DNA of 64,000 nucleotides, taken from the NCBI GenBank assembly GCA_036874045.1, contig CM072341.1, positions 5,344,501 to 5,408,500 on the forward strand, written 5' to 3'. Shown here piece after piece: positions 1 to 64,000 of the stretch. The translations under genes and the position numbers were made by a program. The notes beneath the pieces were generated by a model, which worked only from the letters and a program-made list of their open reading frames with translations, searched no databases and had not been told where the DNA came from. Numbering within the stretch: position 1 is the stretch's first letter; every line of letters starts with the position of its first letter. The DNA comes from Cymodocea nodosa (taxonomy: Eukaryota; Streptophyta; Magnoliopsida; Alismatales; Cymodoceaceae).

Positions 1-418
1 TCATTATAGTTTTTTCAGTATCATATATAATATCAATTTTAGGTTCTGAATATGCTTCCTTATAGTTTAATTGAGACTTCTTGTTGCTAACACATAAAGT
101 GTTCTAGTTTGTCCATGTTTTGCTCTATAATACACTCCAGTCTGTCATACCTATCCCAAACTTCCGTGTCTCTCAACATATTACACATTCTATACTGACA
201 TCAGTTGGGTAAACCATAGGATTCTCATTCTCAACTCTATTATATTGAAAATAATTCATTTGTTGCTCATGTGATCTAACCATCTGCAAATGTCTCAGTT
301 TCAAACAATCAGAAATGTCGTGACCTTTAGAATTACAAAATTCACATATGCTAATTACAGGTTTCAGAAATCTTTGAGCATAAGCATATGCCATATTCTT
401 AATTATAGAAGAAAACAC
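1..418 (-). pseudogene. A0: zinc-knuckle gag linker, start of internal region (runs off left edge)
   Basis: This is the first coding stretch behind the primer site of a minus-strand Athila-like element (A0). From the methionine at 392-394 it reads MAYAYAQRFLKP, then a CCHC-type zinc knuckle (CEFCNSKGHDISDC), then a Q/N-rich stretch (QQMNY). In the Athila family such a knuckle belongs to the nucleocapsid end of gag. Here no capsid domain lies in front of it, as in the sister copies A1, A2 and A3. Codons further left match the coiled-coil linker of A1 (WDRYDRLE) but are out of phase or interrupted by stops. The rest of the element lies outside the window. The family assignment is firm; whether the piece is still translated is unknown. 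Confidence 0.75.
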
Positions 419-476
419 ACAACACCCCTCTTGCTATTAAAACAAAACAACACTCATAGTTGCTTAGCTACTCAAT

Positions 477-494
477 TCCTCGGCAACAACGCTA
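477..494 (-). other. A0 primer-binding site (tRNA-Asp type)
   Basis: On the minus strand this reads TAGCGTTGTTGCCGAGGA. It differs by a few bases from TGGCGCCGTTGCCGGGGA, the complement of the 3' end of plant tRNA-Asp used by Athila/Tat elements. The LTR ends seven bases upstream. A0 has one such site, whereas A1, A2 and A3 have extra degenerate copies in front. Confidence 0.8.
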
Positions 495-2090
495 AAAAAC
501 TTGGTTGCTTTGTTAACTTTTATTTGTAACGTAGTTAATTTATCTTAATGTTTATCAGTAATTCCTTTTTTTTTTTGAAGTCAATAAACCATCTTTCACA
601 CAAATTAGATATTATTTCCAATTTGTATTTTAATTGCAAGTGCACAGTGTATATTGTATTTGTGTGCAAGTATAGGTCGATCCCATAGAGAATTGAGAAA
701 GAATTGTGTAATGTTTCATTTTTAATAATGAAATTTATATATTCAGTAAGTACTCCGTTGAGTTTTAGCTAACTCAACGAACTAACCTTGTGAAATTGAA
801 GTAACTCAACGAAGCTATCTATCTAGTTTAATACTACTATTTATAGAGGAATTTGGTCAACCATTGAGCGGTTCCACAGATTGTAAATAACATCAATTAA
901 GCTCTTTAATGCTAGTTAATATTAAATTTATCATTTAGCAACACTAACATTCAGATATTTCAAATAGTAACCATTAAAATCTTTAAGTATCAAGAACGAT
1001 TCAATTTTAGTAAACTATAAAACTATTTTCTATTTTCTATTTTCTAAATCTAAACAAACATGAAACATTCCAAACATTGACGATGATAACATTAATCACG
1101 ATACAAAACAAACACTACAACACTCAAATACTAACTATAAACATAGATAAGTTGTTTTTGGTATTTTTGTTTTTATATGATCATGAAAATGGGCGAAAGG
1201 TGAAATGTAAGAGTAATCTCTATCGATAGTAAAAACTTCTGTCACTACATGCGACGCGATTACACCACTGAAAATTTAACCACTTACAATTCTGTCTCCT
1301 CTCCCTATAGAATCGCAAGTCTAGAATTGCAAGTTGATCTCTTCTTCAACATACTGGCATCAACCTGAAACCAAGGCTAGAAGCTTTACGATCTCTTGAG
1401 ATATGAGTCAGTGCTTGGTGAAAATGGCTTCCCTTCCCGCGACGCGATCACTCCTCACAGTAGTTGTCAGGCATCGTGTTTGGCTCGAAATTGACCTAAC
1501 ATCAAGAAAGTATCCTCACAGACCTCCGATGGTTGGTGATTATGGTGGAGGTGGTGATGGTAGTGTGGAACTTCAGAGAACTTCTGATGCTGCCTACAGT
1601 TAGCGCGGTCCTCCTCCTCTACAAACACACTAGCCACCCCACTTCATTTTCTTTCTCCTAGTCTTTTATATTTCTTAGTAGTAACTACTTCTGCTTTGAT
1701 GATCAATTAGATTTCCTTCATTCATATCAACGATGGTGATTTCTTCTTCCTTCCACTTCAACAATCGTGGTTTTCCTTCGAATGTCCTATTTCTGTAACT
1801 ACTATAGTGGCATATTAGAAAATAAATGGTCTGTGGAGTTACAGATAACTCAACGGACTTATTTCGTTGATTTAACTATAAAACACGTGTAATAAAGAAA
1901 TAAGCTGCTAATATAACACGTTACCTTAATGTGTATTCATGTAACTCAACGCGTACAGTTATGCTAACTTAACAAGTTAAACATGTGCATCTCACGTGAT
2001 GTACTAAAGCATTTAAATTCAACACGTGCATAATTTTATCTTAACAAGTTCAAATATTTTAGACATTTACGAACCTAACTATCTGATGAA

Positions 2091-4173
2091 TGTTGAGGTT
2101 TTTGCTGTCCCCAAAATAAGATCTTAAAACTCACAAAGGGACCAACATGATAAAACATTAAACTCAAAACTCATTTTAAAATAACCGCAAGCGCACGGTG
2201 CAATTGTAATATACTCCGGCGAGTATGGGTCGAATCCATAAGGATTTGGCTTTTACAAAATATTTCTAAGGTGTAAAAACAATAATAATTACAAGTGATT
2301 CAAAACTTATCAAAAATTCACTCAATAGAGTATAAATTCCTCATTTCCATTCATAAAACACTAACTCACTACAGCATAGAATCTCGAAATTCAGTCAAGT
2401 TCACACATATCCTCCTCTCAGTATCTCAACGGTAAAATACAGAAAAAATATCATACTGAGTAGTCATTGGATTAACTTTACAACTCCACTGATTTCGTTA
2501 AAAGATCTGAAATGGTCAATCGTCGGCAATGCTTTTCCTACAAATGTGCAGACTAGCAACTAACATCCCTGAATTGCGCACAGTTACTAAAAATGGCATA
2601 AGATTTTCAAATCTTCACAAAAGTCTGCAAAATCAGTGTGCTTCGAAACTTAACTCATTCATCTAATAGAGAAAATTTACAGAGGTTGATTTCGTGTTGT
2701 AGATAAAAATATATCGAATTCGGCACTGAAGAAAAAATTGGGGGAAAAACGTCAGGATGCGCCAGATGCAACATCAACAAAATAAATTGGAAAACCTATA
2801 CAAATCAATTGGAAAAATTCTAAAAACTATACAGGAGTAAAGTACACTCGAAGCTCTACAAAATAGAATCAAAAACTAAATCAAAAATCACTGGATCAGT
2901 AAGTTACGACCTAAACAAAATCGTCAAATTTACAGGATTCTAAACCGACGATAAACATCCACAAATTAGCTTTGTTAGCATACAAATATTCACATATGCA
3001 CAAGATTCAAACCAAATTCGTTTCCATTCATTCAAAATAAGCATAATAAACTACTGAAATGAAATTTCTATGATTAAACTACAATGTAACATTACAACTA
3101 AACCTAAAACTACCATTACCCTACTGAAATTACAAAGAACACAACTTTAAACAAGAAAATGAAAACCTAAAGAGCTAAACCAATACAACCCTTTTTACCT
3201 TGAAGTGCAAACTTGTTTTGGAGAAGAATAGTGCATGAGATGTGCTCCTAGCCAAGAATTTCGTGGCTATCACCACACGAGTTCTCTTCCAGAAGCGGGA
3301 GGTCTTCAAACACTACCAAACACCAAGAAACAAGTAGTCATCCACCTAAAGTCCACAACCCTTGCCTTTCTTCTACTAGGACTGATCCACAGAAGAGGGG
3401 AGATAGTTGCATGGCTTCGGATGTGCTCCAAACAGCACCCACAAGGTCTGGAAAAGATGCCCTAGCCGTCCTCCTACTAGCAACCACCATGAGAGGAGAA
3501 GAAGAGGTTGGCTGAACTTTGTCTTCCACCTTGGAGCTCCATAAGAGGGGGGAGAACAGCACCTTCCACGAGTTCTTGAGGGAGGGAGAGGGGCTGGCGA
3601 CTTTCAAGGGCTGGAATGGGGGAAAGCTCATCCAAGAGGAGGGATTTGTTGGCCTTGCCTCTCCTTTTATAGAGGCTCCAAGTGGTGGAACTTGATCTCC
3701 ACCTTTGATCTTCAATCCAAGGGCCAAAATTCCTCTTATCTTGATTTGCTTTATTTTTCTTATTCTTCAACCTATAAAACTCAAAAAAATACATTAAAAC
3801 ACTCAAGAAATAAGATAAGATATATTCCTAAACATGGATACTTCAAAAGGGCCAAAAATCACATTTTTCATTGAATTTCAAAAATACCCATGTACTTATT
3901 TAAATAATTAATCCTAAGTGCTAAAGTAAATTTAATCTACTTAATAAAATGCAATTGTGTTGCCACCAAGATGTAAATGTGTTTTCATGAAATGCTAAAT
4001 AACAAATAGAGTCTCATTTATGCATTACTTTCTTCATTTAAGCCCATAACTACATTATTTGCCCAAAATGCATTATAACTTAAATCTTCATTAAACACTT
4101 ATGAGTATATGGCTTTAAGCACATAAAATGCATCACTTAACTATATAAAATATGCATAAATTATGACTCTACA
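2091..4173 (-). mobile_element. Solo LTR of gypsy family B (minus) inside the A0 LTR
   Basis: This 2.08-kb block interrupts the A0 LTR: LTR sequence stops at CTATCTGATG and resumes at ATGCTCAGATGC. It begins TGTTGAGG and ends CTCTACA, so it has TG...CA ends. The flanks are ATGAA and ATGCT, an imperfect 5-bp duplication. The start read on the minus strand (TGTAGAGTCATAATTTATGC) resembles the start of the plus-strand B LTR at 43713. Both also carry the R/U5 block with GCAAGCGCACGGTG and GGTCGAATCCA. There is no internal region, so it is a solo LTR left by LTR-LTR recombination. The GC-richer part 3200-3660 is the likely transcribed leader. The short frames in it look like chance. Confidence 0.75.
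3663..3671 (-). promoter_or_regulatory. Putative TATA box of the B LTR
   Basis: On the minus strand this reads TATAAAAGG. It lies at the change from AT-rich sequence (U3-like) to the GC-richer leader, where an LTR promoter is expected. It is a motif match only. Confidence 0.45.
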
Positions 4174-4551
4174 ATGCTCAGATGCATTTCGGATAGTTAA
4201 CAGATAACTTACCGAAATCAACTTAAGTCATGCATTGTAGTTTCAACACGTGTAATTCAGGAAATAATAAAATATTCTTTAAGCATTTAAAACATAACTG
4301 TCAAGTACATTAAACATAACTCTCCGAAATAACAGAAAATTCGGATACTTAAGAATTTCACAGCTTGCAATTTACCGACAATTCAGAAATATACTAAATT
4401 AACATTAATTCCCTAGAATTATGTAGATTCTTTCATTAAAGCATATAACAGTGCAACTATAACATAATGACTTAATTCTCATATGATAAGCTAAATATTA
4501 TGCAATTAACCATCATTTAACCATTAATATTATGCACTTTTTCATTCTAAA

Positions 4552-6363
4552 TAGTAACTTACAAAAATTCCTTCATCCTCTTTGGCTTGAAATTTATCTC
4601 TTTTATCATTAGTATTAAGAATAAAACACTTGCAGCCAAAGGATTTCATATAGGAAATTTTTGGAACCCTATTAAACATAATTTCAAAAGGAGTTTTATT
4701 AACACGAGTTCTTAAGTGACTTCTGTTAATAACATAATAAGTTGTATTCACTACTTCAGCCTAAAGATTTTGAGATAAATTATGTTCATTCAACATAGTT
4801 CTGGCCATTTTCTAAAGTGATCTATTCTTTCTCTCAACAACACCATTTTGAGATGGTACTCTTGGAAAAGAAAAACTGTGATCAATGCTATGATCTTTAC
4901 AATAATTATCCATTTGATCATTATCAAATTCAGTACCATGATTACTCCTAAGTTTTTGAATAGAGACACTTTATTCATTTTGAACAAGATTGCAAAACAT
5001 TTTAAACTTTTCAAAAACTTCTTTCTTATATGCTAGAAAATATACCCAAGTGTATCTAGAGAAGTCATCTACTAAAACAAATACATACTATTTACCACCA
5101 AGACTCATGATTCTTGTTGGTCTAAATAGATCCATATGTATAAGTTCTAAGACTCTCTTGCTTGATATATCAGTTTTGGATTTAAAAGAGTTTTTGTGAA
5201 GTTTACCTAACTCACATGCATCACACATAAAGTCCTTTGAGTATCTAATCTTTAGTAAACCTCTCACTAAATGTTTTCAAGATAGTTTATGTAACAATTT
5301 CATATTTATATGTCCAATCCTTCTATGCCACATATATGCATCACTAGTTTCAGCTAGCAAACATGAATTTAAATCAACTACACCAGAAGGTAAAGATAAA
5401 ATACATACAGAACCTTTTCTTTTAGCAATAAACTTAAGTTCATCAGTATTTTTATCAATAATTTTGCATACATTATCATCAAACACTACATAATATCCAT
5501 TCTTAGTTAGTTTTATAACACTCAGCAAATTAAATCCTAGGTTTTCTACATATACTACATTCGAAATAACACAAGTCGGAGTTATTTGAACGTTGCCCGT
5601 ACCTATGATTTTATCCTTGCTTTTGTTTCCAAATGTTACACTTCCTTTCGTGGTATTTGTAAAATTTTTTAGTAAACTTTTCTGTCCGGTCATGTGACTT
5701 GATACTCCACTATCCAAGATCCATTTTGATGTTGTTTCCTCCTGCAAAATAAATTAAGAAAAACTTTTTCTTGGTACCCAATGTTGTTAAGGACTAAGTT
5801 CATTAAACGCATATTTCTTCTTTTTATTTAAAAACAATTTAACATTATCATTTACATTCTTATTAGTTGTAAGTATTATTGACTTATCATTAGCATCATA
5901 CTTACTTATAGCATTATTGCTCTTATAATCATTCTTTTTGTTTTCAGATGTAGTATAACCAAGACCAAACCAATTTTTATCAGATGTTAATTTATTTTGG
6001 TCATGCTCATACATTTCAGTAAGTTCATACCAAGATTTTGTACTTGTATTTGAATTTTTAGTACATACAAAATCTTTTTCTACACAAGAATTTTCAAATA
6101 AATCACATGCAGAATGAGTAATTGGTCTAACACCAGAGTTTTGAATTTCATGCTTAGATTTCTGAATTTTCAGTTTACTACAATTGTTTGATATTTTTGA
6201 AACATTAGAAACTCAATTTCCAGAACAAGAAACAAGATTTTTAGAAACATTAATAGTCATGTTAGAAGTACATTTAGACAAATCACATTGATTTATATTA
6301 TTACTACATGATTCATCCCTTGAAGTACCTACTTCTACATATTTATTACCTTATTTCATGATA
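4552..6363 (-). pseudogene. C2: copia gag tail, protease and integrase fragment
   Basis: This minus-strand Sirevirus-like copia fragment reads from 6363 leftwards. It holds the tail of gag, then the protease motif WILDSGVSSHMTG (about 5700-5740), then the integrase zinc-binding region (WHRRIGHIN and CDACELG) and core pieces (PYQNG region, then GCKCFILN at 4620-4650). A UAA lies in frame between gag and protease near 5755, as in C1 and C3. Frames break several times, for example around 4750-5270. The left end stops abruptly at the A0 LTR. The missing front of C2 lies at 27768-29356, on the other side of the nested C1 and A1. RT and RNase H of C2 are not in the window. Confidence 0.85.
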
Positions 6364-6405
6364 AATATGTAAAAGTAGGTACTTCAAGGGATGAATCATG
6401 TAGTA
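6320..6405. repeat. Centre of a large inverted repeat (C2/C1 head-to-head junction)
   Basis: The sequence left of about 6352 (AAGTACCTACTTCTACATAT) returns in reverse complement right of it (ATATGTAAAAGTAGGTACTT). The arms are copia gag tail to integrase. The left arm is 4552-6363. The right arm is 6362-7209 and continues at 23757-24690 behind the A1 insertion. Each arm is about 1.8 kb, with roughly 15 bases unpaired at the centre. Confidence 0.85.
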
Positions 6406-7209
6406 ATAATATAAATCAATGTGATTTGTCTAAATGTACTTCCAACATGACTATTAATGTTTCTAAAAATCTTGTTTCTTGTTCTGGAAATTCAGTTTCT
6501 AATGTTTCTAAAATTTTCGACAATTGTAGTAAACTAAAAATTTAGAAACTCGAGCATGTAATTCAAAACACTAGTGTTAGACTAATTACTCATTCTACAT
6601 GTGATAAATTTGAAAATTCTTGTGTAGAAAAATATTTTGTATCTACTGAAAATTCAAATACATGTACAAAATTTTGATATGAACATACTGAAATGTATGA
6701 GCAAGACCAAAATAAATTAACATTTGATAAAAATCGATTTGGTCTTGGTTATACTAATCTGAAAACAAAAAGAATGATTATAAGAGCAATAATGCTATAA
6801 GTAAGTATGATACTAATGATAAGTCAACAATACTTACAACTAATAAGAAAATGTTAAACTGTTTTTAAACAAAAAGAAGAATATGCGTTTAATGAACTTG
6901 GTCCTCAACAACATTGGGTACCAAGAAAAAGTTTTTCTTAATTTGTTTTGTAGGAGGAAACAACATCAAAATGGATCTTGGATAGTGGAACGTCAAGTCA
7001 CATGACTAGATAGAAAAGTCTACTACAAAATTTTACAAATACCATGAAAGGAAGTGTAACAGTTGGAAACAAAAGCAAGGATAAAATCATAGGTATGGGT
7101 AATGTTCAACTAACTCTGACTTGTGTTATTTTAAATGTACTATATGTAGAAAACCTAGGATTTAATCTGCTGAGTGTTATAAAATTAACTAAGAATGGAT
7201 ATTATGTAG
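6362..7209 (+). pseudogene. C1: gag tail and start of protease (upstream part)
   Basis: This is the plus-strand Sirevirus-like copia C1, beginning abruptly inside gag. It holds the gag tail (HWVPRKS near 6915), an in-frame UAA, then the protease motif WILDSGTSSHMT (6970-7010) and NKSKDKIIGMGNVQ. It is cut at 7209 by A1 and continues at 23757 with the next residues of the same domain (VCKIIDKN). Several stops and a frameshift (for example near 6750) show decay. The 5' LTR, PBS and front of gag are missing. Confidence 0.85.
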
Positions 7210-7480
7210 TGTTTTGTGTTTTTCAAGCTCTACACTAGAAAAACTTGGATTTGTTACTTCTGTTTTTACTTAGTTAATTTATCTTTATGCCTATTCTTTC
7301 TTTTAGAAGTAAACAAACAACCTTTAATACAATTTAGATATTAATTCCAATTTGTACTTTAATTGCAAGTGCACAGTGTCTATTGTATCAGTGTGCAAGT
7401 ACAGGTCGATCCCACAGGGAATTGCTGAAGAACTTGAGAACTGTTCATTTGTTAACAATCAAATTTATATATTCAATAAG

Positions 7481-7609
7481 CTCTCCGTTGACTTACAGTT
7501 AACTCAACGGACTAAGTTCGTTGAGTTATGGATAACTCAACGTACTAAGTTCGTTGAGTTATGGATAACTCAACGGACTAACCTCGTGGACTTAAGTTAA
7601 CTCCACGAG
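7481..7609. repeat. 33-bp tandem repeat of palindromic GTTGAGTTA modules in the A1 3' LTR
   Basis: The 33-bp unit ACTAAGTTCGTTGAGTTATG (then GATAACTCAACGG) is repeated at 7511-7543 and 7544-7576, with diverged units on both sides. Each unit holds the inverted repeat GTTGAGTTA-TGGA-TAACTCAAC. The 5' LTR of the same element (about 21870-21960) has one unit fewer. Confidence 0.9.
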
Positions 7610-8673
7610 CCTGTCTTTTCTTTTTTAATACTGCTATTTACAGAGGAATTCGGCCAACCATTGGGCGATTCCACAGATTGTAAATAACATCAATTAAGCT
7701 CTTTAATGTTAGTTAACATTGGATTTATCATTAAGCAATACTAACATTCAGATAATTCAAACAGTAACCATTAAAATCTTTAAGTATTTTGAACGAACCA
7801 ATTTCAGTAAACTATAAATCTAAAATAAACATAAAACAATCACAACACTAACAAAGATAACATTAATCACGATACAACACAAACAATACAACACTCAAAT
7901 ACAACATACAAACATAGATAAATTGTTTTTGGTATTTTTGTTTTAATATGGACATGGAAATGGGTGACAGGTGAAATGTAAAGTAATCTCACTTGACAGT
8001 AAATACTTCTGACACTACTTGCAATGCGATTACACCACTGAAAATTAAATCACTTACAATCCTGTCTCCTCTTCCTATGGAATCACGAGTCCAGAATTGC
8101 TAGATGATCTCCTCTTCAGCATACAGCCATCAACCCGAAGCCAAGGCTAAAAGCTTTACGATCTCCTGAAATATGAGTCGGCACTTGGTGAAAATGGCTT
8201 CCCTTCTTGTGACGCGATCACTCCTCATAGTGGTTGTCAGGCACTGTGTTTGGCTCGGAATCGACCCGACATCAAGCAAGTATCCTCACAGACCTCCGAT
8301 GATTGGTGATTATGGTGGTGATGATGGTGATGATAATGGTTGGTGTGGTACTTCAGAGAATTACGATGCCGATGCTCCTCTGCACACACTGTTCGCCCAT
8401 CGATCACACTCCCTTTCTTTTTTTCTTCTTTTCTTTTATATTTCTTCAGTAGTAACTGCTTCTGCTTGAATGGTCAATTGGATTTCCTTCATTCATATCA
8501 ACGACGATGATTTCTTTCCCTACACGATACGTGCAAACGTGGTTTTTTCTCTTCCAACTGTCTGTTCCTGCAACCGCTACAGTGGCATATTAGAAAATAT
8601 ATAGTCTGTGGAGTTACTGATAACTCAACGGACTTTCTTCGTTGATTTAACTATAAAACACATGCATAAATTT

Positions 8674-9025
8674 AACTATCCGATGCTTAGGTGCATTTCG
8701 GATACTTATAAACTTAACTATCCGATGCTCAGATGCATTTTGGATAGTTACTAATAACTCACTGATATATAACTTAAGTAAATCTACCAGATCTCAACAC
8801 GTGTCAACAGTAGTTTAATCATAAAATAACATTTCGGAGAGTTACAGGTCTAACTATCCGATGCTTAGATGCATTTCGGATAGTTACAGCTAACTCACCG
8901 AAAATCCACTTAAGTTAATTTCCTAGAACATGACACGTGTCCTTAGCTATTTTATAAATAAAAAGAGATTTTGGAGAGTTACAGGGATAACTATCCGATG
9001 CCCAGCTGTAATTTTGGATAGTTAT
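8674..9025. repeat. Four CTATCCGA...TCGGATAG stem-loop modules in LTR U3
   Basis: Modules near 8674, 8713, 8851 and 8988 read AACTATCCGATGCTCAGATG followed by CATTTCGGATAGTT, or close variants. The outer 8-10 bases can pair. They lie between shorter ACTCACCGAAA stretches and CACGTG motifs (near 8800 and 9072). The same block occurs in the A1 5' LTR (about 23000-23350) and the shared A2/A3 LTR (about 39880-40120). Confidence 0.8.
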
Positions 9026-9436
9026 AGATAACTCACCGAAAGTTCACTTAAGTCATTCATTATGGTTTCAACACGTGTACTTCAGGAAATAATAAAATAT
9101 TCTCTCAAAACATAACTGTTCGGCAATTTAAACATAACTATCTGATACATATTCAGTCTATTAAACATAACTGTCCAAATTTGTTCGGTATGTTAAACAT
9201 AATTGTCCGAAATATCAGAAAATTCGGATACTTAAGAATTTCACAGCGTGCAACTTACCGACAGTTCATAAATGTACTAAATTAACATTAATTCCCCCAA
9301 ATTAAGCAAATTATTCAATTAAAGCATATAACAGTGCAATTATAACATAATGGCTTAATTCTTATATGATAAGCTAAATATTATGCAATTAACCATCATT
9401 TAACTGTTAATAATATGCACTTTTTCATTCTAAACA

Positions 9437-9450
9437 CTTCCCCCATACCT
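9437..9450 (-). other. A1 polypurine tract
   Basis: On the minus strand AGGTATGGGGGAAG lies directly before the LTR start TGTTTAGAATG. This is the expected position of the plus-strand primer of reverse transcription and it fixes the LTR border. Confidence 0.85.
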
Positions 9451-11198
9451 AAATTTTGCTAGTCCCTTAGCAAACTAAGATCTAATTAATTGGTCTTTAA
9501 AAGTGCTCGAATTATTTCTTCCCCTTTGTTTTTCTTCTGTTTAGCATAAAATATATTTTGTATGTTTTAGTAATCAACCTGCAAATATACTTAGAATATA
9601 TGTAAATTACATACAAAGTATATCATCATCATATAAGTGTTAATTATATTATCGTTTGTTCTTCTTTTCATCATCTATCATCCTAAATTTTCCATTAAGA
9701 TTTCTAGAAGAAATTTCAACAACATACGAATCAAAGTACAATCCAATTCAATCTGATTAAGACAAGTAGAATAAAGAATTGTATCTCCATTAAACAACTT
9801 CAAAATTCAATTCCAGATTCATATTTCAGCAATTCTAGATAACAGAAAATATACTCGATTCATAAGATATCTGTATTTCACAAAACACTTGTATCTTTTC
9901 AGAACAGTATATGTATATTTTTCTTTTCTTTTTTTCGTACTTTAAAAGTTAATTTGACAAGCTTGAATCATAGAAGAGCTTTCTAATGTACCCATGTAAC
10001 GAGCTTTTAGTCAACAATCCCAAATCTGATCAGGATCTTAGGTTGCCAGATTTTAAGAGTCCTTTTTCAGGTCAACAATCTTTACATACCTATCTGCTCA
10101 AGTATAAAAGGCTCGTGATCAAACAAGTCAACAAACTCTCAAAATTTTCCCTCTCTCTTTTTTTATTTTTTATTTTTAACATAGATACAAACACAAAACA
10201 AAACATTAATCACATACTATATATGTACATATTTCATTAATACAGATGCAGTAAAACACCAATCTCATATAGTCTTGCTTCTATCATTTACTGAAAATAT
10301 GAATCCATCTCAATAAGCTCATACTTTCTCTGTAGTTTAATAAGATCTACACATAAATCATTCTATAAGTTCAATCAGTCAAATTAAATGTATCTTTAAT
10401 CATATGTGTTTCATTTAATCTAGAATTCACATCTCAGCTCTTTCAGGACTTCAGATAATTTACTGATTTTTTCATTAAGCATTCTGATTTCATTTTAAAA
10501 TCGTGAAACTGTTAAACTCATGAAATTCAAAAAAACATAAGATACTATATCTAGATTTGCATAACTAGTAAATTCAATAGCATCTTATATAGTCTTCTAA
10601 ATATAACATTCAAGCAGTTTATAAAAATTTTACAGTCTCAATTATCGTATAGTTACAACAAGTTCATAAAAATTTTCAATTTCCTCAAAACTTTGCAGTA
10701 CTATTTTAATTTCTTTAATTAACAAACTTACATGGCTGTTACTTCAATTACCTCCCCCCCATACCTACATTTTGCATTGTCCTCAATGTAAAAGATTTGA
10801 CAATAAGTACAGTAATTGTAGCAGGCATGAATACAGTTTTGCTTGATTTAAAATTCAGGATGAGTAATTAGTTACATACCTTGTTTCATTTATATCTCCT
10901 TCTGCATATTCCGATTTTTGATTCTAAAAACCTTTTTATTCACAGATAAAAGTAAAATATAAAACAAAATAACATTTAACAGATATTAATAAATCAGTGT
11001 CTTGTGTGGAACCCAGGCTCCTATGCCTTTGGTGGCTCACAAGCAAGCTAGTTGGTTTCCTAGAACAGATACCAACAAACTGGATTGATATTTTGTTTTG
11101 TTTTTTTTTTTATAAAACGAACATGAAAACTTCAAAATTCTCTTTTTTTTCTAAAAATAAATGCAGAATACACAACATTAAACACACAAAATCACAGA
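9451..11198 (-). other. A1 3' noncoding region with a second polypurine tract
   Basis: No gene is seen in these 1.75 kb; the frames at 9986-10240 and 10997-11221 look like chance. On the minus strand, 10749-10795 reads ACATTGAGGACAATG, then AAAATGTAGG, then TATGGGGGGGAGG. Athila-type elements commonly carry such a GAGGACAATG...GTGTGGGGGAGG motif in their 3' untranslated part. It closely resembles the 3' polypurine tract 1.3 kb further on. The part between about 9990 and 10700 is also related to the 3' noncoding region of the copia elements C1 and C3. A3 (51448-53100) has the collinear copy. Confidence 0.75.
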
Positions 11199-12340
11199 TT
11201 AAGAACATGATTGAAAAGTAGAAACAAATGGAATAAATGTATCAGTCCAAGCAAACTTTTTAGGCATAGTTCTTCTTGCTATTAATTCTCTTTTAATGCA
11301 GTTCTTGTTCCTTCTTAATTTGTAAACATGTAATATATTATAAATTCCAAATACGAGTGTATTACCATTAATGATATGTAATCCAGAAAGGGATCCTTTT
11401 TGGTTCCAAGGTAATGTAGCAGTTTCTATTTCTACATCTATTTCAATATACTCCTCTTCCCACTTCCATTCATTTATGTCTTCCATAATCCATATTTGAA
11501 ATTTCATCAGTTCATCCCACCATCTTATCAGACATAAAGTAGGATCATCTTCTTCATTATACCACATTCCTATTTGAATTTCATTAAATTCTAGAGATGG
11601 TGGTTTAGCTATTTCACTCGGTATAGGTAAAATTTCTATATATACATCATAACTGTCTTTGCTCACTATGTATAAATCAGATCCATATGCTAATGATATC
11701 TCCGTGACTAGATATATATATCCATCAAGTATGACATGTGTTTGGTTAATTAATGATTTCTGTCCTAGATATATCATAATATTTTCATTCCAAGATCTGT
11801 TCAGAAAATTATACACACTTAAGCGTAAATCTTCACCCCAATTTCCTGTAGGTCTCCAATAATATAATTTTTCAAGAATTGCAGAATTTTTATCAGAAAA
11901 TATTAAAGCTAACCCACAATTTACAGTTGATGCTTCAAATCTATTAGGTCTTCCTCCTATATTCCATTCTTCTCTTGTTATAGGATTTCTTATCAAAATA
12001 TCAGGTAATAATAAACTTGCATACCTTGGTCTCGTCTTGTATATGATTAATCCTTATCTATCCCCATAATATGATTTATTCCTTTTAATGCATTGGATGG
12101 AATTCTAGTAGTTTCTTCCATAGCCAGATATTCATGGGTATTTGAACTACGATTAAATGACCTCCATTTGAATCCATCTCTAATCTTAGTCATTTTTGCA
12201 GCTTGTAGTCCTTGAAAATATTTTTCTTCAATACAGTCTTTAATTTCCTTTGATACACAACACAACCTACACAGATCTTTAGCTGACAAGTTACTTAGTA
12301 CTTCCCTTAGTGCATCCAATGGTAATTGCATCAATTCCAT
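11199..12340 (-). pseudogene. F-box / F-box-associated (FBA) protein gene carried by A1, one frameshift
   Basis: Plant F-box proteins couple substrates to SCF ubiquitin ligases: the F-box binds SKP1 and the FBA part binds the target. The first frame (12340 to 12047, 97 codons) starts MELMQLPLDALREVLSNL and continues SAKDLCRLCCVSKEIKDCI, a clear F-box at residues 5-45. The second frame (to 11199) carries an FBA-like region with PDILIRNPITREEW, WWDELMKFQIW and an end near WTDTFIPFVSTF. One missing base near 12050 separates the frames; otherwise about 370 codons are open, the usual F-box/FBA length, with no intron. It lies between gag and the 3' noncoding region inside the LTRs, and A3 carries the same gene tail at the same place. 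So it is a captured gene, not the host locus. The FBA subtype is uncertain. Confidence 0.8.
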
Positions 12341-12407
12341 TTGTCGATTCTGTAAAACACAAACAAAAATTTAGTAGAGACAAAAATTAACATAACTACT
12401 GCACACC

Positions 12408-12472
12408 CTCGTGGAGTTAAGGCATAACTCAACGGACTAAGTTCGTTGAGTTAAAAATTAACTCTACGATAC
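12408..12472. repeat. GTTGAGTTA modules between gag and the F-box gene
   Basis: The short spacer (12341-12530) holds CTCGTGGAGTTAAGGCATAA, then CTCAACGGACTAAGTTCGTT, then GAGTTAAAAATTAACTC: two imperfect inverted repeats of the kind found throughout families A and C. Confidence 0.7.
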
Positions 12473-12530
12473 TATTAACTAAAAATAAAAAACATATATA
12501 CATACAGATAGTTGCTTCAGATATGCTGCT

Positions 12531-13872
12531 TCATTCAGCTGCCCTCCCAGAAGAGGTATCAATTTCATTAACCGTTCTATTGACAGGATTAGGTATAGCT
12601 TGTATTGGCAATCCTCTAGTAGGTCTAACTTCCATTGGTTCCTTCTGTCTAAGTGATATATTTCTATTCTGATTTTGAATTGCAGCATTTCCAAATATAA
12701 ATTCTAGATGATTGTTTAATTGTTGGATTATCTTTTCTAATTTCTCTATTCTAGCTCCTTGTTCAATTAATACTTCATAACTTATGTTCTTCTCATTTAT
12801 ATTTTCTCCTCCCTGGAAATTGTTGTTTCTCCAAGATAAATTCAAGTGATTTCTCCAATTAGGATGATAAGAATTTCCCAAGTTATCTCTCTGGTTTCTA
12901 GCATAAATAATATCTAAGTCATTTATGTTTGCATTCTTTTCTACTAGCTTTTGATTTAATGATAACTCTTCTATTTTCTTTGTTAATTCATTTAATTTCA
13001 CTTCAAGCATAGTATTGGAATTTATTTCATGCATTCCTCTTGGCAATATTCTTTTATCTGTAATAGCTTCAACCGAATTTTCCCACTGTGTAGTTCTTTT
13101 TGCAAAATTTTCTAAATATGACCATGCTTCTTCACTACATAATTTTAAAAATCCATTTTGACAAGTAGATTCTAATAAAGATTTCGTTGAAACATCTATG
13201 CCTTCATAAATTATACTTATTAGTTGTGCTCTACTCATTGCATGATGTGGGCATTGAGTTAGTAAATCTTTAAATCTTTCAAAATATTTTCAGAATGATT
13301 CACCTTGTTTTTGGCTACACATTAATATTTCTTTCTTCTTTTTAATCGTTTGATGTGTTGAATAATATTTTTCCAGAAAAACAGAGCAAAATTCAGTCCA
13401 TGTAGAAATTGAATCAGGCGATAGAGTATATAACCATCTCTTAGCTGTCTTTTAAAGAAAAAGGAATATATCTAAGTTTAATAGCATCTATACTCATGTT
13501 CGGCATTTTAATCATTTGACAAACTTCGTTAAATTCTCTAAGGAAATAATAGGCATCCTCTCTTTCTAATCCATGAAAATATGGCAATTGACTAATATAA
13601 TTAGATTTCAATTCAAACCTATCTCCCTCAAAGTTTGGCAATCGAATATATGAAGATTCATCAATTAATTCTGGATACAGAATCTCTCCTAATGGTTTTT
13701 CTATTGGAGCAGTCATCTCTACGTTCTCTTTTAAAGAAAGGTTAGCTACACCCCAAAGAATTTCGTTAAAGTTCAGTTCAGAAAATTTTTCAGTACTCCT
13801 CTATAATGAAAATTCCTAGGTAGGTGTTTTTACTAATCGTTTAGTGCTTAGAGAACGAGTCCATGTGCTCAT
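12531..13872 (-). pseudogene. A1 gag capsid region, located 3' of pol and ORF3
   Basis: This is an Athila/Tat-type Retrotrans_gag capsid part. Landmarks from the start: PLGEILYPEL, LPNFEGDRFELKSNYISQLP, HFHGLEREDAYYFLREFNEV, a WLYTLS / TWTEFCS core, FLEKYYP, QGESFWKYFERFKDLLTQCP and GIIYEGIDVSTKSLLES. A coiled-coil stretch (ELTKKIEELSLNQ) and HPNWRNHLNLSWRNN follow. The end is SGRAAE and a stop at 12531. The likely start is MSTWTRS at 13872, because in A4 this leader is open; in A1 two CAG codons have become TAG. Further breaks lie between 13238 and 13441. No zinc knuckle is present; the knuckle sits alone at the 5' end of the element (21.4 kb). A canonical gag would have both in one frame before the protease. 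Confidence 0.85.
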
Positions 13873-14774
13873 AAATAAATAGCAGAAGATTAATTGCATA
13901 CTAGTCTAAAGCTTTCCATTCAATAAATATTTGTTGTCGGATGAAGTTGAATCAGTTGCTTCTCCTTCCAGTTCCTCCAACGCATTCTCCTTTCTTTTAA
14001 AAGTGCTGGTAACTCGTAAATAACATTTTGTTATATATATATACTGCACATCCATAAATTGAATAAATCTCGTTGTAAGAACGTGGCTTGCAACATGCAT
14101 CGTGGTTCCTGTTTTTATGGGTACGTGTACCACTACTAATTTCAAATTTTGATAACCGCTAAACTGATGAAGCTTCGTTCATGGTTAAAAGAATAACTAT
14201 TCTGCTTAATCCATGAACTAACCTCGTTGAGTTATAGAAAACTCAATAGAATACAGTCGGTTACTGTTGCTAACTCCACAGACTAACTTTGTTGAGTTAT
14301 AGATAACTCAACGGAGTGACTTTATATTATATTACTGACCTCGTGGAGTTACGGTTAACTCAACGGACTTACTTCGTTGAGTTAACACTTAGCAACTTCT
14401 AAGTTTTACTCCCGTAAGTTCCTCTCTATTCTTTTTTTTTTTTTTCATTCTGCTAACTGTAATAAAGTTAAATCTATGTCATTAATGCATCATTCTAATT
14501 AAAATACGTTTAAATCTGAGCATTATATAAAGATTTAACTTGCAGGTTATTTTATGTTTTGCAGAATTTACATTTTACCTTATAACATGCAGAAATTTTT
14601 AAGCAGTTATCCTATCATTCAGCAAATTGTAAATCTGTTACATATTCATTCATAAAGTTTCACAAATTAGATAATATTCAATAAATTCCATTCATTTCAC
14701 ATCCAAAACACTTATGAAAATTGCATCTAAAAAATTTACATTCATTAATATGAATCAATTACATTACAAGTACA
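13873..14774 (-). other. A1 spacer between ORF3 and gag with a palindromic module array
   Basis: No gene is supported. 14213-14388 holds repeated inverted modules such as GTTGAGTTATAGATAACTCA and GTGGAGTTACGGTTAACTCA. A T-run lies at 14430-14445. 13906-14145 has a frame of 79 codons whose end (NALEELEGEATDSTSS) is kept in part in A3 and A4. It could be a 5' leader exon of gag: GTATGT, a splice-donor-like motif, follows in A3 and A4. Confidence 0.6.
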
Positions 14775-16242
14775 TCATACAATTTCATACAATTTTACAT
14801 AAGTAGACGAACAATATAATTTAATCTCTATGCCTCTAAGTTCATCTACTTCCTTCTGAAATTTTTCTAATTGAAGCTCTAATTGATTAATCCTCTCTAC
14901 TGCTCCTGTAATTCCTCCAGAAGGTACAGCTAGTTTTGCAGCTACAAAATTTCTGTATTCTTTCACTGAAATGGTTCTTGATCTGATCCTTTTTGATGTC
15001 CATTTAGTGAAATCGATACAGTCCACCATCAGTAGTGGAATCAAATCTCCATAAAATAATTTCTTCTTCACTATTTTCAGCTTGTAGATAAAAACTGCAA
15101 ACCAATTTATTTGGATCTTATTTACAACTGCATATGTGGCCCATTTGACAAATTGACTTAATTCTATGTCATGGCCCTGTCGTTGATAGACATTCTTAAT
15201 CAGAATGTTAGCTACCATGTGTGCTTTACCATTTAAATGCTTTAATTTGTTTAATAATGGCACACTAGGATTGATAGCTAAACAATCCTTAATTTGCTGT
15301 TCAGTCCATTCAACTACAGTTGTATCTTCCTCATAATTGGTACTTCAGATTTAATTTCCTCATATTCAGGCACTTTTTCTTTTCCTTTCTTTTTTCTGAT
15401 TAATTGTGTCTGCTCTTCCTCTTCATCTTCTGAAATTAAATCTACAAAAATAGGCTCTACAGGCCTTCGAGCCACAAGTACTAACTCTTCCTATTTAACT
15501 TTTCCTATAATTATTGGTCTCGAAGGACCAGCTTCATCTCCTTTGCAACAGGTTTGGCAACAATTCTGGCAGTAGCTGCGTGATGCTGTTCCACTTTGAT
15601 TTTATATTGGGCTTTCAACTTTTCTATAACCCTCTTTTTGTAAAGTGCATCAAACACTAGGTGGGCTTTGGCCACTAACAAATCTTCTGATTCTCCTTGG
15701 TTCTTCCCAACTTGAACCAATTCTGCAAATTCTCTTATTTCTTCTTCAGTCGAAGGCCCCATCATTTCTGCTCGTGCCAACGACTTAAATGGTGGAACTG
15801 AAGGTCTAGGTTGCTACTCCTTAGGAACAGGTCTTTCAACAGTCGGCTCCTCTTGTCCTTTAGTTGCCTCTTCTTCATTTTCTTTCCTTTCTTGCTCCTA
15901 GATCACCCGTTTAGCTCGTCTACAGATTCGTCTTTTGAACCAGAGTCCAGACTTACGTTGGATTAATTCAAGGGCTACTTCATAGTTTGGCCGTATCTTT
16001 CTTTCTTTACTTAATGCAATTTCAGTTGCCACTCTAATTCGTGTCTCCATTATCTATGGTATCTGTATTTCTAACTCAACTAAAATTTTTCTCAAGTTAA
16101 AGAGTTCTGATTCTACCTTTTGTAGCTCTTTCTCTCTTGTTGTATTTCTGATCTTCTGCCTCGTGTGCCATTCTTCAGATTCCTTTAGAAACTGTGCGGT
16201 GTCAACTACCTCTTCCTAGAATTCAGGCGTCATCTTCCTCAT
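14775..16242 (-). pseudogene. A1 ORF3 (Athila-type 3' ORF), internally deleted
   Basis: This ORF behind integrase starts MRKMTPEF at 16242. It runs through a charged Glu/Lys-rich middle (GPSTEEEIREFAELVQVGKN at 15.7 kb; EDEEEEQT) into a C-terminal region with LNKLKHLNGKAHMVANILIK, GHDIELSQFVKWATYAVVNK and LFYGDLIPLLMVDCIDFTKW, and ends in a coiled coil (LELQLEKFQKEVDEL). The position and C-terminal sequence suit the ORF that Athila-lineage elements carry between pol and the 3' LTR, often called env-like and related to the plant transposon protein domain. Its function is unknown. Compared with A2 about 0.85 kb is missing near 15330, between EIKSEVPI and the TVEWTEQ region. Several in-frame stops are present. 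Confidence 0.7.
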
Positions 16243-16834
16243 CGTGGAGTTACACAACAGCACAGAATTGCTCTGATTTCTACTGTTCTAGATTCTAAAT
16301 GTTTTGCTGGATAATGCCCCCCAAAACCCTAGGTTTTAGTTTAAATAAGCCCTAAGTTTAGGCAGGTAATCGGGTCATTTCCCGAACCAACTATTACTAT
16401 TTTATTCGTGGTCTTAGCTACAGTACTCCATTGAGTTACAATTAACTCAACGGAATAAGCTCGTTGACTAATTCAAGACTCAACGGAGTAAGCTCGTTGA
16501 GTTAAGCGTAACTCACCGGACTCCCCGTACAAGCAAATATAATAATAAAAATATTATAGAGAATAGTTTTTCTATTGTTTTTACCGATTTAACCGATACT
16601 ATGTTTGGGTCAGACCTAAATATCATTTATTATTATTATCATTTTTTCTTTCGATTGAACTGATACTATGTTTCGGTAAAACCAATATTTTTTTGAAAAT
16701 TAATATACATTTTTTTTTTATGTTTCGGTCATACCGATGATCTAGTCGGTTGAACCACAACGATTTTTATGTTTTATATATATTTCTAATGTTTTTTTTT
16801 TTTTAAATATATAAACATAAAAACTGATTTCTTA
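16243..16834. repeat. A1 post-integrase spacer: GTTGAGTTA and ACCGAAACATAG modules
   Basis: Noncoding. 16425-16522 has GTTGAGTTA/TAACTCAAC units around TCAACGGAATAAGCTCGTTG. 16555-16760 holds repeated AACCGATACTATGTTTCGGT-like units, whose ends ACCGA/TCGGT can pair, joined by A/T-rich stretches. The same two blocks in the same order follow integrase in A2, A3 and (decayed) A4. Confidence 0.75.
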
Positions 16835-18157
16835 TTAAGTAAAGCTCGAGTAGTCCTCTACTTTGACTTCTTCTATAATTCCAAAGGAGCTTTTTGGTGC
16901 TTTCAGAATAGGTTTAAGTCTTTGTCCATTTACTTTAAATATATTCTAATTTTTTGGATTTTCAATTTCAATAGCTCAATATGGATAAACATTTCGAACT
17001 ATGTAAGGTCCTACCCATCTAGATTTCAATTTTCCTAGATGGTTATGGAGTCTAGCCATATAAAGATATACTTCTTGTCCTATTTCAAAGCTTTTAGGAA
17101 TAATTTTTTTATCATGCCAAAATTTAATTTTTTCTTTTTCTCTTACAGTCTTCGAATAAGCTTCATTTCTAAATTCTTCTAATTCAATTAATTGCATTTT
17201 TCTATTTTCAGCAGCTTGATTTAAATCAATGTTCAGAGTTTTTAATGCCCAATAAGCTTTATGTTCTAATTCAACACGTAAATGACAACTTTTTCCATAT
17301 ACTAGCCTAAAAGGTGACATACCTAAGCTCGTTTTATAAGCAGTTCTATAAGCCCAAAGTGCATCTATCAATCTATTAGCCCAATCTGTTCTAGTAGGAT
17401 TTACTACTTTTTCTAAGATTACTTTAATTTGTTTGTTTGCACTTTCTACTTCTCCACTTGTTTGCAGATGATATGATGTTGCAATTTTGTGGTTTACTCC
17501 ATATTTCTTCATTAAGGCTTCAAAACTTCTATTACAGAAATGAGTTCCTCTATCACTGATAATAGCTTTAGGTATTCCAAATCTGGCAAATATATTTGTT
17601 CTTATAAATTGTATTACCACTTTGTTATCATTAGTTTTTGTAGGAATAACTTTTATCCATTTAGATACATAATCCACCCCCAACAATATGTAATTAAATT
17701 GATTAGACATAGGAAATGGACCCATAAAATCTATTCCTCACACATCAAAGATTTCAACCTCAACAATAGGATTAAGAGGCATCATATTCCTCTTTGATAT
17801 TCTTCCTATTTGTTGACATCTTAAACAACTTAAGCAATATTTATGAGCATCTTTACATAATGTTGGCCAATAAAACCCACATTGCAGAATTTTTGCAGCA
17901 GTTTTCCCTAAACCAAAATGTCCTCCACAAGCTTGGTCATGATAGAAAGACAATATGCTCGGATATTCAGTTTCTAGAACACACCTCCTTAAAACCAGAT
18001 CAGGACATTTCTTAAATAAGTATGGGTCTTCCCAATAGTAATATTTTACTCTTGAGAAAAACAATTTCTTATCCTGTCTATTCCAATCCTTAGGTGTTAA
18101 ACTAGTAACTAAGTAATTAACTATGTCTGCATACCAAGGTATTGTGTTAATGGTCAT
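16835..18157 (-). pseudogene. A1 integrase
   Basis: Ty3/gypsy integrase inserts the cDNA into the genome. The zinc-binding part is visible (HDQACGGHFGLGKTAAKIL, then CLSCLRC), followed by EIFDV before a stop and [20 protein letters not shown] after it. The core has [16 protein letters not shown] and [12 protein letters not shown], giving the DDE residues. The tail ([20 protein letters not shown]) ends SSFT and a stop at 16835. A TGG-to-TGA type change breaks the WGIDF motif near 17738, and a second stop lies near 16976. Sequence and order match the Athila lineage. Confidence 0.9.
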
Positions 18158-19039
18158 TAATTGTTCATCAGGAAAATTATCCTTAATTTCACTATTTGAT
18201 TTTTCTATTTGTAATCTTGATAAATGATCTGCTACTACATTCTCACAACCTTTTTTATCTTTAATTTCTAGATCAAATTCTTGTAATAATAATATCCATC
18301 AGATCAATCTAGGTTTAGTTTCTTTTATCTTTATTAGATGTTTTAGGGTTGAATGATCCGTGTATACTATTACTTTAGCTCCAATCAAATATGATCTAAA
18401 CTTTTCTAAAGCAAACACAACAGCTAATAATTCTTTTTCAGTAGTTGTGTAATTAACTTGAGCATCATTTAAGGTTTTGCTTGCATAATGAATCACTCTA
18501 AGAGATTTTTCTATCTTCTGTCCTAACACTGCTCCAACAGCAAAATCAGAAGCATCGCTCATTAACTCAAATGGATGGTTCAAATCAGGTGCTTGAATTA
18601 TAGGAGTTGAAATTAAGCTAGTCTTAAGTCTTAAAAATGCTTCCTTGCAATTTTTATCAAAGTTAAATGGAACATCTTTTAATAGATTAGTTAAAGGTCT
18701 AGCTATCTTGCTAAAGTCTTTAATAAATATTCTATAAAAACCTGCATGTCCTAGAAATGATCTAATATCTTTTACTGATTTAGGTTCTGGTAGATTAGAT
18801 ATTACTTCTATTTTAGCTTTATCTACTTCCAACCCTTTTTTAGAAACAACATGCCCTAAGACTATTCCTTGTTTAACCATGAAGTGACATTTTTCTCAAT
18901 TTAAAACCAGATTGTTTTCCACACAGCGTTTTAATATTTGGTCTAAATTGCTTAAACACACTTCATATGAGTTGCCATATACAGTAAAATCATCCATAAA
19001 TATTTCTAAAAATTCTTCAATCATTCAAGTAAATATGCC
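18158..19039 (-). pseudogene. A1 reverse transcriptase (3' half) and RNase H
   Basis: The RT catalytic motif FMDDF lies at 18986-19000, followed by [38 protein letters not shown] and [12 protein letters not shown]. RNase H follows with [42 protein letters not shown] and [10 protein letters not shown]. It ends in VADHLSRLQ before integrase. Stops lie near 18298 and 18890. The block continues the open frame to its right (19040-20506). Confidence 0.9.
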
Positions 19040-20506
19040 CTACACACACCTTTGAAAGGTAGCTGGCGCATTGCATAATCCGATTGGCATTCTTTTAAAA
19101 GCATAAGTTCCATTAGGATAGGTGAAAGTTGTTTTCTCTTGATCCTTTAATACTATTGGAATTTGATTATACCCTGAATACCCGTCTAGGAAATAAAAAT
19201 ATGCTTGCCCTACTAATCTTTCCAACATTTGATCTATAAAAGGTAAGGGAAAATGATCTTTCCTAGTCACAGCATTCAGCTTCCTATAGTTTATACATAC
19301 TCTCCAGCTTGATTGAATTCTAGTGGGTATCAAGTCTTGAGTTTCATTCCTAATAATTGTTAATCCTGATTTCTTGGGAACTACATGGATTAGACTAACC
19401 CACGAGCTATCAGAAATTGGATAAATTATATCATTATCTAACCATTTAACTATTTCCTTCCTGACTACTTCTTTAAGGTTTGGATTTAATCTCCTCTCAG
19501 GAATTCTAACAGGTTTAGCATTCTCTTCTAAATATATGTGGTGACAGTATAAAGTTGAACTTAACCCTTTTATATCAGTCATAGTCCATTCTATTGCTTC
19601 TTTATAACTTTTTACTACATCTTTTAATTTAGCTATTTGATCCTCTTTTAAATCTGAAGCAATAATGATTGGACAGGTTCGTTTATCTTCCAAAAATATA
19701 TAGGTTAATTCAAGAGGTAAAGGTTTTAATTCTAAATGTTGCCCATCAAAAGCTAGAGCTCCTAATTGAACATCATCATTTTTTAAATTAATTTCTTCCC
19801 GATCTCTTTCTATATTTATGCTTTCACTTTCTTTTAAAATTTCAGAATTGATTTTCCTATTTAATTCTTCTTGAATCACATCATCTAACATATCTCCTTC
19901 ATCCTCTAAAAAGTCTATGGTATGTAAGGACAATTCTAACTCCTCAAACCTTTCTAGTTTGAAAATATTTAATTGAGTATCCTCATTACCATAGGCTAAC
20001 TTCATTACTCCAGTTTTACAATTGATAACAACCCCTGATGTTGCTAAAAATGGCCTTCCCAAAATTAAAGATGTATCACTATTTTTATGCTTAATTTGTT
20101 GGGAATCCAAAATTACAATATCAATAGGATATATAAAATTTTTTATTTTAATTAAGACATCCTCTATTTTTCCTCTAGGATATCTTATACTTCTATCAGC
20201 TAATTGAATAACCGTACTAGTAGGAGTTAAGCTTTCTAATCCTAAGGATGCAAATATATCATTTGGCATAACATTTATACCTGCACCTAAGTCTATTAAT
20301 GTTTTTTCTAGAATGGTATTTCCTATGGTACATGATATAACAGGGATTCCAGGATCAGATAACTTTTTAGGAATTTGTGGCAGAAATAGGGAACTACTTT
20401 GCTCAGCTAAAAAGACCTTTCTAAGAACTTTTCGCTCTGTTTTCTTAGTACACCAATCCTTCAGAAATTTAGCACAAGGTGGCATTTTCTGTAATAGATC
20501 TAACAA
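19040..20506 (-). CDS. A1 protease and 5' half of reverse transcriptase, 488 open codons
   Basis: This is the longest open frame in the window. Residues 1-50 are the protease leader (MPPCAKFLKDWCTKK, FLPQIPKKLSDPGIPVI). The aspartic protease active site DLGAGINVMP is at residue 72 (about 20293), with LADRSIRYPRGKIEDVLIK and ILGRPFLATSG further on. A linker of about 100 residues leads into RT: LNPNLKEVVRKEIVKWLDND, WVSLIHVVPKKSG, RVCINYRKLNAVTRKDHFPL, FLDGYSGYNQIP (first catalytic Asp) and MPIGLCNAPATFQRC. All this is typical of Athila. The frame is one piece of a gag-pol polyprotein and has no natural start at 20506. The usual PFGLCNAP is changed to PIGLCNAP. Confidence 0.9.
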   Translation of the reverse strand: MLDLLQKMPPCAKFLKDWCTKKTERKVLRKVFLAEQSSSLFLPQIPKKLSDPGIPVISCTIGNTILEKTLIDLGAGINVMPNDIFASLGLESLTPTSTVIQLADRSIRYPRGKIEDVLIKIKNFIYPIDIVILDSQQIKHKNSDTSLILGRPFLATSGVVINCKTGVMKLAYGNEDTQLNIFKLERFEELELSLHTIDFLEDEGDMLDDVIQEELNRKINSEILKESESINIERDREEINLKNDDVQLGALAFDGQHLELKPLPLELTYIFLEDKRTCPIIIASDLKEDQIAKLKDVVKSYKEAIEWTMTDIKGLSSTLYCHHIYLEENAKPVRIPERRLNPNLKEVVRKEIVKWLDNDIIYPISDSSWVSLIHVVPKKSGLTIIRNETQDLIPTRIQSSWRVCINYRKLNAVTRKDHFPLPFIDQMLERLVGQAYFYFLDGYSGYNQIPIVLKDQEKTTFTYPNGTYAFKRMPIGLCNAPATFQRCV

Positions 20507-21481
20507 CAGAATGTTAACTTGTACTTTTTCAAAAATTTCTCTAATTTTTTCTTATTTTTAAGGTATTGTTTGTTGTAATCTTTCAGGATAGGGTGCTAAA
20601 GATTTTAATTTCAAAGACTCTTTTTCTTTCAGTTGATTTGTTTGATCATTTTTAGCTTCATTCGCAGATTCAGATTGTTCATCAGTGATTTCTAGATTTT
20701 CAGCTATTACATTTTCACTATCATTTTGATTTTTACTCTTATCCACCTTCATAACATTTTCATTTTGAGTTCTTGGTGGTATATCAGTTCCAGATCTTAA
20801 TGTTACACATACATCTTCCAGATTTTCGTTACTTTAATGATGTTTTTGTATATCATTTTCGTGATTATGATCTTCAATTGGTTTTAGTTTTGAAGTGCAT
20901 TCTTTAAATTCTCTTGCATTGGTATTTTTTGTTTGCTGTATATTTTGCAAATTATGCAGGTTTATAACATTATAATTTTCATTGTCCTGTTGCATAACTT
21001 GTATTTTCATTGCATTTTCGTCTAATGCTTTTAATTTTTGATCTAGATCATCTAATTTCATTGCATTCAATTTTTGATCAATTTTCTTTATGTTTTTTTT
21101 AGTTTCATAAATTATATCCTGTTTAGGTTCTGAATATGCTTCCTTATAGTTTAATTGGTTGACTTCTTGTTGTTGACACACAAAGTATTCTAGTTTGTCC
21201 AGATTTTGCTCTATACTATGCTCCAGTCTGTCATAGCTATCCCAAACTTCAGTGTCTCTCATCATATTACACATTCTATACTAACCATTAGTTGGGTAAA
21301 CTATAGGATTCACATACTCGACTCTATTATATTGAGGATAATTCATTTGTTGTTCATGGGCTCTAACCATTTGTAAATGTCTCAGTTTCAAACAATCAGA
21401 AATGTCGTGTCATTCAGAATTGCAGAATTCACATATGCTAATTACAGGTTTCAGAAATCTTTGAGCATAAGCATATGCCAT
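20507..21481 (-). pseudogene. A1 zinc-knuckle gag linker, first coding region of the element
   Basis: It starts MAYAYAQRFLKP at 21481, 85 bases behind the PBS. A CCHC-like knuckle follows, then QQMNYPQYNRVEY, an Asn/Lys/Glu-rich coiled-coil region (IDQKLNAMKLDDLDQKLKAL) and a short block LEDVCVTLRSGTDIPPRTQ. Athila gag normally has a similar TLRSG block near its end, and the usual PxPxRLQ motif appears here as APYPERLQQTIP. So this is the back part of gag without capsid. Stops near 20556, 20833 and 21290 break it. The capsid part is at 12531-13872. Confidence 0.8.
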
Positions 21482-21565
21482 ATTCTCAATTACAGAAGAA
21501 AACACACAACTCTAGCTATTAAAATGAAACAGCTCTAACAGTTGCTTAAATTAATTCAATTCAAT

Positions 21566-21583
21566 TCTCTAGCAACAGCACCA
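21566..21583 (-). other. A1 primer-binding site (tRNA-Asp type, decayed)
   Basis: TGGTGCTGTTGCTAGAGA on the minus strand. It differs from the tRNA-Asp complement TGGCGCCGTTGCCGGGGA at five positions, all C-to-T or G-to-A, as expected from deamination of methylated cytosine after insertion. Confidence 0.8.
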
Positions 21584-21590
21584 TAAAACT

Positions 21591-23756
21591 TGTTTGGGTT
21601 TTTCTAGCTCTACACTAGAAAAACTTGGATTTGTTACTTCTATTTTTACTTAGTTAATTTATCTTTATGCCTATTCTTTCTTTTACAAGTAAACAAACAA
21701 CCTTTAATATAATTTAGATATTAATTCCAATTTGTACTTTAACTGTAAGTGCACAGTGTCTATTGTATCAGTGTGCAAGTACAGGTCGATCCCATAGGGA
21801 ATTGCTGAAGAACTTGAGAACTATTCGTTTGTTAACAATCAAATTTATATATTCAATAAGCTCTCTGTTGACTTACAGTTAACTTAACGGACTAAGTTCG
21901 TTGAGTTATGGATAACTCAACGAACTAACCTCGTGGACTTAAGTTAACTCCATGAGCCTATCTTTTCTTTTTTAATACTGCTATTTACAAAGGAATTCAG
22001 CCAACCATTAGGCGATTCCACAAATTGTAAATAACATCAATTAAGCTCTTTAATGTCAGTTAACATTGGATTTATCATTAAGCAATACTAACATTCAGAT
22101 AATTCAAACAATAACCATTAAAATCTTTAAGCCTTTTGAACGAACCAATTTCAGTAAACTGTAAATCTAAAATAAACATAAAACAATCACAACATTGACA
22201 AAGATAACATTAATCACGATACAACACTCAAACACAACATCCAAACATAGATAAATTGTTTTTGGTATTTTTGTTTTAATATGAACATGGAAATGGGTGA
22301 CAGGTGAAATGTAAAGTAATCTCACTTGATAGTAAATACTTTCGACAATACTTGCAATGCGATTACACCACTGAAAATTAAACCACTTACAATCTTGTCT
22401 CTTCTCCCTATAGAATCGTGAGTCTAGAATTGCCAGATGATCTCCTCTTCAGCATACATGCATCAACCCAAAGCCAAGGCTAAAAACTTTACGATCTCCT
22501 GAAATATGAGTTGGCGCTTGGTGAAAATTTCCCTTCCCGCGACGCGATCACTCCTCATAGTGGTTGTCAGGCACTGTGTTTTTCTTGGAATCGACCCGAC
22601 ATCAGGCAAGTATCCTCACAGACCTCCATGATTGGTGATTATGGTGGTGATGATGATGGTTGGTGTGGTACTTTAGAGAATTGCGACGTCGATCCTCCTC
22701 TACACACACTGTCCGCCCATCAATCACACACCCTTTCTTTTTTTCTTCTTTTCTTTTATATTTCTTCAGTAGTAACTGCTTTTGCTTGAATAGTCGATTG
22801 GATTTCCTTCATTCATATCAACGGCGATGATTTCTTTCCCTGCATGATACGTGCAAACGTGGTTTTTTCTCTTCCAACTATTTGTTCCTACAATTGCTAC
22901 AGTGGCATATTAGAAAATATATAGTCCATGGAGTTACAGATAACTCAACAGACTTTCTTCATTGATTTAACTATAAAACACATGCATAAATTTAACTGTC
23001 CGATGCTTAGGTGCATTTCGGATACTTATAAACTTAACTATCCGATGCTCAGATGCATTTCGGATAGTTACTAATAACTCACTAATATATAACTTAAGTA
23101 AATCTACCATATCTCAACACGTGTCAGCAGCAGTTTAATTATAAAATAACATTTCGGAGAGTTACAGGTCTAACTATTCGATGCTTAGATGCATTTCGGA
23201 TAGTTACAGGTAACTCACCGAAAATCCACTTAAGTCAATTTCCTAGAACATGACACATGTCCTTAGCTATTTTATAAATAAAAAGAGATTTCAGAGAGTT
23301 ACAGGGATAACTATCTGATGCCTAGTTGCAATTTCGGATAGTTATAGATAACTCACCGAAAGTTCACTTAAGTCATTCATTATGGTTTCGACACGTGTAC
23401 TTCAGGAAATAATAAAATATTCTCTCAAAACATAAATGTTCGGCAATTTAAACATAACTATCTGATACATATTCGGTCTATTAAACATAACTATCCGAAT
23501 TTGTTCGGTATGTTAAACATAACTATCCGTAATATCAGAAAATTCAGATACTTAAGAATTTCACAGCCTGCAACTTACCGACAGTTCATAAATGTACTAA
23601 ATTAACATTAATTCCCTCAAATTAAGCAGATTCTTCAATTAAAGCATATAATAGTGCAATTATAACATAATGGCTTAATTCTTATATGATAAGCTAAATA
23701 TTATGCAATTAACCATCATTTAACCGTTAATAATATGCACTTTTTCATTCTAAACA
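21591..23756 (-). repeat. A1 5' LTR
   Basis: 2166 bp. On the minus strand it starts TGTTTAGAATG (23756) and ends CCCAAACA (21591), seven bases before the PBS. It is nearly identical to the 3' LTR, with one 33-bp GTTGAGTTA unit fewer (about 21870-21960). It carries the CTATCCGA stem-loop modules (23000-23350), CACGTG near 23119 and 23393, and the GC-richer leader (22440-22740). No gene is supported; the frame at 22511-22789 runs antisense to the element. Confidence 0.9.
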
Positions 23757-26605
23757 AGTGTTTAAAAATAATGTATGCAAAATTATTGATAAAAATATAG
23801 ATGAAATTAAGTTTATTGCAAAAAGAAAAGGTTCTGTATGTATTTTATCTTTACCTTCTAGTGTAGTTGGTTTAAATTCGTGTTTGCTAGCTGAAACTAG
23901 TGATGCATATATGTGGCATAGAAGGATTGGGCATATAAATATAAAATTGTTACATAAACTATCTAGAAAACATTTAGTGAGAGGTTTACTAAAGATTAAA
24001 TACTCAAAGGACTTTATATGTGATGCATGCGAGTTAGGTAAACTTCAAAAAAACTCTTTTAAATCCAAAACTGATATTTCAAGCAAGAGAGTCTAAGAAC
24101 TTTTACATATGGATCTATTTGGACCAACAAGAATCATGAGTCTTAGTGGTAAACGGTATGTATTTGTTTTAGTAAATGACCTCTAGATACACTTGGGTAT
24201 ATTTTCTAGCATCTAAGACAGAAGTTTTTGAAAAGTTTAAAATGTTTTGCAATTTTGTTCAAAATGAACAAAATGTCTTTGTTCAAAAACTTAGGAGTGA
24301 TCATGGTATGGAATTTGATAATGATCAAATGGATAATTATTGTAATGAGCATGGCATTGATCACAGGATTTCTTTTCCAAAAGCACCATATCAAAATGGT
24401 GTTGTTAAGAGAAAGAATAGATCACTTCAAGAAATGGCTAGAACTATGTTGAATGAACATAAGTTACCTCAAAATCTTTGAGCTAAAGCAGTGAATACAA
24501 CTTGTTATGTTATTAACAAAAGTCACTTAAGACCTCGTATTAATAAAACTCCCTTTGAAATTATGTTTAATAGGGTTCCAAAAATTTCTTATATGAAACC
24601 ATTTGGCTGCAAGTGTTTTATTCTTAATACTAAGGATAAAAGGGATAAATTTCAAGCCAAAGCAGATGAAGAAATTTTTGTAGGTTACTCTACTAGAAGT
24701 AAAGCCTATAGAGTATATAACAAGACTTCTAAAACTATTGAAGAAACCCTCCATATAAGCTTCAATGAAAATTCTTCTAGAGAATCTCAATCTAAAGCTG
24801 ATAATGATGATATGATCAATTTCCCAAAAGAGTTAGAGATTAATAGAGAGATTGAAGATTTATTTGAGAAAATCAAAAATATGAACTTAAATGATCAAAC
24901 TCATGATAAAAGTGATGGACCTTCAGATGTTGATGAGAATATTGAGGAAAATCAGAGAAATTGGTGTTATTCTTCATCACATCCCATTACTCAAGTCATT
25001 GGTAATATTAATGAGGTAGTTAAAACTAGAGCTTCAGTAAATTTAAATAGTATGTGTATGTTTGTTTCTATGGTGGAACCAAGGAATATACAAGAATCAT
25101 TATCTAATGAAAATTGGATAGTGGCAATGCAAGAAGAACTAAATCAATTCATCAGAAATGATGTTTAAGAATTAGTCTCTCCGCCAGAAAATCAATCTAT
25201 AATAGGTACAAAGTGGATCTTTAGAAACAAAACTAACGAAATTGGTCAAGTTATAAGGAACAAAGCTAGATTAGTTGCACAAGGGTATACACAGGAAGAA
25301 GGACTAGATTATGATGAAACATTTGCTCTTGTGGCTAGGTTAGAAAGTTTTAGAATATTATTGGCCTATGCTTGTAATATGGGTTTTAAATTATATTAAA
25401 TGGATGTAAAGAGTGCATTTCTAAATGGTTTAATTAATGAAGAAGTCTATGTAAAACAACTACTTGGATTTGAAGATATTAAAAATCCTGACTTTGTGTA
25501 TAAATTGAAGAAAGCCTTATATGGGTTGAAGCAAGCACTTTGATCATGGTATGAAAGATTATCTACTTTTTTAATAGAAAAAGGCTATATCATGGGAAAA
25601 GTGGATCATACTCTATTTATCAAGAGAGATGGTAAAGATCAGATTGTTGTTCAAATATATGTGGATGATATAATCTTTGGAGCAATTTCTAATAAATTGA
25701 TAAAAATATTTTCTGAAGAGATGACTAGTTAGTTTGAAATGAGTATGATAGGAGAACTTTCATATTTTCTAGGACTTCAAATTAAGCAAATGGATAAATG
25801 TATATTTTTAAATCAAGAAAAATATGCAGATGAAATGCTTAAGAAATTTAATTTTAATAATACAGGGATTCAAGGAACTCCTACGAGTACTTTAAAGTTA
25901 GATATTGATGACATAGGAAAATCAATAAATCAAAGAAAATACAGAAGTATAATTGGTTCTTTACTTTATTTGACTGCTAGTAGACCAGATATTATGTTTA
26001 CTATGTGTGTTTGTACTTGATTTCAATCTAATCCTAAAGAATCATACTTAATTGCAGTTAAAAGAATATTTAGATATATACAAGGAACTAAAAATTTCAG
26101 ACTGTATTATTCTAAGGATAGTTCAATAGATCTTATAGGATATACTAATGATGATTATGCAGGATCTAAATCTGATAGAAAGAGTACTAGTGACACATGT
26201 CAATTATTGGGAAATAATTTGGTGTCATGGTTTAGTAAAAAGCAAAATTGTGTAGCACTTTCTACTACAGAAGATGAATATGTTGCTGCTGCATTGTGTT
26301 GCACTCAGATTCTGTGAATAAGGCAAACTTTAGAAGATTTTGGATTATCTTATGATACAACTGAGATTTATTGTGACAATAATTCTGCAATAAATCTTTC
26401 CAAAAATCTTGTATTACATTTTAGAGCAAAGCATATAGAGGTCAGACATCATTTTCTAAGAGATAACGTAATTAAAGGAAAAATTAAATTAGAATTTGTG
26501 TCTAGTAAAAATCAATTAGCTGATATATTTACAAAACTTCTAGACGAAAATACATTCTGCAACATAAGATTAAATTTGAGTATTTGTAGGCTATGTGATG
26601 TGTAA
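23757..26605 (+). pseudogene. C1: copia protease end, integrase, RT and RNase H
   Basis: Continuation of C1 behind the A1 insertion. Protease end; integrase with WHRRIGHINIKLLHKLSRKH, CDACELGK, HMDLFGPTRIMS, RSDHGMEF and PYQNGVVKRKNRS, where the third DDE residue (normally Glu before RKN) reads Lys. RT has [43 protein letters not shown], the catalytic YVDDIIFG and SYFLGLQIKQM. RNase H has YAGSKSDRKST, VALSTTEDEYVAAA, CDNNSAINLSKN, KHIEVRHHFLRD and DIFTKLLDENTFC. The frame ends at 26605. About seven in-frame stops are present. The gag type and pol sequence resemble the Sirevirus lineage of Ty1/copia. Confidence 0.9.
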
Positions 26606-27197
26606 AATGCTTAAACTCCACAAAATGATAAATATTATTGATGATGTTGTTCACCTCATAGATATTATATACTTATCATAAATATCTAAGTAATATCTAA
26701 ACTGCTACTTAAGATACTATGTATTTATTGTAAAATCATAGTAGTATCTTATTGATTTTAAGTAGTTTGTCAATTTTAATGGTTTTTACGATTTTAAATG
26801 AAAGTGTAAATGAAAAACATTAAATACTTCTAAAATTCTAAAATTTTGATTAAGTGTTTTCTTTGAATCGAGGAAAGTGCATATGATCATACATAAATTT
26901 GACTTAATTGATTAAACTTGTAGAATAATTTATATGTAACTCATCTTAAACTGTTAATCAAAAGTATAAGCTTATTGAAACTGATTCATATTTTCAGTAA
27001 AATCATAGAAGTAAAAATTGTATGAGATTTGTGTTTTACTACATCTATATTAATGGAATACATATATATTGTGTTTAAAATGAAAAGTGCTTACAAAGTG
27101 AAAATCTTTGAGAGTTTATTGATCAGTTTGATCACTAGCCTTTTGTACTTGAGCAGATAGGTAAGGATTGTTGTCTTGAAAAAGGATTCTCATTTAA
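26606..27197 (+). other. C1 3' noncoding region
   Basis: No gene is seen in this AT-rich stretch. It is nearly identical to C3 from 63480 to the right edge. More distantly it is collinear with the A-family 3' noncoding region (51950-52640): both contain variants of AACTTGTAGAATAATTTAT, GTGTTTTACTACATCT and CCTTTTGTACTTGAGCAGAT in the same order. Confidence 0.7.
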
Positions 27198-27767
27198 CTG
27201 GTAGTGATTAAATGTGGAGTATATGCATGAAATGAAGATACAGTATAAAAGGCATAGAATTCTCATTGATCAGTTATCCCTACACACCAAAAGAAAAATC
27301 TTTTTAGGGATCAAAAACACCTCTTCGGGGAAAAGATCTCAAGTGGAAGAAAATTCAGTGAAGCAGAAAAAGGGAAGATATATGTCACTGAAGATTTGAA
27401 GTATCAGGTGGAAGAAAATTCAATGAAGCAGAAAAAGGGAAGATATATGTCACTAAAGAATTGCTGAAGAAGAAAGAGAAGAAGAAGAAAGATCTCAAAC
27501 AGGGAGAAATGTTTTAAATTCCGCAAATTAGTTTTCTCTATTTGTAGTTATGAAATTGTATAGATGAAACATGGTATTGATATATAATTGCATCTACAAT
27601 TTCTTCTGAGGAGAATTGAATTGTATATTGTAATTGAAACCTTGAATAAAAATGATTTTATGAAAATAGTGTCTCAACTTGTTTTTGAGTTTTTAAAGTT
27701 TTAATTATATTCAAAAATATTAAAAAACACAATTCAGCCCCCTCTTGTGTAGCCATACGATCCTACA
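27198..27767 (+). repeat. C1 3' LTR, lacking its first kilobase
   Basis: From about 27200 the sequence follows the second part of the C3 LTR (59680-60311): TAGTGATTAAATGTGGAG, TATAAAAGG at 27244, ACACACCAAAAG, GAAGAAAGATCTCAAACAGG. It ends CGATCCTACA at 27767. The first 1 kb of the LTR, present in C2, C3 and C4, is missing. The left junction joins the 3' noncoding region. The next base begins C2 gag, so C1 was inserted into C2 gag. Confidence 0.8.
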
Positions 27768-28109
27768 AGAAGTACCTTCATATGAAACTTCTAATGCATG
27801 CCACACCTCATAAGCAGATTTATATGCCAACACTTTACTGAATTGTTCATAACTCAATGTACAAAATAAAATATTTAAGCCCTTAACATTCAGAGTTTCA
27901 TTTTCTTTTTCAGTAATTGTCCTAGTATTATAAGGAGTAGTTAATAGAGTATATGGTTTAGAAATCATGAACCACAACTTATGATCTATATTTTGAAGAA
28001 AAAGTATCATCTTATATTTCCAATATTCAAAATGTATTCCATCAAATAAAGGAGGACGATTAAGAATTTGGCTTTCATATAAAGAAAAATTACCATTTCC
28101 AGTAGCCAT
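27768..28109 (-). pseudogene. C2: N-terminal part of copia gag
   Basis: It starts MATGNGNFSLYESQ at 28109. It carries the typical copia-type gag N-terminus (FDGIHFEYWKYKMILFLQNI, KLWFMISKPY, LSYEQFSKVLAYKSAYEVWH) and is cut after YEGTS by the end of the C1 LTR. C3 has the same region at 60512-60850. The continuation of C2 resumes at 6363 with the gag tail; about 1.3 kb in between is lost. Confidence 0.85.
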
Positions 28110-28294
28110 CTTACCTTAGATTTTTCAACCTATTTGATTTTAAATAGTTTAAAACTTTAAAACAACTTGAGCCTTAAATCAAGAAAGTTAAATGTATGCT
28201 CAGATATTAATTTCTATTTAAAAACAAGGAAGGTAGAATAAGCAATGATATTAAATAAGTTGGTATCGATTTTATATCAAAGATTATTAACAAA

Positions 28295-28306
28295 GCTTTG
28301 ATACCA
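28295..28306 (-). other. C2 primer-binding site (initiator tRNA-Met type)
   Basis: TGGTATCAAAGC on the minus strand, one change from TGGTATCAGAGC, the complement of the plant initiator tRNA-Met 3' end. The LTR ends two bases upstream. Confidence 0.85.
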
Positions 28307-28308
28307 CT

Positions 28309-29356
28309 TGTAGGATCGTATGGCTACACAAGAGGGGGGTGAATTGTGTTTTTCAACATTTTCAATTATAATTGAAACTTTAAAACTCAAAAACAAGTTG
28401 AGACACTATTTTCATAAAATCATTTTTATTCAAGGTTTCAATTACAATATACAATTCAATTCTCCTCAAATATTGTAGATGCAATTATATATCGATACCA
28501 TGTTTCATCTAAACAATTTCATAACTACAAACAAAGAAAACTAATTTGCAGAATTTAAAATATTTCTCCCTATTTGAGATCTTTCTTCTTCTTCTTCTAT
28601 TTCTTCTTTAGCAATTCTTTAATGACGAATATCTAGTCTTTCTCTACTTCACCGAATTTGCTTTCTTCTGATACTTTAAATCTTCAGTGACATAAATCTA
28701 ACCTTTTCTACTTCACTGAATTTTCTTCCATCTGATACTTCAAATCTTCAATGACATATATCTCACCTTTTTTTGCTTCACTAAATTTTCTTCCACCTAA
28801 GAGCTTTTCCCTAAAGAGGTGTTTTTGATCCCTGAAAGGATTTTTCGTTTGGTGTGCAGAGATAACTGATCAACGAGAATTCTATGCCTTTTATACTGTA
28901 TCTTCATTTCATGCATATCCTCTACGTTTAATCACTATCAATCTTCCCCTTCTTCACGTCTTTTCTTTTTCCTTCATCGAAATACACACGTTTTGACCCA
29001 CGTTTACATTTCAAATTTTCTTTAATCATCAATCCTAGGTCACTGAAAAATTCCCTACAAAATAAACTTTCTTGTCCTACTTTAATGTTAACTAAACGAG
29101 TAAAACAAGTAGATATATAACTTAATGAGTTCCTCATGTGCCAACTCACGTGACAAGTACTGTACCTAACTCAACGAACTAAGTCTGTGGTGCTACACTA
29201 ACTCAATGAACTATCTCCGTGGTATTACGATAACTCAACGAACCATCTCCATTGTGTTACAGGTAACTTAACGAACCAGTAATAAACAAATATTTTTATA
29301 ATAAGAATTTTACTATGTGCAAAAATAACAACTTAAGTTTTCTAATGCTAACCTAA
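28309..29356 (-). repeat. C2 5' LTR (minus), cut by the A2 LTR
   Basis: It ends CGATCCTACA on the minus strand at 28309 and has a TATAAAAGG box at 28887-28895. It matches C3 60311 back to about 59260. At 29356 the A2 LTR begins within GCTAACCTAA, so the LTR start is not here. The upstream part has GTTGAGTTA-type modules (29160-29275). Confidence 0.85.
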
Positions 29357-31477
29357 TGTTTAGAATGGAAAAATGCATAATATTAATGGTTAAATGATGG
29401 TTAATTGCATAATATTTAGCTTATCATATGAGAATTAAGCCATTATGTTATAATTGCACTGTTATATGCTTTAATGAAAGAATCTACATAATTCCAGGGA
29501 ATTAATGTTAATTTAGTACATTTCTGAACTGTCGGTAACTTGCAGGCTGTGAAATTCTTAAGTATCCAAATTTTCTTTTATTTCGAACAGTTATGTTTTA
29601 AAAGAATATTTTATTATTTCCTGAAGTACACGTGTCAATACCATAATGCATGACTTAAGTGGATTTTCGGAAGGTTATTTGTAACTATTCGAAATGCATC
29701 TGAGCATTGGATAGTTGAGTTCGTAAGTGTCCGAAATATTTGAACTTTTTAAGATAGAATTATGCACGTGTTGAATTTAAATGCTTTAGTATATCACATG
29801 AGAGGCACATGTTTAACTCGTTAAGTTAGCATAACTGTACGCGTTGAGTTACATGAATACACACTAAGGTAACACGTTATGTTAGCGGCTTATTTCTTTA
29901 TTGCACGTGTTGAATTTAAAAGCTTTAGTATATCACGTGAGATGCACATGTTTAACTCGTTAAGTTAACATAACTGTACGCGCTGAGTTACATGAATACA
30001 CACTAAGGTAACGCGTTATGTTAGAGGCTTATTTTTTTATTGCACCTGTTTTATAGTTAAATCAACGAAGCAAGTCCGTTGAGTTATCTGTAACTCCATG
30101 GACCATTTATTTTCTAATATGTAACTGTAGCGATTGTAGAAACAGGACAGTTGGAAGAAAAATACCATGATTGCACGTATCACGCAGGAATTCACTCGTC
30201 GAAGGGAGAAGAAATCATCGTCGTTGATATGAATGAAGGAAATCCAACCGACCATTCAAGTATAAGCAGTTACCATTGAAGAAATATAAAAGAAAAGAAG
30301 AAAAAGAAGTAAAAGGTGTGATCGATGGGTGTGGCCAGTGTGTGCAGAGGAGGATCACCGAGCTTTCTACAGGCAGTGTCGGCAATTCTCTGAAGTACCA
30401 CACCAACCATCATCACCACCACCATAATCACCAACCATCGGAGGTCTGTGAGGATACTTTCTTGATGTCGGGTCAATTCTGAGCCAAACATAGTGCCTAA
30501 CAACCATTGTGAGGAGTGATCGCGTCGCTGGAAGGGAAGCCATTTTCACCAAGCGCCAACTCATATCTTAGGAGATCGTAAAACTTCTAGCCTTGGCTTT
30601 GGGTTGATGCTTGTATGCTGAAGAGGAGATTATTTTGTAATTTTGGACTTGTGATTCTATAGGGAGAGGAGACAGAATTGTAAATGGTTTAATTTTCAAT
30701 GGTGTAATCGCGTCGCATGTGGTGACGGAAGTATTCACTGTCGATTGAGATTACTTTACATTTCACCTTTCGCCTATTTCCATGCTCATATCAAAACAAA
30801 AATACCAAAAACAACTTATCTATGTTTATATTTTGTATTTGAGTGTTGTATTCTTTGTTTTGTATCGTGATTAATGTTATCTTTGTCAGTGCTGTGATTG
30901 TTTTAGTTTTACAGTTTACTGAAATTGGTTCGTTCAAAAGACTTAAAGATTTTAATGGTTATTATTTGAATTATCTGAATGTTAGTATTGCCTAATGATA
31001 AATCCAGTGTTTACTAACATTAAAGAGCTTAATTGATGTTATTTATAATTTGTGGAATCGCCCAATGGTTGGCCGAATTCCTCTGTAAATAACAATATTA
31101 AATAGGAAAGGCAGGCTCGTAGAGTTAACTTAAGTCCACGAGGTTAGTTCGTTCAGTTAACTGTAATTCAATGGAGAGCTTATTGAATATATAAATTTGA
31201 TTGTTAGAAATGGAACAGTTCGCAATTCTTAAGCAATTCCTTGTGGGATCGACTTGTACTTGCACACTAATACAATAGACACTGTGCACTTGCAGTTAAA
31301 ATACAAATTGGAATTAATATCTAATTTGTGTGAAAGGTTGTTTGTTTACTTCTAAAAAGGAATAGGCATAAAGATAAATTAACTAAGTAAAAATAGAAGT
31401 TAACAAATCCAAGTTTTTCTAGCGTATTGCTGGGTAACTAATTCAAGTTTTCTAGTGCCGTGCTGGTGATCCAAACA
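29357..31477 (+). repeat. A2 5' LTR
   Basis: It starts TGTTTAGAATGG and ends CCAAACA, 2121 bp. Unlike the A1 LTR it carries two copies of a CACGTG-bearing module (about 29760-29900 and 29900-30050), containing GTTTAACTCGTTAAGTTA and GCGTTGAGTTACATGAATAC. A GC-richer leader (30300-30560) follows the TATA-like motif at 30285-30292. The block CCTTGTGGGATCGACTTGTA lies near 31240. The last 70 bases contain two degenerate PBS-like copies. No gene is supported. Confidence 0.85.
30285..30292 (+). promoter_or_regulatory. Putative TATA box of the A2 LTR
   Basis: TATAAAAG directly before the GC-richer leader. The same motif sits at the same LTR position in A3 (40368-40375). Motif match plus conservation of position only. 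Confidence 0.45.
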
Positions 31478-31484
31478 AGTTTTC

Positions 31485-31502
31485 TGGCGCCGTTGTTGGG
31501 GA
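31485..31502 (+). other. A2 primer-binding site (tRNA-Asp type) behind two PBS-like copies
   Basis: TGGCGCCGTTGTTGGGGA, two changes from the tRNA-Asp complement. AAGTTTT precedes it, as it precedes the degenerate copies CTAGCGTATTGCTGGGTA (about 31418) and CTAGTGCCGTGCTGGTGA (about 31452). Confidence 0.85.
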
Positions 31503-31554
31503 ATTCATATAAGCAATTGTTAGAGCTGTTTTGTTTTAATAGCTAGAGTGTTGT

Positions 31555-32518
31555 GTGTTTTCTAATGTAATTGAGAATATGGCATATGCTTATGCTCAAA
31601 GATTTCTAAAACCTGTAGTTAGCATATGTGAATTCTGCAATCTTGAAGGTCACGACGTTTCTGACTGTTTGAAATTGAGACGTTTGCAGATGGCTAGATC
31701 CCATGAACAACAAATGAATTATCCTCAATATAATAGAGTCGAGTATGAGAATCCTATAGTTTACCCAACTGATGGTTAGCATAGAATGTGTAAGATGTTG
31801 AGAGGCATGGAAGTTTGGGATAGGTATGATAGACTGGAGCGTAGTATAGAGCAAAACCTAAACAAGCTAGAATACTTTACGTGTCAGCAACAAGAAGTCA
31901 ACTAATTAAACTATAAGGAACCATATTCAAAACCTAAAATGGATATAATTTACAAAACTGAAAAAACCATAATGAAAATTGATCAAAAATTGAATGCAAT
32001 GAGATTAGATGATCTGGAAAGAAAACTAAAAGCATTGGACGAATATACAATGAAAATACAAGTTATGCAATAGGACAATGGAAATTATAATGTTATAGAT
32101 CTACATAATTTGCAAAATACATAGCCAAAAGAAAATACTAATGCAAGAGAATTTAAAGAATGCACTTTAAAACTAAAAGCAATTGAAGATCATATTCACG
32201 AAAATGATATACAAAAACATCATGAGAGTAACGAAAATCTGGAAGATGTATGTGTAACATTAAGATTTGGAACTGATATACCATCAAGAAATCAAAATGA
32301 AAATAATATGAAGGTGGATAAGAGTAAAAATCAAAATGATAATGAAAATGTAATAGTTAAAAATCTAGAAATCACTGAAGAATAATCTGAATCTGCAAAT
32401 GAGGTTAAAAATGATCAAACAAATCAACTAAAAGAAAAAGAATCTTTTAAATCACAATCTTTAGCACCCTATCCTGAAAGATTACAACAAACAATACAAG
32501 TTAAATTTAGAGAAGTAT
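31555..32518 (+). pseudogene. A2 zinc-knuckle gag linker
   Basis: MAYAYAQRFLKPVVSICEFC starts at 31579, and the knuckle continues NLEGHDVSDC. QQMNYPQYNRVEYENP and the coiled-coil linker follow, as in A1. Stops lie at 31778, 31905, 32072 and further on. No capsid domain is present. The protease leader begins directly behind it. Confidence 0.8.
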
Positions 32519-33340
32519 GTGATTCAAGAAAAAATTAGAGAAATTTTTGAAAAAGTACAAGTTAACATTCCTTTGTTAGATCTATTGCAAAAAATGCCAC
32601 CTTGTGCTAAATTTCTAAAGGATTGGTGTACTAAGAAAAGTGAGCGAAAGGTTCTTAGAAAGGTCTTTTTAGCTGAGCAAAGTAGTTCCCTATTTCTACC
32701 ACAAATTCCTAAAAAGTTATCTGATCTTAGAATCCCTGTTATATCATGCACCATAGGAAATACCATTCTAAAAAGAACCTTAATAGACTTAGGTGCAGGT
32801 ATAAATGTTATGCCAAGTGATATATTTGCATCCTTTGGATTAGAAGGCTTAACTCCTACTAGTATGGTTATTCAATTAGCTCATAGAAGTATAAGATACC
32901 CTAGAGGAAAAATAGAGAATGCTTTAATTAAAATCAAAAACTTTATATATCCTATTGATATTGTAATTTTGGATTCCCAACAAATTAAGCATAAAAATAG
33001 TGATACATCTTTAATTTTGGGAAGGCCATTTTTAGCAACATCAGGGGCTGTTATAAATTGTAAAACTAGAGTAATGAAGTTAGCATATGGTAATGAGGAT
33101 ACTCAATTAAATATTTTCAAACCAGAAAGGTTTGAGGAGTTAGAAATGTCCTTACATACCATAGACTTTTTAGAGGATGAAAGAGATATGTTAGAGGATG
33201 TGATTCAAGAAGAATTAAATAGGCAAATCAATTCTAAAACTTTAGAGGAAAGTGAAAGCATAAATATAGAAGGAGATCTGGAAGAAATTAATTTAGAAAA
33301 TGGTGATATTCAATTAGGAGCTCTAGCTTCTGATGGGTAG
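32519..33340 (+). pseudogene. A2 protease
   Basis: 273 open codons: LLQKMPPCAKFLKDWC, FLPQIPKKLSDLRIPVI, active site DLGAGINVMP, SIRYPRGKIENALIKI and ILGRPFLATSGAVI, then an acidic linker. It ends where GQ of A1 has become a stop (ASDG, then stop). Retropepsin of the Athila type. It would be part of a polyprotein, so the first Met here is not a true start. Confidence 0.85.
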
Positions 33341-34966
33341 CATTTAGAATTCAAACCTTTACCTCCTGAATTAACCTATATATTTCTGGAAGAGAAACAA
33401 ACTTGTCCAATCATTATTGCTTCAGATTTAAAAGAGGATCAAATAGCTCAATTAAAAGATGTAGTAAAAAGTTATAAAGAAGCAATAGGATGGACTATGA
33501 CTGATATAAAAGGGTTAAGTTCAACTTTATGCTGTCACCACATATATTTAGAAGAGAATGCTAAACTTGTTAGAATTCCTTAGAGGAGATTAAATCCAAA
33601 CCTTAAAGAAGTAGTTAGGAAGGAAAAAGTGAAATGGTTAGATAATGACATAATTTATCCAATTTCTGATAGCTCGTGGGTTAGCCCAATCCATGTAGTT
33701 CCCAAGAAATCAGGATTAACAGTTATTAGGAATGAAAGTCAAGACTTGATACCTACTAGAATTGAATCAGGCTAAAGAGTATGTATAGACTATAGAAAGT
33801 TGAATGCTATGACTAGGAAAGATCATTTTCCCTTACCTTTTATAGATCAAATGCTGGAAAGATTAGCAAGGCAAGAATATTTTTGTTTCCTAGACGGGTA
33901 TTCAGGTTATAATCAAATTCTAGTAGCATTAGAGGATCAAGAGAAAACAACTTTCACTTGTCCTAATGGAACTTATGCTTTTAAGAGAATGCCATTCGGA
34001 TTATGCAATGCACCAGCTACCTTTCAAAGGTGTATGCAAGGCATATTTACTAAAATGACTGAAGATTTTTTAGAAATATTTATGGATGATTTTACTGTAT
34101 ATGGCAACTCATATGAAATTTGTTTAAAAAATTTAGAACAAATATTAAAACACTGTGTGGAAAAAAATCTGGTTTTAAATTGGGAAAAATATCACTTCAT
34201 GGTTAAACAAGGAATAGTCTTAAGGCATGTTATTTCAAAGAAAGGGTTGGAAGTAGATAAAGCTAAAATAGATGTAATTTCTAATCTACCAGAACCTAAA
34301 TCAGTAAAAGATATTAGATCATTTCTAGGACATGTTGGTTTTTATAGAAGATTTATGAAAAACTTTAGCAAAATAGCTAAACCTTTAACTAATCTATTAA
34401 AAGATGTCCCATTTAACTTTGATAAAAATTGCAAGGAAGCATTTTTCAAACTTAAAACTAGCTTAATTTCAACACCTATAATTCAAGCACCTGATTGGAG
34501 TCATACATTTGAATTAATGTGCGATGAATCTGATTTTGCTGTAGGAGCAATGTTGGGACAGAAGATAGAAAAATCTCCTAGAGTGATTCATTATGCAAGC
34601 AAAACCTTAAATGATGCTCAAGTTAATTACACAACTACTGAAAAAGAACTATTAGTTGTTGTGTTTGCCTTGGAAAAGTTTAGATCATATCTGATTGGAG
34701 CTAAAGTAATAGTATAAATGGATCATGCAGCTTTAAAACACCTAATAGCAAAAAAAGAAACTAAGCCTAGATTGATCCGATGGATATTATTATTACAAGA
34801 ATTTGATCTAGAAATTAAAGATAAAAAAGGTTGTGAGAATGTAGTAGCAGATCATTTATCAAGATTACAAATAGAAAAATCAAATATTGAAATTAAGGAT
34901 AATTTTCCTGATGAACAATTAATGACCATCAATACAATACCTTGGTATGCAAACATAGTTAATTAA
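33341..34966 (+). pseudogene. A2 reverse transcriptase and RNase H
   Basis: The RT N-terminal part (33345-33790) has stops near 33583 and 33774. Then KDHFPLPFIDQMLERLARQE, FLDGYSGYNQI, MPFGLCNAPATFQRCMQGIF and the catalytic FMDDF at 34079-34093. RNase H has [40 protein letters not shown] and MDHAALKHL (the YTDH motif is broken by a stop and a Thr-to-Met change). It ends VADHLSRLQ and IPWYANIVN. Confidence 0.9.
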
Positions 34967-36244
34967 GTAGTTATTGGTTTAAAACCTAAGGATTGGAGTA
35001 GACAAGATAAGAAATTATTTTTCTCAAGAGTAAAATATTACTATTGGGAAGACCCATACTTATTTAAGAAATGTCCTAATCTGGTTTTAAGGAGGTGTGT
35101 TCCAGAAATTGAATATCAGAGTATATTATCTTTCTGTCATGACCAAGCTTGTGGAGGGCATTTTGGCTCAGGGAAAACTGCTGCAAAAATTTTGCAATGT
35201 GGATTTTATTGGCCAACACTATTCAAAGATGCTCATAAATATTGCTTAAATTGTTTAAGATGTCAACAAATAGGAAGAATATCAAAGAGGAATATGATGT
35301 CTCTTAATCCTATTGTTGAGGTTTAAATCTTTGATGTGTGGGGAATAGATTTTATGGGTCCATTTCCTATGTCTAATCAATTTAATTATATATTGTTAGG
35401 GGTGGATTATGTATCTAAATAGATAGAAGCTATTCCTACAAAAACTAATGACAACAAAGTGGTAATACAATTTATAAGAACCAATATATTTGCCAGATTT
35501 GGAATACCTAAAGCTATTATCAGTGATAGAGGAACTCATTTCTGTAATAGAAGTTTTGACGCCTTAATGAAGAAATATGGAGTAAACCACAAAATTGCAA
35601 CATCATATCATCCACAAACAAGTGGACAAGTAGAAAGTGCTAACAAACAAATTATGTTAATCTTAGAAAAAGTAGTAAATTCTACTAGAACAGATTGGGC
35701 TAATAGATTGATAGATACACTTTGGGCTTATAGAACTGCATATAAGACAAGCTTAGGTATGTCACCTTTTAGGCTAGTATATAGAAAAAGTTGTCATTTA
35801 CTAGTTGAAATAGAACATAAAGCTTATTGGGCATTAAAAACTCTCAACACTAATTTAAATAAAGTTGCTGAAAATAGGAAAATGTAATTAATTGAATTAG
35901 AAGAATTTAGGAATGAAGCTTATTCAAAGATTGTAAGAGAAAAAGAGAAAATGAAATTCTAGCATGAAAGGAAAATTATTCTGAAAAGCTTTGAAGTAGG
36001 ACAAGAAGTATTTCTTTACATGGCTAGACTCCATAACCATCTAGGAAAATTAAGATCTAGATGGGCCGGACCTTACATAGTTCGAAATATTTATCCTTAT
36101 GGAGCTATTGAAATTGAAAATCCTAAAAATCAGAATATCTTTAAAGTAAATGGATAAAGACTTAGACCTATTCTGAAAATATCTAAAAGCTCCTTTGGAA
36201 TTATAGAAGAAGTCAGAGTAGAGTACTACTCGAGCTTTACTTAG
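34967..36244 (+). pseudogene. A2 integrase
   Basis: Zinc-binding part HDQACGGHFGSGKTAAKIL with CLNCLRC; core with [26 protein letters not shown] and [14 protein letters not shown] (DDE intact in the fragments); C-terminal part [20 protein letters not shown]. It ends at 36244. At least six stops interrupt it, for example near 34964, 35325, 35420 and 35885. Confidence 0.9.
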
Positions 36245-36839
36245 TAAGAAATTAGTTTTTATTTTATTTTCATATATATAAAAATATATATATATTTTTA
36301 AAAAATTATAAAATATAAAAAATCATTGCGGTTCAACTGACTGGATCCATCAATATGACCGGAACATAAAAAATCTATATTAATTTTTAGTAAAAAAAAA
36401 ACTTTTGGTTTTACCGAAACATAGTATCGGTTCAACTAGAAAAAAAGTTGGTCTGACCGAAACATAGTATCGGTTAAACTGGTTAAAACCAAAAAAGAGA
36501 AAAAAAAGCTATTATCTTAGGTATTTTTTTATTATTTTTATATATCTGTTTGTACGGGAGGTCCGTTGAGTTACGCTTAACTCAACGAACTTACTTCGTT
36601 GAGTCTTGAGTTAGTTAATGAGCTTATTCCGTTGAGTTAACTATAACTCAACGAAGTACTGTAGTTAAGACCATGGATGAGAGAGCGAGAGTTTTGTTTG
36701 GGAAATGACCCAATTACCCGCCTAAACTTAGGGCTTATTTAGATTAAAACTTAGGGTTTTGGGGGCATTATCCGACAAATCATTTAGAATTTAGAACAGT
36801 AGAGATCAGAGTGATTCTGTGTCGTTGTGTAACTCCACG
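36245..36839. repeat. A2 post-integrase spacer with inverted-repeat modules
   Basis: Noncoding. 36330-36490 has repeated ACCGAAACATAGTATCGGTT units (stem ACCGA/TCGGT). 36561-36657 has CCGTTGAGTTACGCTTAACT (then CAACG) and a second such module. The run into the ORF3 start contains CTTAGGGTTTTGGGGGCATT (36750-36772). Confidence 0.75.
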
Positions 36840-39049
36840 ATGAGGAAGATGACACCTGAGTTCTGGGAAGATGCGGTTGACACATCACAATTTCTGAAAG
36901 AGTTAGAGGAATGGCGCACACGATAGAAAATCAGGAATATGACAAGAGAAAAAGAGCTACAGGAGGTAGAATCCGAACTTTTCAACTCAAGAAGATTTTT
37001 AGTAGATTTAGGTATACAAATACCCTAGATAGTGGAAACAAGAATTAGTGCAGCAACAGAAATTGCTGTAAGTAAAGAGAGAAAAATTAGGCCAAACAAC
37101 GAAGTAGCCCTAGAGTTAATCTCGCACAAGGCCAGATTATGGTTCAAAAAGTGCATTGCTGGTCGTGCAAGGGTGCAATAAGGTGGCAGCAACAAGTAGA
37201 GGAAGAACAAGAGGAGTCGACTACTGAAAGACCTGTTCCTGAGGAACAGCAGCCATGACCTTCAATTCCACCATTTAGGCCATTGGCATGAGCAGCAATG
37301 TTAGGGCCTTCGACTGAAAAGGAATTAAGAGAATTCCAAGGACTGGTTCAAGTTGGGAAAAACCAAGGAGAACCAGAAGATTTAGCAGTAGCTAAAGCAC
37401 ACTTGGTATTTGATGCATTTTGCAAGAGGAGGGCTGTAGAAAAATTGAAAGCCCAATACAAAATTGAAGTTGAACAGCATCAAAGAACCACTATCAGATT
37501 TGCTGCAAGAGGAGAAGCTGAAGCTGGTCCTTCGAGACCAGCAAATATTGAAAAAATTAAATAGGAAGAGCCAGTACTTGTGGCTCAAAGGCATGCAGAG
37601 CCTATGTTTATAGATTTAATCTCAAAAGAAGAAGAGGAAGACTAGGCACAATTAATCAGAAGAAGAAAAGGAAAAGAGATAGTGCTTGAATATCAAGAGG
37701 AGATTAAATCTGAAGTACCAATATTAACAAGGCTTGTAGAGCCAATTTTTGTAAACTTGCTATCTGATTCTGAGGAGGAGCAGGAGCAGCAGCAAAAGCA
37801 AAGAGAAGAAGAAAAATAGGCTAAAATTAGTCTACAGCCTATATAAGAAGAAGAAACAGAAATTAGGGTAGAAGCTGATTTGCCCATGACTCCACCCCAA
37901 TCTACCACAGAATCAGAAAGAACAGTGACAGTGCAGATTGGTAGTCAGGAGGAAGAAGAAAGAACAGAAACTAAACGAGAAGTTGAACAAAGCCATATGG
38001 AAAAAAATGACTTTGTAGATTCGACTGAATTTAATGAAACAATTCAAGACAGAGTGGAGAGTTCTGTTGGCTCACCACCATAGACAAAAGTAGAAGCAAA
38101 TGTTCAGGAATCTATAGAACATTTTCAGCAAGTTCAAGTTCAGCCTATGGAAGAGGAAGATCAAGAACAAACCCCTCTAGAACAACAAAGTCACATTCCT
38201 GATCCGACTGAAGCAATAGTTCTGAATGTACACTTTTGGAGTCCGGAAGCTTATAATAAATACCAAGAGATTAGGGGTTATGATATCATATACAGTAGAC
38301 CAATCAATTGGGACAGAATGTAAGAAATTAAGGAATTATTTGAGTTCCAAGGTCTACTACAATTTATTTCTCAACAGAAAGAGCATGCAATATATGAAAA
38401 TCTAGTGCCTTGCTTCTATGCTAATTTAAGAGAAAAGGAAGGACAATTAATTTCCAACATGGAGGAAGTTGATGTATAGATAACATCAGAGCTTCTCCAC
38501 AACATTCTTGGATTGAAGAATGAAGGAAAAGAAATTTTGGAAAGCACAATTGCCGTTGAATGGATAGAGTAGGAAATCAAGAACAGTTTGGCTATCAATC
38601 TTGGTGTGTCTTTATTAAATAGATTGAAGCATTTAAATGGTAAAGCACACATGATAGCTAACATTTTGATTAAAAATGTCTACCAATGACAAGGTCATGA
38701 CATTGAACTGAGTCAATTTGTCAAGTGGGCCACTTATGCAGTTGTGAATAGAATTCAAATTAATTGGTGTCAAGTCTTCCTATCCAAAATGAAGTCTACA
38801 AAGAAGAAATTATTTTATGAAGATTTGATACCTATATTGATGGTAGACTGTATTGATTTCACGAAATGGACATCCAAAAGGATAAGATTAAGAACCATTG
38901 TAGTGAAAGAATACAGAAATTATGTTGCAGCTGTTGAAGTATCTATACCTTCTAGAGGCATTATTGGAGCTGTAGAAAGGATGGAACAATTAGAGCAACA
39001 ATTAGAAAAACTCTAGAAGGAAGTAGATGAACTTAGCGATAGAGGCTAA
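36840..39049 (+). pseudogene. A2 ORF3 (fullest copy)
   Basis: It starts MRKMTPEFWEDAVDTSQFLK and ends DELSDRG and a stop, about 735 codons, the longest of the three larger copies. The N-terminal third is basic and helical. The middle is Glu/Gln-rich low complexity (37600-38200). The C-terminal part has FQGLLQFISQQ, NLVPCFYANLREK, ITSELLHNILGLKNEGK, LNRLKHLNGKAHMIANILIK and GHDIELSQFVKWATYAVVN. A YANL segment before a short helix-rich domain suits the plant transposon protein found as the 3' ORF in Athila-lineage elements. Multiple stops are present. The function in the replication cycle is not known. Confidence 0.7.
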
Positions 39050-39494
39050 TTGTATAGTTTGTCTACTTGTACTTGTATATATTTGTATGAAAAATATCTG
39101 ATTTGATTGTATTGTAATTGATTCATATGAATGAATATATGTTTTTTAGATATATTTTTCATGCCTATTTAGAATGATGAAATGGATGAGCTATATTGAA
39201 TGTTATATAATTTGTGGAACATTATCCATGAATGTTTAAAAAGATTTACAGTTTGTTGAATGATAGGATTTAATAATAGATGCTTAAAAATATCTACATG
39301 CTGCAAGGTAAAATGCAAATTCTGCATAACATGAAATGAACTACAAGTTAAATATTTATATAATGTTCAGATTTAAATAAATTTTGATTAGAATGCTGCA
39401 TTAATGACATATATTTAACTTTATTTCAGTTAGCAGAATGTAGGAAAAAAAAAAAAAACATAGAGGTACTTATGAGGAGTAAACTTAGAGGTAG
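39050..39494 (+). other. A2 3' end without gag, F-box gene or polypurine tract
   Basis: Noncoding continuation of ORF3, matching the spacer between ORF3 and gag in A3 (49186-49580), with a poly(A) run near 39445. It then passes straight into the LTR start at 39495 (GAGGTAG, then TGTTTAGAATG). The gag/F-box/3' noncoding block and the polypurine tract are missing. Confidence 0.8.
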
Positions 39495-41555
39495 TGTTTA
39501 GAATGAAAAAGTGCATATTATTAACGGTTAAATGATGGTTAATTGCATAATATTTAGCTTATCATATGAGAATTAAGCCATTATGTTATAATTGCACTGT
39601 TATATGCTTTAATTGAAGAATCTGCTTAATTTGGGGGAATTAATGTTAATTTAGTACATTTCTGAACTGTTGATAAGTTGTAGGCTGTGAAATTCTTAGG
39701 TATTCGAATTTTCTGATATTTCGAACAGTTATGTTTAACATACCGGACATATTTCAAACAGTTATGTTTAACAAACCGAACATATCAGATAGTTATGTTT
39801 AAATTGCCGAATAGTTATGTTTTGAGAGAATATTTTATTATTTCCTGAAATACACGTGTCGAAACCATAATGCATGACTTAAGTAAACTTTCGGTGAGTT
39901 ATCTATAACTATCCGAAATGCATCTGAGCATCGGATAGTTAGCTCCATAACTCTTCGAAATGTTATTTTATGATTAAACTACTACTAACACGTGTCGAGA
40001 TCTAGTAGATTTACTTAAGTTATATATTAGTGAGTTATCCGTAACTATCCGAAATGCATCTAAGCATTGGATAGTTAAGTTTATAAGTATCCGAAATGCA
40101 CCTGAGCATCGGATAGTTAAATTTATGCACGTGTTTTATAGTTAAATCAACGAAGAAAGTCCGTTGAGTTATCTGTAACTCCATGGACTATATATTTTCT
40201 AATATGCCACTATAGCGGTTGCAGGAACAGACAGTTGGAAAAAAAAACCACAATCGCACGTATCATGCAGGAATTCACTCGTCGAAGGGAGAAGAAATCA
40301 TCGTCGTTGATATGAATGAAGGAAATCCAACCGACCATTCAAGCAGAAGCAGTTACCACTAAAGAAATATAAAAGAAAAGAAGAAAAAGAAGTAAAGGGT
40401 GTGTGATCGATGGGCGGACAATGTGTGTATAGGAGAATCAGCGTCGCAATTCTTTGAAGTACCACACCAACCATCATCACCACCACCACAATCACCAACC
40501 ATCGGAGGCCTATGAGAATACTTTCTTGATGTTGGGTCGATTTCGAGCCAAACACAGTACTTGACAACCATTGTGAGGAGTGATCGCGTCGCGGGAAGGG
40601 AAGCAATTTTCACCAATCGCCGACTCATATTTCAGGAGATCGTAAACCTTTTAGCCTTGGCTTCGGGTTGATGCCTGTATGCTGAAGAGGAGATTATCTT
40701 GCAATTCTAGACTCGTAATTCTATAGGGAGAGGAGACAGAATTGTAAGTGGTTTAATTTTCAGTGGTGTAATCGCGTTGCAAATAATGTCGGAAGTATTT
40801 ACTATCGAGTGAGACTACTTTATATTTCACCTTTCGCCCATTTCCAAGTTCATATTAAAACAAAAATACCAAAAACAATTTATCTATGTTTGTATGTTGT
40901 ATTTGAGTGTTGTATTGTTTGTGTTGTATCGTGATTAATGTTATCTTTGTCAGTGCTGTGATTGTTTTATGTTGTTTTAGTTTTATAGTTTACTGAAATT
41001 GGTTCATTCAAAAGACTTAAAGATTTTAATGGTTACTATTTAAATTATTTGAATGTTAGTATTGCTTAATGATAAATCTAATGTTAGCTAACATTAAAGA
41101 GCTTAATTGATGTTATTTACAATCTGTGGAATCGCCCAATGGTTGGCCGAATTCCTCTGTAAATAGCAGTATTAAAAAGAAAAAAGACAGGCTCGTGGAG
41201 TTAACATAAGTCCACGAGGTTAGTACGTTGAGTTAGCCATAACTCAACAAACTTTATCCATTGTAAATTGTAACTCAACGGAGAGCTTATTGAATATATA
41301 AATTTGATTATTAACAAACGAACAATTCTCAAGTTCTTCAGCAATTCCCTGTGGGATCGACCTATACTTGCACACTAATACAATAGACAATGTGCACTTG
41401 CAGTTAAAGTACAAATTGGAATTAATATCTAAATTGTATTAAATGTTGTTCGTTTACTTCTAAAAGAAAGAATAGGCATAAAGATAAATTAACTAAGTAA
41501 AAATAGAAGTAACAAATCCAAGTTTTTCTGGTGTAGTGCTGGGAAAATACAAACA
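39495..41555 (+). repeat. LTR shared by A2 (as 3' LTR) and A3 (as 5' LTR)
   Basis: 2061 bp, TGTTTAGAATG to ACAAACA. It resembles the A1 LTR type: CTATCCGA stem-loop modules (39880-40120), two CACGTG near 39854 and 39990, TATA-like motif 40368-40375, GC-richer leader 40380-40620, and the CCTGTGGGATCGACCTATAC block near 41350. One LTR with a body on each side is the usual product of unequal recombination between two elements of one family. Confidence 0.85.
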
Positions 41556-41562
41556 AGTTTTA

Positions 41563-41580
41563 TGGCGCCGTCGCCGGGGA
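41563..41580 (+). other. A3 primer-binding site (tRNA-Asp type, best preserved)
   Basis: TGGCGCCGTCGCCGGGGA, one change from the tRNA-Asp complement. A degenerate copy (CTGGTGTAGTGCTGGGAA) lies about 34 bases upstream, again after AAGTTTTT. Confidence 0.9.
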
Positions 41581-41672
41581 ATTGAATTGAATAGAATTGA
41601 ATTAATATAAGCAATTGTTAGAGCTGTTTCATTTTAATAGCCAGAGTTGTGTTTTCTTCTGTAATTGAGAAT

Positions 41673-42616
41673 ATGGCATATGCTTATGATCAAAGATTTC
41701 TGAAACCTGTAATTAGCATATGTGAATTCTACATTTCTGACTGTTTGAAACTGAGACGTTTATAGATGGTTAGATCCCATGAACAACAAATGAATTATCC
41801 TCAGTATAATAGATCCGAGTATGAGAATCCTATAGTTTACCCAATTGATGGTCAGTATAGAATGTATAATATGTTGAGAGACACTGAAGTTTGAGATAGG
41901 TATGATAGACTAGAGCATAGTATAGAGCAAAATCTGGACAAACTAGAATACTTTATGTGTCAGCAACAAGAAGTCAACCAATTAAATTATAAAGAAGCAT
42001 ATTCAGAACCTAAAAAGGATATAATTTACGAAACTGAAAAAACCATAATGAAAATTGATTAAAAATTGAATGTAATGAAATTGGATGATCTGGAAAGAAA
42101 ATTAAAAGCATTAGACAAATATACAATGAAAATACAAGTTATGCAACAGGACAATGAAAATTATAATGTTATAAACCTGCATAATTTGCAAAATATACAG
42201 CAAACAGAAAATACTAATGCAAGAGAATTTAAAGAATGCACTTTAAAACTAAAAACAATTGAAGATCATAATCACAAAAATGATATACAAAAACATCATG
42301 AGAGTAACGAAAATTTGGAAGATGTATGTATAACATTAAGATTTGGAACTGATATACCACCAAGAACTCAAAATGAAAATGATATGAAGGTGGATAAGAG
42401 TAAAAATCAAAATGATAATGAAAATGTAATAGCTGAAAATCTAGAAATCATTGAAGAACAATCTGAATTTGCTAATGAAGCTAAAAATGATCAAATAAAT
42501 CAACTGAAAGAAAAAGAGTCTTTGAAATCAAACTCTTTAGCACTCTATCTTGAAAGATTACAACAAACAATACTTGAAAAACAAGAAAAAATCATAGAAA
42601 TTTTTGAAAAAGTATA
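41673..42616 (+). pseudogene. A3 zinc-knuckle gag linker
   Basis: MAYAYDQRFLKPVISICEF starts at 41673; the knuckle is damaged by a short deletion (CEF, then HISDC). The linker is open for 183 codons from 42066 (KLDDLERKLKALDKYTMKIQ, TLRFGTDIPPRTQ, YLERLQQTILEK). Stops lie near 41764 and 41893. Confidence 0.8.
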
Positions 42617-43712
42617 AGTTAACATTCCTTTGTTAGATCTATTGCAGAAAATGCCACCTTGTGCTAAATTTATGAAGGATTGGTGTACTAAGAAAAGAGA
42701 GCGAAAAGTTCTTAGAAAGGTCTTTTTAGTTGAGCAAAGTAGTTCACTATTTCTGCCACAAATTCCTAAAAAGTTATCTGATCTTGGAATCCCTGTTATA
42801 TCATGCACCATAGAAAATACCATTCTAGAAAAAACCTTAACAGACTTAGGTGTAGGTATAAATGTTATGCCAAGTGATATATTTGCATCCTTAGGATTAG
42901 AAAGCTTAACTTCTATTAAAAAATTTAGACTTAATATTAAAACGTTGTGTGGAAAAAAATCTGGTTTTAAATTGGGAAAAATGTCACTTCATGGTAAAAC
43001 AAGGAATAGTCTTAGGGCATGTTGTTTCTAAGAAAAGGTTGGAAGTAGATAAAGCTAAAATAGAAGTAATTTCTAATCTACCAGAACCTAAATCAGTAAA
43101 AGATATTAGATCATTTCTAGGACATGCTGGTTTTTATTGAAGATTTATTAAAGACTTTAGCAAGATAGCTAGACCTTTAACTAATCTATTAAAAGATGTT
43201 CCATTTAACTTTGATAAAAATTGTAAAGAAGCATTTTTCAGACTTAAGACTAGCATAATTTCAACTCCTATAATTCAAGCACCTGATTGGAACTATCCAT
43301 TCGAATTAATGTGCGATACTTCTGATTTTGCTATAGGAGCAATGTTGAGACAGAAGATAGAAAAATCTCCTAGAGTGATTCATTATGCAAGAAAAACCTT
43401 AAATGATGCTCAAGTTAATTACACAACTACTGAAAAAGAATTATTAGCTGTTGTGTTTGCTTTAGAAAAGTTTAGATCATATCTGATTGGAGCTAAAGTA
43501 ATAATATACACGGATCATTTAGCTCTAAAACATCTAATAAAGAAAAAAGAAACTAGATTGATCCGATGGATATTATTATTGCAAGAATTTGATCTAGAAA
43601 TTAAAGATAAAAAAGGTTGTGAGAATGTAGTAGCAGATCATTTATCAAGATTACAAATAGAAAAATCAAATATTGAAATTAAGGATAATTTTTCTGATGA
43701 ACAATTAATGAC
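42617..43712 (+). pseudogene. A3 protease joined to RT end by a deletion, then RNase H
   Basis: Protease leader and active site (DLGVGINVMP, where DLGAG has become DLGVG) run to about 42915 (SLGLESLTS). The sequence then jumps to RT behind the FMDDF motif ([16 protein letters not shown], read from 42949). About 1.25 kb, including both catalytic RT motifs, is missing. RNase H follows ([52 protein letters not shown]) until the B LTR starts at 43713. Confidence 0.85.
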
Positions 43713-45863
43713 TGTAAAGTATCAATTTGTGCATTTTATATATGTTAATTCATGCATGTTAAGGATTATAAGTCATCATTATATATGTTCTTATAAAGGA
43801 TTACATAAAAATCATATTTTTAGACATATGCATGAATTAGGGATTAAATAGTTGATAATGTACAAATTTATCCTTTATCAATTAAACACCTAGTCAATAG
43901 CCCTTGTATTAGACATAATTCTTATAATTCTTCAATGTATGACTTTATATACATTGTATGATTGCCAAATCACTTAAATATGATGTTAAACTAAAGAACT
44001 TTAAGTAATTCATGTATGTACATGTGAAAAAGTTGTAGACCAAAACCTTCCTAATTTGGCAACTTTCCATATATGGCAACTCATGCATGCATGTATACTA
44101 TATGTGCATCATATGATTTATATTCAATGTATATGTGCATCCAACTTGGTTTTGAGTTTTATAGGTCAATAAATCATGAAATCAAGATGAATTAAAGAGG
44201 AAAAAACGTGGGCCATTGGATGCAACTTATTGGAGCCCAAGCAACAAAAGCCTAGACTATTTAAAGTGTTTGACCACTCAATTGTAGGCTATCTCCTCCT
44301 CTTCCAACACATTGCAGCCGGCAGTTCCAGCCATTCCAACATCTCCATCCGGAAAGTCCCATCTTCCCCTTGATCTTGAACAAGCTCCCTTCAAGAATGG
44401 TGAGCTTTGACGTCTTCCACTCCTCCTAGAAGACACCTTCTCTTCAATTCAGACGGTCATACGTTAGGATCTCCTTGGGCGTTCATCTTGGTGGATTAGG
44501 AGGCTCGTGTGACTGATTTGGAGTGGAGCAAAAGGTTAGGATCTTCAAGGTTGAGTCATCGGAAGCACCATTCTTAGATGTGGAAGCCAAAGTTGTGGGT
44601 CTTAGAGGCAAGATCTTGAGGACGTGCACCACTCTTCTTCAAGGCAACCTTAGAAGCTTCACTTGGACGTGCTACAGGTGGTGACAGCCTTGTGGAGCAT
44701 CGATTTCAAGGACTTTGGGGAGTCATTGCTTGAGGAAACGTGGAGGATTAAAAGGTATGATGGAAAGGAGAGATCCTCGTACTAGTTTTCATGTTTTACA
44801 ATTTTATATGTATGAGTATAGTTTGAGTATGTGGAAGAACGAAATTCTATGCATAAATCTTTGTTTCAAATGTTCTAAATTAAAGATTATATATTGTTTT
44901 GATGTTAATTGATATAAGAATTGAGTTCATATCATATGTTTCATGTGAATGTTTGTGATGATGTGAATTGTGATGGTAGTTTTTCGTTCTTAGATAGCCA
45001 GATTATTAGTAGTTTTTCTTTGAATTGTATCTACTTGTTTGTCATCTCTAATTTCTGTTTTTTGTTTCTTTTTGTAAGTATAATGAGTGTAGAATAATTT
45101 TACAAAGTTTTAGAATTTTTTAGAATGTTTTTTGAAGCTTTTCGATTTTATTTTGTGAAGGTATCAGCGGTTTTGAGTCTCTATTGAGTGCTAGTTTTTA
45201 GCTCGACGCTTGTGCTGTGCTTGTGTCATGTATTTTGTGGAATTCAGTTCTGTAAATTTTTCTTGTTAGTGTAACAGATCTACATTCAAGACGCGTTTAT
45301 TTCATAGCATTTCATGAAGATTTGACGGAGATTTGATTTTTGAACCGAAGGTGCATTTTTGGAAAGTTTCCATAACTGTCTGCGCTCCTTTCTTAAATAA
45401 GATATTGCTAGCGTTTTAATTTGTGTTAATCCACGAAATCATAGCCATTTGAAAGATACTCCAAGGATCTTTCTAACCGTTAGTTATTCTGGATTTTTAA
45501 ACGTTCAAGTTGGAAGTTATTAGAGTTAAAAGTCAAGCATAAATTTTGTGATTTCTAGATTAGTACTCATTGATTTCTTAAATATCTTATTATAACTAAT
45601 TGGATTTTGGGGTAATCTTATAAACCTTAATTGTGATACGAATTTTGTATATTAATATTAAGTAATTAGAGTTTAATTATAAGTTAGTTTAATGTGGATA
45701 TTTAATCGGACAATCATTTTAATAAAAATTATTTAAGACAAACTCCTTGTGGATTCGACCCATACTTGCACATGCTTATTACAATTGGCACCGTGCGCTT
45801 GTGGTTATAAATGTAAAATTTGCACTTTTACCATTAATTTAACAACATATAAAAGCGTTTACA
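43713..45863 (+). mobile_element. Gypsy family B LTR (plus) inside A3
   Basis: 2151 bp, TGTAAAGTATC to GTTTACA. It resembles the solo B LTR at 2091-4173, including the R/U5 block CTTGTGGATTCGACCCATAC and GGCACCGTGCGCTTG (about 45750-45800). The GC-richer leader is 44280-44760. A TATTTAAA motif at 44258-44265 is a weak promoter candidate. The frames inside (for example 44715-44912) look like chance. A short tRNA-Asp-like PBS remnant follows, after which A-family RNase H resumes. Confidence 0.75.
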
Positions 45864-45869
45864 AGTTTT

Positions 45870-45883
45870 TAGCGCCGTTGGCG
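45870..45883 (+). other. Truncated primer-binding site of the B element
   Basis: TAGCGCCGTTGGCG after AAGTTTT: the first part of the tRNA-Asp type PBS. It breaks off after about 11 matching bases into a copy of the LTR end (TTAATTTAACAACACATAAA). Confidence 0.65.
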
Positions 45884-45904
45884 TTAATTTAACAACACAT
45901 AAAA

Positions 45905-47473
45905 GTTATTAGATCATATCTGATTGGAGCTAAAGTAATAATATACAAGGATCATTCATCTCTAAAATATCTAATAAAGAAAAAAGAAACTAAACCTAGA
46001 TTGATCTGATGGATATTATTATTGCAAGAATTTGATCTAGAAATTAAAGATAAAAAAGGTTGTGAGAATGTAGTAGCAGATCATTTATCAAGATTACAAA
46101 TAGAAAAATCAAATATTGAAATTAAGGATAATTTTCCTAATGAACAATTAATGACCATCAACACAATACCTTAGTATGCAGACATGGTTAATTATTTAGT
46201 TACTAGTCTAACACCTAAGGATTGGAATAGACAGGATAAGAAATTGTTTTTCTCAAGAGTAAAATATTACTATTGGGAAGACCCATACTTATTTAAGAAA
46301 TGTCCTGATCTGGTTTTAAGGAGGTGTGTTCCAGGAACTAAATATCTGAGGATATTGTCTTTTTGTCATGACCAAGCTTGTGGAGGGCATTTTGGTTCAG
46401 GGAAAACTGCTGCAAAAATTCTGCAATGTGGGTTTTATTGGCCAACACTATTCAAAGATGCTCATAAATATTGCTTAAGTTGTTTAAGATGTCAACAAAT
46501 AGGAAGAATATCAAAGAGGAATATGATGCCTCTTAATCCTAATGTTGAGGTTGAAATCTTTGATGTGTGGGGAATAGATTTTATAGGTCCATTTCCTATG
46601 ACTAATCAATTTAATTACATATTGTTGGGGGTGGATTATGTATCTAAACGGATAGAAGCTATTCCTACAAAAACTAATGATAACAAAGTGGTAATACAAT
46701 TTATAAGAACAAATATATTTGCCAGATTTGGAATACCTAAAGCTATTATCAATGATAGAGGAACTCATTTCTGTAATAGAAGTTTTGAAGCCTAAATGAA
46801 GAAATATAGAGTAAACCACAAAATTGCAACATCATATCATCCGCAAACAAGTGGACAAGTAGAAAGTGCAAACAAACAAATTAAATTAATCTTAGAAAAA
46901 GTAGTAAATCCTATTAGAACAGATTGGGCTAATAGATTGATAGATACACTTTGGGCTTATAAAACTGCTTATGAAACGAGCTTAGGTATGTCACCTTTTA
47001 AGCTAGTATATGGAAAAAGTTGTCATTTACCTGTTGAAATAGAACATAAAGCTTATTGGGCATTAAAAACTCTGAACACTAATTTAAATCAAGCTGTTGA
47101 AAATAGAAAAATGCAATTAATTGAATTAGAAGAATTTAGAAATGAAGCTTATTCAAAGACTGTAAGAGAAAAAGAAAAAATTAAATTTTGGCATGATAGA
47201 AAAATTATTCCAAAAAGCTTTGAAATAGGGCAAGAAGTATATCTTTATATGGCTAGACTCCATAACCATCCGGGAAAATTAAAATCTAGATGGGCAAGAC
47301 CTTACATAGTTCGAAATATTTATCCTTATGGAGCTATTGAAATTGAAAATCCTAAAAATCAGAATATATTTAAAGTAAATGGACAAAGACTGAAACCTAT
47401 TCTGAAAACATCAAAAAGCTCCTTTGGAATTATAGAAGAAGTTAGAGTAGAGGACTACTCGAGCTTTACTTAG
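45905..47473 (+). pseudogene. A3 RNase H end and integrase
   Basis: It resumes at AGATCATATCTGATTGGAGC, repeating about 240 bp already present at 43476-43712. Then VADHLSRLQ and a stop at the IPWY tryptophan (46173). Integrase has [64 protein letters not shown] (catalytic SD changed to ND), a stop, then [20 protein letters not shown] and [20 protein letters not shown], ending SSFT and a stop. The two long frames (203 and 225 codons) are broken only once between them. Confidence 0.9.
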
Positions 47474-48025
47474 TAAGAAATCAATTTTATGTTTATAAAA
47501 AAAAATTAAAAACATTAAAAAAAATATAAAATATATATATATATATACATATATATAAAATATAAAAATCGTTGCGGTTCAACCGATTGGATCCATCGGT
47601 ATGACCGGAACATAAAAAAATATGTATATTAATTTTCATAAAAAATGTTGGTTTTATCAAAACATAGTATCGGTTCAACCGGAAAAAATATTTAGGTTTG
47701 ACCGAAACATAGTATCGGTTAAACCAGTAAAAAAATAGAAAAACTATTATATGTAGTATTTTTATTATTATATCAGTTTGTACGGGGAGTCCGTTGAGTT
47801 ACACTTAACTCAACGAGCTTACTCCGTTGAGTCTTGAGTTAGTCAACGAGCTTATTCCGTTGAGTTAACTGTAACTCAATAGAGTACTGTAGCTAAGACC
47901 GCGGATAAAATAGTAATAGTTGGTTCGGGAAATGACCCGATTACCCGCCTAAACTTAGGGTTTATTTAAACTAAAACCTAGGGTTTTGGGGGCATTATCC
48001 GGCAAATCATTTAGAATCTAGAACA
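47474..48025. repeat. A3 post-integrase spacer with inverted-repeat modules
   Basis: Noncoding. An (AT)n run lies at 47527-47560. ACCGAAACATAGTATCGGTT-type units occur at 47575-47735. GTTGAGTTA modules run from 47790 to 47885. The GGGTTTTGGGGGCATTATCC block (47970-48002) precedes the place where ORF3 would start, but the ORF3 front is deleted. Confidence 0.75.
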
Positions 48026-49185
48026 AATTGGTAGTCAAGAGGAAGAAGAAAGAGTAGAAAATGAAGAGGCTGAAAGAAGCCATTTGGACAAAAATAATTT
48101 CACAGATTCCATTAAAGAGCAAGAAACTCTTCAGCAAATTATGGAAAGAATTCAAGACAAAGTGAAGAGTTCTGTTGACTCACCACCACAGACAAAAGAA
48201 AAAGCAAAAATTCAGGAATTTGTAGAGAATGTTCAAATGCAGCCTATAGAAGAGGAAGAGCAAGTACAAACCCCTCTAGAACAACAAAGTCACCTTCCTA
48301 ACCTGACTGAAACAACAATTTTGAATGAAGTACATTTTTGTAGTTAAGAAGTTTATACCAAATACCAAGAAATAAGGGGGTTACGACATTATTTACAGTA
48401 GACCAGTAAATTAGGGTGGAATGCAAGAAATCAATGATTTATTTGAATTCCAAGGTCTACTGCAATTCATTTCTCAAGAGAGAGGGCATGCAGTATATGA
48501 GAATTTAGTGCCCTATTTTTATGCAAATTTAAGAGAAGGAGAAAGAGGATTAATTTCAAACGTGGAGGAAGCTAATGTACAGATAACACCAAAGCTTCTC
48601 CACAACATTTTTGGTTTAAAGAATGAAGGAATAAAAATTTTGGAAGATACAACTACAGTTGAGTGGACTGAACAGGAAATTAAGGATTGTTTAGCTATCA
48701 ATCCTGGTGTGCCATTATTAAACAGATTGAAGCATTTAAATGGTAGAGCACACATGGTAGCTAACATTCTGATTAAGAATGTCTATCAACGATAGGGCCA
48801 TGACATAGAATTAAGTCAATTTGTTAAATGGGCCACATATGCAGTTGTAAATAAGATCCAAATAAATTGGTCTGTAGTTTTTATCTCCAAGCTGAAAACA
48901 GTGAAGAAGAAATTATTTTATGGAGATTTGATTCCACTGCTGATGGTAGACTGTATTGATTTCATGAAATGGGCATCAAAAAGGATCAAATCTAGAACCA
49001 TTTCAGTGAAAGAATACAGAAATTTTGTAGCTGCAGAACTAGCTGTACCTTCTGGAGGAATTACGAGAGCAGTAGAAATGATTAATCAATTAGAGCTTCA
49101 ATTAGAAAAACTCCAGAAGGAAGTAGATGAACTTAGGCATAGAGATTATATTGTATTGTTCGTCTACTTGTGTAAAATTATATGA
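48026..49185 (+). pseudogene. A3 ORF3, N-terminally deleted
   Basis: The leader jumps at 48026 into the acidic middle of ORF3 (EEEERVENEEAERSH), losing about 1.1 kb compared with A2. Frames at 48084-48347, 48421-48795 and 48901-49185 carry the C-terminal part: FQGLLQFISQERGHAVYENL, YFYANLREGERG, LLHNIFGLKNEG, LNRLKHLNGRAHMVANILIK, LFYGDLIPLLMVDCIDFMKW and a coiled-coil end. The breaks are single stops (TAG near 48344 and 48794). Confidence 0.7.
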
Positions 49186-50065
49186 AATTGTATGATGTAC
49201 TTGTAATGTAATTGATTCATATTAATGAATGTAAATTTTTCAGATGAAATTTTCATACATGTTTTGGATGTGAAAATGAATGGAATATATTGACTATTAT
49301 ATATATTTTGTGAAATATTATGAAAGAATGTTTAACAAATTTACAATTTGCTGAATGATAGGATAAATGCTTAAAAATTTTTGCATGTTGCAAGGTAAAA
49401 TATAAATTCTGCATAACATAAAATGACCTGCAAGTTAAATCTTTATATAATGTTCAGATTTAAATGAATTTTAATCAGAATGATGCATTAATGACATAGA
49501 TTTAACTTTATTTCAATTAGCAGAATGAAAAAGAGAAAAGAACAGATAGGAACTTACGAGAGTAAAACTTAGAAGTTGCTAAGTGTTAACTCAACGAAGT
49601 AAGTCCGTTGAGTTAACCGTAACTCCACAAGGTCAGTAATATAATATAAGGTCACTCCGTTGAGTTATCTATAACTCAACGAAGTTAGTCCATGGAGTTA
49701 GCAATAGTAACTAACTTTGTTCCATTGAGTTATTTGTAGCTCAACGAGGTTAGTTCATGGATTAAGCAGAACAGTTATTCTTTTAACCACGAATGAAACT
49801 TCGTCGGTTTAGCGGTTACCAAAATTTGAAATTAGTAGTGGTACACGTACTCATAAAAACAGGAACGAGATTTATTCACTTTATGAATGTGTAGTATATA
49901 TATAAAATAGAATGTTATTTACGAGTTACCAACACTTTTAAAAGAAAGGAGAATGCGTTGGAGGAACTGGAAGGAGAAGCAACTGATTCAACTTCATCCG
50001 ACAACAAATATTTATTAAATGGAAAGCTTCAGACTAGTATGTAATTAATCTTCTGCTATTTATTT
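49186..50065 (+). other. A3 spacer between ORF3 and gag, with palindromic module array
   Basis: 49583-49760 holds five or six GTTGAGTTA-type inverted modules, for example CGTTGAGTTATCTATAACTC and AACTCAACGAAGTAAGTCCG. 49925-50035 keeps the codons NALEELEGEATDSTSS seen in A1, followed by GTATGT, a possible splice donor. No complete gene is supported. Confidence 0.65.
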
Positions 50066-51060
50066 ATGAGTACATGGACTCGTTCTCCTTGCACTAAACG
50101 ATTAGTAAGAACACCTACCTAGGAATTTTCATCGTAGAGGAGTACTGAAAAATTTTCTGAACTGAACTTTAACGAAATTCTTTGGGGTGTAGCTAACCTT
50201 TCTTTAAAAGAGAATGTAGAAATGGCTGCTCTAGTAGAAAAACCATTAGGAGAGATTTTGTATCTTGAATTAGTTGATGAACCTTCATGTATTCGATTGC
50301 CAAACTTTGAGGGAGATAGGTTTGAATTGAAATCTAATTATATTAGTCAATTGCCACATTTTCATGGATTAGAAAGAGAGGATGTCTATTATTTCCTTAG
50401 AGAATTTAACGAAGTTTGTCAAATGATGAAAATGCCGAACATGAGTATAGATGCTATTAAACTTAGATATATCTCTTTTTCTTTAAAAGACACAATTAAG
50501 AGATGGTTATATACTCTATCGCTTGATTCAATTTCTACATGGACTGAATTTTGCTCTGTTTTTCTGGAAAAATATTATCCAACACATCAAACGATTAAAA
50601 AGAAAAAAGAAATATTAATGTGTAGCCAAAAACAGGGTGAATCATTCTGGAAATATTTTGAAAGATTTAAAGATTTATTGACTCAATGTCCGCATCATGC
50701 AATGAGTAAAGCACAATTAATAGGTATAATTTATGAAGGCATAGATGTTTCAACAAAATCATTATTAGAATCTACTTGTCAAAATGGATTTTTAAAGTTA
50801 TGTAGTGAAGAAACATGGGCATATTTACAAAACTTTGCAAAAAGAACTGCACAGTGGGAAAACTTGGTTGAAGCTATTGTAGATAAAAAAATATTGCCAA
50901 GAAGAATGCATGAAATAGATTCAAATACTATGCTTGAGGTGAAATTAAATGAATTAACAAGGAAAATAGAAGAGTTATCATTAAATCAAAAGCTAGCAGA
51001 AAAGAATGCAAACATAAATGACTTAGATATTATTTATGCTAGAAACCAGAGAGATAACCT
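50066..51060 (+). pseudogene. A3 gag capsid region, fused to the F-box tail
   Basis: MSTWTRSPCTKR starts at 50066 and reaches stops near 50121. From 50222 the frame is open (MAALVEKPLGEILYLELVDE). It carries the whole capsid block: LPNFEGDRFELKSNYISQLP, WLYTLSLDSISTWTEF, FLEKYYPTHQTIKKKKEIL, QGESFWKYFERFKDLLTQCP and GIIYEGIDVSTKSLLES, then the coiled coil ELTRKIEELSLNQ. At about 51060, behind RDNLGN, the sequence jumps into the F-box gene. The gag end (HPNWRNH part) and the F-box front are lost. The gag frame runs on out of phase to 51118. Confidence 0.85.
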
Positions 51061-51447
51061 GGGAAATTTCAAATGGGAATGTGGTATAATGAATATGATG
51101 ATCCTACATTATGTCTGATAAGATGGTGGGATGAATTAATGAAATTTCAAATATGGATTATGAAAGACATAAATGAATGGAAGTGGGAAGAGGAATATAT
51201 TGAAATAGAAGTAGAAATAAAAACTGCTACATTACCTTGGAACCAAAAAGGATCCCTTTCTACATTTCATATCATTAATGGTAATACACTTGTATTTGGA
51301 ATTTATAATATTTTACATGTTTACAAATTAAGAAGGAACAAGAACTGCATTAAAACAAAATTAATAGCAAGAAGAACTATACCTAAAAAGTTTGCTTGGA
51401 CTGACACGTTTATTTCATTTGTTTCCACTTTTCAATCATGTTCTTAA
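51061..51447 (+). pseudogene. A3: C-terminal third of the F-box/FBA gene
   Basis: 124 open codons (51073-51447) match the end of the A1 F-box/FBA gene with about a dozen differences and no stop: GMWYNEYDDPTLCLIRWWDE, NEWKWEEEYIEIEVEI, TATLPWNQKGS, NTLVFGIYNILHVYKLRRNK and the end FVSTFQSCS. The F-box domain is absent because of the gag/F-box deletion. It sits at the same place as in A1, behind gag and before the 3' noncoding region. Confidence 0.8.
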
Positions 51448-53100
51448 ACTATAATTTTGTGTGTTTAATGTTGTGTGCATTCTGCATTTATTTTTAGAAA
51501 AAAAAAGAAGAAATTTTTTATTTTTTTTTAGTTTTCATTTTTATTTTATAAAAAAAACAAAATATCAATCTAGTTTGTTGGTATCTGTTCTGGGAAACCA
51601 ATTGGCTTGCTTGTGAGCCACCAAAGGCATAGGAGCCTGGGTTTCACACATGACACTGATTTATTAATATCTGTTAAATATTATTTTGTTATATATTCTA
51701 CGTTTATCTATGAATGAAAAGTTTTTCAGAATCAAAAATCGAAATATGCAAAAGGAGATACAAATGAAATAAGGTATGTAACTAATTACTCATCCTGAAT
51801 TTAAATCAACAAACCTGTAGCCATGCCTGCTTCAATTACTGTACTTATTGTCAAATCTTTTACATTGAGGGCAATGCAAAATGTAGGTATGGGAGGGAAG
51901 TAATTGAAGTAACACCCATGTAAGTTTGTTAATTAAAGGAATTAAAATGGTACTACAAAGTTTTGAGGAAATTGAAAATTTTTATGAACTTGTTGTAACT
52001 ATCCGATAATTGAGATTGTAAAATTTTTATAAACTGCTTGAATGTTATATTTAGAAGGCTATATAAGATGCTATAGAATTTACTATTTATGTAAATCTAG
52101 ATATAGTATCTTATGTTTTTTTTTCTGAATTTCATGAGTTTAACAGTTTCACGATTTTAAAATGAAATCAGAATGCTTAATGAAAAATCAGTAAATTATT
52201 TGAAGTCCTAAAAGAGCTGAGATGTGAATTCTAGATTAAATGAAACACATATGATTAAAGATACATTTAATTTGACTGATTGAACTTGTAGAATGATTTA
52301 TGTGTAGATCTTATTAAACTACAGAAAAAGTATGAGCTTATTGTTATGGATTCATATTTTCTGTAAATGATAGAAGCAGGACTATATGAGATTGGTGTTT
52401 TACTACATCTGTATTAATGAAATACATACATATATAGTATGTGATTATTGTTTTGTTTTGTATTTGTAGTTTGATTGAAAAAAAAATAAAAATAAAAATA
52501 AAAAAGGAAAAAAAAAAGGGAAAATTTTGAGAGTTTATTGACTTGTTTGATCACGAGCCTTTTGTACTTGAGCAGATAGGTATGTAAGGATTGTTGACCT
52601 GAACAAGGACTTTTGAAATCTGGCAACCTAAGATCCTGGTCAGATATGGGATTGTTGACTGAATGCTCGTTACATGGGTACATTAAAAAGCTCTTGTATG
52701 ATTCAAGCTTGTCAAATTAACTTTTAAAGTACAAAAAAAAAAGAGAAAAAAAACATATAATGTTCTGAAAAGATACAAGTATTTTGTGAAATACAGATAT
52801 CTTATGAATCGAGTATATTTTCTGTTATCTAGAATTGCTAAAATATGAATCTGGAATTGACTTTTGAAGTTGTTTAATGGAGATACAATTCTTTATTCTA
52901 CTTGTCTTAATTAGATTGAATTGGATTGTACTTTGATTCGTATGTTGTTGAAATTTCTTCTAGAAATCTTATTGGAAAATTCAGGATGATAGATGATGAA
53001 AAGAAGAACAAACGATAATATAATTAACACTTATGTGATGATGATATACTTTGTATGTAATTTGCATATATTCTAAGTATATTTGCTGGTTGATTATTGC
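51448..53100 (+). other. A3 3' noncoding region, truncated before the polypurine tract
   Basis: Collinear with A1 11198-9600. ACATTGAGGGCAATGCAAAA followed by TGTAGGTATGGGAGGGAAG (51871-51900) is the internal purine tract. 51950-52640 is the part related to the copia 3' noncoding region. Simple A-rich repeats lie at 52480-52530. At 53100 it stops in GCTGGTTGATTA against a copia LTR; the last 150 bases, the polypurine tract and the 3' LTR are missing. Confidence 0.75.
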
Positions 53101-54585
53101 AATTGCAATATATAATTCAATTCTCCTCAGAAATTGTAGATGCAATTATATATCGATATCATGTTTCATCTATACAATTTCATAACTACAAACAGAGAAA
53201 ACTAATTTGTGGAATTTAAAACATTTCTCCCTATTTGAGATCTTTCTTCTTCTTCTTCTACTTTTTCTTTTTCAGCAATTCTTCAGTGACAAATATATTG
53301 TCTTTCTCTGCTTCACCGAATTTGCATTCTTTTGATACTTCAGATTTTCAGTGACATAGATTTCACCTTTTTCTGCTTCACTGAATTTTCTTTCTTTTGA
53401 TACTTCAGATCTTTAGTGACATAGATCTTACCTTTTTCTACTTCACTGAATTTTCTTTCACCTGAGAGCTTTTCCCTGAAAAGTGTTTTTCATCCTTGAA
53501 AATATTTTTTGTTTAGTGTGCAAGGGTAAATGATTAACGAGAATTCTATGCCTTTTATATTATATCTTCATTTCATGCATATCCTCCACTTTTAATCACT
53601 ACCAGTTTTCCACTTCTTCATGTCTTCTCTTTTTCCTTCATCGAAATACACATGTTTTGGCCTACATTTACATTTTGAATTTTCTTTAATCATCAATCCT
53701 GAATTTCTGAAAATTTCCTGCAAAATAAACTTTCTCGTCCTAAATTTTTCATCAAGTATAATAAGAAGTCGTTACTTTAATGTTAGCTAAATGAGTAACA
53801 CAAGTAGATATATAACTTAACGTTTCTAACTTAACAAGTTCCTCATGTGCCAACTCATGTGACAAGTATTGTAGCTAACTCAACGAACTAAGTCTGTGGT
53901 GTTATGTTAACTCAACGAACTAGCTTCGTGGTGTTACGATAACTCAACGAACCATTCCGTTGTGTTACAAATAACTCAACAAATTAGTAATAAACAAATG
54001 TTTTTATAATAAGAATTTTACCATGTGCAAAAATAACAACTTAAGTTTTATAACGCTAACCTAAGGCGTTGCCTTAGTGTTCAATATAGCAACTCAATGC
54101 GTTTAGTTATGTTAACTTAACGAGTTAAACATGTGCATCTCACGTGATACAATATAACATTCGTAACTTTTAATTCACCACGTGTACAACACTAACTTAA
54201 CGAGTTCGTCTCTTATTTTACTCACGTGACCTATTTTAACCTTTAAGCCTCTAACTTAACGAGTTCTCACGTGATCTTTATACAAAATAACACTCTAACT
54301 TAACGAGTTGTCTAAACGTGCACTATTTATGATACAAAAAATATAACTTTGAAACATATTATACTTTTCAATAAAAACACACACGTTAACTTAACGTTTA
54401 GTTAAATGAGAAATTAATGCAACGAAATGACTAGTTATTAATTTCAAATCCAATACAGAGAAGTATTTATATCAATAAAATTTTTCTGTATTAATTAATG
54501 ATTTTTAATTTCTTTTCACAATCAATAGTAATTGAGTAAATATGATTACTTTCATTCAGCACACATCATCAAAACAAAATACTCA
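53101..54585 (-). repeat. C4: copia LTR (minus), missing its 3' end
   Basis: It matches the C3 LTR in reverse from about 60170 back to its start TGAGTATTTTG (54585 on the minus strand). TATAAAAGG is at 53551-53559. The part 53870-54350 is built of CTCAACGAACTAAG modules, TAACTTAACGAGTT units and CACGTG motifs. The last 140 or so bases and any internal region are absent. Confidence 0.8.
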
Positions 54586-55165
54586 ATAGATATTAATGGA
54601 GATACAAAAGAATAAGGTATGTGATTGATTGCTTATCCTGAATTTACATTTAAACATAGTTCATTGAGTTAGGTGTTAAGTCAATGAAACATTATTCATG
54701 CCTGCTAACATATACTGAATTTACTATAAATCTTTTACATTGAGGACAATGAAAATGTAGGTATGGGGGGGAGGTAATTAGATTTAATCCAAGTAATCTT
54801 GTTAAATAGAGGAATTAGGATTGTATTGCAAATTTCTATGGAAATTGAAAATTTTTTATGAATTTTGCTGTAACATTTTGAAATTTCCTATAACTATTTG
54901 AAAATTATCTAAAACCTTTCGATAGTTGAAACTATAAAAAATATTTTGAGAACTGTAACTACTTGAATTTTATATTTAGAATTTTATATAAGATGCTACA
55001 ATATTTTGCTATTAATACAAATCTAGATATAGTATCTTATGTTTTTACTAAATTTTATGAGTTTAACAGTTTCATGATTTTAAAAAAGAAATTAGAATGC
55101 TTAACTGAAATTTAGAAAATTATCTAAAATCTTGAAAGAGCTGAAATGTTGATTTTTGGATTGAA
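54586..55165 (+). other. A4 fragment: 3' noncoding region with purine tract
   Basis: Collinear with A3 51750-52250. ACATTGAGGACAATG at 54738-54752, followed by TATGGGGGGGAGG at about 54762. No gene is seen. It ends at 55165 in a jump into integrase. Confidence 0.75.
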
Positions 55166-55797
55166 TGAAACGTATATGGAGTAAATCACAAAATTACAAC
55201 ATCATATCATCTGCAAACAAGTGGACAAGTAGAAAGTACAAACAAACAAATTAAGTTAATCTTAGAAAAAGTAGTAAGTCCTACTAGAAAAGATTGAGCT
55301 AATAGACTAATAGATACACTTTGGGCTTATGGAACAACTTATAAAACAAGCTTAGGTATGTCACCTTTTAAGATAGTATATGGGAAAAATTGTCATTTAA
55401 TAGCTGAAATTGAACATAGAGCTTATTAGGCATTAAAAACTCTAAACACTAATTTAAATGAAATTGTTGAAAATAGAAAGATAGAATTAATTGAGTAAGA
55501 AGAATTTAGGAATGAAGCATATTCAAAAATTGTAATAGAAAAAGAGAAGATGAAGTTATAGTATGACAAGAAAATTATCTCAAAAACTTTTGAAATAGGA
55601 CAAGAAGTATACCTTTACATGACTAGACTTCATAACCATCTAGGAAAATTAAGATCTAGATGGGCAAGACCATACATAATTAAAATCAGAATATATTTAA
55701 AGTGAATGGACAAAGACTTAGATCTATTCTGAAATTTTCAAAGAGTTCTTTTAGAATTATAGAAGAAGGAAGAGAGAGGACTACTCAAGCCCTATTA
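55166..55797 (+). pseudogene. A4 fragment: C-terminal half of integrase
   Basis: From VNHKITTSYH onward the codons follow A-family integrase ([51 protein letters not shown]) but with many stops, for example near 55297, 55428, 55496 and 55560, and a small deletion at about 55680. It is the most decayed integrase copy in the window. Confidence 0.8.
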
Positions 55798-56179
55798 AGT
55801 AGACATAAATATCTATATATATATATATATAATCTATATTTTAATATCGTAACGATTTAACCAAGAAAAGTCATCAACATAACTAAAGTAGGGAGTATAT
55901 AAACTTTTATTTATATAATTTTGTCTAGTAAAACCAAGAGAGACTGACGGTTTTATTGAAGTAAGAAAAATTAATAGAAAAAATATATAAAAAGATACAA
56001 GAAAAATTTTGTTTTAGTAGCATCGAAAGGATCCATCGGTCTGATTGAAGCTAAAATAAATAAATAATTTTTTTTTAAGTACAATTGTTGATTCAATCAA
56101 AACATAGTATCGGTTTAACCGAGTGTTAGAGAAAATTTTTTAGTTCAACCAAGGAAGAACATTGGCTTTTCTATAGAAA
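55798..56179. repeat. A4 post-integrase spacer, decayed modules
   Basis: (TA)n at 55815-55832, then weak relatives of the ACCGAAACATAG modules (AAACATAGTATCGGTTTAAC at 56099). No GTTGAGTTA modules and no ORF3 start are left; the sequence jumps into the ORF3 end near 56165. Confidence 0.6.
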
Positions 56180-56365
56180 TGGACATTCAAGAGAATAAAA
56201 TCTAGAGCCATTTCAGTGAAGGAATATAGAAATTATGCTGCTGTTGCTTTTTCTATTGCTGGACCTTCTAGAGACTTTACAGGAGCTGTAGAACATATAA
56301 ACTAATTAGAACAACAATTAGAAAAGCTCTAGAAGGAAATAAATGAACTTAGAAAAAAAGACTAA
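56180..56365 (+). pseudogene. A4 fragment: C-terminal end of ORF3
   Basis: Codons match the ORF3 end of the other copies: WTFKRIKSRAISVKEYRNYA, then GAVEHIN, a stop, LEQQLEKL and ELRKKD with the stop at 56365. The rest of ORF3 is deleted. Confidence 0.7.
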
Positions 56366-57346
56366 ATATATTATTCATCTACTTGTATTGAAAAATATTT
56401 GATTGTATGTAATTGTAAACTATTTATATATATGAATGCTTGAACATCAGATGTTTTTGAATTTGTGTGATTGTGAATGAATGATTTAATTGAGAATTGT
56501 ATTGAATATTATATATCTGTTTAAAGCTTTGTAGGACTATTTTACAAGTTTTACAATTTTATTAATGATGTGGTTAAATGCACGATAATTTGATAATGTT
56601 TGAATATATTTGCATATTGAAAAGTAAACTCTAATTTCTACATAACAGGAAATGAACTGTAAGTTAAATATGCATATAATGTTCAAATTTAAATGAGTTT
56701 AAATTAGAACACTACATTAATGAAATGTATTTAACTTTATTTAAATTGATAAAATGCAAGAGGAAAATATATAGAAGTTAAGATGAGGAGTAAGTTTTTA
56801 GAAAAATTTGTTGAGTGTTAACTCAACGAAGTTAGTTCGTGGAGTTAACCATAACTCCACGAAGTCAATATTAAAATATAAGGTCACTCTGTTGAGTTAT
56901 CTGCAACTCAACGAAGTTAGTCCGTGGAGTTGGCAAACAGTAATTGAGGTTAGTCCGTTAAGTTATCTATAACTCAACGAGGTTAGTTCCTAGAGTTAGT
57001 GTAACAATTAATCTTTTAGCTATGAACGAAACTTCATGGGGTAAGTAGTTACTAAAATTTGAAATTAGAAGTGAAACACGTATTTATAAAAATAGGAACC
57101 ATACTACACGTTACAAGACATGTTCTTGCAATGAGATTCATTTGCCTTATGGATGTGCATTATAAATATAAAATAGAATGTTATTTACTAGTTACTAGCA
57201 CTTGAGAAGAAAAAAGAAAATTCGTTGGGGAACTGGAAGGAGAAGTAGTTGATTCGACTTCATCCATCAACAACTATTTACTAAGAACAAAGCATCAGAC
57301 CGGTATGTAATGAATCTTCTACAATTTTACTTTATGTTAAGAGTTT
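56366..57346 (+). other. A4 spacer between ORF3 and gag with palindromic module array
   Basis: 56815-57000 holds GTTGAGTTA/TAACTCAAC modules as in A1 and A3 (AACTCAACGAAGTTAGTTCG; GTTGAGTTATCTGCAACTCA). The NALEELEGE codons are decayed here (57200-57260), and GTATGT follows at 57303. No complete gene is seen. Confidence 0.65.
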
Positions 57347-58679
57347 ATGAGCACATGGACTCGTTCTCCTAGCACTAAACCTACACAGGATTATTCAACA
57401 CAGAGGCATACTAAAATATTTTTTGAATTGGACTTTAACAAAATCCTTAGGAGTGTAGCTAACCTTTCTTTAAAGGAGAACGAAGATATGGCTACTCCAA
57501 TAGAAAAACCATTAGGGAAAATTCTATATCCTGAATTAGTTGATGAACCTTCATGTATTTGATTGCCAAACTTTGAGGGAGATAGGTTTAAACTGAAATC
57601 TAATTAGATTATTCAATTGCCACACTTTCATGGATTAGAAAGAGAAGATGCCTATTATTTTCTTAGAAAATTTAATGAAGTTTGTCAAATGATGAAAATA
57701 CCAAACATGAGTGTTGATGCTATTAAACTTAGATATATTCCTTTTGCTTTAAAAGACACAACTAAGAGATGGTTATATACTCTATCGTTTAATTCAATTT
57801 CTACATGGGTTGAATTTTGCTCTATTTTTCTAGAAAAATATTATCCAACACATCAAATAATTAAAAGAAAAAGGAAATATTAATGTGTAGCCAAAAATAA
57901 GGAGAATCATTTTGGAAATATTTTGAACGATTTAAAGATTTACTAACTCAATGTCACATCATGCAATGAGTAAAGCACAATTAATAGGTATAATTTATGA
58001 AGGTATAGATGTTTCAACTAAATTTTTATTAGAATCTACTTGTCATAATAGATTTTTAAAACTTTGTAGTGAAGAAACATGGGCATACTTAGAAAACTTT
58101 GCAAAAAGAACTGCTCTGTGGGAAAACTCGGTTGAAGCTATTACAGATAAAAGAGTATTACCAAGGGGAATGCATGAAATAGATTCAAGTACTATGCTTG
58201 AAGTTAAATTAACTGAGTTAACAAAGAAAATTGAGGAGTTATCATTAAATCAAAAACTAGCAGAAAAGAATGTAAATATTAATGACTTAGATATTATTTA
58301 TGCTAGAAACTAGAAAGATAACTTTGAAAATTCTTATAACTCTAATTGGAGAAATCACCCAAACCTATCTTGGAGAAATAACAATTTTTAGGGAGGAGAA
58401 AATATAAATGACAAAAATATAAGTTATGAAGCATTAATTGAAAAATGATCTTGAATAGACAAGTTAGAAAAGATAATTTAACAATTAAACAATCGTCTAG
58501 ACCATGTATTTGGAAATGCTGCCATTCAGAATAATAATATGAATAGAAATATACCCCCTACACAGAAGGAAACAATAGAAGTTAGACCAACTAGAGGATT
58601 GCCAATGCAAGCAGTGCCTAACCTTGTCAATAGAACTATTAATGAAATTGATACCTCCTATGGGAGGGAAACTGAATGA
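57347..58679 (+). pseudogene. A4 gag capsid region with open start
   Basis: It starts MSTWTRSPSTKPTQDYSTQR and is open through KENEDMATPIEKPLGKIL; this copy supports the gag start proposed for A1 and A3. The capsid block follows (LPHFHG, EDAYYFLRKFNEV, FNSISTWVEFCSIFLEKYYP, IIYEGIDVSTKFLLES, KLTELTKKIEELSLNQKLAE), then HPNLSWRNN and NEIDTSYGRETE, stop 58679. Stops near 57560, 57608, 57880, 58311 and 58448, with small indels (57950), break it. The copia C3 LTR begins 30 bases later, where A1 has its F-box gene. Confidence 0.85.
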
Positions 58680-58709
58680 AGTAATACAATTATTAGCAAC
58701 TATGTATAT

Positions 58710-60311
58710 TGAGTATTTTGTTTTGATGTTGTGTGCTGAATGAAATTAATCATATTTACTCAATTACTATTGCTTGTGAAAGGAAATTAAAATCATTAAT
58801 TAATATAGAAAAAGCTTACTGATATAAATACTTGTCCGTATTGGATCTGAAATTATACTAAGTTAATAACTAGTCGTTTCATTGCATTAATTTCTCATTT
58901 AACTAAACGTTAAGTTAACGTGTGTTTTTATTGAAAAGCATGAAATGTTTTAAAGTTATATTTTCTGTATCATGTATAGTGCACGTTCGGAAAACTCGTT
59001 AAGTTAGAGTTTTAGTCGTATAGAGATCACGTGAGAACTCGTTAAGTTAGAGGCTTAAAGGTTAAAATAGATCACGTGAGAACTCATTAAGTTAGTGAGT
59101 AAAAGTTTAGACAACTCGTTAAGTTAGTGTTATACACGTGGTGAAATTATAAGTTACGAATGTTATATTGTATCACGTGAGGTGCACATGTTTAACTCGT
59201 TAAGTTAACATAAATAAACACGTTGAGTTACTATATTGAATACTAAGGCAACGCGTTAGGTTAGCGTTATAAACTTATTATTTTTTGCACGTGGTAGAAT
59301 TCTTTTTATAAAAACATTTGTATATTACTGGTTCGTTAAGTTATTGTAACACAGTAGAGATAGTTCATTGAGTTATCCATAACACAACAGAGTTAGTTCA
59401 TTTAGTTAGCTACAGTACTTGTCACATGAATGGGCACATGAGAAACTCGTTAAGTTGAAAACGTTAAGTTATATATACTTGTGTTACTCGTTTAGTTAAC
59501 ATTAAAGTAACGACTTCTTATTATGCTTGATGAAAAATTTTGGACGAGAAAGTTTATTTTGCAAGAAATATTTTAGAGATCTAGGATTGATGACTAAAGA
59601 AAATTCAAAATGTAAACGTAGGTCAGAATGTGTGTATTTTGATGAAGGAAAAAGAAAAGACGTGAAGAAGTGGAAAACTAGTAGTGATTAAACGTGGAGG
59701 ATATGCATGAAATGAAGATATAGTATAAAAGGCATAGAATTCTCGTTGATCAAATTATCCCTACACACCAAAAGAAAAATCTTTTCAGGGATCAAAAACA
59801 CCTCTTTAGGGAAAATCTCTCAGGTGGAAGAAAATTCAGTGAAGCATAAAAAGGTAAGAAATTTGTTACTGAAGATTTGAAGTATCAGGTGAAAGCAAAT
59901 TCAGTGAAGCAGAAAAAGTCAGATTTACGTCACTGAAGATTTAAAGTATCAGAAGAAAGCAAATTCGGTGAAGCATAAAAAGACAAGATATTCGTCATTG
60001 AAAAATTGTTGAAGAAGAAAGAGAAGAAGAAGAAGAAAGATCTCAAACAGGGAGAAATGTTTTAAATTCTGCAAATTAGTTTTCTCTGTTTGTAGTTATG
60101 AAATTATTTAGATGATACATGGTATCGAGATATAATTGCATCTACAATTTCTGAGGAGAATTGAATTGTATATTGTAATTGAAACCCTGAATAAAAATGA
60201 TTTTATGAAAATAGTGTCTCGACTTGTTTTTAAGTTTTAAAGTTTCAATTATATTCGAAAATATTGAGAAACACAATTCACCCCCCTCTTGTGTAGCTAT
60301 ACGATCCTACA
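58710..60311 (+). repeat. C3 5' LTR (Sirevirus-like copia)
   Basis: 1602 bp, TGAGTATTTTG to CGATCCTACA. The left border is set by the point where C3 and C4 stop matching. The first kilobase holds TAACTCGTTAAGTTA units, CACGTG motifs (for example 59029 and 59285) and GTTGAGTTA modules. TATAAAAGG is at 59724. The second part has imperfect repeats of about 55 bp (GAAGATTTGAAGTATCAGG and AGTGAAGCAGAAAAAG variants, 59830-60000). No gene is seen. Confidence 0.85.
59724..59732 (+). promoter_or_regulatory. Putative TATA box of the C LTR
   Basis: TATAAAAGG is present at the same place in C1 (27244), C2 (28887-28895) and C4 (53551-53559), a conserved position about 590 bases before the LTR end. It is a good promoter candidate, though judged by motif and conservation only. 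Confidence 0.6.
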
Positions 60312-60313
60312 AG

Positions 60314-60325
60314 TGGTATTAGAGC
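60314..60325 (+). other. C3 primer-binding site (initiator tRNA-Met type)
   Basis: TGGTATTAGAGC, one change from TGGTATCAGAGC, two bases behind the LTR end. Standard for Ty1/copia. Confidence 0.9.
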
Positions 60326-60511
60326 TTTGTTAATAATCTTTGTTATAAAATCGATACCAACATATTTAATATCATTGATTATTCTACCTTCCTTGTTTTT
60401 AAACAGACATTAATATCTGAGCATATGTTTAACTTTCTTGATTTAAGGCTCAAGTTGTTTTAAAGTTTTTAGACTGTTTAAAATCAAATAGGTTGAAAAA
60501 TTTAAGGTAAG

Positions 60512-62763
60512 ATGGCTACTGGAAATGGTAATTTTTCTTTATATGAAGGCCAAAATCTTAATCGTCCTTCTTTATTTGATGGAATTCATTTTGAATATTG
60601 GAAATATAGGATGACTGTTTTTCTTCAAAGTATAGATCATAAGTTGTGGTTCATGATTTCTAAACCATATACTCCATTATCTACCCCTTATAATACTTGG
60701 ACAATTATTGAAAATGAAAATGAAACTCTGAATGCTTAGGGCTTAAATATTTTATTTTGTGCATTGAGTTATGAACAGTTCAGTAAAGTGTCGGCATATA
60801 AATCTACTTATGAGGTGTGGCATGCATTAGAAGTTTCACATGAAGGTACTTCTCAAGTTAAAGAGACTAAAATAAGCATGTTGATTCATAAATATGAATT
60901 CTTTAAGATGCTTGAAGACGAAAGTATTTCTGAGATGTTTTCTAGATTTCTTGATATCATAAACTCTTTAAAATGCTTAGGAAAGAATTTTGAACAGAAG
61001 GATTTGGTGAGGAAAATTGTCAAATCCCTAAGTTCTAAATGGTCTTAGAAAGTAACATCAATTGAGGAATCACGAGATTTAAATGTTTATACCATGAATG
61101 AACTTATAGGAAACTTAACAGTTTATGAAGTTCAATTAAATGAATCACTGAGTCACAACAAACCAAAAATGAAGAAAGAAATAGCCTTCGAAATTAATTC
61201 AGATTCTAATATATCTACTGATTTTGACGAGGATTTGATTTTGCTGACTGGGAAATTCAAGAAAGCATGGAAAGCTAGGAAACAGCAAAGGAACAGAAAT
61301 GACAAACCCTCAACGTTAAAATCACTGAATGACAAGAATTCTTCATCCAAAAAGTATGAATGTTACAACTGTAAGAAACCTAGACATCTTTCTCTAGATT
61401 GTCCTATAAGGAAAAATGAAAAGCAAAGTAGGACAAATCAGAAGAAGACGGCTCAGAAAACTCAGAAAAAGTTTTACAAGAAAAAGGCTTTGAAGGTCAC
61501 TTGGGATGACATGTCTGAAGAGTCTGAATCTAAGGAATCATCATCAAAATCTTTACATTCAAAAGGAGAACAAGAGTTAGAAGATGTTGCTCATGTGTGC
61601 TTCATGGTAGATGAGTTTGAGGTAATATCTGATCTTGAAAGTTATTCAAATTTTAACTTTGATGAATTATTATGTGCTTATCATGCACTATTACAAAAAC
61701 TTAAAGTTTGTAAACTAGAAAATAAGAATATTAGAAACTCTTTATCCATTGTGGAAGAAGAAAATTGTTTCCTGTCTACTACTTTAGAAAAGTTTAAATG
61801 TGATAATGAAAATCATGCTAGAGATTTGCATGAATTTAGATTTAATGAATGTGTCTTGCATGAACAAATATAGAATACAAATGTTGAAAAATTAAAGATA
61901 GAATCTGAAAATGAAATCTTGAGAAAAAATATAAATGAAGTTGAATTAGAGATAGATAAATTAAAACTGAGAGAGCTAGATTTAAATTCTACCATTGAGA
62001 AATGTAATTTAAGTCAAACTAAGTTAGACAAACTAACTAGTACCCCTACAGTATCATATAAATTTGGCCTAGAATTTGATTATCCTGAATCTCAAGCCAA
62101 TAAAGGATTTATTAGTTGTAGTTCAAGTAAATCTAAGACTAAAATTCCTTTTATCATGAAACAAGGTAATAAATATGTAGAAGTAGGTACTTCAAGAGAT
62201 GAATCATGTAGTAATAATATAAATCAATGTGATTTGTCAAATTGTACTTCTAACATGACTATTAATGTTTCTAAAAATCTTGTTTCTTGTTTTGGAAATT
62301 TAGTTTCTAATGTCCCTAAAATTTCAAATAAGTGTAGTAAACTAAAAATTCAGAAACCCGAGCATGTAATTTAAAACACTGGTGTTAGACCAATTACTCA
62401 TTCTACATGTGATAAATCTAAAAATTCTTGTGCAAAAAAAGATTTTGTATGTACGGAAAATGTTAATACCAGCACAAAATCTTGGTATGAACTTATTAAA
62501 ATGTATGAGCATGACCAAAATAAATTAACATTTGATAAAAATCGGTTTGGTCTTGGTTATACTACATCTGAAAACAAAAAGAATGATTATAAGAGCAATA
62601 ATGCTATAAGTAAGTATGATGTTAAAAATAAGTCTATAGTACTTACAACTAATAAGAATGTAAATGATAATGTTAAACTATTTTTAAACAAAAAAAAGAA
62701 ATATGCGTTTAATGAACTTGGTCCTCAACAACATTGGGTACCAAGAAAAAGATTTTCTTAATT
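60512..62763 (+). pseudogene. C3 gag (Sirevirus-like, long, with coiled coil)
   Basis: It starts MATGNGNFSLYEGQNLNRPS. The N-terminal copia-type gag domain (FDGIHFEYWKYRMTVFLQSI; VWHALEVSHEGTS; MSEMFSRF-like) is followed by the CCHC knuckle CYNCKKPRHLSLDC (61361-61402; the usual Gly-His is Arg-His). A basic stretch and VTWDDMSEESESKESSSK come next, then a long coiled-coil region (ILRKNINEVELEIDKLKLRE) and a Ser/Asn-rich tail ending QQHWVPRKRFS. Long gags with such acidic and coiled-coil parts are typical of Sireviruses. Stops near 60737, 61046, 61871 and 62372, and the UAA at 62759-62761 that is kept in all copies, separate it from protease. Confidence 0.85.
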
Positions 62764-63478
62764 TGTTTTGCAGGAGGAAACAACATCAAAATGGATCTTA
62801 GATAGTGGAGCGTCAAGTCACATGACTGGATAGAAAAGTCTACTATAAAATTTTACAAATACCATGAAAGGAAGTGTAACATTTGGAAACAAAAGCAAAG
62901 ATAAAATCATAGGTATGGGTAATGTTCAAATAACTCCGACTTGTGTTATTTCGAATGTACTATATGTAGAAAACCTAGGATTTAATTTACTGAGTGTTAT
63001 AAAACTAACTGAAAATGGATATTATGTAGTGTTTGAAGATAATGTATGCAAAATTATTGATAAAAATACAGATAAAATTAAGTTTATTGCTAAAAGAAAA
63101 GGTTCTGTATGTATTTTATCTTTACCTTCTAGTGTAGTTGATTTAAATTCATGTTTGCTAGCTGAAACTAGTGATGCATATCTGTGGCATAGAAGGATTG
63201 GGCATATAAATATGAAACTGTTACATAAACTATCTAGAAAACATTTAGTGAGAGATTTACCAAAGATTAAATACTCAAAAAACTTTATGTGTGATGCATG
63301 TGAGTTAGGTAAATTTCACAAAAACTCTTTTAAATCCAAAACTGATATTTCAAGCAAGAGAGTCTTAGAACTTATACATATGGATCTATTTGGAGCAACA
63401 AGAATCATGAGTCTTGGTAGTAAACGGTATGTATTTGTTTTAGTAGATGACTTCTCTAGATACATTTGGGTATTTGTC
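62764..63478 (+). pseudogene. C3 protease and start of integrase, cut by a deletion
   Basis: It continues in the gag frame: EETTSKWILDSGASSHMTG (protease DSG) and a stop, then NKSKDKIIGMGNVQITPTCV and NLGFNLLSVIKLTENGYYVV. Integrase: LWHRRIGHINMKLLHKLSRK, CDACELGKFHKNSFKSK, HMDLFGATRIMS, VFVLVDDFSRYIWVF. At about 63478 it jumps to the end of pol (YVMCKML out of phase; CTATGTGATGTG in DNA). The rest of integrase, RT and RNase H (about 2.4 kb in C1) are missing. Confidence 0.85.
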
Positions 63479-64000
63479 GACTATGTGATGTGTAAAATGC
63501 TTAAACTCCACATAAAAAGATAAATAGTATTGATGATGTTGTTCACCTCATAGATATTATATACTTATCATAAATATCTAAAGAAATATGTAAACTGCTA
63601 CTTAGGATACTATGTATTTATTGTAAAATCATAGTAGTATCTTATTGATTTTAAGTAGTTTATCAATTTTAATGGTTTTTATGATTTTAAGTGGAAGTGT
63701 AAATGAAAAACATTAAATACTTCTGACATTCTGAAATTTTGATTAAGTGTTTTCTTTGAATCAAGGAAAGTGCATATGATCATGCATAAATTTGACTTAA
63801 TTGATTAAACTTGTAGAATAATTTATATGTAACTCATCTTAAACTATTAATCAAAAATATAAGTTTATTGAAACTGATTCATATTCTCAGTAAAATCATA
63901 GAAGTAAAAATTGTATGAGATTTGTGTTTTATTGCATCTGTATTAATGGAATACATATATATTATGCTTAAAATGAAAAGTGCTTACAAAGTGAAAATCT
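63479..64000 (+). other. C3 3' noncoding region (continues past right edge)
   Basis: Nearly identical to C1 26591-27110. No gene is seen. The 3' LTR would follow outside the window. Confidence 0.75.

Follow-up and report, generated by a model that had tools for sequence, protein, structure and literature searches.

An F-box gene carried by an Athila-like Ty3/gypsy retrotransposon family in Cymodocea nodosa

LTR retrotransposons that carry host coding sequence are known in plants, maize Bs1 being among the transducing elements named in passages of PMC7264820; the same passages describe transduced genes in one or few copies, cite 400 to 1343 transposon-captured genes for maize, rice and sorghum, and place plant extra open reading frames mostly between pol and the 3' LTR. 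The orchid Ty3/gypsy element Gypsy_Pa_2799, which encodes an AlkB-like 2-ODD protein, is described as having retained a host-type gene through several amplification rounds (parts of PMC9289625, a screen of 121 angiosperm genomes). F-box proteins that bind SKP1-type adaptors are encoded by other plant parasites, as polerovirus P0 and nanovirus Clink (part of PMC3588083).

We analyzed a stretch of 64,000 nucleotides from Cymodocea nodosa, referred to as the window, in which an earlier note, made from the letters alone, had placed an F-box gene inside an Athila-like element. As in Bs1, host coding sequence is carried here; in contrast to the few copies described for transduced genes, one gene occupies at least 144 places and is also found in old subfamilies. 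As in Gypsy_Pa_2799, a host-type gene has been kept in Ty3/gypsy; the orchid element, however, has an RNA demethylase domain, is 25 kb long and is compared with Ogre in the sections consulted of PMC9289625, whereas the present one is Athila-like and encodes a putative F-box adaptor. P0 and Clink belong to viruses of other architecture, and we liken them by description, not by sequence. In common with LTR elements that have captured host genes, the gene lies inside LTRs, exists in many copies and has a host-like relative. As a whole, the data are best explained by a long-kept extra F-box gene of an Athila-like Ty3/gypsy family, a reading to which we assign a probability of roughly 0.8. An exact-word search of open PMC papers recognized no description of an F-box gene in an LTR element; the term 'F-box' is absent from the main text of PMC9289625, whose full chart is in its supplement, and from the passages seen of PMC6317226 and PMC11728184.

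The E1 element and its F-box gene

The F-box gene is enclosed by E1, a 16.5-kb Athila-like element on the minus strand (7213-23756; Table 1). Plant substitution rates lie between 1.3e-8 and 7e-9, and with these the K2P distance of 0.055 between the LTRs, which are 92% identical, dates the insertion to about 2-4 million years ago. The target duplication measures 5-7 bp, and the insertion is clean, since a second, uninterrupted copy of the invaded copia-type element, at 62.2-63.5 kb, matches the flanks. A small gag-F-box unit with its own LTRs was rejected, as no LTR pair lies inside 9571-15330 and the E1 pair encloses pol too. A tRNA-Asp PBS is linked to the Athila lineage, and the corresponding pattern was present in 5/5 copies with up to 5 mismatches. 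Passages of PMC6317226 name tRNA-Asp among non-chromovirus primers. We classify the element as 'Athila-like' only, by a comparison of gene features. The E1 family resembles Athila in its PR-RT-RH-INT order, its tRNA-Asp-like PBS, a gag akin to the Athila-type gag P0001 and an extra ORF behind pol with weak similarity to Transposase_32, such as sunflower Athila has (part of PMC11728184); it differs in having the capsid gag after pol, a Zn knuckle at the pol start and an F-box gene before the PPT. In E3, a second element of the family in the window, a neighboring ORF (48421-48795) matched PF20167 at E=2e-4, below the cut-off.

Table 1. Mapped features of the window (positions within the 64,000-nucleotide stretch)
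Feature	Position	Strand	Basis or remark
3' LTR of E1	7213..9436 (approximate)	-	starts TGTTTAG at 9436; 92% identical to 21593-23756
Polypurine tract (PPT)	9437..9449	-	G-rich, abuts 3' LTR start
3' non-coding region	9571..11198	-	second G-rich box at 10754; downstream of F-box gene in 30/30 loci L009-L038
F-box gene, C-terminal (propeller/FBA-like) part	11199..12060	-	265-codon ORF; 144/144 scored genomic matches near full length
F-box gene, N-terminal part with F-box domain	12050..12340	-	PF00646 3.1e-11; frameshift at C-terminal junction
Palindrome, gag/F-box gap	12428..12450	.	pattern
gag capsid gene	12531..13716	-	91% and 80% identical pieces to E3 gag; pol upstream of gag
Palindrome cluster, ORFX/gag gap	14209..14381	.	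pattern
ORFX, likely part of Transposase_32-like Athila extra ORF	14775..15263	-	tblastn map
Palindromes, integrase/ORFX gap	16446..16501	.	pattern
Integrase (rve + H2C2)	16976..18157	-	PF00665 4e-12; PF17921 3.5e-13
RNase H	18299..18880	-	PF17919 8.8e-33; PF17917 1.7e-31
Protease and reverse transcriptase	19040..20506	-	PF00078 7.6e-13; Asp_protease_2 6.5e-4, below cut-off
CCHC-type Zn knuckle near pol frame start (ATG 21481)	21392..21433	-	stop inside in E1; intact in E2
PBS, tRNA-Asp-like	21566..21583	-	PBS pattern
5' LTR of E1	21593..23756 (start ~21590)	-	92% LTR identity
gag of E3	50222..51118	+	PF03732 3.2e-19
F-box gene tail in E3, head deleted	51065..51476	+	within 92% identical block
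Empty-site counterpart of E1 insertion point	63028..63034	.	second copy of copia-type element

Read from 12340, the head of the F-box gene is open to about 12050, where one frameshift marks its junction with the C-terminal part, whose frame continues down to a stop at 11199. Sister copies with an open frame have 379 codons in a single exon. The window head matched PF00646 with 43.1 bits against a Pfam cut-off of 20.5 (E=3.1e-11), and the curated F-box cut-off was also passed by L051, L010, L050 and L055. With LTRs, PBS and PPT all found, the placement of an F-box gene within an Athila-like element was confirmed. The accompanying claim of an FBA-like region stood up less well. Plant F-box beta-propeller proteins (FBA_1, AT5G49610-like, DUF7595) likewise have an F-box followed by a C-terminal part, which is weakly matched here; among the sequences tested, however, this part stayed below every Pfam cut-off, the best FBA_1 match being E=0.022 in sister copy L010, and the window piece gave no Pfam match at E<=1. 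The FBA-like label is plausible, if weak by profile. Against 5.8 billion proteins, the C-terminal piece yielded 326 candidates, none at E<=1, and alignment A2 yielded 3437, none at E<=0.1; a PDB sequence search with window pieces returned 0 matches. Strands predominate in the C-terminal part of two AlphaFold models, both of low confidence (pLDDT 42.0 and 43.2). A chance open frame is excluded by the F-box profile match together with the genome copies.

Other family members lie nearby. E3, the A3 of the earlier note, holds the tail of the same F-box gene as had been stated, its head deleted and its gag kept, and 9571-11581 of E1 is 92% identical to 51065-53096 of E3. No F-box was seen in E2 or in an older relative at 54.7-58.7 kb, both in the window. 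The stretch 29357-53096 comprises two elements in the same orientation with a common LTR at 39490-41553 (LTR-int-LTR-int), and E2 has lost gag and F-box at a single junction near 39492. In the fourth, older relative (54687-58681, about 79%), integrase is immediately preceded by 3'-region sequence and followed by ORFX and gag, which may reflect deletion or tandem recombination. Palindromes of the form CTCAACG-9-CGTTGAG occur in the LTRs of E1 (7503-7591, 21883-21938) and in the gaps INT/ORFX, ORFX/gag and gag/F-box; they are also present in older subfamilies (L039-L044), if not in every gap of every copy, while L053, L055, L064 and L065 had none and L054 one marginal match. They could be internal promoters, splice or RNA elements.

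Copies, gene order and age of the family

We scanned the host assembly (374.6 Mb) with the C-terminal piece and obtained 144 scored matches, all near full length and including the window's own copy, apart from which they were 89-95% identical; scored among 6185 candidates, 144 is a lower bound. All 150 matches scored of 4743 candidates for a 101-residue piece of the older copy L001, which may overlap with the 144, were likewise near full length, and they were 70-85% identical, L001 itself excluded. In 30 fetched loci (L009-L038, L009 being the window copy), F-box head and tail were followed by the same 3' region throughout. These results uphold the earlier proposal that the gene spread with the element, and the search for further family copies suggested there found many members carrying it; a single local rearrangement is ruled out by this number of copies. 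The F-box lies within LTRs in E1, and behind a PBS in L040 and L041. Gag sequence precedes the F-box in 23/30 loci (with large deletions in L010 and L019), and the remaining seven (L011, L012, L016, L017, L020, L026, L037) retain the gag leader only, cut at the same place. The F-box frame is open in 12/30 copies, nine by pattern plus L011, L016 and L017, which have an altered LP core; the LP dipeptide is missing in three of the four open gag-less copies. In L011, L016 and L017, which lack the dipeptide, the frame also extends from an ATG in the gag leader. Across 44 loci, the LP core was found in 35, and IP in one more. Among the best eight F-box profile matches fetched, seven were diverged element members and one was a host F-box/kelch gene, L005. 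FBA_1 (PF07734) had no match in the 374.6-Mb assembly, where the control matched nowhere either; the host FBA repertoire may be small or intron-interrupted.

From the PBS, E1 reads knuckle-PR-RT-RH-INT-ORFX-gag-Fbox, followed by PPT and LTR. Its pol-start frame begins MAYAYAQ and includes the CCHC knuckle, and a capsid search 5' of pol gave nothing significant in 5/5 copies (best E=0.11). We read the gene order in six further 10-kb stretches ahead of F-boxes (L039-L044). L040 has the full order of E1 from the PBS onward, L041 the same without gag, and the older L043 and L044 show INT-ORFX-gag-Fbox; L039 and L042 have gag and F-box, with no pol within the 10 kb ahead of the F-box. A tandem artefact was rejected as the source of this order, because the E1 LTRs enclose a single pol and a single gag and the insertion has an empty-site counterpart. 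The database gag P0001 aligns with the window gag, with gaps around the P0001 Cys/His stretch, which the pattern used does not recognize as a full CCHC; the downstream W-R-N region is kept in the window gag. Because the same pattern found no CCHC knuckle in the window gag pieces and a knuckle sits at the pol start, gag appears to be split, with the knuckle at the start of pol and the capsid behind it. The pol-gag order is probably older than the F-box family, since all ten gag loci of other lineages found with P0001 (L053-L062; 36-42% to P0001, from at least four integrase-tree branches) lie about 0.4-0.6 kb behind integrase. The pattern placed the knuckle inside the gag region in 9/10 of them. 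Canonical orders only are given in the passages seen of PMC9904347, and an exact-word search of open PMC papers found no description of a pol-then-gag order. Textbook LTR elements are arranged differently, which prompts the question of how elements with this order produce more capsid than enzyme.

The F-box gene is also present in older subfamilies (55-86% identical) and in one deep lineage, L055 (35%). The gene tree leads from L001/L046/L047/L049 through L050, L006/L003, L052 and L051 to the recent burst; the seven gag-less copies form no single clade in it, in a poorly resolved part. Gag and F-box diverge in the same rank, L003 < L006 < L001/L042 < L008. The L055 lineage (three copies, 84-100%) has a knuckle-bearing gag 59% identical to that of the E1 family, followed after 0.3-0.6 kb by a homologous F-box gene with stops, 34.6% identical to the main family over 356 aligned positions (E=2e-63). 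Among the ten other-lineage gag loci, an F-box within 1.5 kb after gag was found only in L055; none lay within 5.5 kb after gag in L053 and L054. The integrase tree puts L054 and L056 nearer to the main family than L055, so that both one capture with later loss and two captures fit. Two captures, with the L055 and main lineages each taking a different member of one host F-box group, are a serious if tentative possibility: the L055 F-box is closer to the host-like gene L068 (38%) than to the main family, and L054, the nearer relative by integrase, is without the gene in the range searched. The identical position and orientation just after gag, however, speak for a shared event, which with loss accounts for the pattern too, and the tree bearing on this is an unrooted one of 5 sequences with unequal rates. 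At L063 (2585-3709), an F-box of main type follows the gag of the distant lineage L058 at a distance of 2.6 kb, without a main-type gag, and may be part of a mosaic or a neighbor. The earlier account of a captured gene spread with its element thus holds as to the spread; in addition, the element has pol ahead of gag, and the gene, common to diverged lineages, is old.

Constraint and origin of the F-box gene

Among recent copies, the NG86 w of the F-box gene was 0.47-0.48 (F-box domain 0.24, linker 1.47, C-terminal part 0.44), which is no evidence of constraint because w in non-coding control sequence ranged from 0.31 to 0.95. The dN/dS comparison among element copies suggested earlier was therefore uninformative at recent depth, and the signal came from uneven codon-position differences between subfamilies. 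Recent drift looks neutral, since the N/S ratio was equal for shared and private variants in the 30 recent copies (Fisher p=1.0). Shared stop variants numbered 3 in the F-box gene, 9-14 in non-coding pseudo-frames and 8 in the C-terminal part of gag. Between subfamilies, codon-position differences against L010 were 82/49/106 for L001 (p=3e-5) and uneven at p<0.02 each for L006 (55/33/69), L050 (75/50/84), L049 (77/56/98), L003 (57/33/58) and L008 (41/42/68), with a similar lean, given without p, for L051 (29/23/35), L052 (49/32/59), L046 (84/61/90) and L047 (76/62/87). A non-coding control at similar depth, L050 against L010, was flat (67/69/63, p=0.87). One of 21 non-coding comparisons was uneven, that of the recent copy L021 (25/26/44, in all three pseudo-frames), and most were flat by eye. 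Against L055, the F-box gene gave pS 0.72, pN 0.43 and position counts of 172/125/199, with synonymous sites near saturation. The loci were drawn from protein or profile searches, which favors conserved copies.

The F-box protein was thus constrained while the subfamilies diverged, with evidence of moderate strength. An alternative is that the gene is a passenger, captured and multiplied but unused, its apparent constraint dating from before capture and from the choice of conserved copies. The neutral look of recent variation, the open frame in only 12/30 copies and the stronger constraint on gag and INT (w = 0.19 and 0.16 at depth) all agree with this. We nevertheless consider it unlikely, given the excess of third-position differences among old subfamilies where the control is flat, the small number of shared stops relative to non-coding pseudo-frames and the F-box score retained by L055 at 35% identity.

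With the L055 piece as query, we found a candidate for the donor group at C18:3446270 (L068), where one open frame runs for 391 codons with no stop. L068 matched PF00646 at 5e-10 and, below cut-off, DUF7595 (3.3e-5; 23.8 bits against 27) and Beta-prop_AT5G49610-like (0.0046); a PDB search by sequence gave 21 weak matches, mostly ribosomal/ubiquitin fusions (best E 0.049). By sequence it is the best donor-group candidate among the matches listed (38% identity with L055, 27% with the main family); nearer host relatives may be masked by the element copies that dominate the scored matches. It could instead be a domesticated derivative of the element and no kin of the donor, as its lack of an intron and a nearby RNase H match (34% identical to that of the E1 family, of another gypsy lineage) might suggest. 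This is very unlikely, because L068 resembles the host gene L005 in composition (GC 0.505 and GC3 0.63 against 0.496 and 0.58) and not the element F-boxes (GC 0.30-0.31, GC3 0.21), has the sub-threshold matches to plant F-box propeller families and lies in 4.2 kb without an Athila-type gag or INT match. The earlier suggestion of capture from mRNA, made on the ground of the missing intron, was dropped: the closest host-like relative found has no intron itself, and intron loss via mRNA capture therefore cannot be claimed. Close kinship with L005, which we take to be HAWAIIAN SKIRT-like, was also rejected (BLASTP E=0.57; hhalign probability 2.4%, E=0.019, collinear but weak).

Putative function and meaning for plant transposons

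For the long-kept F-box gene we propose the following course. An ancestor of the family would have captured a host F-box-propeller gene, set between gag and PPT. The gene was then passed from subfamily to subfamily and has reached at least 144 sites by copying. Judged by its domains, the protein most likely acts as a putative SCF adaptor: the F-box would bind host SKP1 and the propeller-like part a target, which would then be ubiquitinated. Our leading guess for that target, a speculative one, is a host factor that limits the element. It is conceivable, though doubtful, that the pol-first lineage has carried an F-box adaptor through much of its history and turns the plant SCF against a silencing factor or another restriction factor, in parallel to polerovirus P0 with its independent origin. 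We hold it possible, again tentatively, that silencing is not involved and that the protein instead targets the cell cycle or proteins made by the element itself; the cell-cycle reading has a viral precedent in the nanovirus F-box protein Clink (part of PMC3588083).

Seven of the eight best F-box matches being element members, F-box gene counts in such genomes may be inflated by element copies. The usual view of host genes in LTR elements is that of passengers in few copies; here one, a putative adaptor that would select proteins for destruction, is present in many copies and in diverged subfamilies. Together, these findings offer one gene with which to test whether protein turnover serves plant transposons as a weapon against their host.
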